52,859 nt of DNA from NCBI GenBank assembly GCA_016937995.1, contig JAFGVM010000029.1:1-52859 (forward strand), given 5' to 3'. The notes beneath the pieces were generated by a model. It ran no database searches and was not told the origin of the DNA. It saw only the letters and a program-made list of their open reading frames with translations. Positions 1 to 52,859 of this stretch are shown piece by piece (positions within the stretch are counted from its first letter, which is position 1; each line of letters starts with the position of its first letter). Source of the DNA: Candidatus Delongbacteria bacterium (GTDB taxonomy: Bacteria > UBA4055). A program made the position numbers and the translations under genes.

Positions 1-24
1 ACCCACAACCCACAACCCACAACT
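1..24. repeat. Heptamer tandem repeat (ACCCACA)n
   Basis: Three head-to-tail copies of the heptamer ACCCACA open the window. The same sequence class recurs between many genes here, for example at 17124-17150 and 17612-17652. The array is cut by the window edge, so its true length is unknown. Confidence 0.85.
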
Positions 25-171
25 ATCTTTTCAAAAATTCTCTCTTGCACAAATCATATATCAAATATATATTCTCTATAGATAGCGAAAATGTGCATTA
101 AAAAATTGAAAAGTTGTTGAACTATACTATTCAATTCGAAATTAGAAAAATATTGAAATTTAGGAGTTCTT

Positions 172-1044
172 ATGAAAAAGTTAGTATTGTTGGCATTAAC
201 TGTATTTGTAATGACAATGTTTTCTCAAATACCTGAAATGATTCTTGTTAAAGGTGGGTCATTCAAAATGGGAAGTGAAGATGGTAAGAAAAATGAGAAA
301 CCTGTACATACTGTAAAATTGAATGACTTCTACATTAGTAAATATGAAGTCAAAATTTCAGAATTTCTGGATTTCCTAATGGACTATGAAAAAGTGGATT
401 TTAAGAAAACAAAAAGGTATGCAAAATTCAATAAAGATGGTGAACTTACTTTATTGAGATCTAAAGTAGCAGATGATCATCAGTGCGCTATGTATTGGGT
501 GAATTGGTATCTGGCTGTTGATTATTGTAACTGGTTAAGTGAAAAAGCCGGATTTGAGCAGTGTTATACGGTCGATGGAAAAGATATAGATTGTGATTTT
601 ACAGCTGATGGTTTTAGACTGTTGACAGAAGCTGAATGGGAGTATGCTACCAGAGGGGGAATTTCAAGCAAAGGATATATGTATAGCGGTAGTAATGATC
701 ATGATAAAGTTGCCTGGACTAAAGAGAACACTAAAAAAATACAGGTTGTTGGTTTGAAAGCACCTAATGAACTTGGTATTTATGATATGAGTGGTAATGT
801 CAGTGAAATGTGCTGGGATTCATTCGATAGTGATTATTACAAGGACAGTGTTTCTGAAAACCCTACCGGTCCAAAAAGAAAGAGCAATAAGGTCATTCGC
901 GGTGGCAGTTGGAAGGATAAAGCTAAATTTGCTACAAATACTTCCCGAAAATATAATGCTGTTTTTGATAAGGATAAGGATCTTGGTATAAGGATAGGGA
1001 GATCTGTTAAGGCAGAGGTGAAGGAAGAAGTGAAAACATGGTAG
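172..1044 (+). CDS. SUMF1/formylglycine-generating-enzyme-like secreted protein
   Basis: The 290-residue protein starts with a signal-peptide-like segment (about residues 1-19: MKK, hydrophobic core, then SQ), so it is probably exported. The rest is a FGE-sulfatase (SUMF1) domain: MVLVKGG-like start (ILVKGGSFKMGS, about 25-36), DFYISKYEVK, PVNW-type segment (VNWYLAVDYCNWLS), RLLTEAEWEYATRGG, GIYDMSGNVSEMCWD and VIRGGSW. Known members oxidise sulfatase cysteines, but most bacterial members of this fold have other or unknown roles, and no sulfatase lies nearby. The start is supported by AGGAG about 7 bases upstream. A lysine/glutamate-rich tail follows the domain. The domain call is firm; the enzymatic role is not. 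Confidence 0.85.
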   Translation: MKKLVLLALTVFVMTMFSQIPEMILVKGGSFKMGSEDGKKNEKPVHTVKLNDFYISKYEVKISEFLDFLMDYEKVDFKKTKRYAKFNKDGELTLLRSKVADDHQCAMYWVNWYLAVDYCNWLSEKAGFEQCYTVDGKDIDCDFTADGFRLLTEAEWEYATRGGISSKGYMYSGSNDHDKVAWTKENTKKIQVVGLKAPNELGIYDMSGNVSEMCWDSFDSDYYKDSVSENPTGPKRKSNKVIRGGSWKDKAKFATNTSRKYNAVFDKDKDLGIRIGRSVKAEVKEEVKTW

Positions 1045-1269
1045 TGAATGGGATTAGGCACATGAAAGATAAAATACCCGACACTTTGGTTCACTATTAT
1101 ACCAATGAAGAACACCTTTTTAGATCAGTCACTTCTTGTAATGAGGATAGACTTGATGCGATCCTTGACGAAATTACTGAAATATGAAAAACACGGGTTT
1201 GAGTTTCAGATCTGGGATAGAGCTATAGTTGATGTGATAATTAGAAAGAATAAAGAGATGAAGGGGTAG
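1038..1269 (+). pseudogene. Decayed small ORF(s) after the SUMF1 gene
   Basis: Two short overlapping reading frames lie here. Frame A (1038-1187, 49 residues) contains IPDTLVHYYTNEEHLF. Frame B (1141-1269, 42 residues) contains KYEKHGFEFQIWDRAIVDVI. Both look protein-like, and B takes over where A stops, as expected if one gene of about 75 residues suffered a frameshift near 1145-1187. Neither has a strong ribosome site. I do not recognise the family. They could also be two genuine tiny genes. Confidence 0.35.
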
Positions 1270-1278
1270 GAAAGTATT

Positions 1279-4200
1279 ATGGAAACTAATAAAAAAGAGT
1301 TGATTTTAGATCTAATTGAAAAGTACAAGATCATCCTTAGTAATGAAGGGCTTGAGGGTGAGGTTTATAAATGGGAGCTAGTAGATCAATTCCAGGGTAA
1401 ACCTGATTTATTAGCAAATGATTTTTTAAAAGAAATTAAAAATCTAAATTTTGAGAATCTAGTATATAGATTGTCTAAGGGCTGTTTAAATGAAATGGCC
1501 GAAAATTATTCTTTAGAGTTAAAAAAACTCTTTATATACCTGTTTGATGAAGATATTGACTTGTTTGAAAGAATTGAAAAATTTACGAAAGATACGCAGG
1601 CAATATATGATCGTTATAAACCAGGTAAGAGTTCATTTCAAACAGAAAGGGAGATAGCAACTTATTTAACTTATAAATATCCAGATAAATATGTGTTTTA
1701 TAAAAGTGAAATTTACGAAAAATATTGCAAATATTTGGGTTTAAGTAAGAAGGGGAAAAATCACAAATATATACATTATTTAGAATTAATAAATGAATTG
1801 TCAAAATATGTTAGATCGGATGAAGAGCTAGTAACTAGCGTGCAAAAGCTGCTACCAGCAAATGCTTATGAAGATGAAAATTGCTTGTTACTTTCACAGG
1901 ATATTATATTCAGATCATTTCACGGTGATACAGCCAATTATTGGATTTTTCAGGCGAATCCAAAAGTTTATAAAGTTATTGAAGCGTTAAATGACAATGC
2001 TGTTTCAACATGGTCTGTAAAAGCTCATAAGGATAAAATTCAAAAAGGTGATAAAGGCATCCTTTGGATCACAGGATCTAATCCGGGTTGTTATGGTATT
2101 TTTGAGGTTACTTCAAATGTATATGATGATTATGATGATCAAGATCAAGAAAAGTATTACATTGAAGATGGAGTTAATGTAAAAGCTACACGAGTAAGAT
2201 TTAAGATTACTCATAATTTATCTGGGAATCCAATTATAAAAGAGCAAATTTCTGAATATCCTGAGTTAAATGATTTAAAAATTGGCAATCAGGGTACTAA
2301 TTTTTCTGCAACTAAGATTGAATTTGATACAATTAAAAAAATAGCTGAGAAAAATATGAAAATTAAATATTGGTTATATTCACCAGGTGAAAATGCAAAG
2401 TATTGGGATGAATTTTATAGTCAAGGTATAATTGGCTTAGGTTCCGAACCAGTCGGTGATGTTACGCAATTTAAGACTAAGAAAGAATTAACTATAAGAT
2501 TACAGGAACTAGAAAATACTACCAGTTCCAAAAAGAATGATTCAACTGCCAATTGGGATTTTTATAAAAATATGAATGTCGGTGATGTAGTTATTGTAAA
2601 ACAAGGTAGGAGTAAATTGTTAGGATACGGTATCATAACATCTGATTATTATTTTGATGAATCAAGAGATTATTACAAAAAATGCCGAAAAATTGAATGG
2701 AAGAAAAGAGGGATGTGGGATGCAGGGCATTCACTTGCATTAAAAGCTTTAACCGATATAACAAAATATGCAACTGAACATGAAGGATATAACACGTATT
2801 ACGAAAGATTATTAGGCACAATGGGAGATGTGATGAATATTTTAGAAGAATTTGCAGAATGGTTGATAAATAATCCAAAATCAAATTACTTAGATAATAA
2901 TAAGCAAAGGATAATATCTGCTTTAAATGCTTATAATGATTACTTCGAAATCGATATTTACCAATGTGGATATGAAAATTATAGATCAATTTACGATTAT
3001 CTAAATAAAAAATTATATGAAGAAACTGATAACGAATTTTTAAAAGCAAGTGAAAAGGATAGTTCTCACAGACCAAGAGCAATTCTTGGAAAAACAAATT
3101 ATATGAAATTCATTATGGAGAAGTTTCAAGATGGGAAGATTGAAGAAGTACCTTCAGAGATTAATTACCCTCTAAATACTATTTTATATGGACCTCCAGG
3201 AACTGGTAAAACTTATCATACGATCAATAAAACTCTTGAGATAATACTGAATAAAAAAATACCAGATTCATACTATTCAATAAATGATAGTAAAATAAAA
3301 GAGATTGAGATCGCCAACATTTGTAAAACGAATATTGAGGAATTGGTTTTTAAGGATATTAAGGAAAACGAACACAGAGAAATTCTAAAAGCTGCTTTTG
3401 ATCATTTTGTTAATAAAAAACAGATAGTTTTTACAACTTTTCATCAAAGTTATAGCTATGAAGAATTTGTCGAAGGGATAAAAGCAATACCACCTGGAGA
3501 AGAAGGTAATATTGAGGGTAAAGAAATGATTTACACTACTTTGCCTGGTCTTTTCAAAAAGATAAGCAAGAAAGCTGAAGAAAATTATAAACTGTCAAAA
3601 AAAGAAGTTATAAAATTAGATTTTGATAATGTCTTTAATAAATTGTTCAATGAAATCGATTTTGAAAAGGAAACAAAATTAAAGGTCAATACAAAGAATA
3701 GCTATTTTCTTATAAAAGAAGTTACAGGAAGAGGTACAATTCGTTTTGATAAGAAATCTGGTACGAGTAATCACACATTATCTAAAAAAACTTTACAAAA
3801 GATGTATGAGCAAGGAGAAAATAATATTATAACCGGTGGTCTCCAAGTTTATTATGAGTCAATTCTAGAAAAACTTCTTGATTTATCTAAATCACTTCAA
3901 AAGGAACAAAAATATGAACCAATTGAGAATTATGTCCTCATAATAGACGAGATAAACCGTGGTAATATCTCAAAGATATTCGGTGAACTTATTACTCTGA
4001 TCGAAGAATCGAAAAGGCTCGGTAATGAAGAACAATTAAAGGTAAAATTACCTTATTCCGGTGAAGAATTCGGAGTTCCGAAGAATCTTTATATTATAGG
4101 TACAATGAATACGGCTGACAGGTCGATCGCTCTGATGGATACTGCTTTGAGGAGAAGATTTCAGTTTGAGGAAATGATGCCTAAACCTGAATTGATACCT

Positions 4201-4734
4201 AAAACTATTACGGTTAAAGAGAAAGATGTCGAGCTTGAAATAAAACTTCAGGAAATGTTGATTAAGGTCAATGAACGGATTGAATATCTTTACGATAGGG
4301 ATCATACGATCGGGCACAGTGAATTTATGGATGTAGAAATAAAAGATGATTTAGATAGAGTTTTTAAAAACAAAGTTATTCCATTGCTTCAGGAATATTT
4401 TTATGATGATTGGGAGAAAATACAGATAGTGCTTGGTGATCATTATAGGCAATTTGTGAATTATACGGGGTTATTTACTGACAAGAAAAAGGAAGATGTT
4501 CTTTTGAAAGCTGAAGAAGATGAAATTTTCAGAAATGAAACTTTCAATGATAGCTTGAAAAATGAATTTAGATTTGTTCAAAGTAAGAAGTCAAAAGAAA
4601 TCAAAGTGATTGGATTTGATCATGATGATATTGAGAATGATAAGACCGAATATAAGATTAATGATAACTTTGAAACTAAGTGTTATAAGAAGATCTATGA
4701 AGTGAAGAAAGAAGATAAGAAAGAAGGCGAATAA
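1279..4734 (+). CDS. mcrB: McrB-like AAA+ GTPase of a type IV restriction system, with two EVE-like domains
   Basis: This is the motor subunit of a McrBC-type modification-dependent restriction system. It binds modified DNA through its N-terminal part and drives the McrC nuclease. Residues 1-215 form an all-helical N-terminal region. Residues about 220-355 (YWIFQANP, GDKGILWITG) are an EVE/PUA-like fold, a known reader of modified bases. About 362-500 (KYWLYSPGENAKYWDEF, GDVVIVKQGRSKLLGYG) is a second such domain. The AAA+ core has Walker A GPPGTGKT (638-645), Walker B with IIDEINRG (about 888-895) and the McrB signature MNTADRS (943-949). At 1151 residues it is much longer than E. coli McrB (about 460), because of the duplicated reader domains. 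It overlaps rhuM by one base (TAATG). Base composition differs between the reader half and parts of the motor half (see findings). Confidence 0.93.
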   Translation: METNKKELILDLIEKYKIILSNEGLEGEVYKWELVDQFQGKPDLLANDFLKEIKNLNFENLVYRLSKGCLNEMAENYSLELKKLFIYLFDEDIDLFERIEKFTKDTQAIYDRYKPGKSSFQTEREIATYLTYKYPDKYVFYKSEIYEKYCKYLGLSKKGKNHKYIHYLELINELSKYVRSDEELVTSVQKLLPANAYEDENCLLLSQDIIFRSFHGDTANYWIFQANPKVYKVIEALNDNAVSTWSVKAHKDKIQKGDKGILWITGSNPGCYGIFEVTSNVYDDYDDQDQEKYYIEDGVNVKATRVRFKITHNLSGNPIIKEQISEYPELNDLKIGNQGTNFSATKIEFDTIKKIAEKNMKIKYWLYSPGENAKYWDEFYSQGIIGLGSEPVGDVTQFKTKKELTIRLQELENTTSSKKNDSTANWDFYKNMNVGDVVIVKQGRSKLLGYGIITSDYYFDESRDYYKKCRKIEWKKRGMWDAGHSLALKALTDITKYATEHEGYNTYYERLLGTMGDVMNILEEFAEWLINNPKSNYLDNNKQRIISALNAYNDYFEIDIYQCGYENYRSIYDYLNKKLYEETDNEFLKASEKDSSHRPRAILGKTNYMKFIMEKFQDGKIEEVPSEINYPLNTILYGPPGTGKTYHTINKTLEIILNKKIPDSYYSINDSKIKEIEIANICKTNIEELVFKDIKENEHREILKAAFDHFVNKKQIVFTTFHQSYSYEEFVEGIKAIPPGEEGNIEGKEMIYTTLPGLFKKISKKAEENYKLSKKEVIKLDFDNVFNKLFNEIDFEKETKLKVNTKNSYFLIKEVTGRGTIRFDKKSGTSNHTLSKKTLQKMYEQGENNIITGGLQVYYESILEKLLDLSKSLQKEQKYEPIENYVLIIDEINRGNISKIFGELITLIEESKRLGNEEQLKVKLPYSGEEFGVPKNLYIIGTMNTADRSIALMDTALRRRFQFEEMMPKPELIPKTITVKEKDVELEIKLQEMLIKVNERIEYLYDRDHTIGHSEFMDVEIKDDLDRVFKNKVIPLLQEYFYDDWEKIQIVLGDHYRQFVNYTGLFTDKKKEDVLLKAEEDEIFRNETFNDSLKNEFRFVQSKKSKEIKVIGFDHDDIENDKTEYKINDNFETKCYKKIYEVKKEDKKEGE

Positions 4735-5762
4735 TGACGGATAAAAAATTACAGATAAGAAATAGTACTGCAGAATTTTTGATATTTACAAAGCAGGCAG
4801 GTGAAGATACGATTGAAGTGAGAGTTCAGGATGAAAATGTCTGGCTTACTCAGAAGTTAATTGCTAAACTGTTTGATGTTAAGGTGCCTACAATTAACGA
4901 ACATATTAAAAATATATTTTTAATGAATGAGTTAGATGAAAAATCAGTTGTTAGGAATTTCCTAATAACTGCATCAGACGGCAAGAATTATAAGACAAAA
5001 CATTATAATCTGGAAGTAATAATATCTCTTGGATACAGAATAAACTCACAAGAAGCTGTCAATTTCAGGCAATGGGCAACCAAGGTTCTTAAAGACTTTG
5101 CTGTTAAAGGTTATGTCCTGGACAATGAAAGATTGAAAAACGGGGCATTTCTAAGTCCTCAATATTTCAAAGACCTTATACTTGAGATTAGGGATATAAG
5201 GGAGAGTGAAAGGAATTTTTATCAGCAGATAACGGATATTTATTCTACTGCAATGGACTATGATGTCAATTCAATGACGACCAAAGACTTTTTCGCTTCA
5301 GTTCAAAATAAACTACATTATTCTGTACACGGTAATACAGCTGCTGAGCTTATAATTAAAAGAGCTGATTCAAAAAAAGATCACATGGGACTTTCAACAT
5401 GGAAAAAAGCACCTGACGGAAAGATCATAAAATCTGATGTATCCATTGCTAAGAATTATCTTAAGAAAGATGAGATCAATGCTTTGAACAGGATAGTTAC
5501 TATGTATCTTGATTATGCTGAAGATCAGGCTGAGAACGGAATACCCATGACAATGAAAGACTGGGCGGAAAAGCTGAATGCATTTTTAAAATTTAATCAA
5601 AAAGATATACTGGAAGATTTTGGAAAGGTAAGCGCGGAAGTAGCAAAATCCTTTGCTGAAAGTGAATTTGATAAATATAAGGTTATTCAGGACAGAAATT
5701 ATATATCAGATTTTGACAGGCTGATCCAGGATACAAATACATTTCAGAATAAAGAAAAATAA
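4734..5762 (+). CDS. RhuM family protein embedded in the mcrBC operon
   Basis: The 342-residue protein matches the RhuM (virulence protein) family. It has an N-terminal Bro/KilA-like DNA-binding segment (ENVWLTQKLIAKLFDVKVPTI, about 37-57; NYKTKHYNLEVIISLGYRIN) followed by the typical C-terminal half (LHYSVHGNTAAELIIKRADS; KSDVSIAKNYL; MTMKDWAEKLN). The molecular function is unknown; RhuM was named from a Salmonella pathogenicity island, and its homologues often sit in restriction-modification and mobile loci. Its ATG overlaps the mcrB stop and mcrC follows after 25 bases, so it is co-transcribed and probably co-translated with them. A role in regulation or autoimmunity control of McrBC is inference. 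Confidence 0.9.
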   Translation: MTDKKLQIRNSTAEFLIFTKQAGEDTIEVRVQDENVWLTQKLIAKLFDVKVPTINEHIKNIFLMNELDEKSVVRNFLITASDGKNYKTKHYNLEVIISLGYRINSQEAVNFRQWATKVLKDFAVKGYVLDNERLKNGAFLSPQYFKDLILEIRDIRESERNFYQQITDIYSTAMDYDVNSMTTKDFFASVQNKLHYSVHGNTAAELIIKRADSKKDHMGLSTWKKAPDGKIIKSDVSIAKNYLKKDEINALNRIVTMYLDYAEDQAENGIPMTMKDWAEKLNAFLKFNQKDILEDFGKVSAEVAKSFAESEFDKYKVIQDRNYISDFDRLIQDTNTFQNKEK

Positions 5763-5787
5763 TGTTAGGTACGAGCTAAAATAATCT

Positions 5788-7128
5788 ATGAGAAAACATT
5801 TCACATTAAACGAGCATAAATTCCTTTTTGTTGAGAATGAGAAAAGTAAACAAGGTTGGAACGATGAAGGCAATGTAGGAATTTCAGAGACTGATTTTTT
5901 GCAGATCAAACAATTTGTTCTACAAAATAACAATGAAGGAATTAATTATCTTTTTCCTACTTCAAAAAAGTCCTATGGCGAAGTACTCAAAGCTCAGCAG
6001 TATGTAGGAGTTATTAAAACAAAATGCGGAGTATCTGTAGAGATATTGCCGAAGATCAGTGAAATTGATTATACGAAACGTGAAAAAGATTCAAAAGATG
6101 AAGATAATGTTTACAACAAGCAGGAAAAAGTCCGTAAAACATTCATAAGGATGCTTAAAAGACTTAAGGATTCAAAATATAAACAATTCCAGACAGCTTC
6201 ACTTAATAACTGCAAAATGCCTCTTTTAGAGCTGTTTATCTCAATGTTTTTGGATGAACTGGCAATACTAGTTCGTAAAGGCATAAGATCGGATTATATC
6301 AATAAAGAGGAGAATGCTCCGTTCCTCAAAGGCAAACTCCTGATGAGTAAGCAGATCAAACATAATTATATACACAAAGAAAGATTTTTTATCTCTTTTG
6401 ATGAATACTCTCCAAACAGAATTGAGAACAGACTGATTAAAACTACTCTTTTATTTCTGAATGCAAGAACAGCCTCAAACGCAAATTCAAAGCGGATAAA
6501 AGAGAATCTGTTTATTTTTGATCAGATCGACACTTCAACTAATCCAAAAGCGGATTTTGGTAAGGTTAAAGATAATAGAAATATTAAATATTACGAAAAT
6601 GTAATGAGCTGGTGCAGAATGTTTTTAAACAATGAAAGCATAACTCCTTTCAAAGGTGATACAGTAGCTTTTGCTCTGCTATTTGATATGAATAGAATAT
6701 TTGAAGATTATGTAGCCTGGTGGCTGAAGCGAGAACTGTCTGATAAATATGACACTTTCCAAGCACAGGATAAGGGACATCATCTTATTGAAAGTCATCA
6801 AAAATACAAACTTAAGCCAGATATTGTAATTAATGGAAATATAATACTAGATACAAAATGGAAGTTAATCAAAAATGTTGAGAAAGATATTTCTCAGGCG
6901 GATCTGTATCAGATGTACGCATATGGGAAGAAGTATAAAGATAAAAAACCGAATAAGCTTTTTTTGATTTATCCTAAGAATGATGAAATTGAAGAGAATG
7001 ATAAAAAGATAGAAGAAGTTCATTATTATTACGATAGTGGAGAAATTCTACCACTGGGAGTATTGTTTTTTGATTGTGGTGAGGATGAGTTTATTGGGAG
7101 CAAAGATTTAGAAAATATATTGGGGTAA
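5788..7128 (+). CDS. mcrC: McrC-like nuclease subunit
   Basis: This is the nuclease partner of the upstream McrB. The N-terminal part has the McrC segment VGVIKTKCGVSVEILPKI (about residues 70-90), which in E. coli contacts the McrB ring and stimulates GTP hydrolysis. The C-terminal PD-(D/E)XK nuclease shows the PDIVI (about 344-348) and DTKWK (about 354-358) catalytic strands. At 446 residues it is somewhat longer than E. coli McrC (about 350) but intact. It is the third gene of the mcrB-rhuM-mcrC operon. No good ribosome site precedes the ATG, so coupling or a nearby alternative start is possible. Confidence 0.92.
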   Translation: MRKHFTLNEHKFLFVENEKSKQGWNDEGNVGISETDFLQIKQFVLQNNNEGINYLFPTSKKSYGEVLKAQQYVGVIKTKCGVSVEILPKISEIDYTKREKDSKDEDNVYNKQEKVRKTFIRMLKRLKDSKYKQFQTASLNNCKMPLLELFISMFLDELAILVRKGIRSDYINKEENAPFLKGKLLMSKQIKHNYIHKERFFISFDEYSPNRIENRLIKTTLLFLNARTASNANSKRIKENLFIFDQIDTSTNPKADFGKVKDNRNIKYYENVMSWCRMFLNNESITPFKGDTVAFALLFDMNRIFEDYVAWWLKRELSDKYDTFQAQDKGHHLIESHQKYKLKPDIVINGNIILDTKWKLIKNVEKDISQADLYQMYAYGKKYKDKKPNKLFLIYPKNDEIEENDKKIEEVHYYYDSGEILPLGVLFFDCGEDEFIGSKDLENILG

Positions 7129-7383
7129 AATAGTGAGTGAATTAAATAAAACAAAGGAGATTACATACAGATTCAAGAATTATTGAAGAAGTAAGACTGA
7201 TTCAAGAGAAGTTTACAAAAATAAAAGTATGACTGACAGATACTGAATCAATTGCAGATTGATGTAAATATATACCAATATAATACACCAACACAAACGA
7301 CCAATACAATGTGTCAAAATTAGATTGCTTCACATCGACGATGTTCGCAATGACAGAAAAAATCCCAAATAAATATCGCAAAG
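7129..7383. other. Gene-free stretch with repeat and toxin-antitoxin-like remnants
   Basis: No intact gene is visible. At about 7171-7235 a short frame reads DSRIIEEVRLIQEKFTK, which resembles the first turn of small proteins of the type 'DxIVEEVRxIREEY', but it breaks off. At 7341-7362 the sequence TTCGCAATGACAGAAAAAA occurs; the same 19-mer recurs at about 9031-9049, so it is a dispersed short repeat. Confidence 0.5.
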
Positions 7384-7440
7384 GGTCACTATTTGACCTA
7401 GTGCTCTTCGTATCTTGCGTTTAAATAAAAAATTACGCAG
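7384..7440 (+). promoter_or_regulatory. Palindromic promoter module of the ORF6N gene
   Basis: GGTCA-CTATT-TGACC (7384-7398) is a short inverted repeat, and its end lies about 50 bases before the ORF6N start. The identical 15-mer lies on the minus strand at 17565-17579, again about 50 bases before a gene start. The following roughly 25 bases are similar too: ACCTxxTGCTxTTCxTATxTTG. The TTTG and TAxxTTG elements inside could serve as promoter boxes of a Bacteroidota-like type; that is inference. Confidence 0.6.
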
Positions 7441-7448
7441 GAGAAGAT

Positions 7449-8372
7449 ATGCAAAAAAATGAAATTGAAAAATTCAACGAACTGGATATAAAGGATAAAA
7501 TTTATTCTATTCGTGGGTATCAGGTAATGTTGGATAGTAATCTGGCTGAACTGTATGAAGTAGAAACAAGGATACTTAATCAAGCAGTTAAAAGAAATAA
7601 AGGAAGATTTCCGCTAGAATTCTGCTTTCAATTAAATAGTCGGGAGATAAAGAGTTTGAGATCACAAATTGTGATCTCAAACAAAGCTAAAAGTTCATTG
7701 CGGTCGCAATTTGCGACCGCAAAGAAAGGTGGTGCACGATATTTACCTTATGCTTTTACTGAGCAAGGAGTTGCTATGCTATCTGCTGTCTTGCGAAGTG
7801 ATACAGCAATTGAAATAAGTGTAAAAATCATGAGTGCTTTTGTTGAAATGCGAAAGTTTATTAATTCGAATGCTCAAATATTCCAAAGATTAGACAGAGT
7901 TGAATTAAAACAGATAGAAACTGATAGCAGAATTGATAGGGTATTTTCTGCTTTAGAAAATGAAGACAATATCCCCAAACAGAGAATATTCTTCGACGGT
8001 CAAATATTCGATGCACATAAATTCGTATCTGATCTGTTCTCGAATGTAAAAAAATCGATAGTGATCATAGATAATTACATTGATGTAACTGTTCTTTCAT
8101 ATTTGTCCCAACTTCAAAAGAACACCAAAGTAAAAATCATCACAAAATCGATTTCAGAATCTATGAAATTTGATATTGAAAAATTTGAAAAACAATATTT
8201 CCCGATTGAAATTAAAATATTTAAGCAATCACACGATAGATTTGTTATAATTGATAATAAAGATGTTTATCACATAGGAGCATCGTTAAAGGATCTTGGC
8301 AAGAAGTGGTTTGCATTTACAAAGATGGAAAAAGTAGCATTAGATATTCTTAATAAAATTGAGGAGATATAA
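7449..8372 (+). CDS. ORF6N domain protein fused to a C-terminal phospholipase-D-like domain
   Basis: Residues about 12-145 form an ORF6N (KilA-N-associated, phage-type DNA-binding) domain: IRGYQVMLDSNLAELYEVE, LNQAVKRNKGRFP, YLPYAFTEQGVAMLSAVL. A short coiled region with DRVELKQIETDSRIDRVF follows. Residues about 180-300 look like a PLD-like fold (IFDAHKFVSDLF, SIVIIDNYID, HDRFVIIDNKDVYHIGASL), with only one HxR/K-type motif and therefore possibly not catalytic. The segment between the first LRSQ and GGARYLPY is longer than usual because LRSQ occurs twice, each time inside a perfect palindrome (7654-7722). GGAG precedes the ATG. The gene is close to the mcr operon but has its own promoter module. 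Function unknown; related proteins occur in phages and mobile loci. Confidence 0.88.
   Translation: MQKNEIEKFNELDIKDKIYSIRGYQVMLDSNLAELYEVETRILNQAVKRNKGRFPLEFCFQLNSREIKSLRSQIVISNKAKSSLRSQFATAKKGGARYLPYAFTEQGVAMLSAVLRSDTAIEISVKIMSAFVEMRKFINSNAQIFQRLDRVELKQIETDSRIDRVFSALENEDNIPKQRIFFDGQIFDAHKFVSDLFSNVKKSIVIIDNYIDVTVLSYLSQLQKNTKVKIITKSISESMKFDIEKFEKQYFPIEIKIFKQSHDRFVIIDNKDVYHIGASLKDLGKKWFAFTKMEKVALDILNKIEEI
7654..7722. repeat. Twin perfect palindromes inside the ORF6N coding sequence
   Basis: Palindrome 1 spans 7654-7682 with 14-base arms around a central A. Palindrome 2 spans 7698-7722 with 12-base arms around a central T. Both encode LRSQ in the left arm (TTGAGATCACAA versus TTGCGGTCGCAA). 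Each right arm is the exact reverse complement (TTGTGATCTCAA versus TTGCGACCGCAA). They lie in two consecutive 39-base units, so the reading frame is kept. Confidence 0.9.
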
Positions 8373-8373
8373 A

Positions 8374-8859
8374 ATGCCCATCACCCAAACCCTAATATCC
8401 CTTATCGAATCTCCTGATTACAAACTGATCTTCAGATATAAAACAGGCGAATCTTTCTTTGGTCCTGACACTAGAGACTACAACTTCGAACTCTACAGAT
8501 GCATAAAGGATCATTCAAAGCTGATATTCAAAGAATGGGAACCACTCTCAAATGATAATATCGAAGAAGATCCTGAATTCAAAATGGGTAAGGTTGAACG
8601 ATATACTCCAAAGATCATGGAACTCATAAAAGAATTCCCACCTCCTGAAGATTTGAAGAAGTATGATGTTTGCGATGGGTCAATGTCAGAACTGATGATC
8701 CATGTAGGAAAGAAGAAGATAAAATATGACTGGATGATGCTGGATGAGAGTCAGGAAAGGTTTGAGAAGAGAATACGGCAGATAGGGTATATTGCGAAGA
8801 ATGAATATCCAATGTCCAACACGGAATGTCCAATGACCAAGGGAAAGATTAAAAGATAG
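8374..8859 (+). CDS. Hypothetical protein of unknown family
   Basis: The 161-residue acidic/lysine-rich protein has no family I recognise. Features: an N-terminal stretch ITQTLISLIESPDYKLIFRY, an aromatic-rich centre (DYNFELYRCIKDHSKLIF) and DWMMLDESQERFEKRIRQIG near the end. There is no signal peptide or membrane segment. The ATG at 8374 is chosen because AGGAG lies about 7 bases upstream, and it starts two bases after the ORF6N stop, so the two are probably cotranscribed. The last 15 or so residues (NEYPMSNTECPMTKG) are encoded by short TGTCCAA-type repeats, suggesting that repeat sequence has replaced or extended the original C-terminus. Confidence 0.65.
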   Translation: MPITQTLISLIESPDYKLIFRYKTGESFFGPDTRDYNFELYRCIKDHSKLIFKEWEPLSNDNIEEDPEFKMGKVERYTPKIMELIKEFPPPEDLKKYDVCDGSMSELMIHVGKKKIKYDWMMLDESQERFEKRIRQIGYIAKNEYPMSNTECPMTKGKIKR

Positions 8860-9109
8860 GTATGAGGTATGAGTTGCTCATGGATTCGCGGAGTTTGTTT
8901 TCAATGGAGAATGGAGAATTAAAATCAAAAGATTACCACCCGATAATACACAAGATCACCAAAACCCGTAGGGGAAGGCTTCCACGCCTTCCCTGAAGGG
9001 AATAAGACAGATCGCCACACACCTTCGTTGTTCGCAATGACAGAAAAAAACTTACCACTTGCCACTTACAACTTACAACTATATATTCATTTAATAATCG
9101 GAGTACCCT
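8860..9109. repeat. Repeat-rich spacer: heptamers, a GGGAAGGC palindrome and the TTCGCAATGACAG element
   Basis: This stretch holds short heptamer runs (GGTATGA; AATGGAG twice; ACTTACA units at about 9052-9080) and a hairpin with arms GGGAAGGC (8972-8979) and GCCTTCCC (8986-8993), bordered by CCGTAG. It also carries the 19-mer shared with 7341-7362. No coding potential is visible. Confidence 0.7.
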
Positions 9110-12100
9110 ATGAACATAAATTTCTCAAAAATATTCTTCAACAATGACAGCTCGATCAAGCAGCCTGAAGTAATAGCTTCATCTATCCTACTGATAAAGG
9201 ATATGAATCAGAGTTACAGCATAAAATTATCAATGATAAAATGGCTCAAAGATAATGGACAAACTACCACATTTTTACCTGAAATAAGATCTATCTATGA
9301 CCATGCAAGAGAGATCACCGGAACAGGAGCCGGAAAAGAGATCAGGGAAGAGGATTTTATTGTTCTGATGGAAAGATGCAGTATAGAAGGTCTGCCGGAT
9401 AAATTCAGACATAAACATTACAGGAATTACAAAAAGAATCTGCTCAGATTCATAGACCAGAGAGGTTTGATCTGTGATAAAGCTATAGAAGGCAGTGTAA
9501 CTCAGGATCTCTTAAAGAATGGTCTGAATGATGAAATAATAAAAAAAATAGTGCAATATATAAATTCATACGATCTTTATTTTAAAGGTCAGATATTCGA
9601 CAAAGCAATAAAAGTTGCTGATGAGCCTGAGAATGTGTTCTCACTGAATTTCTTTAAGGAAGAAATATCCTGCAAAGAAAGAAAATTCCTAAGCGAGCTT
9701 AAAGCTGAGAAGATCGATCTTATCAGTGAAGGAAAGTATTCGTCTCTGGCAAATATATTCAAGGAAGGAAAAAAGATAGAAGTAAAATTTGAAGATATAG
9801 ACCTGTATATATCTGAAAGTCCGTTGAACGAAGCAAAGAAGATAAAGCATCTAATCCTCGACCAAATTACCAAATCAGGTTACAGTCCTGATGATTTTAC
9901 TATAGTCTGCAGTGATAAGGACCTTTATACGACACTGAACAATGTCTTTCTTTCCTTAAAAATACCTGTGTATTCATCATACTCTTATAACGGGAATGAT
10001 ATATCAACCGATATCCTCAGACTGCTGATCGCTGCTTTGGATGGTGATACTCAGAAGATAATGAACTTTTACAATCTGCATCTGGCTGAAGAACCTATAG
10101 CATTTCCTGATGTTTCCCAATATGACCTCAAAACTCTATATGGAAAGCTGATACCAAGAAAAAAGGATGATCCGGAACAGTCGGACCTTAAGCTGAATTT
10201 CAAGACCATCAGAGACAGTGGTATTCGAAAAGATAAAGAAAAAAGAATAAGAGATTTTATAAAAACTATAGATATAACTGATGATGAACTCACTGTAAAG
10301 AACGGTCTCGACAGGCTTCATTTTAAACTAAAGAAGCTCAAAGAGATCTTAAATAAACAGCTTGATCTAGATCCTTACCAGTATGAGGATATTCTAAATA
10401 AGATATTCGGAGAAAAAATAATATTTTCAGAGCTGCTTGAGTATTTATATCTGATATCCTCCAAGTCTGCTAAAATATGTCCGAACAGAGAACAGAAAGG
10501 TGTCAGGATAAATATGATGAACGAACCGGTATCAGGCAGCAGGTTCCTTATATTTTCAGGACTGACACAGGAAAATTTTCTCAAAACCGGAAATTCTATA
10601 AAATTTCTGCAGAAAGAGAATTACCAGAAGTTCTATAACGGTATTTTCGGAATTCAACCCGATGATACACTGATAGAAAATTTCAGGATATTCACTTCAG
10701 GGGATATTGAAAATGTATCTTTCTTCATACCTCAGTGGGGTGATGAGTTCATTCCTTCGACAAGGCTGGATGAAATACTGTCACTGCATGATAAGGTCAT
10801 AGCTGATATAAAGATCCTGACCGATGAGACCGGGTACGGTTTTGAAAATGCAAAGGAGCTGAAGAACAGAGAATTCAATTACGGTATAAAAGATCTGCTC
10901 AGTGATAGATCTGTTCTTAAAGACATAGAGATAAACGAGGATAGATCAGTAGAGCAGAAAGAACAGTTCTCAATTACTTTCACAGGTGAAAATATTGAAA
11001 GTAACCTTTCATCTGCTTCCAGGATAGAGACCTTCATGAGCTGTTCTGCAAAGTTCGTTCATGAACTGAATCTGCAGTATAATGAGATCGAAAGTCAAAT
11101 GCCTTATACCAAGGGTAATTTCTTCCATGATATAACCGAGAAATTCATCAGATATTACAAAGGAAAAGAACTGATAGCCGAATCTGAATTTAATAAGTTA
11201 TTAGATGAATTTTCCTACAGAAATAACATCAGCAATACAATGCTGGACTATTTCTCAGAATACTATTTCGACTCCATTGATGAAAACCATGAACGCTACA
11301 GATCTGTATTCTCAGATCTAAAATCTAAGATCCAGACATCAGGTATTGATAAACATATGGATGACTACTATACCAACCAGATGAAGAATAATCCTTTCGG
11401 CAGTCATATGTACAACAAGCAGAAGTACGGAATAATAAATTTCATTGCAAGGCTGATACTGCAGATGGGACCAACTCCTGCTGAAGTTACAAAGAGTTTT
11501 GAAACAGAGGTCAAATTCTGCGATATGGTAGTTTCAACAGAACCTCTGATAAAAATAGCTGAAGGATATATTGACTTCATGTTCGTAGATATCAAAAATA
11601 GAGTTCAGATAGTCGATATAAAATCAACAAAGAAATTCAAAGATTTTGAAGAAGAGATAGAAAATTATCAGAAGGTTCAGATACTTTTATATAGAAAGGC
11701 AGTTCTAAAGCAGATGAACGGTACCGGAGGGGTGAATTTTAACGTTACTCCCGGGTGGAGAAATCCTGAATGCGGGATACTCAAAGATGACTACTTTTCA
11801 GCAAATAATGCTTCAGGTGAGATAAGCTCTTACTATCTTTCAAATGAATCACCGTATTTTTTAAGCTGTGATGAAGAAGATTACTCAAAATTCCTCACTG
11901 TCCTTAAAAACAGGCTGAATGATCATAAGAAATTTACTTCGATAGTAAATTCGAACTGTGAATACTGTTCTTTAGGACCATCATGCCCGGATAACGAGCA
12001 GTCAAAATTTGAAAAAATACCTGGTTTTGTACCTGAGTGCAAAGAAAGTCTGCCTATACCGGAATTCCAGCATATAAGTTCAGGTCCGGACGGTAATTCC

Positions 12101-15100
12101 AGAGACTACATTCTTTTCTCAGGAGAAAAGGATAAGGCGATCAGAACTACAGACAGTGTAATAATCTCTGCAGGTGCAGGTGCAGGTAAAACAGAAGTTC
12201 TCTCATCAAAATATATACATCTATTGGTCAATGAAACTGAAACGGACATAGAAAATATCGTCTGTATAACTTTTACAAAGAAAGCTGCAGGTGAGATGCA
12301 GAACAGGATATACAGAAAGCTTGACGAAGTGATCCAGAGCAGACTGTTCGTAGCAGCTGACCTTGGAGATAATATTCAAAATTATATTCTTAGCGACAGG
12401 CAGATAGAAAAACTAAAAAAATGTAAGAATAAATTCTTTGATAAAAATCTGATATCCACATTCCATTCATTCTGCAACGATCTTATTTCAAGGTACGGAT
12501 TTTCAAGCAAGAACCTTGAAAACTATGATATCGACCAGAGCATCTCAGAAGATCATCAGGTAAAAAAAGAAATAGTAACTTACCTGAAAGAACTATATCA
12601 GAATAAATTCTCGAACGTTTTGGATAATAACGGAATATTCATAAAATGGCTAGACTCGAGACATCTTATGTACGCAGGTGATAATGAGGGTGGGTTCATA
12701 CCTGATCTTATAGGACTTTATTCAGAGATGAAGTTGAGCGGGAAAGAGCTTGTAATGTCAGAATGGGAAAAACCGGTCGATAAATATGTAAAAGAAATAG
12801 AGTTATTATATCAGAGCTCTGCTGCAGAATATCTTCAAATGAAAGAAGAAGCAATAGAACTTCTTGATTCTGAAATTAACAGAACAGATGATCAGGACGA
12901 GAAGGAGAAATTAAACGGTTTAAGGGAAAAGATCTCCAATGATGAAAAGTTCACATTCAAATCAATACTTTCAAAGAAAAAATATCCTGATGAGATATTG
13001 AGGGATCACCTTATCGAATTTGAAGCTTCAAAGCAGTTCAAATTCATAAATGGTAGCGGTATAGATCTTGATCTGAACGATGATGAATGGAATATCAAGA
13101 ATGCTTTACTGAACATTATTATCTCACTGGATGAGCATATAAGTGAATATAAAAGAATGAAAGGTGTTCTGGAACAGAACGATCTTCATCTGATGCTTCT
13201 GGAAATGATGAAGGATAAAGATCTAAGATCGGAACTGCAAAAGCAGTTCAGGCATCTTCTAGTTGATGAATTCCAGGATACGAACTGGCTGCAGGATAAG
13301 ATAATCGAAGAGTTAAGTTCAGAGAAGAATAAACTTTTTATCGTAGGGGATAAAAAACAGTCGATCTACCGATTCCAGCAGTGTGATGTACAGATCTATG
13401 AAAAATATCTGAGCAGATATAAAAAACTTACTTTCACTGATAATTTCAGATCATCGGCCGATATAGTCAATTTCAACAATGAAATATTCTCTGAGGATTC
13501 AGAAAATGTCAGAGATGAATATAAAATAATAGAAAAAGATGAGAGATCTGTAGCAAAAAAGAAGAATATTCATAAAACTCCTGTTAACTTTTTCAATATA
13601 ATCTGCCCTAAAGATATCAGGAAAGAGGACGGAGAGAAATTCAGTATCAATGAAAAGAATAAGCTGATAAAAATGTCTGAAGCTACATTCGTAGCTGAAA
13701 CTATACAGAAGAATTGTAAGGTGGATGAAGACTACGGTAAATGGGCTATTCTGATAAGAAAATACACCCACATAGGATTTATCACTGAAGCATTCAGGAA
13801 AACAGGAATTCCATATTCATTGATATTAAAGAGAGATCTTTTCAAGCTGAACGAAGTAATTGAATTTATCAATATACTCAAAGTAGGACTTGGAGTTTTA
13901 AAACCATCTGAGATAGAATTTATTGAAAACTCGGAAGAAATCTTCGATCCTCAGCTTAGATCGGATGATATTTTATCAATGATATTCAGAATATACTACA
14001 GCAGTGCATACAGAAAATATATCAGTGGCTTTGAGGATGCTGAAACAAAGCTGAGTAATATTGATACACTAATACTGAATCTTGCTGAAATGTTGTCCGA
14101 TTCAGAGAGTAATAAAGAGAAATTCCTTACTGATCTTGATATCAGCATAAGTAATAATTCTGCAGGAGTGGTGGTACATAACCCAAAAGCAGTGACCATC
14201 ATGACAGTCCATAGTGCAAAAGGACTTGAATTTGATAATCTTATCCTCGCAAATGTTGATGAATATGATAATAATATGACCGGGCTTTTCAATTATCTCA
14301 ATCAGTGGAAAAATGGAGATAATTTCATCGATTTTTCAATGTCAGGATATAAAACCGTCACAGGTGAATCAAAAGGTAATTTCTTTCTGAACGAATATAT
14401 AAAAGATATAAATAAAGAATTCTCCACAAGAGAAACAGCAAATCTGCTTTATGTTGCTCTGACCAGAGCTAAAAAGTCTCTGTCAGTGATCATTTCCACA
14501 AAAGAGAAAGAAAATGATAATAACAGTGGAAGCTCTCTTGTCTGGGCAAAGTATCTCAGGGAATACGGAGAGAACATCAATGGTCAGATACCGGGGTTTA
14601 AATTTCATCAGCTTCCTGTCACAGAATTCGACCTGAGCTCTTTCACACAGACAACTGAAAATGATAAGATACAGCACAATATTTCAATTGAGAAAGTACA
14701 TGATGTCTCTTTCAGTTTTGATAATGACCTTGATTCAGCGACCGGGATCGCCCATAAGGATGATGAACCAAAGCATGAAACAGGCAGTACATTAGCACTC
14801 GATACAGGAAATTTTATACACCTGTTTTTAAGCAAAGAGATAGATAATATATTTGATGACGGTTATGAACTGAATAAAAAACTGAATGAGTTCAAAAGAA
14901 TGAATTCCGATTCACAGGGAATAAATCTGAAAACCGCAGAGAATATGTTGAAAAACGTGATAACTGATTCAAATTTCAGATCATTATTAAAGAATGGAAA
15001 AATCCTCTGTGAAAAGAATGTCGTTCATATAACTGAAGATAGACAGACTCAGGGATATATTGACCTACTAATCCTGAATGATGATAAAGTTATCGTACTT

Positions 15101-15268
15101 GATTATAAAACCTATCTATACAATTTTCCTGAGGAAGAACTAATCAGCAAGTACAGAAAGCAGGTGGAAATATATGCGGATGCTATAAATGATATCTATC
15201 CGGGTAAAACAGTTGAAAAATATTTATATTTCATAGGAAAAGAGAAGGCGGAATTGAATAGAGTGTAG
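9110..15268 (+). CDS. Single-chain AddB-AddA-like helicase-nuclease
   Basis: The 2052-residue protein joins the two subunits of an AddAB-type double-strand-break repair enzyme. The N-terminal half is AddB-like. It is a helicase-like region without Walker A, then a PD-(D/E)XK nuclease beginning SASRIETFMSC (C645), with IVDIKSTKKF and YQKVQILLYRKA. It closes with C950, C953 and C959, which with C645 would form the AddB-type [4Fe-4S] staple. The C-terminal half is an AddA/UvrD-type SF1A helicase: Walker A AGAGAGKTE (K1027), TFTKKAAGEM, LLVDEFQDT (about 1384), GDKKQSIYRFQ, TVHSAKGLEFD (about 1700), LLYVALTRAKK (about 1780), and a terminal nuclease with YIDLLIL and VLDYKTY (about 1983-2001). All key motifs of both halves are present, so it should be active. 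GGAG lies 6 bases before the ATG. It stands alone, downstream of the restriction island. It could be housekeeping recombination or defence. Confidence 0.9.
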   Translation: MNINFSKIFFNNDSSIKQPEVIASSILLIKDMNQSYSIKLSMIKWLKDNGQTTTFLPEIRSIYDHAREITGTGAGKEIREEDFIVLMERCSIEGLPDKFRHKHYRNYKKNLLRFIDQRGLICDKAIEGSVTQDLLKNGLNDEIIKKIVQYINSYDLYFKGQIFDKAIKVADEPENVFSLNFFKEEISCKERKFLSELKAEKIDLISEGKYSSLANIFKEGKKIEVKFEDIDLYISESPLNEAKKIKHLILDQITKSGYSPDDFTIVCSDKDLYTTLNNVFLSLKIPVYSSYSYNGNDISTDILRLLIAALDGDTQKIMNFYNLHLAEEPIAFPDVSQYDLKTLYGKLIPRKKDDPEQSDLKLNFKTIRDSGIRKDKEKRIRDFIKTIDITDDELTVKNGLDRLHFKLKKLKEILNKQLDLDPYQYEDILNKIFGEKIIFSELLEYLYLISSKSAKICPNREQKGVRINMMNEPVSGSRFLIFSGLTQENFLKTGNSIKFLQKENYQKFYNGIFGIQPDDTLIENFRIFTSGDIENVSFFIPQWGDEFIPSTRLDEILSLHDKVIADIKILTDETGYGFENAKELKNREFNYGIKDLLSDRSVLKDIEINEDRSVEQKEQFSITFTGENIESNLSSASRIETFMSCSAKFVHELNLQYNEIESQMPYTKGNFFHDITEKFIRYYKGKELIAESEFNKLLDEFSYRNNISNTMLDYFSEYYFDSIDENHERYRSVFSDLKSKIQTSGIDKHMDDYYTNQMKNNPFGSHMYNKQKYGIINFIARLILQMGPTPAEVTKSFETEVKFCDMVVSTEPLIKIAEGYIDFMFVDIKNRVQIVDIKSTKKFKDFEEEIENYQKVQILLYRKAVLKQMNGTGGVNFNVTPGWRNPECGILKDDYFSANNASGEISSYYLSNESPYFLSCDEEDYSKFLTVLKNRLNDHKKFTSIVNSNCEYCSLGPSCPDNEQSKFEKIPGFVPECKESLPIPEFQHISSGPDGNSRDYILFSGEKDKAIRTTDSVIISAGAGAGKTEVLSSKYIHLLVNETETDIENIVCITFTKKAAGEMQNRIYRKLDEVIQSRLFVAADLGDNIQNYILSDRQIEKLKKCKNKFFDKNLISTFHSFCNDLISRYGFSSKNLENYDIDQSISEDHQVKKEIVTYLKELYQNKFSNVLDNNGIFIKWLDSRHLMYAGDNEGGFIPDLIGLYSEMKLSGKELVMSEWEKPVDKYVKEIELLYQSSAAEYLQMKEEAIELLDSEINRTDDQDEKEKLNGLREKISNDEKFTFKSILSKKKYPDEILRDHLIEFEASKQFKFINGSGIDLDLNDDEWNIKNALLNIIISLDEHISEYKRMKGVLEQNDLHLMLLEMMKDKDLRSELQKQFRHLLVDEFQDTNWLQDKIIEELSSEKNKLFIVGDKKQSIYRFQQCDVQIYEKYLSRYKKLTFTDNFRSSADIVNFNNEIFSEDSENVRDEYKIIEKDERSVAKKKNIHKTPVNFFNIICPKDIRKEDGEKFSINEKNKLIKMSEATFVAETIQKNCKVDEDYGKWAILIRKYTHIGFITEAFRKTGIPYSLILKRDLFKLNEVIEFINILKVGLGVLKPSEIEFIENSEEIFDPQLRSDDILSMIFRIYYSSAYRKYISGFEDAETKLSNIDTLILNLAEMLSDSESNKEKFLTDLDISISNNSAGVVVHNPKAVTIMTVHSAKGLEFDNLILANVDEYDNNMTGLFNYLNQWKNGDNFIDFSMSGYKTVTGESKGNFFLNEYIKDINKEFSTRETANLLYVALTRAKKSLSVIISTKEKENDNNSGSSLVWAKYLREYGENINGQIPGFKFHQLPVTEFDLSSFTQTTENDKIQHNISIEKVHDVSFSFDNDLDSATGIAHKDDEPKHETGSTLALDTGNFIHLFLSKEIDNIFDDGYELNKKLNEFKRMNSDSQGINLKTAENMLKNVITDSNFRSLLKNGKILCEKNVVHITEDRQTQGYIDLLILNDDKVIVLDYKTYLYNFPEEELISKYRKQVEIYADAINDIYPGKTVEKYLYFIGKEKAELNRV

Positions 15269-15271
15269 GTT

Positions 15272-15400
15272 TTGGGTCTTGAGCCTTGAGTCTTGAGTCT
15301 CGGGTTGTGCGAAACTACAACCACTTCTAACCTCTAACCTCTAACCTCTAACCTCTAACTTTTTAACCTTGCCACTTACAACTTATCACTCGTATATTGT
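15272..15400. repeat. Heptamer arrays (CTTGAGT)n and (CTCTAAC)n
   Basis: A G/T-rich set of CTTGAGT/C units (about 15278-15302) is followed by five CTCTAAC units (about 15327-15360) and by CACTTACAACTTATCACT. The first part is purine-rich on the plus strand and the second pyrimidine-rich, a switch also seen in other spacers here. No gene. Confidence 0.85.
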
Positions 15401-15423
15401 AAAAAAAATAAAAGGAGAAAACC

Positions 15424-15765
15424 ATGTCAGATTTTAAATTTCCTGAAATGATACTCGGATTACCTGAAGCAGATATCCCGTTCAAAGGTGTAAGAGGCTG
15501 GATCTCACAGGGTCCTGACCATCAGATAGTATACATGGATATTGAACCGATAGGAGAAGTTGCAGAACATTCCCACGGGGAACAGTGGGGACTTGTTCTT
15601 GACGGTGAAATGGAGTTCACGGTTGGTGGCGTTACAAAAACATACAGAAAAGGTGATCATTACCACATTGGGGATGGTGTTCCACATGGCGCAGTATTCA
15701 AGAAACGCACCTTCGTGATGGATATGTTCAGGCAGGTTGATAGATACAAGCCGATTGATGAGTGA
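15424..15765 (+). CDS. Small cupin-domain protein
   Basis: The 113-residue single-domain cupin has motif 1 with HSHGEQWG (about residues 49-56; two His and one Glu as likely metal ligands) and motif 2 with GDHYHIGDGVPHG (about 79-91). Cupins of this size bind a metal and act as isomerases, dioxygenases or small-molecule sensors; the substrate cannot be read from the sequence. A strong AAGGAG precedes the ATG. It is isolated between two repeat arrays. Confidence 0.88.
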   Translation: MSDFKFPEMILGLPEADIPFKGVRGWISQGPDHQIVYMDIEPIGEVAEHSHGEQWGLVLDGEMEFTVGGVTKTYRKGDHYHIGDGVPHGAVFKKRTFVMDMFRQVDRYKPIDE

Positions 15766-15842
15766 TAAGTGGTAAGTTGTAAGTGGTAAGTTGTAAGTGA
15801 TAAGTTGTATAATTTACTACCCAAGACCCAAGACCCAAGATC
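15764..15842. repeat. Heptamer array (GTAAGTT/G)n then (CCCAAGA)n
   Basis: Alternating GTAAGTG and GTAAGTT heptamers run over about 45 bases, then three CCCAAGA units follow at about 15820-15840. The G-rich block is followed by a C-rich block, as in the spacer at 15272-15400. Confidence 0.85.
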
Positions 15843-15870
15843 AACGTGTTACATTTAACTAGGAATCGTT

Positions 15871-17124
15871 ATGAAAATTAAAGTAAACTCAGAAATAGGA
15901 AAGCTTGAGGGTGTGATACTTCATTCCCCTGGGCCGGAGATAGAGAATATGACCCCGAAGAATGCTGAAAGAGCTCTCTACAGTGATATTCTCAACCTGT
16001 CTGTTGCAAAGAAAGAATACAGGCAGTTCAAAGAGGTTCTTGAAAGGTTTACAAAAACTTTTCAGGTAAAAGACCTGCTGAATGATATTCTTCAAAACGA
16101 AAAAGTTAAACAAGATCTTATTTCAAAGATCTGTCACTATGAATGTAAAATTTCAAAGATAAATAAAATAATGGATCAATTCCTGGACCAGACGAATGAA
16201 GAGATAACGAGGCAGCTTATAGAAGGCCGCATAATGGAAAAAGATACTCTGACTAATTTTCTTGATAAGGACAGATATTCATTGAGACCTCTTCATAATT
16301 TTTTCTTCACCAGAGACTCGGCTGTTTCGATCTTTGATTCTGTACATATAAGCCGGATGGCTAACAAGGTGAGAGAAAGAGAATCTCAGATAATGGAAGC
16401 TGTTTTCGAACATCATCCTGAATTTCAGGCTAAAACTATAAATCCAATGAATTTTAATAATCTGGAGGATGATCTTACTTTCGAAGGTGGAGATATCCTT
16501 GTAATAGATAAGAATACTATTCTGATCGGTAACAGTGCCCGTACAACTACACAGGGCATTGATTATATCCTTCAGCAGATGAAACAGCATAAAGGTAAAA
16601 AACACATAATTGTCCAGGAATTACCGTATACTCCTGAATCTTTTATTCACCTCGATATGGTATTCACAATGCTGGATAAAGATAAATGTATGGTTTACAA
16701 ACCTTTGATCCTCGATTCGAACAGATACCTTACCATACACATTTCAATTGATAACGGAAAGGTCAGCATTTTTGAGGAGGATAATATATTATCAGCTTTG
16801 AAGAAGTTGGGACATGATCTTCAACCGATATTCTGTGGCGGACATTCTGATTCATATATCCAGGAGAGAGAGCAGTGGCATAGTGGAGCAAACTTTTTCG
16901 CTGTAGGCCCGGGCCAGGTGATCGGTTACGGCAGGAATGTTTATACTATAGAGGAAATGAATAAGAACGGTTTTGAAGTTTTAAAGGCTAAAGATATAAT
17001 CAAGGATAAAGTTAATCCTAAAAGTTACGACAAATTTGTAATCACTATCGATGGGTCAGAGCTGTCACGCGGCGGTGGTGGTTGCAGGTGTATGACGATG
17101 CCGGTGAGACGAAGGGGAGTTTAG
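15871..17124 (+). CDS. arcA: Arginine deiminase
   Basis: This enzyme hydrolyses L-arginine to citrulline and ammonia. The 417 residues match family length. Diagnostic segments are VILHSPGPEIENMTP (N-terminus), FFFTRDSAV, FEGGDIL (about 208-214), HLDMVFTMLD (about 263-272), EQWHSGANFFAVGPGQVIGYGRN, and the terminal catalytic-cysteine motif GGGGCRCMTMPVRR. All catalytic positions that I can place are present. AGGAA lies upstream of the ATG. arcB and arcC do not follow, so energy recovery from citrulline, if any, is encoded elsewhere; a role in nitrogen supply or acid tolerance is equally possible. Confidence 0.95.
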   Translation: MKIKVNSEIGKLEGVILHSPGPEIENMTPKNAERALYSDILNLSVAKKEYRQFKEVLERFTKTFQVKDLLNDILQNEKVKQDLISKICHYECKISKINKIMDQFLDQTNEEITRQLIEGRIMEKDTLTNFLDKDRYSLRPLHNFFFTRDSAVSIFDSVHISRMANKVRERESQIMEAVFEHHPEFQAKTINPMNFNNLEDDLTFEGGDILVIDKNTILIGNSARTTTQGIDYILQQMKQHKGKKHIIVQELPYTPESFIHLDMVFTMLDKDKCMVYKPLILDSNRYLTIHISIDNGKVSIFEEDNILSALKKLGHDLQPIFCGGHSDSYIQEREQWHSGANFFAVGPGQVIGYGRNVYTIEEMNKNGFEVLKAKDIIKDKVNPKSYDKFVITIDGSELSRGGGGCRCMTMPVRRRGV

Positions 17125-17150
17125 GGTTGTGGGTTGTGGGTTGTGGGTGC
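17124..17150. repeat. Heptamer array (GGGTTGT)n, left arm
   Basis: Four GGGTTGT-type units directly follow the arcA stop. They are the reverse complement of the array at 17612-17640, so the two form an inverted pair flanking the four-helix-bundle pseudogene and its promoter. Confidence 0.85.
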
Positions 17151-17152
17151 AC

Positions 17153-17515
17153 CTATTGACTTAGTTTTGACACAAGATTAGAAATCATTCTGTTTATAAT
17201 GTCACAATCCTTTAAAACATTTTTGTAGTTCTCTTGATTTATAAATTTAAGTCGATAAGAAAGTTCAAGTTGAGTTTCTACTTCCTGACTTGATGCTTTT
17301 GCAATAAATAAATATTGCATAAATTCTTTTTTAGATCTTCGCCCTTGTCCTTCAGCAATGTTTGAAGGAATACTTACAGATGCTCTTCTAATTTAGTTAG
17401 ACAGACCATATTTTTCTTCCTGAGGAAAATCCTTTGTAATCATATAAATACTTTCTGCAAGATCCATTGATCTTTGCCAAACTAATAATTCTCTGAATGA
17501 ATTCTTGTTGTTCAT
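17153..17515 (-). pseudogene. Four-helix-bundle (23S rRNA intervening-sequence type) protein, interrupted by a TAA
   Basis: Reading the minus strand from ATG at 17515 gives a 120-codon frame typical of the TIGR02436 four-helix-bundle family: FRELLVWQRSMDLAESIY, then FPQEEKYGLSN, then a stop, then IRRASVSIPSNIAEGQGRRS and KASSQEVETQLELSYRL. The stop (17393-17395, TAA) sits where the family has Gln (normally SQIRRA), so one C-to-T change explains it. Apart from that codon the frame is open. AGGAT precedes the ATG. The decay looks recent. Function in the family is unknown; members are often found within rRNA intervening sequences or as scattered orphan genes. Confidence 0.85.
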
Positions 17516-17520
17516 GCTAT

Positions 17521-17579
17521 ATCCTCATTTAAATTATTAAATTCAATATAAGAATAGCAAAAGGTCAAATAGTGACCTT
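17521..17579 (-). promoter_or_regulatory. Palindromic promoter module of the four-helix-bundle gene
   Basis: On the minus strand GGTCACTATTTGACC (17579-17565) precedes the pseudogene start by about 50 bases. It is identical to 7384-7398 upstream of the ORF6N gene, and similarity continues downstream (CTxxTGCTxTTCxTATxTTGxxTTTAA). This suggests a shared promoter and operator, or a shared mobile cassette end. Confidence 0.6.
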
Positions 17580-17611
17580 CTATTGTGTTTTTTAATTTTT
17601 TTTTAATTCTT

Positions 17612-17652
17612 TGCCCACAACCCACAACCCACAACTCACAACTCACAACTGT
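17612..17652. repeat. Heptamer array (CCCACAA)n/(CTCACAA)n, right arm
   Basis: Three CCCACAA units are followed by CTCACAA units. The array is inverted relative to 17124-17150. The rest of the gap up to 17845 is AT-rich leader sequence of hdrA; it contains the palindrome GTGATCAC at 17775-17782, about 65 bases before the start, which could be a regulator site. Confidence 0.8.
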
Positions 17653-17845
17653 TTTAATACATCAATATATTCAAATATTTATAGCTTTAAATATGCGGAT
17701 AAAATGTTCTTAAAAAAATGTTTGCATTAATATATAAAGAAATATAAATTAAATTCCTGAATTTAATATAAGTTGTGATCACTTATGAGTGTATTAGGCA
17801 CAAAAATACGATCTGAATTAATAATTAAGAAATATAGGTATGTAA

Positions 17846-20236
17846 ATGGGTAAAAAAACAGGAGTTTATCTATGTCAGTGTGGAGGTAATATATCCAACA
17901 CAATAGATCTTGAAAAAGTACAAGAACATATCAGAAAGGAAAAAGGGGAAGATGTCGAAATTAAGATTTTTTCCCATATGTGTTCTGGAGCAGGTCAGAA
18001 ACTTATAAAAGATGATATAGAGTCAGGGGTATTTGACAGAGTTGTTGTTGCGGCTTGTTCTCCGCAATTTCATGAAAAGACCTTCAAAGCAGCAATGGTG
18101 AAAGGTGGTTTGAATCCGCATGTTCTGGAGATCGCGAATCTTAGAGAGCATTGTTCTTGGACTCATAAAACTGAACCTGAAATAGCTACAACTAAAGCTA
18201 TGGATGTTGTTGACGCCTCAATTGCAAAAGTTGAGTTGAACATTCCTTTGACGGAAAAAAAGATGCAAATGGGTGAAAGGGTTCTTATCATCGGTGGAGG
18301 TATAGCGGGTATTCAGACTGCTTTAGACCTTGCTGATACCGGTAAAGAGGTCACACTTGTCGAGAAACTGCCGACCATTGGTGGTAAAATGGCCGTTCTG
18401 ACAAAAACATTCCCTACAGAGGATTGTTCCGCATGTATAATCTCACCTAAAATGTCTGATGTTCAGGACCATCCGAATATTACATTATACACAAATTCAG
18501 AAATTGAGAACATCCAGGGACACAGACTGCATTTTAAAGCAACAATAAGAAATAAAGCAAGATTCATAAAACCGGAAATTAATATGGATGAATGTCTTGC
18601 CTGTGAACAATGTGTTCAGGCATGTCCTGTTTCAACCAGAAATTACTGGGAACAGGGAGTCATTGACAGGAAGGCAATTTATATTCCTGCAGCACTGGCA
18701 ATACCGTTCAGATATATTATCGATCCTGAGACCTGTCTTAATTTCAAGGAAGGTCAATCCTGCAGTATATGTGCTGATATATGTCCTCAAAAAGTTATAG
18801 CTTTCGAGCAGGAAGATGAGATAATTGAAAAAGTATTTGATACTATTGTCGTAGCGACCGGATTTGATATCTATGACGCTACTGAAAAAGCAGTATTTGG
18901 ATACGGTAAATATAAAAATGTGGTGACTGCTCTGGAAATGGAAAGGATAGTCGATCACATTAGCGAACCTGAACCGCCAAGAGAAGTCGGTAACAGAGTT
19001 GCTTTTATTCAGTGTGTAGGGTCAAGAGACGAACAGATAGGCAGAGAATACTGCTCAAGAGTATGTTGTATGTACTCAGTAAAATTAGCCTCTTTACTGA
19101 AAGCTGCTAAACCGGAAACAGATATTTATGTATTCTATACTGACCTGAGAGCTTTTGGTAAAGGTTTTGAAGAATATTATAAAAAAGCACAGAAAATGGG
19201 TGTAAAATTTGTACGTGGAAAACCTTCACATTTTACAGAGCATCCATTCACAAAGCAGGTGTCCATAACAGTTGAAGATACTTTATCAAGACAGGTGATC
19301 GAGAGTGACTTTGATCTTGTGGTTTTAGCTAACGGTATGGGTTTAAGTAAAGCAACCGATCCAATCGCAAATTTCCTGAAACTTGCGAAGAGTGAAGACG
19401 GATTTTTAAAGGAAGCTCATCCAAAATATAAACCGGTTGATACTCTTGTAGAGGGTGTATTTATAGCCGGAACTGCTCAGGGTCCAAAAGATATTCCTGA
19501 TACAGTGGCTCAGGCAAGTGCAGCCGCTTCGCGTGTGATGGTAACTTTAGCACAAAAAGAATTCAGTATCGATCCGATCCTCGCATTTGTGGATCAGGAT
19601 AAATGTGACGGATGTAAATTATGTATAGATAATTGTCCGAAAAATGCAATTTCAATGAATTCTAATGGAAAAGCTGAAGTTGAAGAAGCACTTTGTCTTG
19701 GTTGCGGATCATGTATTGCAAGTTGCCCTACTGAAGCTTTAGATCTTTACGCATATACTTCAGATCAAATTTATGCTTCAATCGATGCAATGCTCTCGAA
19801 CAAAAACGAAAACGAAAAAAGAATACTTGTATTCGCAGATAATAACTGTACTTACAGAGTTGCAGATGCTCTCGGAGTAAGAAAGATGAAGTACACCGGT
19901 GAAACCAGGATATTAAGAATGCCTAGCAGTGGCAGGGTAACACTAAATCTAATGATGTATGCTTTCAAAAAAGGTGCGGATGCTATTCTTGTCGGAGATT
20001 GTGAAGTGAACAATCTTAGAGTACCTTGGACCAGTGAAGTTGCAAAAAAGAATATTGAAATTGCAAAGGCAAGATTGATCGAATCAGGTGTTCCAGGGGA
20101 TAGAATATATTTTGAAGAGTTCAATGCAGGTGCTTTACAAAGATTTGTTGATACAGTAACTAAAATATCAGAATCAATAAAAGGATTCGAACCAATTACT
20201 TCTGAGGTAAAGGAGGGATTATGCCAAAGAAAATAA
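17846..20236 (+). CDS. hdrA: HdrA-like flavin iron-sulfur subunit with C-terminal MvhD-like domain
   Basis: HdrA is the FAD subunit of heterodisulfide-reductase complexes and the site of flavin-based electron bifurcation in methanogens. The 796 residues show an N-terminal cluster motif (YLCQCGGNI, C10/C12; MCSGAGQ, C46; C71; C103) and the Rossmann FAD motif IIGGGIAG (148-155). A ferredoxin pair follows (C250/253/256/260; C306/309/313), then a second pair C587/590/593/597 and C617/620/623/627. Residues about 658-780 match the MvhD/FlpD fold (AFKKGADAILVGDC) but keep only two of its four conserved cysteines (C668, C719), and the usual MCSGR reads MPSSGR. It is the first gene of hdrA-hdrC-hdrB-frdB-frdA and overlaps hdrC by 16 bases. 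Cytosolic. Confidence 0.92.
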   Translation: MGKKTGVYLCQCGGNISNTIDLEKVQEHIRKEKGEDVEIKIFSHMCSGAGQKLIKDDIESGVFDRVVVAACSPQFHEKTFKAAMVKGGLNPHVLEIANLREHCSWTHKTEPEIATTKAMDVVDASIAKVELNIPLTEKKMQMGERVLIIGGGIAGIQTALDLADTGKEVTLVEKLPTIGGKMAVLTKTFPTEDCSACIISPKMSDVQDHPNITLYTNSEIENIQGHRLHFKATIRNKARFIKPEINMDECLACEQCVQACPVSTRNYWEQGVIDRKAIYIPAALAIPFRYIIDPETCLNFKEGQSCSICADICPQKVIAFEQEDEIIEKVFDTIVVATGFDIYDATEKAVFGYGKYKNVVTALEMERIVDHISEPEPPREVGNRVAFIQCVGSRDEQIGREYCSRVCCMYSVKLASLLKAAKPETDIYVFYTDLRAFGKGFEEYYKKAQKMGVKFVRGKPSHFTEHPFTKQVSITVEDTLSRQVIESDFDLVVLANGMGLSKATDPIANFLKLAKSEDGFLKEAHPKYKPVDTLVEGVFIAGTAQGPKDIPDTVAQASAAASRVMVTLAQKEFSIDPILAFVDQDKCDGCKLCIDNCPKNAISMNSNGKAEVEEALCLGCGSCIASCPTEALDLYAYTSDQIYASIDAMLSNKNENEKRILVFADNNCTYRVADALGVRKMKYTGETRILRMPSSGRVTLNLMMYAFKKGADAILVGDCEVNNLRVPWTSEVAKKNIEIAKARLIESGVPGDRIYFEEFNAGALQRFVDTVTKISESIKGFEPITSEVKEGLCQRK

Positions 20237-20625
20237 AACTTACTGATAAAGGTGCTGAATTTTTAAAGCAGATCGAAAAATTGAGCGGTGAAACGATAAC
20301 AATGTGTGATCAGTGCGGAACATGCTCCGGTGGATGCCCGTTCGTTGAGGAAATGGATATAACACCATCCCAGATCATGAGAAAGACAATGCTCGGTCAG
20401 ATGGATGTACTTGATTCTAAAACAATGTGGATATGTGCATCATGCTTTACCTGTACAGTAAGATGTCCAAGGATACTTGATGTTTCTAAAGTATCAGAAG
20501 CTCTAAGACAGACTAAGCTGCGTCAGGCTATTGATAATATTGATATTAAGGATATTTCAAAAGAAGATGCTGAAGAATTGCCTTCTATCGCTGTAGTATC
20601 AGCTTTCAGAAAGTTCACCAGCTAA
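20221..20625 (+). CDS. hdrC: HdrC-like two-[4Fe-4S] electron-transfer subunit
   Basis: The 134-residue protein carries two ferredoxin motifs, C29/32/35/39 (CDQCGTCSGGCP) and C72/75/78/82 (CASCFTCTVRCP), and the flanking ILDVSKVSEALR that is typical of HdrC. In known complexes HdrC passes electrons from HdrA to HdrB. The start is well supported by AAGGAGG inside the end of hdrA. The C-terminal 50 residues lack cysteines. Loss of hdrE-type membrane genes nearby argues for a soluble complex. Confidence 0.92.
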   Translation: MPKKIKLTDKGAEFLKQIEKLSGETITMCDQCGTCSGGCPFVEEMDITPSQIMRKTMLGQMDVLDSKTMWICASCFTCTVRCPRILDVSKVSEALRQTKLRQAIDNIDIKDISKEDAEELPSIAVVSAFRKFTS

Positions 20626-20656
20626 TGTTATTCTAATAAATTCAGGATGAGAATAG

Positions 20657-21559
20657 ATGAAAGACAATATTAAAATACCTTATTTCCCTGGTTGTACACT
20701 AAAAACAACTGCAAAGAATTTTGAGATATCTGCAATTGAAGCAGGTAAAAAGATCGGAATTGAGATGGTCGAAATGCCTAAATGGAACTGTTGCGGAGTT
20801 GTATCATCTTTAACAAGTGATGACCTTATGAAGCATGTAGCTCCTGTGAGAAATTTTGTACATGCGGAAGAAATGTCTGAAAAGGGAACGGTAAATGACA
20901 GCAGAATGTTAATTCTTTGTTCAATGTGCTTCAACACAATGAAGAACACCAACAGAAGAGTAAAGAACAATGCTGAAGATATGAAATCGATCAATGATTT
21001 TATGTATCTTGAAAAAGATTATGAGGGAAAAGTTGAAGTGGTTCATTATTTTGAACTTCTTAAAGAGATCGGGTTTGATAAAATAGCTGAGAAAGTAACA
21101 AAATCGTTGAAAGATATGAAAATAGCTCCTTATTACGGATGTATGCTGCTCAGACCAAAGGAAATAGGAATAGATAACGCTGAAGCTCCGGCTATAATTG
21201 AGGATTTTATTACTTCTGTAGGTGCTGAACCGGTCAATTGGGATGCCAAAGGAAGATGTTGCGGAAGTTATCACACTGTTAACAATAAGGATATAGTCGT
21301 TAATCTGGCAAAAGGTATAATTGAGAATGCTCATAGATCAGGAGCAGATGCGATAATCACATCATGCCCGCTTTGTGCCTTCAATCTTGATAACAGACAA
21401 AAGCTTATCATGGAAAAAGATCCGAACTTCAAGACTATGCCGGTTTTTTATTTTACTCAGTTACTAGCATTAGCACTCGGACTGGAAGAGAAGTTCATTG
21501 GATTGGAAGATCATTACATTGATCCAAAGGAACTGTTGAAAAATAAAAATTTAATATAA
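20657..21559 (+). CDS. hdrB: HdrB-like catalytic subunit with two CCG domains
   Basis: HdrB carries the two non-cubane [4Fe-4S] clusters that cleave disulfides in methanogen heterodisulfide reductase. Both cysteine-rich CCG domains are complete here: C13, C45-C46, C88, C91 and C162, C201-C202, C237, C240. The 300-residue length is normal. It is 31 bases after hdrC and 15 before frdB. The organism is unlikely to make CoM-S-S-CoB, so the real substrate (another disulfide, or simply electron relay to the Frd subunits) is open. The intact ligands argue for chemistry and against a decayed relay. Confidence 0.92.
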   Translation: MKDNIKIPYFPGCTLKTTAKNFEISAIEAGKKIGIEMVEMPKWNCCGVVSSLTSDDLMKHVAPVRNFVHAEEMSEKGTVNDSRMLILCSMCFNTMKNTNRRVKNNAEDMKSINDFMYLEKDYEGKVEVVHYFELLKEIGFDKIAEKVTKSLKDMKIAPYYGCMLLRPKEIGIDNAEAPAIIEDFITSVGAEPVNWDAKGRCCGSYHTVNNKDIVVNLAKGIIENAHRSGADAIITSCPLCAFNLDNRQKLIMEKDPNFKTMPVFYFTQLLALALGLEEKFIGLEDHYIDPKELLKNKNLI

Positions 21560-21574
21560 TGTTTAGGAGTAATT

Positions 21575-22261
21575 ATGTCTGATGCTCAAAAAATGGTGAA
21601 AGTATATGTCATGGGTGAAGCATACATGGTACCGGAAGGTTCTACCATAATCGGAGCCTTTGAATATGCCGGATTCCAGTTGAAAAGAGGTGTAGGTTGC
21701 CGTGAAGGGTTCTGCGGGGCCTGTGCAACTGTTTACAGAGAAAAAGGTGATTATAAAATGAAAGGCGGACTTGGTTGCCAGACCGTTGTAACTGACGAAA
21801 TGTATATTGCACAGATACCTTTTGTACCTGCCGATAAACCAACGTACAAGATGGAAGAGATAACACCTGATGCAGGGACTTTCATGAATTTGTATCCGAG
21901 TGTTTTCAGATGTGTATCATGTAATACCTGTACCAAAGCATGTCCTCAGGACATTCAGGTAATGGATTACATTCAGGCGATCATTAGGGGAGATATTGCT
22001 GAGGCGGCAAGTTTATCATTTGACTGTATAAGATGCGGACTTTGTGCACTTCGATGTCCTGCAGAGATAGTTCAGTTCAATGCTGCTATCTTAGCCCAAA
22101 GACTTTATGGAAAATATATTGCACCTCAAAGTAAGGAACTTGAAGCAAGAGTAAACGAGATCATTGAAGGGAAGTATGAAAAAGAATTGAATGATCTTGT
22201 TGGAATGGCTAAACAGGAACTTATCGATAAATATTACAGTCGTGAAATAAAAATATCTTAG
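21575..22261 (+). CDS. Fumarate reductase/succinate dehydrogenase iron-sulfur subunit (TfrB/FrdB-like N-terminal part)
   Basis: The 228-residue protein has a plant-type [2Fe-2S] motif (C42, C47, C50, C68) and two full ferredoxin motifs, C113/116/119/123 and C151/154/157/161. Quinone-linked SdhB/FrdB have [2Fe-2S], [4Fe-4S] and [3Fe-4S] clusters; here the third site has all four cysteines, so a second [4Fe-4S] is expected. That pattern is closer to the N-terminal part of methanogen thiol:fumarate reductase TfrB, whose C-terminal CCG part is supplied here by the separate HdrB. It lies between hdrB and frdA with short gaps and good ribosome sites (TTAGGAG). Confidence 0.88.
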   Translation: MSDAQKMVKVYVMGEAYMVPEGSTIIGAFEYAGFQLKRGVGCREGFCGACATVYREKGDYKMKGGLGCQTVVTDEMYIAQIPFVPADKPTYKMEEITPDAGTFMNLYPSVFRCVSCNTCTKACPQDIQVMDYIQAIIRGDIAEAASLSFDCIRCGLCALRCPAEIVQFNAAILAQRLYGKYIAPQSKELEARVNEIIEGKYEKELNDLVGMAKQELIDKYYSREIKIS

Positions 22262-22270
22262 GGAGAGACC

Positions 22271-23941
22271 ATGTATCCAGAATATATGCAGGAATCTATT
22301 AAAAAAGTAGAATCAACCAGACCGGATAGATTGGAACTTGCCCGTAAACTTGGTAAGATGATCTACCCGGGGATGAACGAACAGGAGAGAGAAGTTGTTC
22401 TGAATGATAATCATCCTGATTACAAAGCAGATGCAAGAAGAGAAGTAAAAGTAGGACCTGATAAAGGTATGATCCTTACTACTGAAATTGCAGATATGCT
22501 AGAAACTTACTCGAGAATTGATATTGATAATTTTGATCTTTCAAAAGCTGATATCGAAACAGATGTTTTGATAATTGGAGCAGGTTCAGCGGGAATGTCT
22601 GCAGCTATAGTGGCTTCTGAGAAAGGTGCTGATGTTCTGTTGGCAACTAAATTACGTCTGGGAGATTCAAATTCGATGATGGCCCAGGGTGGAATTCAGG
22701 CAGCTGACCAGGCTGATGATTCACCTGCGATACATTATTTAGATGTTATAGGTGGAGGTCATTTTGATAACAAACCTGAACTTGTAAAAGCATTGGTAAA
22801 CGATGCTCCATTATCTATCAAATGGCTTGAAGATATGGGTGTAATGTTCGACAAGGACGATACAGGTAACATGAAAGTTAAAGCCGGCGGTGGTACAAGC
22901 AGGAACAGAATGCATTCTGCAAGAGATTATACCGGTGCAGCTATCTGTAAAGTTATAAGAGATGAGGTTTATAACAGAAAAGATAAGATAAAATATCTTG
23001 AGTATACCGCTATAGTTGAGCTTCTATTAAATGATAAGAAAGAAGTATCAGGTGCAGTGATGTACCATCTTGAGAATAAGCAGTTCTCAATTGTAAAAGC
23101 TAAATCAGTTATCGTTGCAACCGGTGGTTTCGGCAGACTTCATATCAGAGGTTTTGAGACAAGTAATCACTATGGTGCAACTGCTGACGGTATAGCATTT
23201 GCTTATAGAGCAGGTGCTCATTTATTATATATGGATTCTGTTCAATATCATCCAACTGGTGCGATTTTTCCTGAGCAGATCGTAGGTTTCCTTTGTACTG
23301 AGAAAATAAGAGGGATCGGTGCTCAACCAGTAAATAAGGACGGTGAGCTTTTCGTATATCCTTTAGAGCCTCGAGATGTTGAAGCATCAGCTTTCATTCG
23401 TGAATGCAATGCAGGTAGAGGTATTTCAACTCCTTCAGGATTAAAAGGTATATGGCTTGACACTCCACTTATCGATCAGATCAATGGAGAAGGTACGATT
23501 GAGAAGGAACTTCCTGCTATGCTTAGACAATATCAGAGATTCGGTATAGATATAAGAGAAGTACCAATGCTTGTTTATCCTACTCTTCATTATCAAAACG
23601 GTGGAATAGATATTAATGACAAGTGTGAAACTAATATTCCAGGTCTTTATGTAGCAGGTGAAGCTACAGGTGGAGTTCACGGCAGGAACAGACTTATGGG
23701 TAACTCACAGCTTGACATAATAGTATTCGGTAAGAGAGCCGGAATTTATGCTGCTGAGAGAGCTCAATCTATAGAAGATGCAGGAAATATGACTTTAGAT
23801 CATGTAATTTCTTACAATGAAGAAGTTGCTGAACTTGGAATTGAAAGAAATAAAGTTTCTCCTGTGATCCTTCCTGATTATATTCCTGATCACGTAAAAG
23901 CAAAACAACTGATCAATGAATATAACGGAACGTTGATATAA
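22271..23941 (+). CDS. Soluble fumarate reductase/succinate dehydrogenase flavoprotein subunit, atypical ends
   Basis: The 556-residue FAD protein interconverts fumarate and succinate. It has the FAD motif GAGSAG (103-108), HPTG, a TEKIRGIG arginine loop, LHYQNGGI and GRNRLMGNSQLD, so the dicarboxylate-binding His/Arg set is present. Three departures stand out. An extension of about 95 residues precedes the FAD fold. The flavinylation His of membrane SdhA/FrdA (RSHT) is replaced in GDSNSMMAQGG (131-141), so FAD should be non-covalent. The protein stops about 75 residues after the NS-LD motif, so the usual C-terminal helical domain is missing. No membrane anchor subunit is near. GGGAGAG precedes the ATG. 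It ends the hdr-frd cluster at a terminator. Confidence 0.88.
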   Translation: MYPEYMQESIKKVESTRPDRLELARKLGKMIYPGMNEQEREVVLNDNHPDYKADARREVKVGPDKGMILTTEIADMLETYSRIDIDNFDLSKADIETDVLIIGAGSAGMSAAIVASEKGADVLLATKLRLGDSNSMMAQGGIQAADQADDSPAIHYLDVIGGGHFDNKPELVKALVNDAPLSIKWLEDMGVMFDKDDTGNMKVKAGGGTSRNRMHSARDYTGAAICKVIRDEVYNRKDKIKYLEYTAIVELLLNDKKEVSGAVMYHLENKQFSIVKAKSVIVATGGFGRLHIRGFETSNHYGATADGIAFAYRAGAHLLYMDSVQYHPTGAIFPEQIVGFLCTEKIRGIGAQPVNKDGELFVYPLEPRDVEASAFIRECNAGRGISTPSGLKGIWLDTPLIDQINGEGTIEKELPAMLRQYQRFGIDIREVPMLVYPTLHYQNGGIDINDKCETNIPGLYVAGEATGGVHGRNRLMGNSQLDIIVFGKRAGIYAAERAQSIEDAGNMTLDHVISYNEEVAELGIERNKVSPVILPDYIPDHVKAKQLINEYNGTLI

Positions 23942-23944
23942 GAA

Positions 23945-23972
23945 AAAGGCAGGAAATCCCTGCCTTTTTTCA
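23945..23972 (+). terminator. Rho-independent terminator after the hdr-frd cluster
   Basis: The stem AAAGGCAGG (23945-23953) and CCTGCCTTT (23959-23967) with loop AAATC is followed by a T run. It separates the hdr-frd transcript from sucCD. Confidence 0.9.
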
Positions 23973-23992
23973 TCTGCTCTAAGCCAAAAGAG

Positions 23993-24050
23993 AGACGCTC
24001 ATATAGAGCGTCTATACGAACACACGTAAAGACGTCCTACATGGGCGTCT
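23993..24050. repeat. Two tandem palindromes with AGACG/CGTCT ends
   Basis: Hairpin 1 has arms AGACGCTC (23993-24000) and GAGCGTCT (24006-24013). Hairpin 2 has arms AGACGTCC (24030-24037) and GGGCGTCT (24043-24050) with one G-T pair. Both have 5-base loops and the same end pentamers, so they belong to one REP-like family. They fill the sucC leader; a role in sucCD expression is possible but unproven. Confidence 0.75.
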
Positions 24051-24077
24051 CGATAGAACAAAAACGAGAGAAGCAAT

Positions 24078-25247
24078 ATGAAAATACACGAATATCAGGC
24101 AAAAGAACTTTTTGCAAAATATGGAATCCCTATCCCTGCAGGTAAAATGATCCACAACTCAGAAGAGGCAATGGAAACAGCAAAAGAGATCGGTGGAGGG
24201 ATCTGGGCAGTGAAAGCTCAGATACATGCAGGCGGTAGAGGTAAAGGTGGTGGTGTTAAACTGGCAAGAACTATCACTGAAGTAAAAGAACATGCTGAAA
24301 GTATACTAGGTATGAACTTGATCACGGCTCAGACCGGAGCTGAAGGTCAGCTTGTAAGAAAGATATACATTGAAGGCGGAGTTGATATAGCAAAAGAATT
24401 CTATATGGGAATGGTTTTAGACAGAGCAACTGAAGTACCGGTAATGATGGTGTCTACAGAAGGTGGAATGGAGATAGAAAAAGTTGCTGCTGAAACACCT
24501 GAAAAGATCGTTAAGGTCAGTATTGATCCGCTCTATGGTCTTCAGGCTTTCCAGATAATGGAAATGGGTTATAAAATAGGATTACATAAAAAAGAAATGA
24601 AAGAATTTTATCAGTTCGCAAAAAAATTATACGAACTGTATATAGATATGGATGCAAGTATCGTTGAAATAAATCCGCTTGTACTTACCACAGACGATAA
24701 GTTCGTTGCCCTTGATGCAAAAATAGCTTTTGACGATAATGCTTTATACAGGCATCCAGCAATAGTGGAAATGAGAGATTTTTCAGAAGAGGAACCGGCA
24801 GAACTTGAAGCGGATAAATACGGATTGAGTTATGTGAAACTCGACGGGAATGTAGGATGCATGGTTAACGGTGCAGGACTCGCTATGTCTACAATGGATA
24901 TAATCAAGCATGAAGGCGGAAATCCGGCCAATTTTCTTGATGTTGGTGGTGCTGCAAGTGCGGTTACTGTAGCAAAAGGGTTTGAGATCATACTTAAAGA
25001 TCCTAATGTTAAAGCAATTTTTGTGAATATATTTGGAGGTATTGTCCGTTGTGACAGGATAGCTAATGGTATACTTGAAGCAACTAAAGTGACAAATGTA
25101 ACAGTTCCGATCATAGTCAGGCTTGATGGTACAAATTCAGATGAAGCTTCCGAAATATTGGAAAATGCGCACTTGAATAACATTATACCGGCTAAAGATC
25201 TTGCTGACGGTGCTAAACTGGCTGTTGAAGCAGCGGGAGGTAGATAG
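24078..25247 (+). CDS. sucC: Succinyl-CoA synthetase (ADP-forming) beta subunit
   Basis: SucC, together with SucD, interconverts succinyl-CoA and succinate with ATP formation. The 389 residues match the family: [18 protein letters not shown] at the start, the ATP-grasp segment [20 protein letters not shown] (the loop [13 protein letters not shown]), [28 protein letters not shown] and [15 protein letters not shown]. It is complete. It forms an operon with sucD, one base apart. The pathway context (Frd, fumarase, malic enzyme) fits a succinate/propionate-type or partial TCA route. Confidence 0.97.
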
Positions 25248-25248
25248 T

Positions 25249-26121
25249 ATGAGTATATTTGTAAATAAAGATTCTAAGGTCATTATTCAGGGTTTTACAG
25301 GAAAAGAAGGCACTTTCCATGCTCAGCAATGTATTGACTACGGAACGAATATCGTTGGAGGAGTTACTCCTGGTAAAGGCGGAGAGCATCATCTTGATAA
25401 AGATGTTTTCAACACAGTAAAGGATGCTGTTGCTCAAACAGGAGCTGATGTGTCGTTAATATTTGTCCCGCCTGCTTTCGGTGCGGATGCCATAATGGAA
25501 GCAGCAGATGCCGGAATAAAGATAATCGTATGCATTACAGAGGGAATTCCTGTAAAAGATATAATGCTGGCAAAAAAATTTGTAGAAAAAAAAGGTTCAA
25601 GGTTGATCGGTCCTAATTGTCCTGGAATAATCACAGCAGAAGAAGCCAAGATCGGGATCATGCCTGGATTTATCTTTAAGAAGGGAAATATAGGTGTTAT
25701 TTCAAAATCAGGAACTTTGACCTATGAAGCTGCTAATCAGGTCGTAAAAGCCGGCTACGGTGTATCAACTGCAATTGGTATCGGTGGCGATCCGATAATC
25801 GGAACTTCATTTATAGATGCTCTGAAAGAGTTTAAAGATGATCCTGAAACAGAAGCGGTCGTTCTCATAGGTGAGATCGGTGGTGATCTTGAAATACAAG
25901 CTGCAAACTATATCAAAGAACACTTCGATAAACCTGTGGTCGCTTTCATAGCCGGACAGACTGCTCCTAAAGGGAAGAGAATGGGTCATGCAGGAGCTAT
26001 TATTGCAGGAAGTGCAGGAACAGCTGCCGAAAAGATGGAAGCATTGAGAGATGCCGGTGTATTTGTGTCAGAATCACCTGCAATGATCGGGGAAAGTATA
26101 AAGAAAGTTATGGAAGGATAG
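25249..26121 (+). CDS. sucD: Succinyl-CoA synthetase alpha subunit
   Basis: The 290-residue protein starts at the ATG at 25249 behind GGGAGG; an upstream in-frame extension inside sucC is not needed. CoA-binding Rossmann motifs include [14 protein letters not shown] and GGVTPGKGG. The phosphohistidine is in the motif GHAGAIIAG (about 246-254), and NCPGI is present. SucD is phosphorylated on His and joins succinate to CoA together with SucC. Confidence 0.97.
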
Positions 26122-26200
26122 TTATGAGTTGAGGGTTGTGGGTTGTGAGCGAACTAACAACTAACAAATAACAACTAACAACACATAACCTGCTAATTCA
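26122..26200. repeat. Opposed heptamer block before the fumarase genes
   Basis: A G/T block (GGGTTGTGGGTTGTGAG, about 26132-26149) is followed by an A/C block (CTAACAA and similar, about 26153-26190). The two halves are partly complementary and could pair into a long imperfect hairpin in the sucD-fumarase spacer. Confidence 0.75.
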
Positions 26201-26231
26201 AACTTCTAATTTAAAATTATACGGAGTAATT

Positions 26232-27077
26232 ATGAGAGAAATTCACGTTGACGAAATTATCTCCTCAGTAAAGAAACTCAGTATCAAAGCAAATTATTAT
26301 CTTGGACAGGATGTAATTGATAAGATGAAGTCTATGAAGGAGACTGAAGAATCAGAAACTGCGAAAGAAGTAATGGATATTCTTCTGCAGAATTATGAAA
26401 TGGCCGTAAAAGAACAAATGCCGATATGTCAGGATACAGGAGTTGCGGTTATTTTTGTAGAACTTGGTCAGGATGTTCATATCGTAGGCGGGGATTTTGT
26501 AGAATCTATCAATGAAGGTGTCAGACAGGGTTATAAAGACGGATTCCTGAGAAAATCAATGGTGGACGATCCTGTGATAGACAGAAAGAATACTACTGAC
26601 AATACTCCTGCAATAATTTACACTGATATTGTTCCCGGAGATAAGATCAGGATCACTTTAGCTCCGAAAGGTGGTGGAGCGGAGAATATGAGTGAAGTCA
26701 AGATGATGAAAGCTGCTGATGGTCTTGAAGGTGTTATTGATTTCGTAGTTGACAGGATAAAAAGATCAGGTGGAAATCCATGCCCACCAATAGTGGTTGG
26801 TGTTGGTCTTGGAGGAAATTTTGAGCAGAGTGCTTTATTAGCTAAAAAATCTTTACTCAGAAATTTGAACGATCCAAATCCTGATCCTAAATGGGATAAA
26901 GTAGAAAAGGATATTCTGGCAAAAATAAATGATCTTGGTATCGGTCCTCAGGGACTCGGTGGAAGAACTACAGCATTGGCAGTTCATATTTTGACTAAAC
27001 CTTGTCATATAGCTTCAATGCCTGTAGCAGTAAATGTTCAGTGTCACGCAGCAAGACATAAATCAATAACTTTATAA
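26232..27077 (+). CDS. Class I fumarate hydratase, alpha subunit (TtdA/FumA N-terminal type)
   Basis: It converts fumarate and malate reversibly with an oxygen-labile [4Fe-4S] cluster. The 281 residues carry the three cluster cysteines in PICQDTG (about 63-69), GGNPCPP (about 180-186) and VQCHAARH (about 269-276), plus GVGLGGNFEQSALLAKK. The tartrate dehydratase alpha subunit is the same fold, but gene context with malic enzyme and Frd favours fumarase. CGGAG precedes the ATG. The beta subunit follows after 12 bases. Confidence 0.93.
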   Translation: MREIHVDEIISSVKKLSIKANYYLGQDVIDKMKSMKETEESETAKEVMDILLQNYEMAVKEQMPICQDTGVAVIFVELGQDVHIVGGDFVESINEGVRQGYKDGFLRKSMVDDPVIDRKNTTDNTPAIIYTDIVPGDKIRITLAPKGGGAENMSEVKMMKAADGLEGVIDFVVDRIKRSGGNPCPPIVVGVGLGGNFEQSALLAKKSLLRNLNDPNPDPKWDKVEKDILAKINDLGIGPQGLGGRTTALAVHILTKPCHIASMPVAVNVQCHAARHKSITL

Positions 27078-27089
27078 TTTGGAGAAATT

Positions 27090-27644
27090 ATGGCAAAGAC
27101 AGTTTATCTAAATACACCGATAGATAGTAATGACCTGATAGATCTCCAGACAGGAGATAAAGTTTACATTACAGGTACGATATATACTGCAAGAGATGCA
27201 GCCCACAAAAGACTTGTTGCATTACTGGATGAAGGAAAAGAATTACCGTTCGATCCTAATGGTCAGGTAATTTATTATGTTGGTCCTGCACCTACTCCTC
27301 CCGGAAAAGCGATCGGTTCAGCAGGTCCTACGACAAGTTATAGAATGGATCCTTATGCCCCTGCTTTGCTTGATGCAGGTATAAAAGCTATGATCGGCAA
27401 AGGTCCGAGAGACGTCTCTGTTAAAGACTCAATGGTAAAGAATAAAGCGGTTTATCTTGCCGCAATAGGTGGAGCTGCGGTTGTCGTAGCAAATTCCATA
27501 ACTAAAGCTGAAATTATCGCCTATGAAGATCTTGGTGCTGAAGCAATTAGAAAACTTGAGGTAAAAGAGTTCCCGTGCATTGTAGCCAACGATGTCAATG
27601 GGAATGATATATATGATGAAGGAGTGAAGAAGTATCAAAGATAG
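27090..27644 (+). CDS. Class I fumarate hydratase, beta subunit (FumA C-terminal type)
   Basis: The 184-residue protein completes the two-subunit fumarase. Typical segments are LQTGDKVYITGTIYTARDAA, YVGPAPTPPGKAIGSAGPTT, YRMDPYAP, MIGKGPRDV and GGAAVVVANSI. The ribosome site GGAG is present. In many anaerobes the two halves are separate genes as here; in enterobacterial FumA/FumB they are fused. Confidence 0.93.
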   Translation: MAKTVYLNTPIDSNDLIDLQTGDKVYITGTIYTARDAAHKRLVALLDEGKELPFDPNGQVIYYVGPAPTPPGKAIGSAGPTTSYRMDPYAPALLDAGIKAMIGKGPRDVSVKDSMVKNKAVYLAAIGGAAVVVANSITKAEIIAYEDLGAEAIRKLEVKEFPCIVANDVNGNDIYDEGVKKYQR

Positions 27645-27710
27645 TTGTGAGTTTAGGGTTGTGAGTTGTGAGTAACCCATAACCCACAACCAACAACTCA
27701 AAACCTAAAT
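27644..27710. repeat. Opposed heptamer block before malic enzyme
   Basis: A G/T block (AGGGTTGTGAGTTGTGAG, about 27654-27672) is followed by an A/C block (AACCCACAACCAACAACTC, about 27680-27699). Eight or more bases can pair (GGGTTGTG with CCCACAAC allowing slippage). Same class as 26122-26200. Confidence 0.75.
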
Positions 27711-27744
27711 CTAAATTCTAATTTTAAATAAACGGAGAGTGAGT

Positions 27745-29199
27745 ATGGAAAAGATCAAAATGGATCTATCAAACCTGAACAATGCATTTCCTGATGATTT
27801 TACTGAAGAACAGATAGCTAAAGGTAAAACACTGTTCCTTAAGAAATTGTCAGAGTCAGCACATAAATTCTATGGCGGAAAGATACAAACTGCGCCAAAA
27901 GCAGGTGTTTTCGGTTTTAACTGGTTCAATGTCTGGTATACTCCGGGTGTTTCAAAGGTCTCTACAGAGATAAGAGATAACAACGATACTTCATTTGAAT
28001 TAAGCAACAGAGGTAATCTTGTAGGTGTTGTAAGTGATTCTACAAGAGTTCTGGGTGATGGCGACTGTACTCCTCCCGGAGGTCTTGGTGTAATGGAAGG
28101 AAAAGCTTTCCTAATGAAATATCTTGGTGGAGTTGATGCAGTAGCTCTTTGTGTTGACAGTAAAGATAAAGATGGTAAGAATGATCCGCAGAAAATAATA
28201 GATTTTGTTAAAATGTGTCAGCACAGCTTTGGTGCTATCAATCTGGAAGATATATCACAGCCGAATTGCTTCAAAGTTCTTGATGTTCTTAGAGAGGAAT
28301 GCGATATACCTGTTTGGCATGATGATGCTCAGGGAACTGCAAGTGTTACTCTGGCGGGTTTAATTAATGCTCTTAAGCTGGCTAAGAAAGATATTAAAGA
28401 TGTTAAGATCGTTCTTCTTGGAGCTGGAGCATCAAATACAACTATTGCGAGACTTATTATAACAGATGGAGCAGATCCCGGTAATTTGATAATGTTCGAC
28501 TCTAAAGGGTCTTTAAACAAGGGTAGAGCAGATATTGAAGCTGATAAGAGATTCTACAGAAAGTGGGAACTCTGTGAGACAACAAATAAAGATCAGGTTA
28601 AAACTATCGAAGAAGCTTTCGTAGGTGCTGATGTTCTTATCGCATTGTCAACTCCGGGTCCTGACACTGTCAAGAAGGAATGGATCGCAACTATGGCTGA
28701 AAAAGCTATTGTATTTACCTGTGCTAATCCTGTTCCTGAGATCTATCCCTATGCAGCTAAAGAAGCAGGTGCTTTCATAGTTGCTACAGGTAGGGGAGAC
28801 TTTCCTAATCAGGTTAATAATTCTATCGGTTTCCCAGGTATCTTAAAAGGTGCTTTGATGGTAAGAGCAAGAAAGATCACTGATAATATGGCAATTGCTG
28901 CTGCCCATTCACTTGCCGATTATGCTGAGAAACGTGGTATAGATCCTGAGAATATCGTTCCAACTATGGATGAAGCGACTGTATTCCCAGTTGAATCTGC
29001 TGATGTAGCTATGCAGGCGATCAAAGATGGCGTAGCAAGGATCAATATGACCTGGGATGAGGCTTTTGCTAAGGCTAAGGAAGATATTGATTATTCCAGA
29101 GGAATGACTAAAAATCTTATGGATAATGGTTTTATTGGAAAACCTGAAGATAAGATGCTTGAAGACGCTCTTCAATGGGCGATCAATGAGTTAAGATAA
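27745..29199 (+). CDS. Malic enzyme (malate dehydrogenase, decarboxylating)
   Basis: It oxidises malate to pyruvate and CO2 with NAD(P)+, or runs in reverse. The start is placed at the ATG 27745, because GGAG (27734-27737) is correctly spaced for it and is too close to the in-frame GTG at 27739. The 484 residues show WYTPGVSKV, the nucleotide-fold motif LLGAGASNTTIARL, HDDAQGTASV, SRPGPD-like STPGPD, CANPVPEI and GRGDFPNQVNNSIGFPGI. The protein is slightly longer than the short bacterial form (about 400). NAD versus NADP preference is not decided. It ends at a strong terminator. Confidence 0.93.
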   Translation: MEKIKMDLSNLNNAFPDDFTEEQIAKGKTLFLKKLSESAHKFYGGKIQTAPKAGVFGFNWFNVWYTPGVSKVSTEIRDNNDTSFELSNRGNLVGVVSDSTRVLGDGDCTPPGGLGVMEGKAFLMKYLGGVDAVALCVDSKDKDGKNDPQKIIDFVKMCQHSFGAINLEDISQPNCFKVLDVLREECDIPVWHDDAQGTASVTLAGLINALKLAKKDIKDVKIVLLGAGASNTTIARLIITDGADPGNLIMFDSKGSLNKGRADIEADKRFYRKWELCETTNKDQVKTIEEAFVGADVLIALSTPGPDTVKKEWIATMAEKAIVFTCANPVPEIYPYAAKEAGAFIVATGRGDFPNQVNNSIGFPGILKGALMVRARKITDNMAIAAAHSLADYAEKRGIDPENIVPTMDEATVFPVESADVAMQAIKDGVARINMTWDEAFAKAKEDIDYSRGMTKNLMDNGFIGKPEDKMLEDALQWAINELR

Positions 29200-29224
29200 A
29201 AAAAAGGGCGTTAGCCCTTTTTTT
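29198..29224. terminator. Bidirectional terminator between malic enzyme and prxU
   Basis: The hairpin GGGC-GTTA-GCCC (29206-29217) is flanked by an A run and a T run, so it can stop transcription from both converging genes. Confidence 0.9.
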
Positions 29225-29225
29225 A

Positions 29226-29945
29226 TTATTCAAATGCGTTATCAGTCTTCCAGACTTCCCAAACCTTACCTACAAGGTCAGGTCCCGGTTTTAAAGTCAT
29301 TTTACCAGGTTTCCAACCTGAAGGTGTTGCTTCTCCACCTTTGCTTTCTCTGACAAGCTGAAATGCCTGTATCTGTCTAATTGTTTCACTTACATTTCTT
29401 CCAACAGGAGGAGTTAATACTTCATATCCCTGAACAACTCCATCAGGGTCTATGATAAATCTTCCTCTTGTTTCTACACCTGCATCTTCATCGTAGATAC
29501 CATAGATAGTTCCGACCTTTCCACCACCGTCAGAGCACATAGCGTAAGGAATTCCACCATCGACCATTTTAGAAAGTTCTTTTTCATTCCACATCTTATG
29601 AACGAACACACTGTCAACGCTCATTGATAATACTTCTACACCAAGTTTTTGAAATTCTGGATATTTTGCAGCAACTGCTGACACTTCAGTAGCTCAAACA
29701 AATGTGAAATCACCGGGATAGAAACATAATACTACCCATTTACCCAGATAATCAGAAAGTTTGACGTTAACGAATTTTCCATTGTGAAAAGCCGGTGCTG
29801 TAAAGTCCGGAGCTTTTTTTCCTACTTTGATCATTGGTCTTTCCTCCTTTTGAGACTTTTGTTCAATTACTTTTTCAGGTACACTCCCTGATCCAACAGG
29901 ACCACCCGTCGGTCTTGCACAACCGGGTTTAAATTCATCCGGCAT
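29226..29945 (-). CDS. Selenocysteine-containing peroxiredoxin (AhpC/TSA type), read through UGA codon 84
   Basis: The gene is interrupted by one in-frame TGA (29696-29694), exactly at the peroxidatic position: the family motif FTFVCPTE reads FTFV-U-ATE. With Sec there, the frame gives one 239-residue protein: [35 protein letters not shown], then [21 protein letters not shown], and [12 protein letters not shown] with the catalytic Arg. The C-terminal site where AhpC has its resolving Cys (VCPxxWKPG) reads ATPSGWKPG, so that Cys is absent; remaining Cys are C9, C74 and C137. About 37 extra residues (with [12 protein letters not shown]) precede the fold. AGGAGG stands before both the first ATG (29945) and an internal ATG (about 29834), so two products are possible. 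Conceptual translation without Sec would wrongly split it in two. Confidence 0.9.
29669..29680 (-). promoter_or_regulatory. Candidate bacterial SECIS apical hairpin in prxU mRNA
   Basis: Starting 14 nt after the UGA the mRNA reads CAGC-AGUU-GCUG. This makes a short stem whose loop has G at its second position, 19 nt after the UGA, which fits the usual bacterial SECIS geometry (G early in the apical loop, about 16-37 nt downstream). The stem is only 4 bp as drawn, so the call is tentative. Confidence 0.4.
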
Positions 29946-30109
29946 AAGAACCTCCTGTATTTGAATTAAGTAAATATTCTTAAGACAATATACAAAAAAA
30001 AATCCTCTTTTGAAAGACTATAATTAGATCATTAAGAATCTATTAATTTGTTTCTATTGAAGATTTGCTGATTGATCAGTATATTACCGTAAATTTAAAA
30101 GGATATGAT

Positions 30110-30319
30110 ATGAAAGATCTGGTAGTTTTATCTGTATTTACGAATCATTCAGAAGCTGAAATGGCGAAAGCTTTGCTTGAATCAAACAATATTCCATCAA
30201 TGATCATGTCTGATGATGTTGCAGGTCTGGGATTGGGTCAGACATTTGTTAAAGGTGTTAAACTTCTGGTGAATGAGAATGACTTAGAACAGGCTGAAGA
30301 TATTTTAGGTATTAGTTAG
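30110..30319 (+). CDS. DUF2007-type putative signal-transducing protein
   Basis: The 69-residue protein matches the DUF2007 pattern: VVLSVFTNHSEAEMAKALLESNNIPSMI, then a middle Gly-rich loop and VKLLVNENDLEQAEDIL. These small ferredoxin-like proteins are related to PII/GlnB-associated domains, but their function is unknown. I chose ATG 30110 (AAAGGAT just upstream) over the longer in-frame TTG start because homologues begin near this point. Confidence 0.75.
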   Translation: MKDLVVLSVFTNHSEAEMAKALLESNNIPSMIMSDDVAGLGLGQTFVKGVKLLVNENDLEQAEDILGIS

Positions 30320-30334
30320 TATTTATTTACTTAT

Positions 30335-30352
30335 ATGTGATACAAATCACAT
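30335..30352. promoter_or_regulatory. CRP/FNR-like palindromic operator
   Basis: ATGTGAT-ACAA-ATCACAT is a perfect 18-bp palindrome and contains TGTGA-N6-TCACA, the CRP half-site arrangement. It lies 58 bases before the gene at 30410 and just after the stop of the DUF2007 gene. The binding regulator is inferred from motif only. Confidence 0.55.
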
Positions 30353-30409
30353 CGAAAAGTTGTTTTATCGTTTAGTTTTATGTGAGATTACAGTAAAATA
30401 GGTAAGTAA

Positions 30410-30871
30410 ATGTTCCTGAGAAGGCTTAAGAAGTTTGGACCTATAAAAGCAGCCACAATAATCACTGTGTTCTTTGTTGTTATTGCTTGTCTTATATCAT
30501 ATGTTACAGTGTATTTGATGGATGGTGCAGTAGAAACAAAAAAGATGCTATTACCTTTATTTTTACCTATACTTACATTTTATGGACCTGCGATCTATTT
30601 TTTAAAGTTAATGATTAGACTGGATTCAGCAGAAAAACAGCTTAAGCAAAAGAATACTGAGCTAGAGAAAGCATTGAAAGAAGTTAAGATCCTTGAAGGT
30701 TTGTTTCCTATTTGTTCTTCATGTAAGAGTATCAGAGATGAAGAAGGTCAGTGGAATGCTGTTGAAAGATATATTGAGAAGAAATCTGATGCGACTTTCA
30801 GCCACAGTCTTTGCCCGTATTGTTTTGCAAAGCTTTATCCTATGATAAAGAAGAACGGTTCTTCGGAGTAA
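30410..30871 (+). CDS. Membrane protein with coiled coil and a conserved four-cysteine (CxxC...CxxC) output domain
   Basis: The 153-residue protein has two membrane segments (about residues 14-36 and 46-66), a coiled coil (about 70-95: SAEKQLKQKNTELEKALKEV) and a C-terminal module FPICSSCKSIRDEEGQWN ... FSHSLCPYCFAKLYP. That module (four Cys, probably zinc-binding) is common at the C-terminus of deltaproteobacterial-type histidine kinases and GGDEF proteins, usually preceded by such a coiled coil. Here it is attached only to a membrane anchor, so it may be an adaptor of a sensor system. The CRP-like palindrome upstream suggests regulated expression. The RBS is weak (AGGTAAG). Confidence 0.7.
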   Translation: MFLRRLKKFGPIKAATIITVFFVVIACLISYVTVYLMDGAVETKKMLLPLFLPILTFYGPAIYFLKLMIRLDSAEKQLKQKNTELEKALKEVKILEGLFPICSSCKSIRDEEGQWNAVERYIEKKSDATFSHSLCPYCFAKLYPMIKKNGSSE

Positions 30872-30989
30872 ATACACCTCAAATAGCATTTTATCACCTA
30901 AAAAAGACATTTCATATCCAAATAGTTGCTAATTAACTACATTAAACGTATTTTAACTTCATTATTAAATTAAAGTTAAGGATTTGTTT

Positions 30990-32015
30990 ATGAATAAATT
31001 CAGCATGAAAGAAATAACAAAACGAAATGTTAAGAAGTATTCAGATGATTTCTGGAAGAAATTTTTTGATATGAGAATACAGGTAAACGAAAGAGCGGGA
31101 TCAAAAACACCATTTAATACCTGGGAACAATGGAAAAATTATATGCAGGATACATTTAAAAAGGATAAGAACCTGCATACTATTACCGCAGTACTTAAAG
31201 ATGATGAGTTCTATGGTTATTTCTACATAGCTTCAACTCCTAATTCCTCTAGAAAAAATCATCTTGAAGTATTTTACAATTCTGCTTTCTATGACCATGA
31301 TAAAGAGATATCACTTCTTATATCAAAACTGATAAAAAAGTATTTCGATAAAAAAAGAGATGAGATAATACTATTCAAAACTTTCAATGATAATTTCAGA
31401 GAGATAGCAAAAAGGTTAAAAGGAAAACTGGGTGAATATACTATAAGAATGAATTTACCACCTAAAGAAGCTAATAAGAATGAGATGAAAAAGTGGATGA
31501 GGGAGCTCCCTGAAAAGAATCCCGATATAAAGCTAAAATTCTATACAACTATACCACAAAAACTTATAAAGGAATATTGCTCTCTATTCACACTATTGAT
31601 GGAAGATATGCCTAAACCTCATTACTTCAACACATTTATTGACCCGAAGAAAATGGCAGAACGAGAGAAGGATCAAAAAGGAACTGATCAGGTCTCATAC
31701 AGAATACTTGCTTTCAACGAAAGGAATAAATTAATTGGTATGACAAATATTTTTATACACAAGAAATTTCCGCAGTATCCATACCAGTACATGACTGGAA
31801 CTTTACCGGAATACAGACATAAAGGTATCGCAAAATGGATGAAAACTGAGAACTTTTTCAAGATAACGGCTGATTTTAAAAGTAAGATCACAGCAATTGT
31901 CACAGAAACAAGTCCTAATAACTACGGGTCAAAAAGAACGAGTAAGCTTCTCGGTTTCAAATACGAAGGCTGTGAAGTATATTATGAGCTGGATGTAAAT
32001 AAATTTCCGGGGTAG
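30990..32015 (+). CDS. GNAT family N-acetyltransferase (probable double-GNAT)
   Basis: The 341-residue protein starts at ATG 30990, with AAGGA 7 bases upstream. The C-terminal half has acetyl-CoA motif A in MTGTLPEYRHKGIAKWMK (about 265-282), followed by VTETSPNNYGSKRTSKLLGF, which is characteristic of GNATs acting on small molecules or peptides. The N-terminal half (GYFYIASTP, then a long helix) looks like a second, degenerate GNAT fold. Similar two-domain proteins include mycothiol synthase types, but no substrate can be deduced. Cytosolic. Followed by a terminator-like hairpin. Confidence 0.8.
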   Translation: MNKFSMKEITKRNVKKYSDDFWKKFFDMRIQVNERAGSKTPFNTWEQWKNYMQDTFKKDKNLHTITAVLKDDEFYGYFYIASTPNSSRKNHLEVFYNSAFYDHDKEISLLISKLIKKYFDKKRDEIILFKTFNDNFREIAKRLKGKLGEYTIRMNLPPKEANKNEMKKWMRELPEKNPDIKLKFYTTIPQKLIKEYCSLFTLLMEDMPKPHYFNTFIDPKKMAEREKDQKGTDQVSYRILAFNERNKLIGMTNIFIHKKFPQYPYQYMTGTLPEYRHKGIAKWMKTENFFKITADFKSKITAIVTETSPNNYGSKRTSKLLGFKYEGCEVYYELDVNKFPG

Positions 32016-32030
32016 AAGATCACGATCTTT

Positions 32031-32056
32031 AAAGAGGCTTTGCAGCGTCTTTTTTA
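32031..32056 (+). terminator. Probable terminator after the GNAT gene
   Basis: The imperfect stem AAAGA(G)GC / GC(G)TCTTT with loop TTTGCA is followed by TTTT. A smaller palindrome, AAGAT-CACG-ATCTT, sits just upstream at 32016-32029. Confidence 0.5.
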
Positions 32057-32117
32057 ACAAATTATTTCATAATTAACTTTGTTTTTAGTGCTTTAATAGA
32101 TTATTTTTATCATAGGG

Positions 32118-32144
32118 TCAAATATAGTTTTTTACTATATTTGA
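32118..32144. promoter_or_regulatory. Perfect 11-bp hairpin upstream of the acyl-activating fusion gene
   Basis: The arms TCAAATATAGT (32118-32128) and ACTATATTTGA (32134-32144) enclose TTTTT. It lies about 32 bases before the start and overlaps a TTTGAGGT direct repeat (about 32141-32148 and 32161-32168). It could be an operator or leader hairpin. It resembles the CTATTTGACC palindromes at 7384 and 17565 only loosely. Confidence 0.5.
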
Positions 32145-32175
32145 GGTCTGTATACTAAAATTTGAGGTTTTTGGA

Positions 32176-34644
32176 ATGATTTGTACTAAATTTTTGGATA
32201 AAATAGCTGTAAAAACAAACAATGACCAGATAAGCTATAAAGGTCTTCTTGAGAATATTGACAGATATTCAAAGTTGTTCAATGATAAAAAATATGAAAA
32301 GATAGCAATACTGTCAGAGAACAGGTTAGAGTGGTTATATTCTTTTTTTTCCGGATGGAAAAATGATTGTATCATAGTGCCGGTTGATTTCATGTCCTCA
32401 ATAGAAGATGTTGTATATATTCTTAATGACTGCAAACCCGAGCTGATCTTCTATAGTAATGGTACAAAGGAAAATTTTAAAAAGATCTCTGAAAGGCTTG
32501 ATTATAAAATTGAATCGATCAACTTTGATGATATTAATCTTACCGATGAAATTTCAACAACAGATTATACAATTACAGAAGATATTGAAAGAACAGCAGT
32601 GATCATTTATACTTCAGGTACAACTGGAAGCCCTAAAGGTGTCATGTTATCTTATAAGAATTTAATCGCAAATATTGAAGGAGTGACAAAAAATGTACCG
32701 ATTTTCACTCCAAAGAAAGAGACACTGATGCTGTTACCTCTTCATCACATTTTCCCTCTTGCAGGCACAATGCTGGCTCCTTTGGCATCAGGTGGAAGTA
32801 TTGCTATGAGCCCGTCGATGCAGTCTGAGGATGTCAAGCAGACATTGAAAGATAATGAAGTTAATATTGTCGTAGGTGTTCCCAGATTCTACGAATTGCT
32901 CTACAGGGGTATAAAATCCAAGATAGATGTAAGTTTTCTTGCAAAAAATTTATACCGTATAGTCGATCTTATCGGAAATAAAACTCTGGGTAAAATGATA
33001 TTCAAAAAAGTTCATCAGGGACTCGGGGGACATATAGAGACTTTTGTTTCAGGTGGAGCAGCTTTGAATAAGGATGTTGGTAATTTCTTTGTTACCATAG
33101 GTGTTGACGTACTTGAAGGCTTCGGTATGACAGAATCAGCACCAATGATAACTTTTACTAGACCGGGAAAGATAAAGATCGGATCAACAGGACAGGCATT
33201 ACCGGGAGTCACAGTTGAGATCAGAGACGGTGAAGTGGTTGCGAAAGGTCCAAATATCATGAAAGGTTATTATAACAGACCTGAAGAAACTGCGGCTGTT
33301 TTGAAAGACGGGTGGTTATATACAGGGGATACCGGTACTCTCGATAAAAAAGGATTTTTAAGGATCACAGGAAGAACTAAAGAGATAATCGTACTTTCTA
33401 ACGGAAAGAATATCAATCCTGTAGAACTTGAAAGTAAGCTTGATAAGCTTCAACCGTTCGTAAAAGAGGCCGCTGTTCTTATCCACGAAGAAAAACTTCA
33501 CGCTATTATCGTTCCTGATTTTCAGGGTTTCTCTGAGAAAGGTGTAATCGACATAAATAAATATTTAAAGGAAATACTCTTACCTGAATTCAATAAAGAA
33601 CTGAGTTCATACAAAAGAATAAATCAGTTCACGATAACCAGGCAGGAAATTCCTAGAACAAGGCTGAGTAAGATACAGAGATTCAAGCTGGTTGACTTGA
33701 TAAATAAGCCTGAAGTTGACAGATCAAAGATGGAACAGCCTGATTGTGAAGAATATCATGCTGTGAAAACTTACTTAGAAAGTCAGACAGATATGGATGT
33801 ATATCCTGACCAGCATATTGAGTATGATCTGGGACTTGATTCTCTGGGTAAAATAGGGTTTATCAGCTTTGTTGAGCAAACTTTTGGTGTAAAGATAGAT
33901 GAGGATAAATTATTTCATTTTCCATCCGTAAAGGAGATAGTTGATCATATAAAAGATCATAAACTTTGGCATAAATTTGAAAGCATTAACTGGACTGCTA
34001 CTTTAAAGGAAAAAGTAAATGTGAAATTACCTAAATCATGGTTCACTCAGAATTTTATTAAGAGTTTGTCCAAAAGAATGTTCAAGCTGTATTTCAGATT
34101 TGAAACCCTGGGTAGTGAAAATTTACCTGAAGGACCTTTTATTATTGCTCCTAATCATCAAAGCTATATTGACGGTTTATTCGTGGCTTCAGGTATAAAA
34201 AGAAATATTATGAAGGATACATTCTTTTACGCCAAGAAAAAACATGTTAAGAACTGGTTCCTTAAGATGATGGCAAAAAAGAACAATGTAATAGTAATGG
34301 ACGTAAATAATGATCTAAAAGGGTCTATTCAGAAGATGGCTGAAGTCTTGAAGAGAAAGAAGAATATTATAATTTTTCCGGAAGGCACCAGATCAAAGAC
34401 CGGTGAGATAGGAGAGTTTAAAAAGACATTTGCGATATTGAGTAAGGAGTTGAATGTACCTGTGGTTCCGGTAGCTATCAACGGGGCTTATAATGCATTG
34501 TCATCAGGATCGATCTTCCCAAGACCATTCACGAAAGTTAAAGTCGATTTTCTTGAACCGGTAAAACCTGATGGATTGACAGTAGATTCAATTGTAGAAA
34601 AAGTCAGAGGTGTGATATTAAACAAGATAATTGAGAACGAATAA
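32176..34644 (+). CDS. AMP-dependent acyl synthetase - acyl carrier - PlsC acyltransferase fusion
   Basis: Three domains lie in one 822-residue chain. Residues 1-500 are an adenylate-forming acyl-CoA/ACP synthetase (TSGTTGSPKGVMLS, about 146-160; GFGMTESAPM; GWLYTGDTG; GRTKEIIVLSNGKNI). About 515-590 is an acyl-carrier domain with the phosphopantetheine serine in LGLDSLGKIGF (about 553-563). About 620-822 is a PlsC/LPLAT acyltransferase (APNHQSYIDG with the HxxxxD motif, about 657-666; FPEGTRSKTGEIGEF). It should activate a fatty acid, hold it on its own carrier, and transfer it to lysophospholipid or glycerol-3-phosphate lipids. E. coli Aas has the order acyltransferase-synthetase and no ACP, so the order here is reversed. 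GAGGT lies 7 bases before the ATG. Confidence 0.9.
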   Translation: MICTKFLDKIAVKTNNDQISYKGLLENIDRYSKLFNDKKYEKIAILSENRLEWLYSFFSGWKNDCIIVPVDFMSSIEDVVYILNDCKPELIFYSNGTKENFKKISERLDYKIESINFDDINLTDEISTTDYTITEDIERTAVIIYTSGTTGSPKGVMLSYKNLIANIEGVTKNVPIFTPKKETLMLLPLHHIFPLAGTMLAPLASGGSIAMSPSMQSEDVKQTLKDNEVNIVVGVPRFYELLYRGIKSKIDVSFLAKNLYRIVDLIGNKTLGKMIFKKVHQGLGGHIETFVSGGAALNKDVGNFFVTIGVDVLEGFGMTESAPMITFTRPGKIKIGSTGQALPGVTVEIRDGEVVAKGPNIMKGYYNRPEETAAVLKDGWLYTGDTGTLDKKGFLRITGRTKEIIVLSNGKNINPVELESKLDKLQPFVKEAAVLIHEEKLHAIIVPDFQGFSEKGVIDINKYLKEILLPEFNKELSSYKRINQFTITRQEIPRTRLSKIQRFKLVDLINKPEVDRSKMEQPDCEEYHAVKTYLESQTDMDVYPDQHIEYDLGLDSLGKIGFISFVEQTFGVKIDEDKLFHFPSVKEIVDHIKDHKLWHKFESINWTATLKEKVNVKLPKSWFTQNFIKSLSKRMFKLYFRFETLGSENLPEGPFIIAPNHQSYIDGLFVASGIKRNIMKDTFFYAKKKHVKNWFLKMMAKKNNVIVMDVNNDLKGSIQKMAEVLKRKKNIIIFPEGTRSKTGEIGEFKKTFAILSKELNVPVVPVAINGAYNALSSGSIFPRPFTKVKVDFLEPVKPDGLTVDSIVEKVRGVILNKIIENE

Positions 34645-34756
34645 TTTAATATTGTGATATTTATCTTGAATATTCTCATTTTTTTTAGTATGTTATCATA
34701 AGATATAAATAGTCTTACTTTAAATAATAGTTAAAACAATGTTTCAGGAGATCCAA

Positions 34757-36427
34757 ATGAATACTGATATCGAAATTGCAAAAGCAGCAAAGATAGAACA
34801 TATCTCAAAAATCGCTCAAAAATTGAATATTCCTGAAGAAGATCTGGAATATTATGGAAAGTATAAGGCTAAATTGCCATTACATTTTATAGATCTGGAA
34901 AAAGTAAAAAAGAGTAAACTGATATTAGTTTCAGCGATCACTCCTACTCCAGCTGGAGAGGGTAAAACAACTGTTTCTATAGGCTTAAGTCAGGGATTAA
35001 ATCTTTTAGGCAAAAAAGCAACGGTTGTCCTTAGAGAACCGTCTTTAGGGCCGGTATTTGGAATAAAAGGTGGAGCAGCCGGTGGTGGTCATGCTCAGGT
35101 TTTACCTATGGAAGACATAAATTTACATTTTACAGGTGATCTGAATGCTATTGAAAAGGCAAATAATTTACTTGCAGCGATCATAGACAACGAAATTCAG
35201 AGTAAAAAAGATGAGCTGGACCTGGACCCCAGAACTATCAGCTGGAGAAGGGTCATGGATATGAATGACCGCTCTCTTAGAGATATTGTGATAGGACTTG
35301 GTGGTACACTTAGCGGAATTCCAAGAGAAACCGGATTTGATATAGTAGCAGCATCTGAGATCATGGCAGCTTTATGTTTAAGTGATGATCTGATGGACCT
35401 TAAAAGAAAACTGGGTGAAATATTTGTTGGATATACCCGTTCAAAGAAACCTGTTTATGTTAAGGATCTGAAAGTAAATGGAGCAATGGCTGCTTTATTA
35501 AAAGATGCGATCAAACCGAATTTAGTGCAAACAATTGGCGGATTCCCCGCAATTATTCATGGTGGACCATTTGCAAATATTGCTCAAGGAACAAATTCAG
35601 TTATAGCAACAAGGATGGGTCTGAGTTTAAGCGATTATGTTGTGACCGAAGCAGGTTTTGGTTTTGATCTGGGAGCAGAAAAATTCTTTGATATTAAATG
35701 TGTTTCAGCCGGATTGAGTCCAAGTGCAACAGTATTAGTTGCTACTGTTAGAGCATTAAAATTTCATGGTGGAGTTAAGCTTAAGGATCTCCAAAATGAA
35801 AATCTTGAAGCATTAAAGGAAGGAATGGTTAATTTAGAGAAACATCTTGAAAATATGGCTCATTTTAACATTTGTTCAGTAGTTGCAATTAATAGATTTC
35901 CATCGGATACGGACGAAGAGATCAGAATGATAAAAGAATTTGTTGAAAACAAAGGTTATCTGGTCGCTGTGGCAAATGTGTGGGAAAAAGGTGGGGAAGG
36001 AGGACTAGACCTGGCAAAAGCTGTATTGAATGTAGCTGAAATGTGTAATAATAAGTTTACTCCATTGTATGAATGGGATTGGTCAATTGAAGATAAGATC
36101 GAGAAAGTTGCGAAAACTATTTATGGTGCTGAAGCTGTTGATTACAGACCACAGGCATTGAATGATATTAAACGAATTCAAAAACTAGGATTGGATAAGT
36201 TGCCTATTTGTATAGCTAAGACACAAAAATCTCTTTCTGACAATCCGCATTTATTAGGCAGACCCAAAGATTTCATTGTAACTGTAAGAGAAATTCAAAT
36301 ATCTTCCGGTGCAGGATTTTTAGTGCCCATCACCGGTGACATTATGCGAATGCCAGGTTTACCGGAGGTTCCAGCCGCGATGAACATAGATATAGATAAT
36401 GAAGGGAATATTAGCGGACTTTTTTAG
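34757..36427 (+). CDS. fhs: Formate-tetrahydrofolate ligase
   Basis: Makes 10-formyl-THF from formate, THF and ATP, the entry step of C1 metabolism or the methyl branch of the Wood-Ljungdahl pathway. The ATG at 34757 is chosen because AGGAG is 6 bases upstream and it gives the usual 556 residues; the in-frame ATG 34739 has no site. Motifs are TPTPAGEGKTTVSIGL (P-loop, about 66-81), REPSLGPVFGIKGGAAGGG and EAGFGFDLGAEKF. No other C1 genes are adjacent, so purine and formyl-methionine supply is as likely as acetogenesis. Confidence 0.96.
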   Translation: MNTDIEIAKAAKIEHISKIAQKLNIPEEDLEYYGKYKAKLPLHFIDLEKVKKSKLILVSAITPTPAGEGKTTVSIGLSQGLNLLGKKATVVLREPSLGPVFGIKGGAAGGGHAQVLPMEDINLHFTGDLNAIEKANNLLAAIIDNEIQSKKDELDLDPRTISWRRVMDMNDRSLRDIVIGLGGTLSGIPRETGFDIVAASEIMAALCLSDDLMDLKRKLGEIFVGYTRSKKPVYVKDLKVNGAMAALLKDAIKPNLVQTIGGFPAIIHGGPFANIAQGTNSVIATRMGLSLSDYVVTEAGFGFDLGAEKFFDIKCVSAGLSPSATVLVATVRALKFHGGVKLKDLQNENLEALKEGMVNLEKHLENMAHFNICSVVAINRFPSDTDEEIRMIKEFVENKGYLVAVANVWEKGGEGGLDLAKAVLNVAEMCNNKFTPLYEWDWSIEDKIEKVAKTIYGAEAVDYRPQALNDIKRIQKLGLDKLPICIAKTQKSLSDNPHLLGRPKDFIVTVREIQISSGAGFLVPITGDIMRMPGLPEVPAAMNIDIDNEGNISGLF

Positions 36428-36495
36428 GTATGTGTTATATTGTAGAAATTATTTTATATTATAAAAAATAAAATTTATAATAAAGTGGAAATAAT

Positions 36496-37407
36496 ATGAA
36501 ATTGAAAAATTTAAAAATGAAACCTTTTAACACATCTTTGATGGGTGTTATAAAGGGAGTTTCAGATTACTACGGTTATAATTACAGCGATGCTTTTATT
36601 TTTGGAGCTACAGGTCAGGCATTTATGATAAATATTCATAAAAAGTTGTGTCCCAGTGGACCATATTGCTGGAATATGACAAAATTTACTGAATTACTAA
36701 GACATATGGGTATAATTATGGAGGATCTTGGTTTTTTCCCTCCAACAATTGTGAAACAGGCCAGAGGTAAAGTAGAAGCAATAATAAGATCCAAGATAGA
36801 TAATAGAATTCCCTGTTCAATGCTGAATTTGGATAATCAGTTAATTTACGGTTATGAAAGTGAAGGACTATTATGCTATCAACCATGGCCGAAAATGAAA
36901 TTTCCACCTGCTAAATTATCATACGGCACATGGGAAGAACTTGGAGAAGACTTCCATGTTAATTTTTATTCTTTCCTAAAGATCGAGCATATTCATATAA
37001 AAAAAATTATTCTTGAAAGTATTATTTATGCTATTGAACTTTTCGATAGTTCAGAAAGTTATTCCTGGGAGCATTACGGGATGGGTTTTGATGCATATGA
37101 CAATTTTATTGATGCAGTAAAAAAAGGTTATGGCGATTCTCACGGTAACTGGTGGAATGCCAAAGTATGGAGTGAATGCCGTTCTATGGCAAAAGACTAT
37201 ATGAATGAAATATCTGAACTCTATGATCTTGAGACCAAAGAATTTATGCAGGATATTGCCTATATATACGAACAGATCGGAAATTATCTTGATAAAATAT
37301 CAAATAGAGAATTGGATGTACTTCAAAAAGTAAAGTTACTAGAAAAAACACGAGAGCTTGAGATAGAGAATCTTAACAATTTGAAGGAATTGGTCATAAA
37401 ATTATAG
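36496..37407 (+). CDS. Hypothetical protein with a possible BtrH/C39-peptidase-like N-terminus
   Basis: The 303-residue protein begins SLMGVIKGVSDYYGYNYSDAFIFGATGQAFMINIHKKLCPSGPYCWNM (key residues G17, G41, H48, C52, C58), resembling proteins with a papain-like BtrH_N fold in which a small hydrophobic core precedes LCPSGP. The remainder is helical with WGNAKVW-like and Glu/Lys-rich segments and a coiled coil at the end (about 270-300). No signal peptide or membrane segment. It may be an acyl- or amino-transferase-like enzyme; I cannot assign a substrate. It follows fhs by 68 bases and ends at a terminator. Confidence 0.6.
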   Translation: MKLKNLKMKPFNTSLMGVIKGVSDYYGYNYSDAFIFGATGQAFMINIHKKLCPSGPYCWNMTKFTELLRHMGIIMEDLGFFPPTIVKQARGKVEAIIRSKIDNRIPCSMLNLDNQLIYGYESEGLLCYQPWPKMKFPPAKLSYGTWEELGEDFHVNFYSFLKIEHIHIKKIILESIIYAIELFDSSESYSWEHYGMGFDAYDNFIDAVKKGYGDSHGNWWNAKVWSECRSMAKDYMNEISELYDLETKEFMQDIAYIYEQIGNYLDKISNRELDVLQKVKLLEKTRELEIENLNNLKELVIKL

Positions 37408-37458
37408 TATCAGTAAATTTTTTACTGATGAATTGCATTTTCAGTTTATTGTACCATG

Positions 37459-37486
37459 AAAAAAGGGCGTTATTCATAACGCCCTT
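37459..37486. terminator. Bidirectional terminator (GGGCGTTA hairpin)
   Basis: The arms GGGCGTTA (37465-37472) and TAACGCCC (37477-37484) enclose TTCA. The T run is best on the minus strand, so it ends the ruvA operon; it can also serve the gene at 36496. Confidence 0.85.
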
Positions 37487-37502
37487 AAATATAACTTCTA
37501 AT

Positions 37503-38099
37503 TTATTTCTTCATTCTGTTCTGCAGAGCAAATCTTATGATCTCCTGTGTAGAGATATCTTTTCCGTGTTCTTTGACTATTTTAGCAACAGCAGCATTGG
37601 CATCACTGTTCTTGTATCCCAGCTGAACCAGAGCTGAAACCGCCTCTGAGTTACTGCTTACTGCACCAATATTTATAACATCAGATATGTCACCTGCCGC
37701 ACCTATTTTTTCCTGAAGTTCGAACACGATCTTCTGAGCTTTCTTTTTACCTATTCCATGAGCCTGTGAAATAATGTCAACGTCTCCGGTAGCTATCGCA
37801 TTGTATAATCTGTCATATTTTATCTCAGATAATAACTGCATCGCTGTTTTTGCTCCGATACCGTTTACACTGCTTAGAATTATAAAGACTTCTTTTTCCT
37901 GCTTGTCAATGAAACCGAAAAGGGACATATCATCTTCTCTTACTTTAAAAACAGTATGAAAAACCTGTTTTTTGTTAATGTCAGGCAACTTGGAATAAGT
38001 GTAAGAGGAAATATTCAGTGAATATCCAACACCTGCACAGTTTACTATTACTTTTCCAGGTTCCTTAAAAAGAATATCACCTATTATCATCTCTATCAT
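37503..38099 (-). CDS. ruvA: Holliday junction branch-migration protein RuvA
   Basis: The 198-residue RuvA has the OB-fold start (MIEMIIGDILFKEPGKVIVNCAGVGYSL), helix-hairpin-helix segments LLSEIKYDRLYNAIATGDV and AHGIGKKKAQKIVFEL, and the C-terminal UBA-like domain that contacts RuvB (AVSALVQLGYKNSDANAAV). It binds four-way junctions. It is the last gene of the SLT-trx-greA-yebC-ruvC-ruvA operon. ruvB is not in the window. Confidence 0.97.
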   Translation of the reverse strand: MIEMIIGDILFKEPGKVIVNCAGVGYSLNISSYTYSKLPDINKKQVFHTVFKVREDDMSLFGFIDKQEKEVFIILSSVNGIGAKTAMQLLSEIKYDRLYNAIATGDVDIISQAHGIGKKKAQKIVFELQEKIGAAGDISDVINIGAVSSNSEAVSALVQLGYKNSDANAAVAKIVKEHGKDISTQEIIRFALQNRMKK

Positions 38100-38118
38100 T
38101 GTTTATCCTAAAAAGTTG

Positions 38119-38610
38119 TTACTTTTTTATCGCATTTCTGAATTTGAGTGTCTGGAGTAATGATAATGCAATTGCAACGGCATCAGTTGCATCATTCGGC
38201 TTAGGTATTTTATCGAGTTTTAGAATTGATTTTACCATGAATTGCACTTGTTCTTTGGTAGCATTCCCGGTACCTGAAATATTTTGTTTGACCTCTTTTG
38301 GAGAAAATTCACGGACATTCAGATTCGCTATTGCTCCAGCTATGATCGCTGCACCACGGGCATGTCCAAGTTTCAATGCAGACTGAACATTCTTGCCTAC
38401 GAAAACTGTTTCAACAGCCATCTCATGAGGTTCCAGAGATGCAATAACTTCGGATACACCCTCAAAGATCGTTCTAAGCCTTACAGGCATTGTATCTTTT
38501 GGAGATGTCCTTATCACACCCAATTCGATCAAATGAATGATATTATTTTTTAGCTCCAGAACACCATAGCCTGTACAACTGATCCCCGGATCGATACCAA
38601 GTACTCTCAT
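38119..38610 (-). CDS. ruvC: Holliday junction resolvase RuvC
   Basis: The 163-residue RuvC begins MRVLGIDPGISCTGYGV (D7 is the first catalytic acid), has VETVFVGKNVQSALKLGHARG (Glu of the second motif) and the C-terminal NDATDAVAIAL acid cluster. It cuts Holliday junctions symmetrically. yebC immediately precedes it, stop adjacent to the ruvC start. Confidence 0.97.
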   Translation of the reverse strand: MRVLGIDPGISCTGYGVLELKNNIIHLIELGVIRTSPKDTMPVRLRTIFEGVSEVIASLEPHEMAVETVFVGKNVQSALKLGHARGAAIIAGAIANLNVREFSPKEVKQNISGTGNATKEQVQFMVKSILKLDKIPKPNDATDAVAIALSLLQTLKFRNAIKK

Positions 38611-39351
38611 TTATTCCTGATCCATATCAGCTTCATCTATATCAGCATTGGAGTATACATCATCAACATCATCAAGTGCTTCAAGAGCATCGATCAATTT
38701 CATCAATTGTTCAACTTTATCTGATGGGACAGCTATATTATTATCTGCAACCATTGTGAGTTCATTCGATTCAAAAGTATATTTTGATTCAAGCGAATCA
38801 CAAACGCTCAGATAATCTTTATATTCAGTATAAACTACATATTTACCATCTTCATTGACCATATCCTCAGCTCCGGCTTCCAAAGCATCCTCCATAACCT
38901 GATCTTCGTCCAAACCTTCGGAGTCGATTATGATCATACCTTTTTTGTGGAACATCCATGCTACTGAACCACTTTCACCAAGATTACCGCCATATTTATT
39001 AAAAGCGAAACGAACTTCTGCAACAGTTCTAACTTTATTATCGGTCATGGCTTCAACTATTATTGCCACACCTCCTGGTCCATATCCTTCGTATACAAGA
39101 TCTTCATATGTTACACCGGGCAATTCTCCCGCCCCCTTTAATTTAGCTCTGGTTATAGTATCAAGAGGCATATTTGCATCTTTTCCTTTTTGTATAGCTA
39201 CTTTTAACCGTGGATTTGCATCCTCGTTACTGCCACCTAATTTTGCTGCGACAGTTATCTCCTTGATCAATTTTGTAAATATCTTTCCTTTAGCTGCATC
39301 AATTTTTTCTTTTTTTCTACGGATCGTTGCCCATTTAGAGTGCCCGGACAT
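38611..39351 (-). CDS. yebC: YebC/PmpR family DNA-binding transcriptional regulator or translation factor
   Basis: 246 residues with the family start MSGHSKWATIRRKKEKIDAAKGKIF and KGGSNEDANPRL, YEGYGPGGVAIIVEAMTDN, GNLGESGSVAWMF. YebC was described as a DNA-binding regulator of recombination genes such as ruvC; recent work on members links them to relieving ribosome stalling on prolines. The position next to ruvC/ruvA is the common arrangement. Confidence 0.96.
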   Translation of the reverse strand: MSGHSKWATIRRKKEKIDAAKGKIFTKLIKEITVAAKLGGSNEDANPRLKVAIQKGKDANMPLDTITRAKLKGAGELPGVTYEDLVYEGYGPGGVAIIVEAMTDNKVRTVAEVRFAFNKYGGNLGESGSVAWMFHKKGMIIIDSEGLDEDQVMEDALEAGAEDMVNEDGKYVVYTEYKDYLSVCDSLESKYTFESNELTMVADNNIAVPSDKVEQLMKLIDALEALDDVDDVYSNADIDEADMDQE

Positions 39352-39372
39352 AAAAATGCTCCAAAATAAATT

Positions 39373-39837
39373 TTACGATGTTATTTCTAATATTTCAAAT
39401 TCTATTTCGCCTATCGGAATAGTGATCATAAATCTGTCTCCGACTTTTTTACCGAGAAGACCTTTGCCGATAGGGGAGTCTGCAGAAATTTTACCCTCAA
39501 TCGGGTCTGCTTCAGCTTGTGATACTATAGTATACTCAAGGTCCTTATTTCTGGTATGATCTTTTATTTTGACCTTGTTAAGCATTCTTATTACATTGTT
39601 TTTTATCTTATCCCTTGAGATTATTTGTGAAGATGCAATATAATTTTCCAATTCACCGATCCGGATATCTATACGTGAAAGATCTTCTCTGGCAGCCTTA
39701 TAATCTCCATTTTCTTTTAGGTCACCCAGCTTTCTTGCTTCATTGACTCTGTCCAGGATCTCAGCTCTTTGAATGTGTTTCATATCGTAGAGTTTCTTTA
39801 CAAGATCCTTCATACCTTCTTCAGTTACATAATTCAT
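39373..39837 (-). CDS. greA: Transcription elongation factor GreA
   Basis: 154 residues, normal for GreA. The N-terminal coiled coil (RVNEARKLGDLKENGDYKAAREDLSRI) inserts into the RNA polymerase channel; D/E at its tip are present (GDLKENGDYKAA). The C-terminal FKBP-like part includes IEGKISADSPIGKGLLGKKVGD. Rescues backtracked polymerase. Its start overlaps the previous gene by four bases (ATGA), so translation is coupled. Confidence 0.96.
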   Translation of the reverse strand: MNYVTEEGMKDLVKKLYDMKHIQRAEILDRVNEARKLGDLKENGDYKAAREDLSRIDIRIGELENYIASSQIISRDKIKNNVIRMLNKVKIKDHTRNKDLEYTIVSQAEADPIEGKISADSPIGKGLLGKKVGDRFMITIPIGEIEFEILEITS

Positions 39838-40598
39838 TTTTTTGATCCTTTGGTATCTTTTTTCTTAACGAACTTGGATTTATCGACAAGATCTGAGATC
39901 TTTTCCATTTCTTCCTGAGCCTTTTTCTCTAATTCAGTTTTAGGAGCCAGATCAACTACTTTCATCAGGTACAAATAACCTTTATCAAAGTTACCGTTAT
40001 CAATATTTAATTTTGCCTGATCAAAATATGACTGAGCTTTTTTCATATCATCTTCTTTACTTGGTGCCTTAGATTTACCTTCAATTTTTTCGATCTCTTT
40101 TAGGGTATTAGTGACATTTTTGCCAAGCTCGTTAGGAATCCCTGATATCAGATCAAAAGCATCCTTAGCACCCTCAATATCTCCCAGTTTCCAAAGCTGA
40201 GTTCCCAAGGTGTAATATATCTCGTATAATCCATTAAAAACATTTGCTGGCTGGATGTAAACGACTTTAACAGATAATTTTCTTTTAGGATTAAAATCCT
40301 GTAAAATGAACATTGGGATGTCTGTGATCTTGTATGATTTCAATCTCTCTGAATTTTCTTTTGTAGTTACGTTCAACTGTACCATAATAAATTTATCAGC
40401 CAGACAGTCTAATTCTCCCTGAGATATCACATAGCTTAGCTTTAAACTTTCTTTCTGCTTAGGGGATATATAAAGGAATAATATTGGTTTTTCCAGTTTT
40501 TCTGCTTCTTTAATACCATCTTCATAACTTCTGTACCAATCTAACCCGAACAGTGAAAAGGAAAGCATCAGTAATATAACAGTGATATTCTTGAACAT
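39834..40598 (-). CDS. Periplasmic thioredoxin-fold protein without CxxC, with C-terminal repeats
   Basis: A signal peptide (MFKNITVILLMLSFSLFG, cut near LFG) is followed by a thioredoxin-like fold: YRSYEDGIKEAEKLEKPILFLYISPKQKESLKL. The usual CxxC is replaced by SPKQKE, so no disulfide redox function is expected. Residues 140-230 look like TPR-like repeats (GDIEGAKDAFDLISG; NFDKGYLYLMKVVDLAP). The tail is very lysine-rich. Function unknown; the operon partner is the lytic transglycosylase, so an envelope role is plausible. 254 residues. Confidence 0.75.
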   Translation of the reverse strand: MFKNITVILLMLSFSLFGLDWYRSYEDGIKEAEKLEKPILFLYISPKQKESLKLSYVISQGELDCLADKFIMVQLNVTTKENSERLKSYKITDIPMFILQDFNPKRKLSVKVVYIQPANVFNGLYEIYYTLGTQLWKLGDIEGAKDAFDLISGIPNELGKNVTNTLKEIEKIEGKSKAPSKEDDMKKAQSYFDQAKLNIDNGNFDKGYLYLMKVVDLAPKTELEKKAQEEMEKISDLVDKSKFVKKKDTKGSKK

Positions 40599-40606
40599 TT
40601 TATAAC

Positions 40607-41818
40607 CTACTTTTTTGTATAAAGTTTTTTTCTGTCATGAACTCTCTCAAGATAATCACGACCTTCTTTAGGTATTGATTTATCTGAAATAAGTATCTCA
40701 TATGTTTCTTCATCAGATTTATTGAAAAGATCTCTTGGTTTGTAAGCTTTATTCAAGATCGTTCCCATTCCCTGATTATAGGATGAAACTGTATAGTATT
40801 CATTCTTAATTACACTGCTTGCTTTACCGTGTTTTTTCTTTTCGATCCTGTTCCACCAGTTATTAAGCCATTTTACGTACCATGTCCCCATAGCAAGATT
40901 ATTTTCCGGGTTGAAAAGATATTCAGGTTCAACAATTTTATCTTTACCGAAAAGAGCTTTATGAGCATCTCTTCCGGCTTGAGACGGGATTATCTGCATT
41001 AGACCGCAAGCCATTGGCGTTCCATCAGGTCTTCTTGAAAAGGCTTTTGGATTAAAGGCTGATTCAGTGTGTATCAGAGCCATAACTAAGGCCGGGTCAA
41101 GATCGTTCTTTTTACTGTATTTTTCAATCAGGTCCATATATTTCTTTGCTCTGATCTGAATACTGTTAGGTACCATCTCCAGGGTAACAGTATATTTAGT
41201 CCTTGCTCTACCATCATCACCAAGTATAACTTCTTTCTTAAGTTTTTTCTCAACGGTCTTCTTGACAAATTCTTTTTGATTTTCTTCTGTTACAACCTTT
41301 TCCTCTTTCTTAGGAACAGAAGTTATAGGTTCTTTAAATTCAACTTTTTTCTTGGGTTTAACATAATTCGCATCCTGTTCAAATTTAATCTGCCCCTGAA
41401 GTAATTTTCGCTGTGTTCCTTCTTCTTTGGCAGCAAGTAACTCCTCGAATCTTTTTTGTATCTGAGCTTCTGATTTTGCTTTGTCGTCAGTATCAACGAT
41501 TGTAGCTATTTCTACATAATTATTTTCAAAATCAACAACACTTAAAGCTTTCAGGTCATTGCTGTATTCTGCCCATGCTTTTGGAGTACTGCCGGTATAT
41601 TCTCCCCATTGACCACGGACTTTATTCACATATTCCTTCCACTCTTTTCTTTCTTTTTCAACTCTAAGTTTATATGCGTCAAGTTCCGCATCTCTTTCCT
41701 GTTTCCATTTGCCTACATCTTCGGAAGCCATCTTCTTATATTTTTCCAGATCAGACTCCTGTCCGAAAACTGAAATTACGAATGAGAAGATACAAAGTAA
41801 AAAAACTGATTTTTTCAT
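40607..41818 (-). CDS. MltC-like lytic murein transglycosylase (SLT domain)
   Basis: The start is the ATG at 41818, with GGAG 6 bases upstream; four further codons upstream are in frame but unsupported. The signal peptide (MKKSVFLLCIFSFVISVFG) leads into a highly charged central region (about 20-180). The SLT domain (about 220-390) has the catalytic Glu in ALIHTESAFNPKAFSR, GLMQIIP and NLAMGTWYVKWL, plus SSYNQGMGTIL. It cleaves peptidoglycan, forming 1,6-anhydro ends. 403 residues. First gene of the six-gene minus-strand operon. Confidence 0.9.
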   Translation of the reverse strand: MKKSVFLLCIFSFVISVFGQESDLEKYKKMASEDVGKWKQERDAELDAYKLRVEKERKEWKEYVNKVRGQWGEYTGSTPKAWAEYSNDLKALSVVDFENNYVEIATIVDTDDKAKSEAQIQKRFEELLAAKEEGTQRKLLQGQIKFEQDANYVKPKKKVEFKEPITSVPKKEEKVVTEENQKEFVKKTVEKKLKKEVILGDDGRARTKYTVTLEMVPNSIQIRAKKYMDLIEKYSKKNDLDPALVMALIHTESAFNPKAFSRRPDGTPMACGLMQIIPSQAGRDAHKALFGKDKIVEPEYLFNPENNLAMGTWYVKWLNNWWNRIEKKKHGKASSVIKNEYYTVSSYNQGMGTILNKAYKPRDLFNKSDEETYEILISDKSIPKEGRDYLERVHDRKKLYTKK

Positions 41819-41998
41819 AACATACTCCATGAAATTGTTTTATTCACGTTCCTAATTAATAGAAAAAGGCCACAGTATAGCCTTTGAGTGTTAACTTAGT
41901 CAAATTTTAAGTAAAAATCAACTTGAAAAAAAGATATTAAAGTTATATCTATACCGACGTAAAGTAAAATATATCCTGATATTTAACGGAGGATCAAA

Positions 41999-42349
41999 AT
42001 GGCTGAAAGTATTGAAAGATTCATAAAAGAGAGGGAAGAATTAAATAATATTGTCCTTGAAAAAGGCGGGAAAACCATAAAAAGGTTCTTCAATCTTGAT
42101 ACTAATGCATACAAAGATGGTGCTTTCCCTGCTAAGATAAAAGAGTCACTTGGGTTGGTGGCATCTATGGTTTTAAGATGCGATGACTGTATAAATTATC
42201 ATTTGTTGCAATCCAGGAAGGAGGGAGTCTCAGATGAAGAGATGGATGAGATATTCTCAATAGCTCTGGTTGTTGGAGGTTCGATAGTAATACCTCATCT
42301 GCGGAGAGCTTATGCTATTTGGGAAGAGCTGAAAACTATTCAATATTAA
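41999..42349 (+). CDS. Carboxymuconolactone decarboxylase/AhpD family protein
   Basis: The 116-residue helical protein has the AhpD-type motif CDDCINYHLLQSRKEGVSDEEMDEI (C60, C63, H67), where two Cys and a His form a peroxidase-like relay. The family includes alkylhydroperoxidases and decarboxylases; the CxxC and His argue for the peroxidase/reductant type. GGAGG lies 6 bases before the ATG. The 150 bases after it lead to cspA. Confidence 0.88.
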   Translation: MAESIERFIKEREELNNIVLEKGGKTIKRFFNLDTNAYKDGAFPAKIKESLGLVASMVLRCDDCINYHLLQSRKEGVSDEEMDEIFSIALVVGGSIVIPHLRRAYAIWEELKTIQY

Positions 42350-42517
42350 TTTTTGAAAGTCACCGTAATTAGTATACGATGTTTTTTATTGCTTTTGCTA
42401 AATTTTAGTATTATCTTGCTATTTCGTGAGTGAGCAGATATTTTTCACGAACCAAAAAATCGGGGAAAGCTCTGTTCGTAACAAATAATCAAAAAGCAAC
42501 AATCATGGAGGTTGTTA

Positions 42518-42727
42518 ATGGCAGAGCGTGAAACCGGAACAGTTAAGTGGTTTGACTCTTCAAAAGGCTTTGGATTTATCACTACTGAAAGTGGAAATGA
42601 CATTTTTTGTCACTTTTCTTCTATCAAAGGTGATGGTTTTAAAACTCTACAGGACGGACAAAAAGTTGAGTTCGTTGTTGTAGACAGTGAAAAAGGTCCT
42701 CAAGCACAAGATGTATTTCCTTTATAA
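42518..42727 (+). CDS. cspA: Cold-shock domain protein
   Basis: A 69-residue CSD with RNP-1 KGFGFI and RNP-2-like DIFCHFSSI, typical [15 protein letters not shown] start, and [17 protein letters not shown] at the end. Binds single-stranded RNA and DNA. ATG 42518 has GGAGG right upstream. The 168-base leader from 42350 is long, as in cold-shock mRNAs, and contains TTTTTTATTGCTTTTGC; no clear cold-box was identified. Ends at a strong terminator. Whether it is cold-induced cannot be told. Confidence 0.96.
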
Positions 42728-42750
42728 TTAAATGGAACATCGACCATAGA

Positions 42751-42778
42751 AAATGCGGCTTTTACGCCGCATTTTTTC
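42751..42778 (+). terminator. Terminator after cspA
   Basis: The stem AAATGCGGC (42751-42759) and GCCGCATTT (42766-42774), loop TTTTAC, is followed by TTT. The strongest hairpin in this part of the window. Confidence 0.92.
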
Positions 42779-42798
42779 ATATAAAAAAAGGTAACACA

Positions 42799-43800
42799 AT
42801 GAAAATTTTAATATTAAGGTTCTCTTCATTAGGTGATATTCTGTTAGCGACACCTGTACTGGACGTTTTAAAAGAAAAATATCCTGAAAGTGAGATCGAC
42901 TGGGTGGTTAACTCAAAATTTGCAGAAGTTCTGATAACAAATCCCAGATTGAACAGAGTTTTGACATTTAAGGATAAAACAGGCTTAGAGAACATTAGAA
43001 GAGATATTAACAGAACGAACTATGACCTGATATTTGATCTTCATCAAAATTCCAGTACCCACTATCTTACCAGATTTCAAAGAAATCTTTACAGATATAA
43101 TAAGCATGTTGTTGACAGGTCATTGCTCGTATTTCTAAAAAAGAAATACAAAGAGATAATTCCGGTTACACAAATGTATTTCAAAGCACTCAACAAAGCA
43201 GGTATCGTAACACCAAAAGAGTGGACACTTCGATACGGACTTGTTAAAAGTTTTCAATTGAGTACTATAAATGAATACAATTTACACAATTTCAATTATA
43301 TAGCCATAGCACCCGGGGCAAGTTATGCCACAAAAATTTGGCCAAAAGAATATTTTAAAGAGTTGGTTGAAAAGATTTCATTCAATAAGAACATTAATCG
43401 GAAAGTTATACTTGTAGGGAATAGTGAAGCAGATAAAATAGCTGCAGATCATATCACAAAGGGCAATGAATTCAGTTGTATTAATCTTGTAGGTAAACTT
43501 GATCTACAGGAGACTGCAACTATTCTAAAATACTCTGATCTTGTAATTTCCAATGACAGCGGTCCTTTACACCTTGCAGAATGTTTTAAGAAGAAAATAA
43601 TTGCAATCTTTGGCTGTACTACTGAAGAACTGGGATTTTTTCCGTACTCCACTGATTATGTGGTCGTTGAAAATAAAGGTTTAAAATGCAGACCATGTAC
43701 TCATTTCGGAAAAAAACAATGTCCCAAAAAGCATTTTAAGTGTATGATAGATATAAGTGTTGATGATGTTTACAGAGAAATACTCAATTTTTTAAGATAA
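42799..43800 (+). CDS. Glycosyltransferase family 9 (heptosyltransferase-like)
   Basis: 333 residues: MKILILRFSSLGDILLATPVL (family start), IDWVVNSKFAEVLITNPRLN, AIAPGASYATKIWPKEYF, and the donor site SNDSGPLHLAECFKKKIIAIFG, with the Cys-rich end CRPCTHFGKKQCP. GT9 enzymes add heptose to the LPS core from ADP-heptose, so this indicates a lipopolysaccharide outer membrane. It is followed two bases later by a small membrane protein gene. Acceptor unknown. Confidence 0.92.
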   Translation: MKILILRFSSLGDILLATPVLDVLKEKYPESEIDWVVNSKFAEVLITNPRLNRVLTFKDKTGLENIRRDINRTNYDLIFDLHQNSSTHYLTRFQRNLYRYNKHVVDRSLLVFLKKKYKEIIPVTQMYFKALNKAGIVTPKEWTLRYGLVKSFQLSTINEYNLHNFNYIAIAPGASYATKIWPKEYFKELVEKISFNKNINRKVILVGNSEADKIAADHITKGNEFSCINLVGKLDLQETATILKYSDLVISNDSGPLHLAECFKKKIIAIFGCTTEELGFFPYSTDYVVVENKGLKCRPCTHFGKKQCPKKHFKCMIDISVDDVYREILNFLR

Positions 43801-43802
43801 AT

Positions 43803-44093
43803 ATGAGCATAATTACATTGTCTCTGTTGACCATAGTTCTGGTTTTAGAGATCATTTACATATTATTTAGAGATCCAAAGTTAAATACTTACAATAAATA
43901 TATTCTTTCTGCTGCAATTATTGTAATTTTGTTTACGATTGCAAATGCACTTCACTTTTATATGATCGTAAAGCTTGTTTCTGTAGTTGTAGTTTTAACT
44001 GCCAATGTAAAATTGAAGCATTCTCCTTACGAAAAACCGGATTATAGATATTTGCTTCTATTGATAGGTGCAATAATAATTAATTTGAAATAA
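43803..44093 (+). CDS. Small hydrophobic membrane protein
   Basis: 96 residues with three or four hydrophobic segments (about 4-22, 33-51, 53-65, 82-95). No recognisable family. It begins right after the GT9 stop and ends at a terminator, so it is probably cotranscribed with the GT9 gene and could help in the envelope. Assignment is not possible. Confidence 0.65.
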   Translation: MSIITLSLLTIVLVLEIIYILFRDPKLNTYNKYILSAAIIVILFTIANALHFYMIVKLVSVVVVLTANVKLKHSPYEKPDYRYLLLLIGAIIINLK

Positions 44094-44118
44094 AAAAAAG
44101 GGCATTAAAGCCCTTTTT
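44092..44118. terminator. Terminator between GT9 operon and Spy-like gene
   Basis: The stem GGGC (44100-44103) ATTAAA GCCC (44110-44113) sits between A and T runs. It can work in both directions. Confidence 0.88.
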
Positions 44119-44135
44119 GAATGAAGATCATTGTA

Positions 44136-44678
44136 TTATTTCTTTAACCATTTTCCTTTTTTACCGTCTCTGTTTCCCATTGGATGCATTTTTTTCATTT
44201 TTGCGATTTGATCTTTAGTAAGTACCATCGCCATTTTTTCTTTTTCATCAATGTGCAAAATTTGTAGATCTGTTCTGGTTTTTGACATTTCTTTAGTAAT
44301 ACTTCTTGCCTTTGAAAAATCCATATCTTTCATAGCTTCTTTTTTGTCAATTCTTAGTTTTTTCTCCGTAGCCTTTAGATCGATCTCTTTTTTATCAAAT
44401 TCCACTTTGATCTTGTGCATCTTTTCAATTTGATCATCATTAAGCTCGAGCATTTCTATCATTCTTGGTCCGAAACCGTCACCTCTACCTTCAAAATCGC
44501 CACCTTTCCTGAATCCTTTTCTTCCGAAGTCCTTATTTTCGTGAAATTTTTCATATTGCGGGCAATCAGGGTTTCCAATTCCGGGCTTGAATCCTTTGTC
44601 AGCAGGTGCTGAGGTTTGAGCGAATACTCCTGTAGCAAGGAATGCTAGAAGTGTAAGTGTTGTGATCATCTTTTTCAT
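44136..44678 (-). CDS. Spy/CpxP-like periplasmic LTXXQ protein
   Basis: The ATG at 44678 is behind AAGGAG; upstream in-frame codons to 44717 lack support. A signal peptide (MKKMITTLTLLAFLATGVFA) is followed by a Gly/Arg/Phe-rich linker (GRKGFRKGGDFEGRGDGFG) and an all-helical Spy-like domain of about 110 residues with LELNDDQIEKMHKIK and LTKDQIAKMKKMHP, the LTXXQ-type repeats. Spy/CpxP are envelope-stress chaperones; ATP-independent chaperone activity or metal binding is plausible. The 180 residues suit the family. Confidence 0.82.
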   Translation of the reverse strand: MKKMITTLTLLAFLATGVFAQTSAPADKGFKPGIGNPDCPQYEKFHENKDFGRKGFRKGGDFEGRGDGFGPRMIEMLELNDDQIEKMHKIKVEFDKKEIDLKATEKKLRIDKKEAMKDMDFSKARSITKEMSKTRTDLQILHIDEKEKMAMVLTKDQIAKMKKMHPMGNRDGKKGKWLKK

Positions 44679-44717
44679 TTTATTCTCCTTATTAAAATTA
44701 TTGTTTTTTGTTGTCAC

Positions 44718-44939
44718 AGCTTAGTAAACGATGATTGAATTAGATTTATTTTAAATTATATTTTTCATTTTATAAATTTTCATAATACGTAGAGGTGACC
44801 TTAACGGTCACCCACTCAATTTAATTAAATTATGTGGACAGGAGTAGAAGCCTGTCCCTACGATTTATTCATATAAAAAAATAATTGATAATATGTATAA
44901 AAAAAGGTTTATTTCATTATAACCAAAACCGGAGTGATC
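44718..44939. repeat. AT-rich spacer with two GTAG-type palindromes
   Basis: Hairpin 1: GGTGACC (44794-44800) with GGTCACC (44806-44812). Hairpin 2: GGACAGG (44836-44842) with CCTGTCC (44851-44857). Each is bordered by a GTAG or CCTACGA end, matching the CCTACGA at about 46112 and the CCGTAG palindrome at 8968-8993. No gene is visible; the aminotransferase RBS (GGAG) lies at the right edge. Confidence 0.7.
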
Positions 44940-46103
44940 ATGACGAAATATAATGAATATTTTCTACCTGTATATAATAGAAAAGAGTTAAATATTATCA
45001 AAGCTGAAGGTTCGTATCTTTATACAGAGCAAGGTAAATATCTTGATATGATAGCTGCATTAGGTGTGAATGTCATTGGAAGTTCAAACAAAAGTATCAT
45101 TGATGCGATCCAGGATCAGATTCACAGGTATATGCATATTTCCAATTTCTATGAATCCGATATAGTTGGTGAATATGCAGAATATCTTTGTAAACACACA
45201 TTCGCAAATAAGGTATTCTTTTCTAATTCGGGAACAGAATCAATTGAAGCAGGATTGAAATTAATAAAGAAATATGGTAAGCAGAACAACAAAGATATCA
45301 TTCTGTCTTTCAGTAAAGGATATCACGGCAGAAGTCTAGGATCTTTATCAGTTACTGCAAAAACCAAATTGACAAATGAAATTGAACCTTTGATACCCGG
45401 AATAAAAAGTATTGAATTTAACAGTCTGAATGATATTGAGAAAAATATTAATGACAGATGTGCCGGAATAATAATTGAAACAGTGCAGGGTCAGGGTGGA
45501 GTTAATATTGCCGATAAGGAATTTATTGTCAAGATCAGAGAATTGACTGAGAAATTTGGGGCTGTTATGCTTGTTGATGAAATACAGACAGGTATTGGCA
45601 GAACAGGTAAATTCTTCTCTTTCGAGCACTTTGGTGTAGTTCCGGATCTGGTAGCATCCGCAAAATCTCTTGGTGGTGGGCTTCCTCTGGGAGCTTTACT
45701 TGTAAATAAAAAATATTCAAATATTTTGGAAAGGGGAGACCATGGTTCCACATTCGGTGGTAATCCTGTTTCCTGTGCAGCCGGACTGGCTCTTGTAAAG
45801 CAGGTGAACGATGAAGTGTTCTTATTGAAAGTCAGAGAAAAAGCTGAAAGAATGAATGTCAGATTCAAGAAACTTAGAGGATCATATTCTGATATTATCG
45901 GAGATATTAAGCAACTTGGTATGATGATAGGTCTTGAAATGAAGTATGGAGCTGACAAAGTTACTTCTTTGTTCGAAAATGAAGGCGTGATAGTCAATGT
46001 CACAGGAGGGAACGTTTTAAGACTATTGCCACCTTTAACGCTCTCTGATGATGAAATAGATTATTTCTTCGAGAAATTTGAGATTGTTTTGAATAATATG
46101 TAA
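44940..46103 (+). CDS. Class III pyridoxal-phosphate aminotransferase (acetylornithine/GABA type)
   Basis: 387 residues starting at ATG 44940 (GGAG 5 bases upstream). Motifs: LDMIAALGVNVIGSSN, the PLP pocket FFSNSGTESIEAGLKL and VDEIQTGIGRTG, and the Schiff-base lysine in ASAKSLGGGLPLGA (about 240). The phosphate and carboxylate sites are intact. Best match among families is acetylornithine aminotransferase (ArgD), but ornithine or GABA substrates cannot be excluded; no arg genes surround it. Confidence 0.88.
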   Translation: MTKYNEYFLPVYNRKELNIIKAEGSYLYTEQGKYLDMIAALGVNVIGSSNKSIIDAIQDQIHRYMHISNFYESDIVGEYAEYLCKHTFANKVFFSNSGTESIEAGLKLIKKYGKQNNKDIILSFSKGYHGRSLGSLSVTAKTKLTNEIEPLIPGIKSIEFNSLNDIEKNINDRCAGIIIETVQGQGGVNIADKEFIVKIRELTEKFGAVMLVDEIQTGIGRTGKFFSFEHFGVVPDLVASAKSLGGGLPLGALLVNKKYSNILERGDHGSTFGGNPVSCAAGLALVKQVNDEVFLLKVREKAERMNVRFKKLRGSYSDIIGDIKQLGMMIGLEMKYGADKVTSLFENEGVIVNVTGGNVLRLLPPLTLSDDEIDYFFEKFEIVLNNM

Positions 46104-46124
46104 ACCGTCCCCTACGAATACATA

Positions 46125-47024
46125 TTATTCTTCAACAGCATATTTTTCCAGGATCCAAATTAAAATATATCCTACTATCATCAATGATACTGCAAATATT
46201 TCTTCAAAGCTGAAGGTTGAAGGATAAGAATAATTATAACCGATCACCTTTATCTTATCACCAAACTGTTTTATGATCTCAGTCTTCCATGGCCATAGTA
46301 AAGTAAGTGATCCCAGAATAAAACCTGACAGGATTGCAATAGTCTGATCTTTGTATTTTTTAAAGACCCATGAAAGCATATGGGAAAAAGCTATAAGACC
46401 AAAGACCGCACCTATCATTAAAGGTACAAGAACATGAAGATCAACAGTTTTTACAGAACGGATCATTACAAGTTCGTAATTTCCCATCAGTATCAGTACA
46501 AAAGAACCTGAAAGTCCCGGTAATATCATACTGCAGGTGGCTACTATACCGCAAATGAACAAATAAAAATAAGAAGGATCTTCTGTTGCAGGATCAAATA
46601 CATTTATTATCAGTACGGCTATCAAAGTGCCTATGAGCAAGGAAATTATAACACCTGTATTCCATTTCTTGATTTTTTTTGCTACAAAGAAAACAGACGC
46701 CAGAATAAGTCCGAAGAAAAAAGCCCATACAAATTTGGGGTAAGTCTCAAACAGTGATCCCAGTACAAATGATAATGCAAAGATACCACTGAACGCACCT
46801 CCAAATACTGCCATAAGAAAATAAAGATTTGTATACCGTATAAATTCTTTGAATTTGCCTGAAAAAAGTAATTTGAATGCATGGATATTGAATGATTTAA
46901 TAGAATTTATAATATTTTCAAAGATCCCGGTTATCAGTGCGATAGTTCCGCCTGAAACTCCCGGTATTATGTTGGCTATACCTACAGCGATCCCTTTCAA
47001 AAAAAGCACAAAATAGTTATTCAT
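46125..47024 (-). CDS. DUF368/PopT-type undecaprenyl-phosphate translocase
   Basis: The start is ATG 47024 (GGAG 8 bases upstream); a TTG codon one step upstream is in frame. The 299-residue polytopic membrane protein opens with the family motif IAVGIANIIPGVSGGTIALITGIFE and has the second copy CSMILPGLSGSFVLILMGNY. DUF368 proteins were shown to flip undecaprenyl phosphate back across the inner membrane for peptidoglycan and polymer synthesis. It ends the minus-strand run that starts with the ABC permease. Confidence 0.93.
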   Translation of the reverse strand: MNNYFVLFLKGIAVGIANIIPGVSGGTIALITGIFENIINSIKSFNIHAFKLLFSGKFKEFIRYTNLYFLMAVFGGAFSGIFALSFVLGSLFETYPKFVWAFFFGLILASVFFVAKKIKKWNTGVIISLLIGTLIAVLIINVFDPATEDPSYFYLFICGIVATCSMILPGLSGSFVLILMGNYELVMIRSVKTVDLHVLVPLMIGAVFGLIAFSHMLSWVFKKYKDQTIAILSGFILGSLTLLWPWKTEIIKQFGDKIKVIGYNYSYPSTFSFEEIFAVSLMIVGYILIWILEKYAVEE

Positions 47025-47065
47025 CAATGTTCTCCAAAAATTTGTTCAGCGTTAGAACAAATATA

Positions 47066-47710
47066 TTAATTCTCTGCGAAACCTCTTCCGATCAAAGGTA
47101 CAAAAGTACAATCCATGATCTCTTCCTGTGTGTATCCATCCTCTGTTTTTAAAACCAGTGTCAGAACATGAAAAGCCTCTCTTCCAAGAGGTATGAGCAT
47201 CCTTCCTCCAGGTTTCAGCTGGTCAAGCAGAAGTTTCGGTATCTCAGGAGAGCCTGCAGTAACTATTATCCCGTCGTAAGGGGCATTGGATTTCCATCCA
47301 AGAGTTCCATCAGCCACAAAAGTCTCAATGTTCTCAATATTCAGCTTTGCAATATTCTTCTTGGCAATATCGTACAACTCTCTGATCTTTTCGATAGAAA
47401 CGACGAACTTTGCCATCGTGCTTAATATTGCAGCCTGAAACCCGGACCCGGTACCTATTTCAAGTATTACCTCGTCTTTTTCAGGATTGAGAAGCTCGGT
47501 CATCAGAGCTGTGATATATGGCTGTGAGATTGTTTGGCCGTGTCCTATAGGTAAAGCGTTATCATCATAACTCTGATCTATAATATCTTCACCAACAAAA
47601 AGGTGACGGTCGATCTTTCTGAAAGCTTCTAAAACTCTGGGATCTCCTATCCCTCTGTTATATAACTGCTTTCTTATCATATCATTTTTTGCAAATTCAA
47701 AATTAATCAT
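47066..47710 (-). CDS. pcm: Protein-L-isoaspartate O-methyltransferase
   Basis: 214 residues. VLEAFRKIDRHLFV, ALPIGHGQTISQPYITALM (the substrate loop) and the SAM motif I EIGTGSGFQAAIL are all present, with YDGIIVTAGSPEIP and GGRMLIPLG later. It repairs isoaspartyl damage in proteins. Its start overlaps birA by 8 bases. Confidence 0.95.
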   Translation of the reverse strand: MINFEFAKNDMIRKQLYNRGIGDPRVLEAFRKIDRHLFVGEDIIDQSYDDNALPIGHGQTISQPYITALMTELLNPEKDEVILEIGTGSGFQAAILSTMAKFVVSIEKIRELYDIAKKNIAKLNIENIETFVADGTLGWKSNAPYDGIIVTAGSPEIPKLLLDQLKPGGRMLIPLGREAFHVLTLVLKTEDGYTQEEIMDCTFVPLIGRGFAEN

Positions 47711-48425
47711 TGTATTCTATATCTCCTGTTGAAATATTAATGATATTATTTTCATTAACCAGTTTAAGAATTCCTAAGTCATCAATTGATAATACAGTTC
47801 CGGATATTTTATCATTGCCGTGAGTTACTGTTACGAATTTTCCCAGAATAGAAGACTCTTCAGCCCATATCCCAGTGATCTTTTCAGGTTCATCCGCATT
47901 GTATTTTATAAAGGAGTTATTTATGCTGTCAACAAGTTCAAATTTAAACTTCTCAAGGTCCGGTTGTAGATCAGACTCTTTTTCTATGGTTGTCCAGGGT
48001 ATCTCTATCTTTCCTGCAGGTTTAAATTCCAAAACGTTTATTCCCACTCCGACAATAATGCTGTCCGAAACATACTCTGACAATACTCCACATATCTTTT
48101 TATCCCCGATAAGAATGTCATTCGGCCATTTTAAAATAATTTTATCATGATCGATATACCTGCTCAAAAGATCCCTTATTCCCAAAGAGAACAGGAAAGA
48201 GAATCTGACCGCATTTTCAGGTTCAGTGATACCTTTTACTAAAAATGAACTGAATATCGATCTATATTTTTCCCCAAACCATGATCTATCGAATCTGCCT
48301 CTGCCACTAGTCTGTTCAGAAGCAAAAACAACTGTCCCATTTTCAAGGTCGGATGAATTGCTCTTGACAAAATTATTTGTTGAGTCAACAGTATCAATAT
48401 TAATTATATTTGTAAATTTGTCCAT
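47703..48425 (-). CDS. birA: Biotin-[acetyl-CoA-carboxylase] ligase (class I BirA, no HTH)
   Basis: 240 residues beginning directly with the catalytic domain: TVDSTNNFVKS, SGRGRFDRSWFGE (biotin/AMP loop), KWPNDILIGDKKICGVLSE and VGVGINVLEF. No N-terminal winged helix, so it is a pure ligase, not a repressor. The C-terminal SH3-like cap is present. Confidence 0.95.
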   Translation of the reverse strand: MDKFTNIINIDTVDSTNNFVKSNSSDLENGTVVFASEQTSGRGRFDRSWFGEKYRSIFSSFLVKGITEPENAVRFSFLFSLGIRDLLSRYIDHDKIILKWPNDILIGDKKICGVLSEYVSDSIIVGVGINVLEFKPAGKIEIPWTTIEKESDLQPDLEKFKFELVDSINNSFIKYNADEPEKITGIWAEESSILGKFVTVTHGNDKISGTVLSIDDLGILKLVNENNIINISTGDIEYND

Positions 48426-48437
48426 GTCCGCTACAAA

Positions 48438-48620
48438 TTATTTTTTATTTAATTCGCCATCGATCTCATCATTATCTGAGAAAAAAGTATTTTTTAAATT
48501 CTGATCTTCAAAAAGCTTTAAAAGCTCTCTGACGTCTTTCTGCGATACAACAGGAAGAACAGGAGTATCCTTAATAAACCTTAACTGTGATGCTTTTTTC
48601 TTCAATTTGATGCTAGTCAT
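48438..48620 (-). CDS. Small hypothetical protein between ABC ATPase and birA
   Basis: 60 residues, lysine-rich at the start (SIKLKKKASQLRF), acidic at the end. It overlaps the ABC ATPase stop by 8 bases and is 12 bases before birA, which suits an operon member with translational coupling. GGGAATG upstream is a poor RBS. No family recognised. Confidence 0.55.
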   Translation of the reverse strand: MTSIKLKKKASQLRFIKDTPVLPVVSQKDVRELLKLFEDQNLKNTFFSDNDEIDGELNKK

Positions 48621-49395
48621 TTACATTCCCGGTTTCTTTTTGTTTTACTGTCTCATACTCTTGTACTAAATAAATGAAAATTTCTTCCATATAATATTTT
48701 CCGGTGATCTCACGCAGTTCGTTCAAAGTGCCTGTAGTAAGAAGTTTTCCATTGTTTATAACTCCTATTCTGTCACATACTTTTTCTACTTCACCCATAT
48801 TATGAGATGAAAATATTACAGTTTTACCATGATCTCTCAGGTCAAGAATATGCTCATGTATCTTCTGAGCCACTATAACATCAAGACCACTGCTCGGTTC
48901 ATCAAGTATCAGTACAGGAGGGTCATGAACTATTGTACGTGCAATAGATGTGATCTGTTTCATTCCTGTTGAAAGTTTTTCAGACAGGGTGTCAGCATAT
49001 TTTGTGATATTGAAGTATTCTATCAGATGTTCAACACGTTCTTCTGTCTTATCTTCAGGATATCCGTTCAGATTTGCAAAATATGTTATGATCTCTCTGG
49101 GAGACAGTCTCGGGTAGAGAGCTGTAGTAGCTGACAGGAATCCCATTGATTTTCTAACATTTTGTGGATCTTTAATAGTATCAAAACCATTGATAGAAAT
49201 ATTTCCGGAGTGTGGTTTCATCAGAGTGGCCATCATTCTCAAAGTTGTTGTTTTACCTGCTCCGTTAGGCCCTAAAAGACCGAATATCTCACCTGAATAT
49301 GCAGTGAAGCTGAGATCGTTCACTGCTAGAACTGTACCTCTCTGCTCATCGTAGAATTCTTTTTTCAGGTTTTTTATTATTATTTTTTCTTCCAT
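48613..49395 (-). CDS. ABC transporter ATP-binding protein (NatA-like)
   Basis: 260 residues with Walker A GLLGPNGAGKTTTLR, a Q-loop region SATTALYPRLS, signature LSTGMKQ, Walker B PPVLILDEPSSGLD and the H-loop FSSHNMGE. This type pairs with ABC-2 exporters for sodium, drugs or antibiotics. Overlaps the permease gene by 16 bases, so the two are one transporter. Confidence 0.93.
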   Translation of the reverse strand: MEEKIIIKNLKKEFYDEQRGTVLAVNDLSFTAYSGEIFGLLGPNGAGKTTTLRMMATLMKPHSGNISINGFDTIKDPQNVRKSMGFLSATTALYPRLSPREIITYFANLNGYPEDKTEERVEHLIEYFNITKYADTLSEKLSTGMKQITSIARTIVHDPPVLILDEPSSGLDVIVAQKIHEHILDLRDHGKTVIFSSHNMGEVEKVCDRIGVINNGKLLTTGTLNELREITGKYYMEEIFIYLVQEYETVKQKETGNVND

Positions 49396-50603
49396 CGTGC
49401 GAACCGTCCCTTTATTTGTTTTAACAAAGAAGTATTTGAGATGCCGAGAATTATTTCTTCCTCAAGCATAAAAGGTAATAGGTATTTATACAACATGAGC
49501 ATCCATATGAGTGAAAAAGAAACCGTCTGAGCAAAAAATAATATTTGAAAATCATTTACGAGCAGTAATTTGATCATCATAGCGATATTCAATACAGGTA
49601 TAACAGAGAAAATAAACCCCGGTTCTATACCGGGGATTATCACAACGTACGACATCATCATAAATGCCATAAAAAATGGAGTTATTAGAATATTTCCCTC
49701 TTTTCTTGTTTTTGCAAATCCGGCTGCAGCCACAAATATCAGGGACATGATATGTGACATCAGGGTTAATGACAAAAAAGTGATAGAAATAGTTCTAAAA
49801 TTAAAGATCAGGCTCCAGTCAAACTCAAGGCTTTTTCCAGCGAATTGCATCATAAGGGTGTTGATTATTTGTATGATGACGAAAGTAAGAAATGAAAAGT
49901 TCAATATACCGCCTATAAGTCCATATATGTTTGTAGCAAATAGTTTTGCCATTATTATCTTAAATCTCGAGAGAGATGTAGTGAGGGTTGTTTCAGTAGT
50001 TTTATCCTCAGTATGTCCTGCGGTCAGTTCAACTGCTCCGGTACCTAACCCGGCTATAATTGTTATTATGGACATTAAAGGTATTATCATTGATAGTATT
50101 CTGGTCATATTTTCATATTCACCGTCGATATTATGCTTTATCACCCAGAAAGTGTTAAAATAATCTTTGTCATATGGACTTAAGTCTATTCTCTGCCCAA
50201 GCTGAAGATCGTAGTAATCAGACAATATTACTTTTAATTTCTCAGAAAACTCTTTCTGTATCGCATTTGTGCTGTCTAAATGCAAAGTATAGAAAGGAAG
50301 AGAATCAACCTGGTTCACCAACAGATACATGCTGTTCTTATTAAAATCCTCATCCGATGTTTCAGATATGATGAAGTTTTTTATAGTTGCAATTGAATCT
50401 TTCACAGATAAAAATTGTTCAGATCTGATATCCAGTGACAGGTTAATTTCCTGATTATCTGTCAAACCGCTTTTCACCATCAAAAATTGAGTGATACCCC
50501 AATACAGCGTGGGGTAGAGAATAACAGGAACCAGTATGATCATCAGGGTGGTGTATTTGTTCCTTATAAGGTCTTTAAGATATATAAGTATGAGTGCTTT
50601 CAT
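49380..50603 (-). CDS. ABC-2 type permease (NatB-like)
   Basis: 407 residues. One transmembrane segment (about 17-37), a large extracytoplasmic domain (about 45-165) and five further membrane segments (about 180-390), including TAGHTEDKTTETTLTTSLSR, the NatB-like intracellular loop. It is the first gene of the run permease-ATPase-small ORF-birA-pcm-DUF368. Transported substrate unknown; NatB homologues export Na+. Confidence 0.88.
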   Translation of the reverse strand: MKALILIYLKDLIRNKYTTLMIILVPVILYPTLYWGITQFLMVKSGLTDNQEINLSLDIRSEQFLSVKDSIATIKNFIISETSDEDFNKNSMYLLVNQVDSLPFYTLHLDSTNAIQKEFSEKLKVILSDYYDLQLGQRIDLSPYDKDYFNTFWVIKHNIDGEYENMTRILSMIIPLMSIITIIAGLGTGAVELTAGHTEDKTTETTLTTSLSRFKIIMAKLFATNIYGLIGGILNFSFLTFVIIQIINTLMMQFAGKSLEFDWSLIFNFRTISITFLSLTLMSHIMSLIFVAAAGFAKTRKEGNILITPFFMAFMMMSYVVIIPGIEPGFIFSVIPVLNIAMMIKLLLVNDFQILFFAQTVSFSLIWMLMLYKYLLPFMLEEEIILGISNTSLLKQIKGRFARWKKK

Positions 50604-50672
50604 AAAAACTCTTCAATTATTATCAAGTTATAAAGATAAGTAACAGGCAGATCAATAACAACTTAAAAAAAT

Positions 50673-50724
50673 ATGACATCCGTCATTGTAATGATTACAA
50701 ACTTGTAATAGATTGTAATTGTAA
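50673..50724. promoter_or_regulatory. Cluster of TTGTAAT operator-like half-sites
   Basis: Perfect palindromes ATGAC-ATCC-GTCAT (50673-50686) and TTGTAAT-G-ATTACAA (50686-50700) are followed by TTGTAAT at 50703-50709 and 50713-50719 and TTGTAA at 50719-50724. The cluster lies 27-78 bases before the small ORF at 50751 and between divergent genes. A dimeric repressor or activator binding site is inferred. Confidence 0.6.
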
Positions 50725-50750
50725 GAAGAAAATTAAATAAGGAGTTTGAA

Positions 50751-50855
50751 ATGAAGTACTTATCAACTAACAACAGCAACTACAGATCACATACATTTAT
50801 GGAATTCTTTAAGAAATCAGAACGTAGAAAGAAGTCATATAAAATGAAAAAATAA
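50751..50855 (+). CDS. Small basic 34-residue protein
   Basis: An ATG with a very good RBS (AAGGAG 8 bases upstream) opens a 34-residue frame: HTFMEFFKKSERRKKSYKMKK at its end has many Lys/Arg. It is absent from standard ORF calls because of size. It has its own operator-like leader and a terminator hairpin follows at 50913. Similar short basic peptides can be leader peptides, antimicrobial or ribosome-associated proteins; function unknown. Coding confidence comes from RBS, leader and terminator, not from homology. Confidence 0.55.
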   Translation: MKYLSTNNSNYRSHTFMEFFKKSERRKKSYKMKK

Positions 50856-50912
50856 GTTGCTTAACTTTAACATTGAGGACAATAGTTTAAGTTATAAAAG
50901 AGATATACAACG

Positions 50913-50938
50913 GGGCATCAATTGATGCCCTTTATCTT
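50913..50938. terminator. GGGCATC hairpin, overlapping the uvrC stop
   Basis: GGGCATC (50913-50919) AATT GATGCCC (50924-50930), then TTTATCTTTT on the plus strand. It ends the small ORF transcript and contains the uvrC stop codon (50918-50920), so it also affects the 3' end of uvrC. Confidence 0.75.
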
Positions 50939-52738
50939 TTCAGCCAGATCCTGTGTTATCCCTTTTACTGACAATAATTCATCAAGGGATGCCTCTTTAA
51001 TCCGTTTTAATGATGAAAATTTTTGCATAAGCAATTTTCTGGTAGCAGGACCGATCCCTTTGATGTCCTCCAGTGAACTGCCTATAGACCTGCCCCTTAG
51101 GTTTTTATGATAAGTTATTGCAAACCTGTGAGATTCATCTCTGACCTGCTGCAGTAATTTTAAAGCTGATGAAGTTCTTGGGATGATTATTGCTTCACTT
51201 TTACCAGGAACAAAGACTTCCTCAAGTCTTTTTGCAAGACCGATGACCGGCACATCGGATATACCGACTTCACTGAGTATCCTAACAGCTGATGACAGCT
51301 GACCTTTTCCACCGTCGACCATGATAAGGTCAGGAAAAACAGGTTCTTCTTCATCAGAGAGTCTTTTATATCTGCGTTCAACTACTTCACGCATTGATGC
51401 AAAATCGTCGATACCTTCAACAGTATTTATCTTAAATCTTCGGTAACCTGATTTGAATGGCTTTGCATTCTTGAAAGTTACCATCGATGCAACTGTTTCT
51501 TTCCCGGCAAAATGTGATATGTCAAAACATTCTATTATGTTCGGCAACTTCTTAAGTGAAAGGTCTCTCATAAGAGAATTCAAACTTCTCGGAGTAAAAT
51601 CTTTCTTTAATTTTTCAAGCTTCATGTCATTAAGCAATAATTTTGCGTTCTTTTGGGCCAGGAATAAAAGCTTTGCTTTGTCACCAATAGATGGTTTTGT
51701 TATGGTTACTTTGTGGTCTTCAATTGAACTTAACCACTGTTCGATCACAGCTACATCATCCATTTCAATATCCATGACTATTTCTGCAGGTATGTCATAT
51801 CTTGAAATGTCATAGTATAGTTTAATGAATTCTTCTATTACCTCAGATCCTGTTCTTCCGTAAACACTTTTTAAAAAGAAATGATTTCTGGCTATCAGTC
51901 TACCGTTCCTGAGTTTAAAAACTGCACAACAAGCATCATTGTCCTCGATCTCAACAGCAAAGTAATCTCTCGATATATTAGAAGCATTTTCAACTTTCTG
52001 GCGTACAGAGAACTGATCTACCATTTCAACCGCATCTCTATATTCAGCAGCAGCTTCAAAATTAAGATCTTTTGAGGCTTTTTTCATTTGATCGATTATA
52101 GTGTCGTTCAGATGATTTGATCTGCCGTTAAAAAAAGCTGCTATGTTCTTTATCCTGTCATTATAATCCTGAATATCATCAAGCCCTACGCAAGGTCCAT
52201 TGCAGATCTTTATATGATGATCCAGGCATAATCTGTGTTTTTTATCTCTGATAGAATCTTCTGTTATATTAAGTTTGCAATTTCTGAGTTTTAAGATTTT
52301 TTTCAGATTTTTCAATAGATTTCTAACATTTCTGACATTGATAAATGGTCCCAGGTACTTTGAGCCGTCATTGATGATCTTTCTTGTTATGAATATCTGA
52401 GGGAATAATTCTTTTGTGATCCTGATATAAGGATATGATTTATCATCTTTCAGGTCAATATTGTATTTAGGTTTATGTTTTTTTATCAGGTTAGCTTCTA
52501 ATAGCAGTGCTTCAAGTTCATTGTCAGTTATTATATATTCAATATCATGGATCTTGTTAACAAGTATCTCAGTCTTAAATTGCTGATGCTTGCCAATGTT
52601 AAGGAAATATGATTTAACTCTAGAGCGTAGATTTTTCGCTTTTCCGATGTAAATTATCTTCCCGGACTTATTTTTGTAAAAATAGACACCGGAAGAAGTA
52701 GGTAAGTTTTTAAGAATATTTTCGAATTTATTTTTCAT
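50918..52738 (-). CDS. uvrC: Excinuclease ABC subunit C
   Basis: 606 residues, full length. N-terminal GIY-YIG nuclease (SSGVYFYKNKSGKIIYIGKAKNL; catalytic Tyr and Arg), UVR motif in KASKDLNFEAAAEYRDAVEM (about 205-225), the RNase H-like C-terminal nuclease (ECFDISHFAGKETVASM; PDLIMVDGGKGQL; EVFVPGKSEAI) and the helix-hairpin-helix tail (LEDIKGIGPATRKLLMQKF and ELLSVKGITQDLAEKI). It makes both incisions in nucleotide excision repair. uvrA/B not adjacent. Confidence 0.97.
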   Translation of the reverse strand: MKNKFENILKNLPTSSGVYFYKNKSGKIIYIGKAKNLRSRVKSYFLNIGKHQQFKTEILVNKIHDIEYIITDNELEALLLEANLIKKHKPKYNIDLKDDKSYPYIRITKELFPQIFITRKIINDGSKYLGPFINVRNVRNLLKNLKKILKLRNCKLNITEDSIRDKKHRLCLDHHIKICNGPCVGLDDIQDYNDRIKNIAAFFNGRSNHLNDTIIDQMKKASKDLNFEAAAEYRDAVEMVDQFSVRQKVENASNISRDYFAVEIEDNDACCAVFKLRNGRLIARNHFFLKSVYGRTGSEVIEEFIKLYYDISRYDIPAEIVMDIEMDDVAVIEQWLSSIEDHKVTITKPSIGDKAKLLFLAQKNAKLLLNDMKLEKLKKDFTPRSLNSLMRDLSLKKLPNIIECFDISHFAGKETVASMVTFKNAKPFKSGYRRFKINTVEGIDDFASMREVVERRYKRLSDEEEPVFPDLIMVDGGKGQLSSAVRILSEVGISDVPVIGLAKRLEEVFVPGKSEAIIIPRTSSALKLLQQVRDESHRFAITYHKNLRGRSIGSSLEDIKGIGPATRKLLMQKFSSLKRIKEASLDELLSVKGITQDLAEKIKGIN

Positions 52739-52772
52739 AGGTATAATATAGTAATAAAAGTCAGAAATTACG

Positions 52773-52859
52773 AGTTAGAAGTTAGAAGTTAGAAGTTAGA
52801 AGTTAGAAGTTAGAAGTTAGAAGTTAGAAGTTAGAAGTTAGAAGTTAGAAGTTAGAAGT
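52773..52859. repeat. Heptamer array (GTTAGAA)n reaching the window end
   Basis: About twelve uninterrupted GTTAGAA units run to the last base, by far the most regular array in the window. The array is probably truncated by the window or contig edge. Confidence 0.92.

Follow-up and report, generated by a model that had tools for sequence, protein, structure and literature searches.

Does an HdrABC set that is encoded next to fumarate reductase-like genes in a bacterium serve one soluble enzyme, and, if so, in which direction and with which electron donor? HdrABC is an electron-splitting module known from methane-making archaea. The question is raised by a 52,859-nucleotide stretch of DNA (the window) from Ca. 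Delongbacteria, a little-known phylum.

Organization of the gene cluster

The five genes of the locus lie on the forward strand: hdrA (17846..20236, 796 aa), hdrC (20221..20625, 134 aa), hdrB (20657..21559, 300 aa), a frdB-like gene for an iron-sulfur subunit (21575..22261, 228 aa), and a frdA-like gene for a flavoprotein of the FAD_binding_2 family (22271..23941, 556 aa). They are tightly spaced, as the preliminary description had it, with the start of hdrC overlapping hdrA; their open reading frames coincide with the genes described there, and their families were assigned using Pfam/NCBIfam. The operon runs past frdA up to 29199 with further forward-strand genes assigned by sequence: sucC for succinyl-CoA synthetase beta (24078..25247; kept in members of the family), sucD for the alpha subunit (25246..26121, the ORF being listed from 25201), genes for fumarase alpha (FumA-like, 26232..27077) and beta (FumB-like, 27090..27644), and a gene for a NAD(P)-malic enzyme family protein (27739..29199), the last of the conserved block. 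No Flx genes were seen within 15.8-29.2 kb of the window. A promoter scan of the locus stayed at chance level, and scanning for terminators did not help to delimit the operon.

Cofactor sites of HdrA, HdrC and HdrB

HdrA, identified from its ORF, Pfam/NCBIfam matches, alignment to 5odc_A (648 bits) and a census of its cysteines, contains the FAD domain and all HdrA 4Fe-4S motifs. Its C-terminus (aa ~650-796) is a fused MvhD-like domain, with the FlpD/MvhD family match covering aa 660-780, and the HdrA2 model scored the protein at 867 bits, under the cut-off of 1100. The intact MvhD motif is CX2CX25CX24CX4C, as in HdrA2B2C2 of Methanosarcina acetivorans (PMC5296606); in the Delongbacteria protein the five Cys columns are occupied by D, C, S, C and L, that is, three of the five [2Fe-2S] ligands are lost. 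The [2Fe-2S] site is degenerate, and the usual electron entry is thus missing. Judged by its sequence, HdrA is of the HdrA2 type with a degenerate MvhD fusion.

HdrC carries all eight cysteines of two [4Fe-4S] sites, invariant among relatives. The earlier claim that HdrB has complete CCG (noncubane cluster) ligands in both domains was borne out: all 10 cysteines were found, and they are kept in every relative covering them. The modelled fold of HdrB resembles HdrB of 7bkb, 5odc and 8rvy, and its score against the SdhE family was 154 bits, with a cut-off of 500.

Divergent iron-sulfur and flavin subunits

The FrdB-like protein falls below every SdhB/FrdB cut-off (dhsB, 26 bits vs a cut-off of 88), has no CCG domain and barely matches TfrB. 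Its 12 cysteines, invariant in 72 of 72 relatives, correspond to one [2Fe-2S] site (C42, C47, C50, C68) and two [4Fe-4S] sites (C113-C123 and C151-C161), a set that differs from the canonical [2Fe-2S]/[4Fe-4S]/[3Fe-4S].

In the FrdA-like protein, with its FAD_binding_2 fold, the catalytic set H327/E344/R368/H440/R474 is conserved. It has a conserved N-terminal extension of ~95 aa and lacks the usual C-terminal helical domain. The best NCBIfam family was TfrA at 341 bits, under the cut-off of 718. N134 stands at the position of the covalent-FAD His, and this residue is Asn in all 71 relatives. In E. coli, replacing this His abolishes succinate oxidation, while fumarate reduction remains. Because the His is Asn throughout, fumarate reduction appears the more likely direction of the enzyme than succinate oxidation. 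Across relatives, the Fe-S ligands and catalytic residues are invariant or almost so. AlphaFold modelling of the FrdB-FrdA pair (pTM 0.82) supports their pairing; the HdrB-FrdB pair model reached a pTM of only 0.66.

Genome-wide search for anchors and electron donors

Genome-wide checks were made by family searches. The anchor search covered two families, PF01127 and TIGR02046. Sdh_cyt (PF01127) was absent from 11 genomes of the family and the b558-type SdhC (TIGR02046) from the four cluster-bearing genomes; TIGR02046 was present in G004 and G007, two members of the same family that lack the cluster. The proposal that this FrdAB has no membrane anchor thus agrees with the absence of both anchor families from the cluster-bearing genomes.

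The [NiFe] hydrogenase (PF00374) and the F420 ligase (PF01996, controls positive) were both absent from G000, G001, G003 and G011, the missing ligase speaking indirectly against F420H2 as the donor. DsrC, the usual bacterial protein-disulfide partner, was not found in the family search. The genome encodes a single FeFe hydrogenase as well as NADH-binding proteins of the 51K type, which indicates that an NADH/ferredoxin economy exists. As MvhD has lost three of its five ligands and the genome is without [NiFe] hydrogenase, the electron donor is probably NADH or ferredoxin.

Linkage of Hdr and FrdBA genes across genomes

The FrdB family was found in 39 of 386 sampled genomes (about a tenth). In a search for FrdB, matches under ~80 bits were set aside, most of them being probably unrelated ferredoxin-like proteins. 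The preliminary description had named a break between hdrB and frdB in relatives as evidence against it, and the linkage was kept: HdrB was near FrdB in 44 of the 51 loci with enough flank, all of HdrA, HdrB and HdrC in 37/51, and HdrB immediately preceded FrdB in 34/72. The linkage of Hdr and FrdAB is real and spans many bacterial and archaeal phyla, with varying gene order. The stop of hdrB overlaps the start of frdB by 4 bp in L073, L080 and L084. FrdBA keeps company with Hdr even where the Hdr lineage is different (L040; 43% for HdrB, 72% for FrdB), and where HdrA, MvhD or HycI is inserted between HdrB and FrdB, as in some relatives, the Hdr genes are still in the cluster. HdrA is not near FrdBA in L098, L100 and L103, and in L090, L106 and L116 FrdBA has no Hdr gene beside it at all, which suggests that FrdBA is able to use other partners. 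As the pairing recurs across so many phyla, an Hdr-paired soluble fumarate reductase is probably a widespread means of using fumarate in energy metabolism.

The HdrB and FrdB alignment used (A4) included four read-through rows. Two apparent gene fusions, in L051 (358 aa) and L145 (622 aa), were rejected as their open frames are out of register, and no true FrdB-HdrB fusion was present among the long open frames checked. Separately, an HdrC-HdrB fusion in L088 looks real.

Comparison with known systems

The preliminary description had set the locus beside TfrAB of methanogens, and the comparison is apt. TfrAB is likewise soluble, TfrA is closest to the present FrdA, and its electron chain runs via CCG domains; these are fused in TfrB, whereas here they lie in a separate HdrB, the FrdB-like subunit has none, and HdrA and HdrC are added. 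In MvhADG-HdrABC, the partner is a [NiFe] hydrogenase, in contrast to the absence of PF00374 here. The NADH fumarate reductase of Hydrogenobacter thermophilus is soluble and consists of FrdA, FrdB and three extra subunits. It shares solubility and five subunits with the present system but lacks the HdrABC set. The Aquifex aeolicus orthologues of the extra subunits are 59.5, 53.3 and 19.4 kDa, with locus numbers far apart (PMC10052474), and identity of the two enzymes was rejected on subunit sizes.

HdrA2B2C2 of M. acetivorans also combines an HdrA-MvhD fusion with HdrB and HdrC, but there the MvhD motif is intact and the acceptor is heterodisulfide, whereas here the motif is broken and the F420 ligase absent (PMC5296606). 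Class E SdhABE/8-methylmenaquinol:fumarate reductase (PMC2680327) has an HdrB-like SdhE with a 10-Cys motif and an SdhB in which a second [4Fe-4S] replaces the [3Fe-4S], matched by the 12-Cys pattern of the FrdB-like subunit. SdhE is a membrane anchor to the quinone pool, whereas the present HdrB, accompanied by HdrA and HdrC, is far from reaching the cut-off for SdhE; SdhE is a further precedent beside TfrB.

Clusters that join Flx-Hdr or Mvh-Hdr with genes for TfrAB or a fumarate reductase have been published, and so has the idea of bifurcation (PMC6315080, PMC11636981, PMC8542988, PMC7282089). The gene combination is therefore not new. We found no report in the literature of the complex, or of any FrdB-family member, being purified. 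The succinate operon of Pseudoclostridium thermosuccinogenes, as outlined in PMC7282089 citing a preprint (Koendjbiharie & van Kranenburg 2019), holds fumarase, Flx-Hdr and fumarate reductase; HdrABC, fumarate reductase and fumarase share one operon as here, and ferredoxin coupling was proposed, but an NADH-oxidising Flx module stands alongside and is lacking here; the likeness is one of gene content. The rTCA cluster korABCD-tfrAB-flxABCD-hdrABC of a tubeworm symbiont and Thioflavicoccus, for which a direct-transfer complex was proposed (PMC6315080, PMC11636981), also has TfrAB-type genes among hdrABC, the likeness being one of gene content; it includes Flx and KorABCD, whereas the present locus has an HdrA2 fusion and neither Flx nor Kor. 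Ca. Celaenobacter (Cloacimonadota) carries a cluster of TFR, OGOR, Mvh, Hdr, fumarase and SCS (PMC8542988) with like core genes, but with a group 3c [NiFe] hydrogenase that the Delongbacteria genome lacks. In L041, a relative that comes from other Cloacimonadota, the genes stand in the order of the window, HdrA2-HdrC-HdrB-FrdB-FrdA. New in the Delongbacteria copy are the degenerate MvhD and the lack of an attached [NiFe] hydrogenase.

Proposed electron route and alternatives

These data make it fairly probable that the cluster encodes a soluble HdrABC-coupled fumarate reductase, likely bifurcating, with electrons passing HdrA > HdrC > HdrB > FrdB > FrdA. Electrons would enter at HdrA, with its FAD and ferredoxin-type clusters, and proceed to HdrC and then to the noncubane clusters of HdrB, which would act as a relay rather than as a heterodisulfide site. 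From HdrB, the [4Fe-4S]/[2Fe-2S] chain of FrdB would lead to the FAD of FrdA, where fumarate (+33 mV) would be reduced to succinate, taking the place of CoM-S-S-CoB as the high-potential acceptor. HdrA would probably spend the potential drop on ferredoxin reduction, with NADH as the likely donor. We infer a physical complex, and likewise its direction, donor and bifurcation. The preliminary description of a soluble, possibly bifurcating fumarate/succinate enzyme thus stands as to its being soluble, HdrABC-linked and anchorless; bifurcation is part of what we infer, and its succinate direction is the less likely one. More tentatively, the enzyme may be a self-contained bifurcating fumarate reductase without a Flx, Mvh or Fdh module, its dead-MvhD HdrA2 taking electrons directly from NADH (or ferredoxin), with HdrB a pure relay and fumarate the exergonic acceptor.

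HdrB might instead work on a diffusible dithiol/disulfide, with HdrA and HdrC regenerating the carrier and FrdAB drawing on thiols for electrons in the way that TfrAB draws on CoM-SH and CoB-SH. Both complete CCG sites are retained in HdrB, TfrA is the best match of FrdA, and Theionarchaea have minimal hdrCB-frdBA operons without hdrA, as does a Desulfobacterales MAG (L098, L103, L100); with DsrC absent, and an external thiol superfluous if the clusters form one chain, we regard this as unlikely. The enzyme could also run in reverse, as a succinate dehydrogenase that confurcates the electrons of succinate with those of reduced ferredoxin (to NADH or H2) in succinate or propionate oxidation with SucCD, fumarase and malic enzyme. 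That gene set is also a route from succinyl-CoA to pyruvate, and TfrA was drawn in this direction in Culexarchaeia (PMC9723716), but the Asn at the covalent-FAD position in 71/71 argues otherwise, and Kor genes, which adjoin the cluster in 15-17/51 loci, suit reductive use as well; reverse running seems improbable.

It is quite improbable that HdrABC and FrdAB are metabolic neighbours only, one a separate ferredoxin/disulfide oxidoreductase and the other a separate soluble reductase of one pathway. FrdBA without adjacent HdrABC in Syntrophomonadaceae (L090, L114, L116), a multihaem cytochrome instead of HdrABC in G047, and the pTM of only 0.66 for the HdrB-FrdB interface model would fit such an arrangement, against which stand the recurrent adjacency with 4-bp overlaps and the partnering of FrdBA with different Hdr lineages. 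There is very little chance that the FrdA-like protein is an L-aspartate oxidase or an FAD-dependent reductase of another alkene: NadB is among its next best matches (283 bits vs 341 for TfrA), and FAD is non-covalent in both NadB and the FrdA-like protein, but fumarase and succinyl-CoA synthetase are in the operon, the five fumarate-site residues are conserved, and G000 and its relatives encode another full-length FAD_binding_2 protein at a different site.

If the HdrABC-coupled fumarate reductase is confirmed, its hydrogenase-free form in Delongbacteria would raise a clean question, namely where electrons enter HdrA given the dead MvhD. Many bacterial and archaeal anaerobes would then conserve the energy of fumarate reduction via reduced ferredoxin, without quinones or membranes, and the energetic scoring of rTCA and succinate-forming pathways would change.

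Organization of the cluster and its occurrence in the family

The five ORFs described in the preliminary description lie at positions 17846-23941 (+) of the window, all in one direction and separated by -16, 31, 15, and 9 bases. Pfam and NCBIfam assigned the products to HdrA with a C-terminal FlpD/MvhD domain, HdrC, HdrB with two CCG domains, a 2Fe-2S plus two-4Fe-4S protein (FrdB-like), and an FAD_binding_2 flavoprotein (FrdA-like). The ORFs downstream, up to position 29199, were judged from their sequences to resemble SucC, SucD, fumarase alpha, fumarase beta, and malic enzyme. The window genome (2.75 Mb, 97% complete) belongs to Ca. Delongbacteria. The block from HdrA to malic enzyme was found in only 4 of 13 family genomes; G003 and G011 (contig QKDR01000019) have it whole with the gene order preserved, as does G001 (WTAK01000020) as far as its contig extends. 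A second FrdB-FrdA-SucC-SucD-FumA copy was located at a contig end in G011, its FrdA being about 82% identical to that of the window (loci L037, G011:C173, and L032, G011:C137).

Elsewhere in the window, the 2052-aa product of a single ORF at 9110-15268 (+) resembles AddB and AddA joined into one polypeptide: a PD-(D/E)XK nuclease occupies aa 635-960 and is followed by a UvrD-type helicase at aa 1008-1796. Positions 1279-7128 (+), possibly a defence locus, encode a 1151-aa EVE and AAA_5 protein (McrB-like), a 342-aa RhuM-family protein, and a 446-aa ORF. Formate-tetrahydrofolate ligase is encoded at 34739-36427 (+), a few kb away from the fumarate operon.

Linkage of HdrABC to FrdBA

The genome scan yielded at least 521 relatives, from which 80 loci were retained; because hits were ranked by similarity, closer relatives carry more weight in the sample. 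The loci came from bacteria (Cloacimonadota, Neomarinimicrobiota, Armatimonadota, Aminicenantes, Eisenbacteria, Chloroflexi, Acetothermia, WOR-3, and Desulfobacterota) and archaea (Bathyarchaeota, Thermoplasmata, and Theionarchaea), among others. The hdrB-frdB neighbourhood held across genomes: among the 51 loci with more than 4.5 kb upstream, HdrB was present in 44, HdrC in 41, HdrA in 43 (HdrA and HdrC being counted by similarity to the window proteins), all three together in 37, MvhA in 18, and Kor genes in 15-17. FrdB lay immediately downstream of HdrB in 34 of 72 loci, and hdrB and frdB overlapped by 4 bp in three. Chance adjacency is no serious option, since the window genome has only one HdrB-type gene. 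Gene order was HdrA-C-B-FrdB-A in the Delongbacteria window, HdrC-B-A-MvhD-HycI-FrdB-A in Neomarinimicrobiota, Kor-HdrA-MvhD-G-A-HdrC-B-FrdB-A in Thermoplasmata, HdrC-B-FrdB-A-HdrA2 in Bathyarchaeota, and HdrC-B-FrdB-A alone in Theionarchaea.

FrdBA without adjoining Hdr occurred at loci such as L090, L106, and L116, and in genome G047 a c-type cytochrome gene took the place of Hdr. At locus L035 (757-4609), the genes ahead of the FrdB-FrdA relatives encode, in place of Hdr, a multi-CXXCH cytochrome and a ferredoxin-like protein whose tail is hydrophobic. Locus L088 (2-1321, +), from a MAG, carries HdrC and HdrB as one ORF with FrdBA downstream. Loci L098, L103, and L100 contain compact hdrC-hdrB-frdB-frdA operons with no hdrA nearby and flanking genes mostly on the opposite strand, perhaps a minimal form.

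Absence of two membrane-anchor families from cluster-bearing genomes

The cytochrome b anchor noted as missing from the cluster was also absent, as the Sdh_cyt family, from 11 family genomes. Canonical SdhB (Fer2_3 above cut-off) was found only in G004 among the 11 genomes searched, and b558-type SdhC in G004 and G007, in both cases with a 640-aa FrdA encoded nearby on that contig. As neither of these two genomes carries the Hdr-linked cluster, the cluster and the anchor-type system look mutually exclusive within the family in this small sample.

Cofactor ligands, active site, and structure models

The ligand cysteines of HdrC (8/8) and FrdB (12/12) were complete and invariant among relatives, as were those of HdrB (10/10), bearing out the complete CCG ligands reported for it. 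The window FrdA retains the residues aligned to E. coli H232, E245, R287, H355, and R390. The covalent-FAD His position is Asn in 71/71 sequences. E. coli enzymes without this His reduce fumarate and are not known to oxidise succinate; the predicted direction is therefore fumarate reduction.

Because hdrB, frdB, and frdA happen to be in one reading frame, read-through pseudo-fusions could be folded. Their linkers were artificial and short, and just four rows were paired, which limits the result. Judged by pTM against rough estimates for unrelated domains, FrdB-FrdA was placed confidently in the model (pLDDT 80.9; pTM 0.82 versus ~0.66) and HdrB-FrdB only weakly (pLDDT 88.6; pTM 0.66 versus ~0.57). 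In fold, the modelled HdrB matched its counterparts in Hdr complexes, and the modelled FrdA matched FrdA/SdhA.

HdrA subtype and probable electron donor

The window HdrA aligned to HdrA of the Methanothermococcus complex (5odc) across its length (648 bits), with FAD and 4Fe-4S motifs matching in the alignment. Of the five [2Fe-2S] motif cysteines, the MvhD domain fused to the window HdrA has only two. Three to five were gone in 11 of 12 HdrA-fused copies across loci; in free MvhD proteins (n=33) the motif was intact, four of the five columns being 33/33 and the fifth 88%. M. acetivorans HdrA2, the HdrA type with fused MvhD, retains the motif (PMC5296606). Degenerate fused-MvhD loci had no MvhA/MvhG alongside, many free-MvhD loci did, and the four Delongbacteria genomes with the cluster yielded no [NiFe] hydrogenase; we therefore infer that the degenerate form is a hydrogenase-free subtype.

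F420 ligase and DsrC were absent in family searches including the window genome, which encodes a single [FeFe] hydrogenase along with three Complex1_51K proteins. NADH has been proposed as donor to HdrA2 homologues (PMC5296606). By our own arithmetic from published potentials (fumarate/succinate +33 mV, NADH -320 mV, ferredoxin ~-420 mV; PMC5861303), putative bifurcation from two NADH by the window complex would be favourable by ~30-50 kJ/mol.

The composition, for which the preliminary description knew of no characterised complex, is of a kind already proposed. PMC7282089, citing a 2019 preprint, describes a P. thermosuccinogenes fumarate reductase with Flx-Hdr and proposed ferredoxin coupling; tfrAB is interspersed with flx-hdr and kor in another published case, for which direct electron delivery was proposed (PMC6315080; PMC11636981), and TFR occurs together with Mvh-Hdr in Cloacimonadota (PMC8542988). 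No report of a purified complex was found in the open-licence PMC literature. New in the window are HdrA2 with a dead MvhD domain and an operon without hydrogenase or Flx, and the pairing of HdrABC with FrdAB is real, conserved, and functionally linked.
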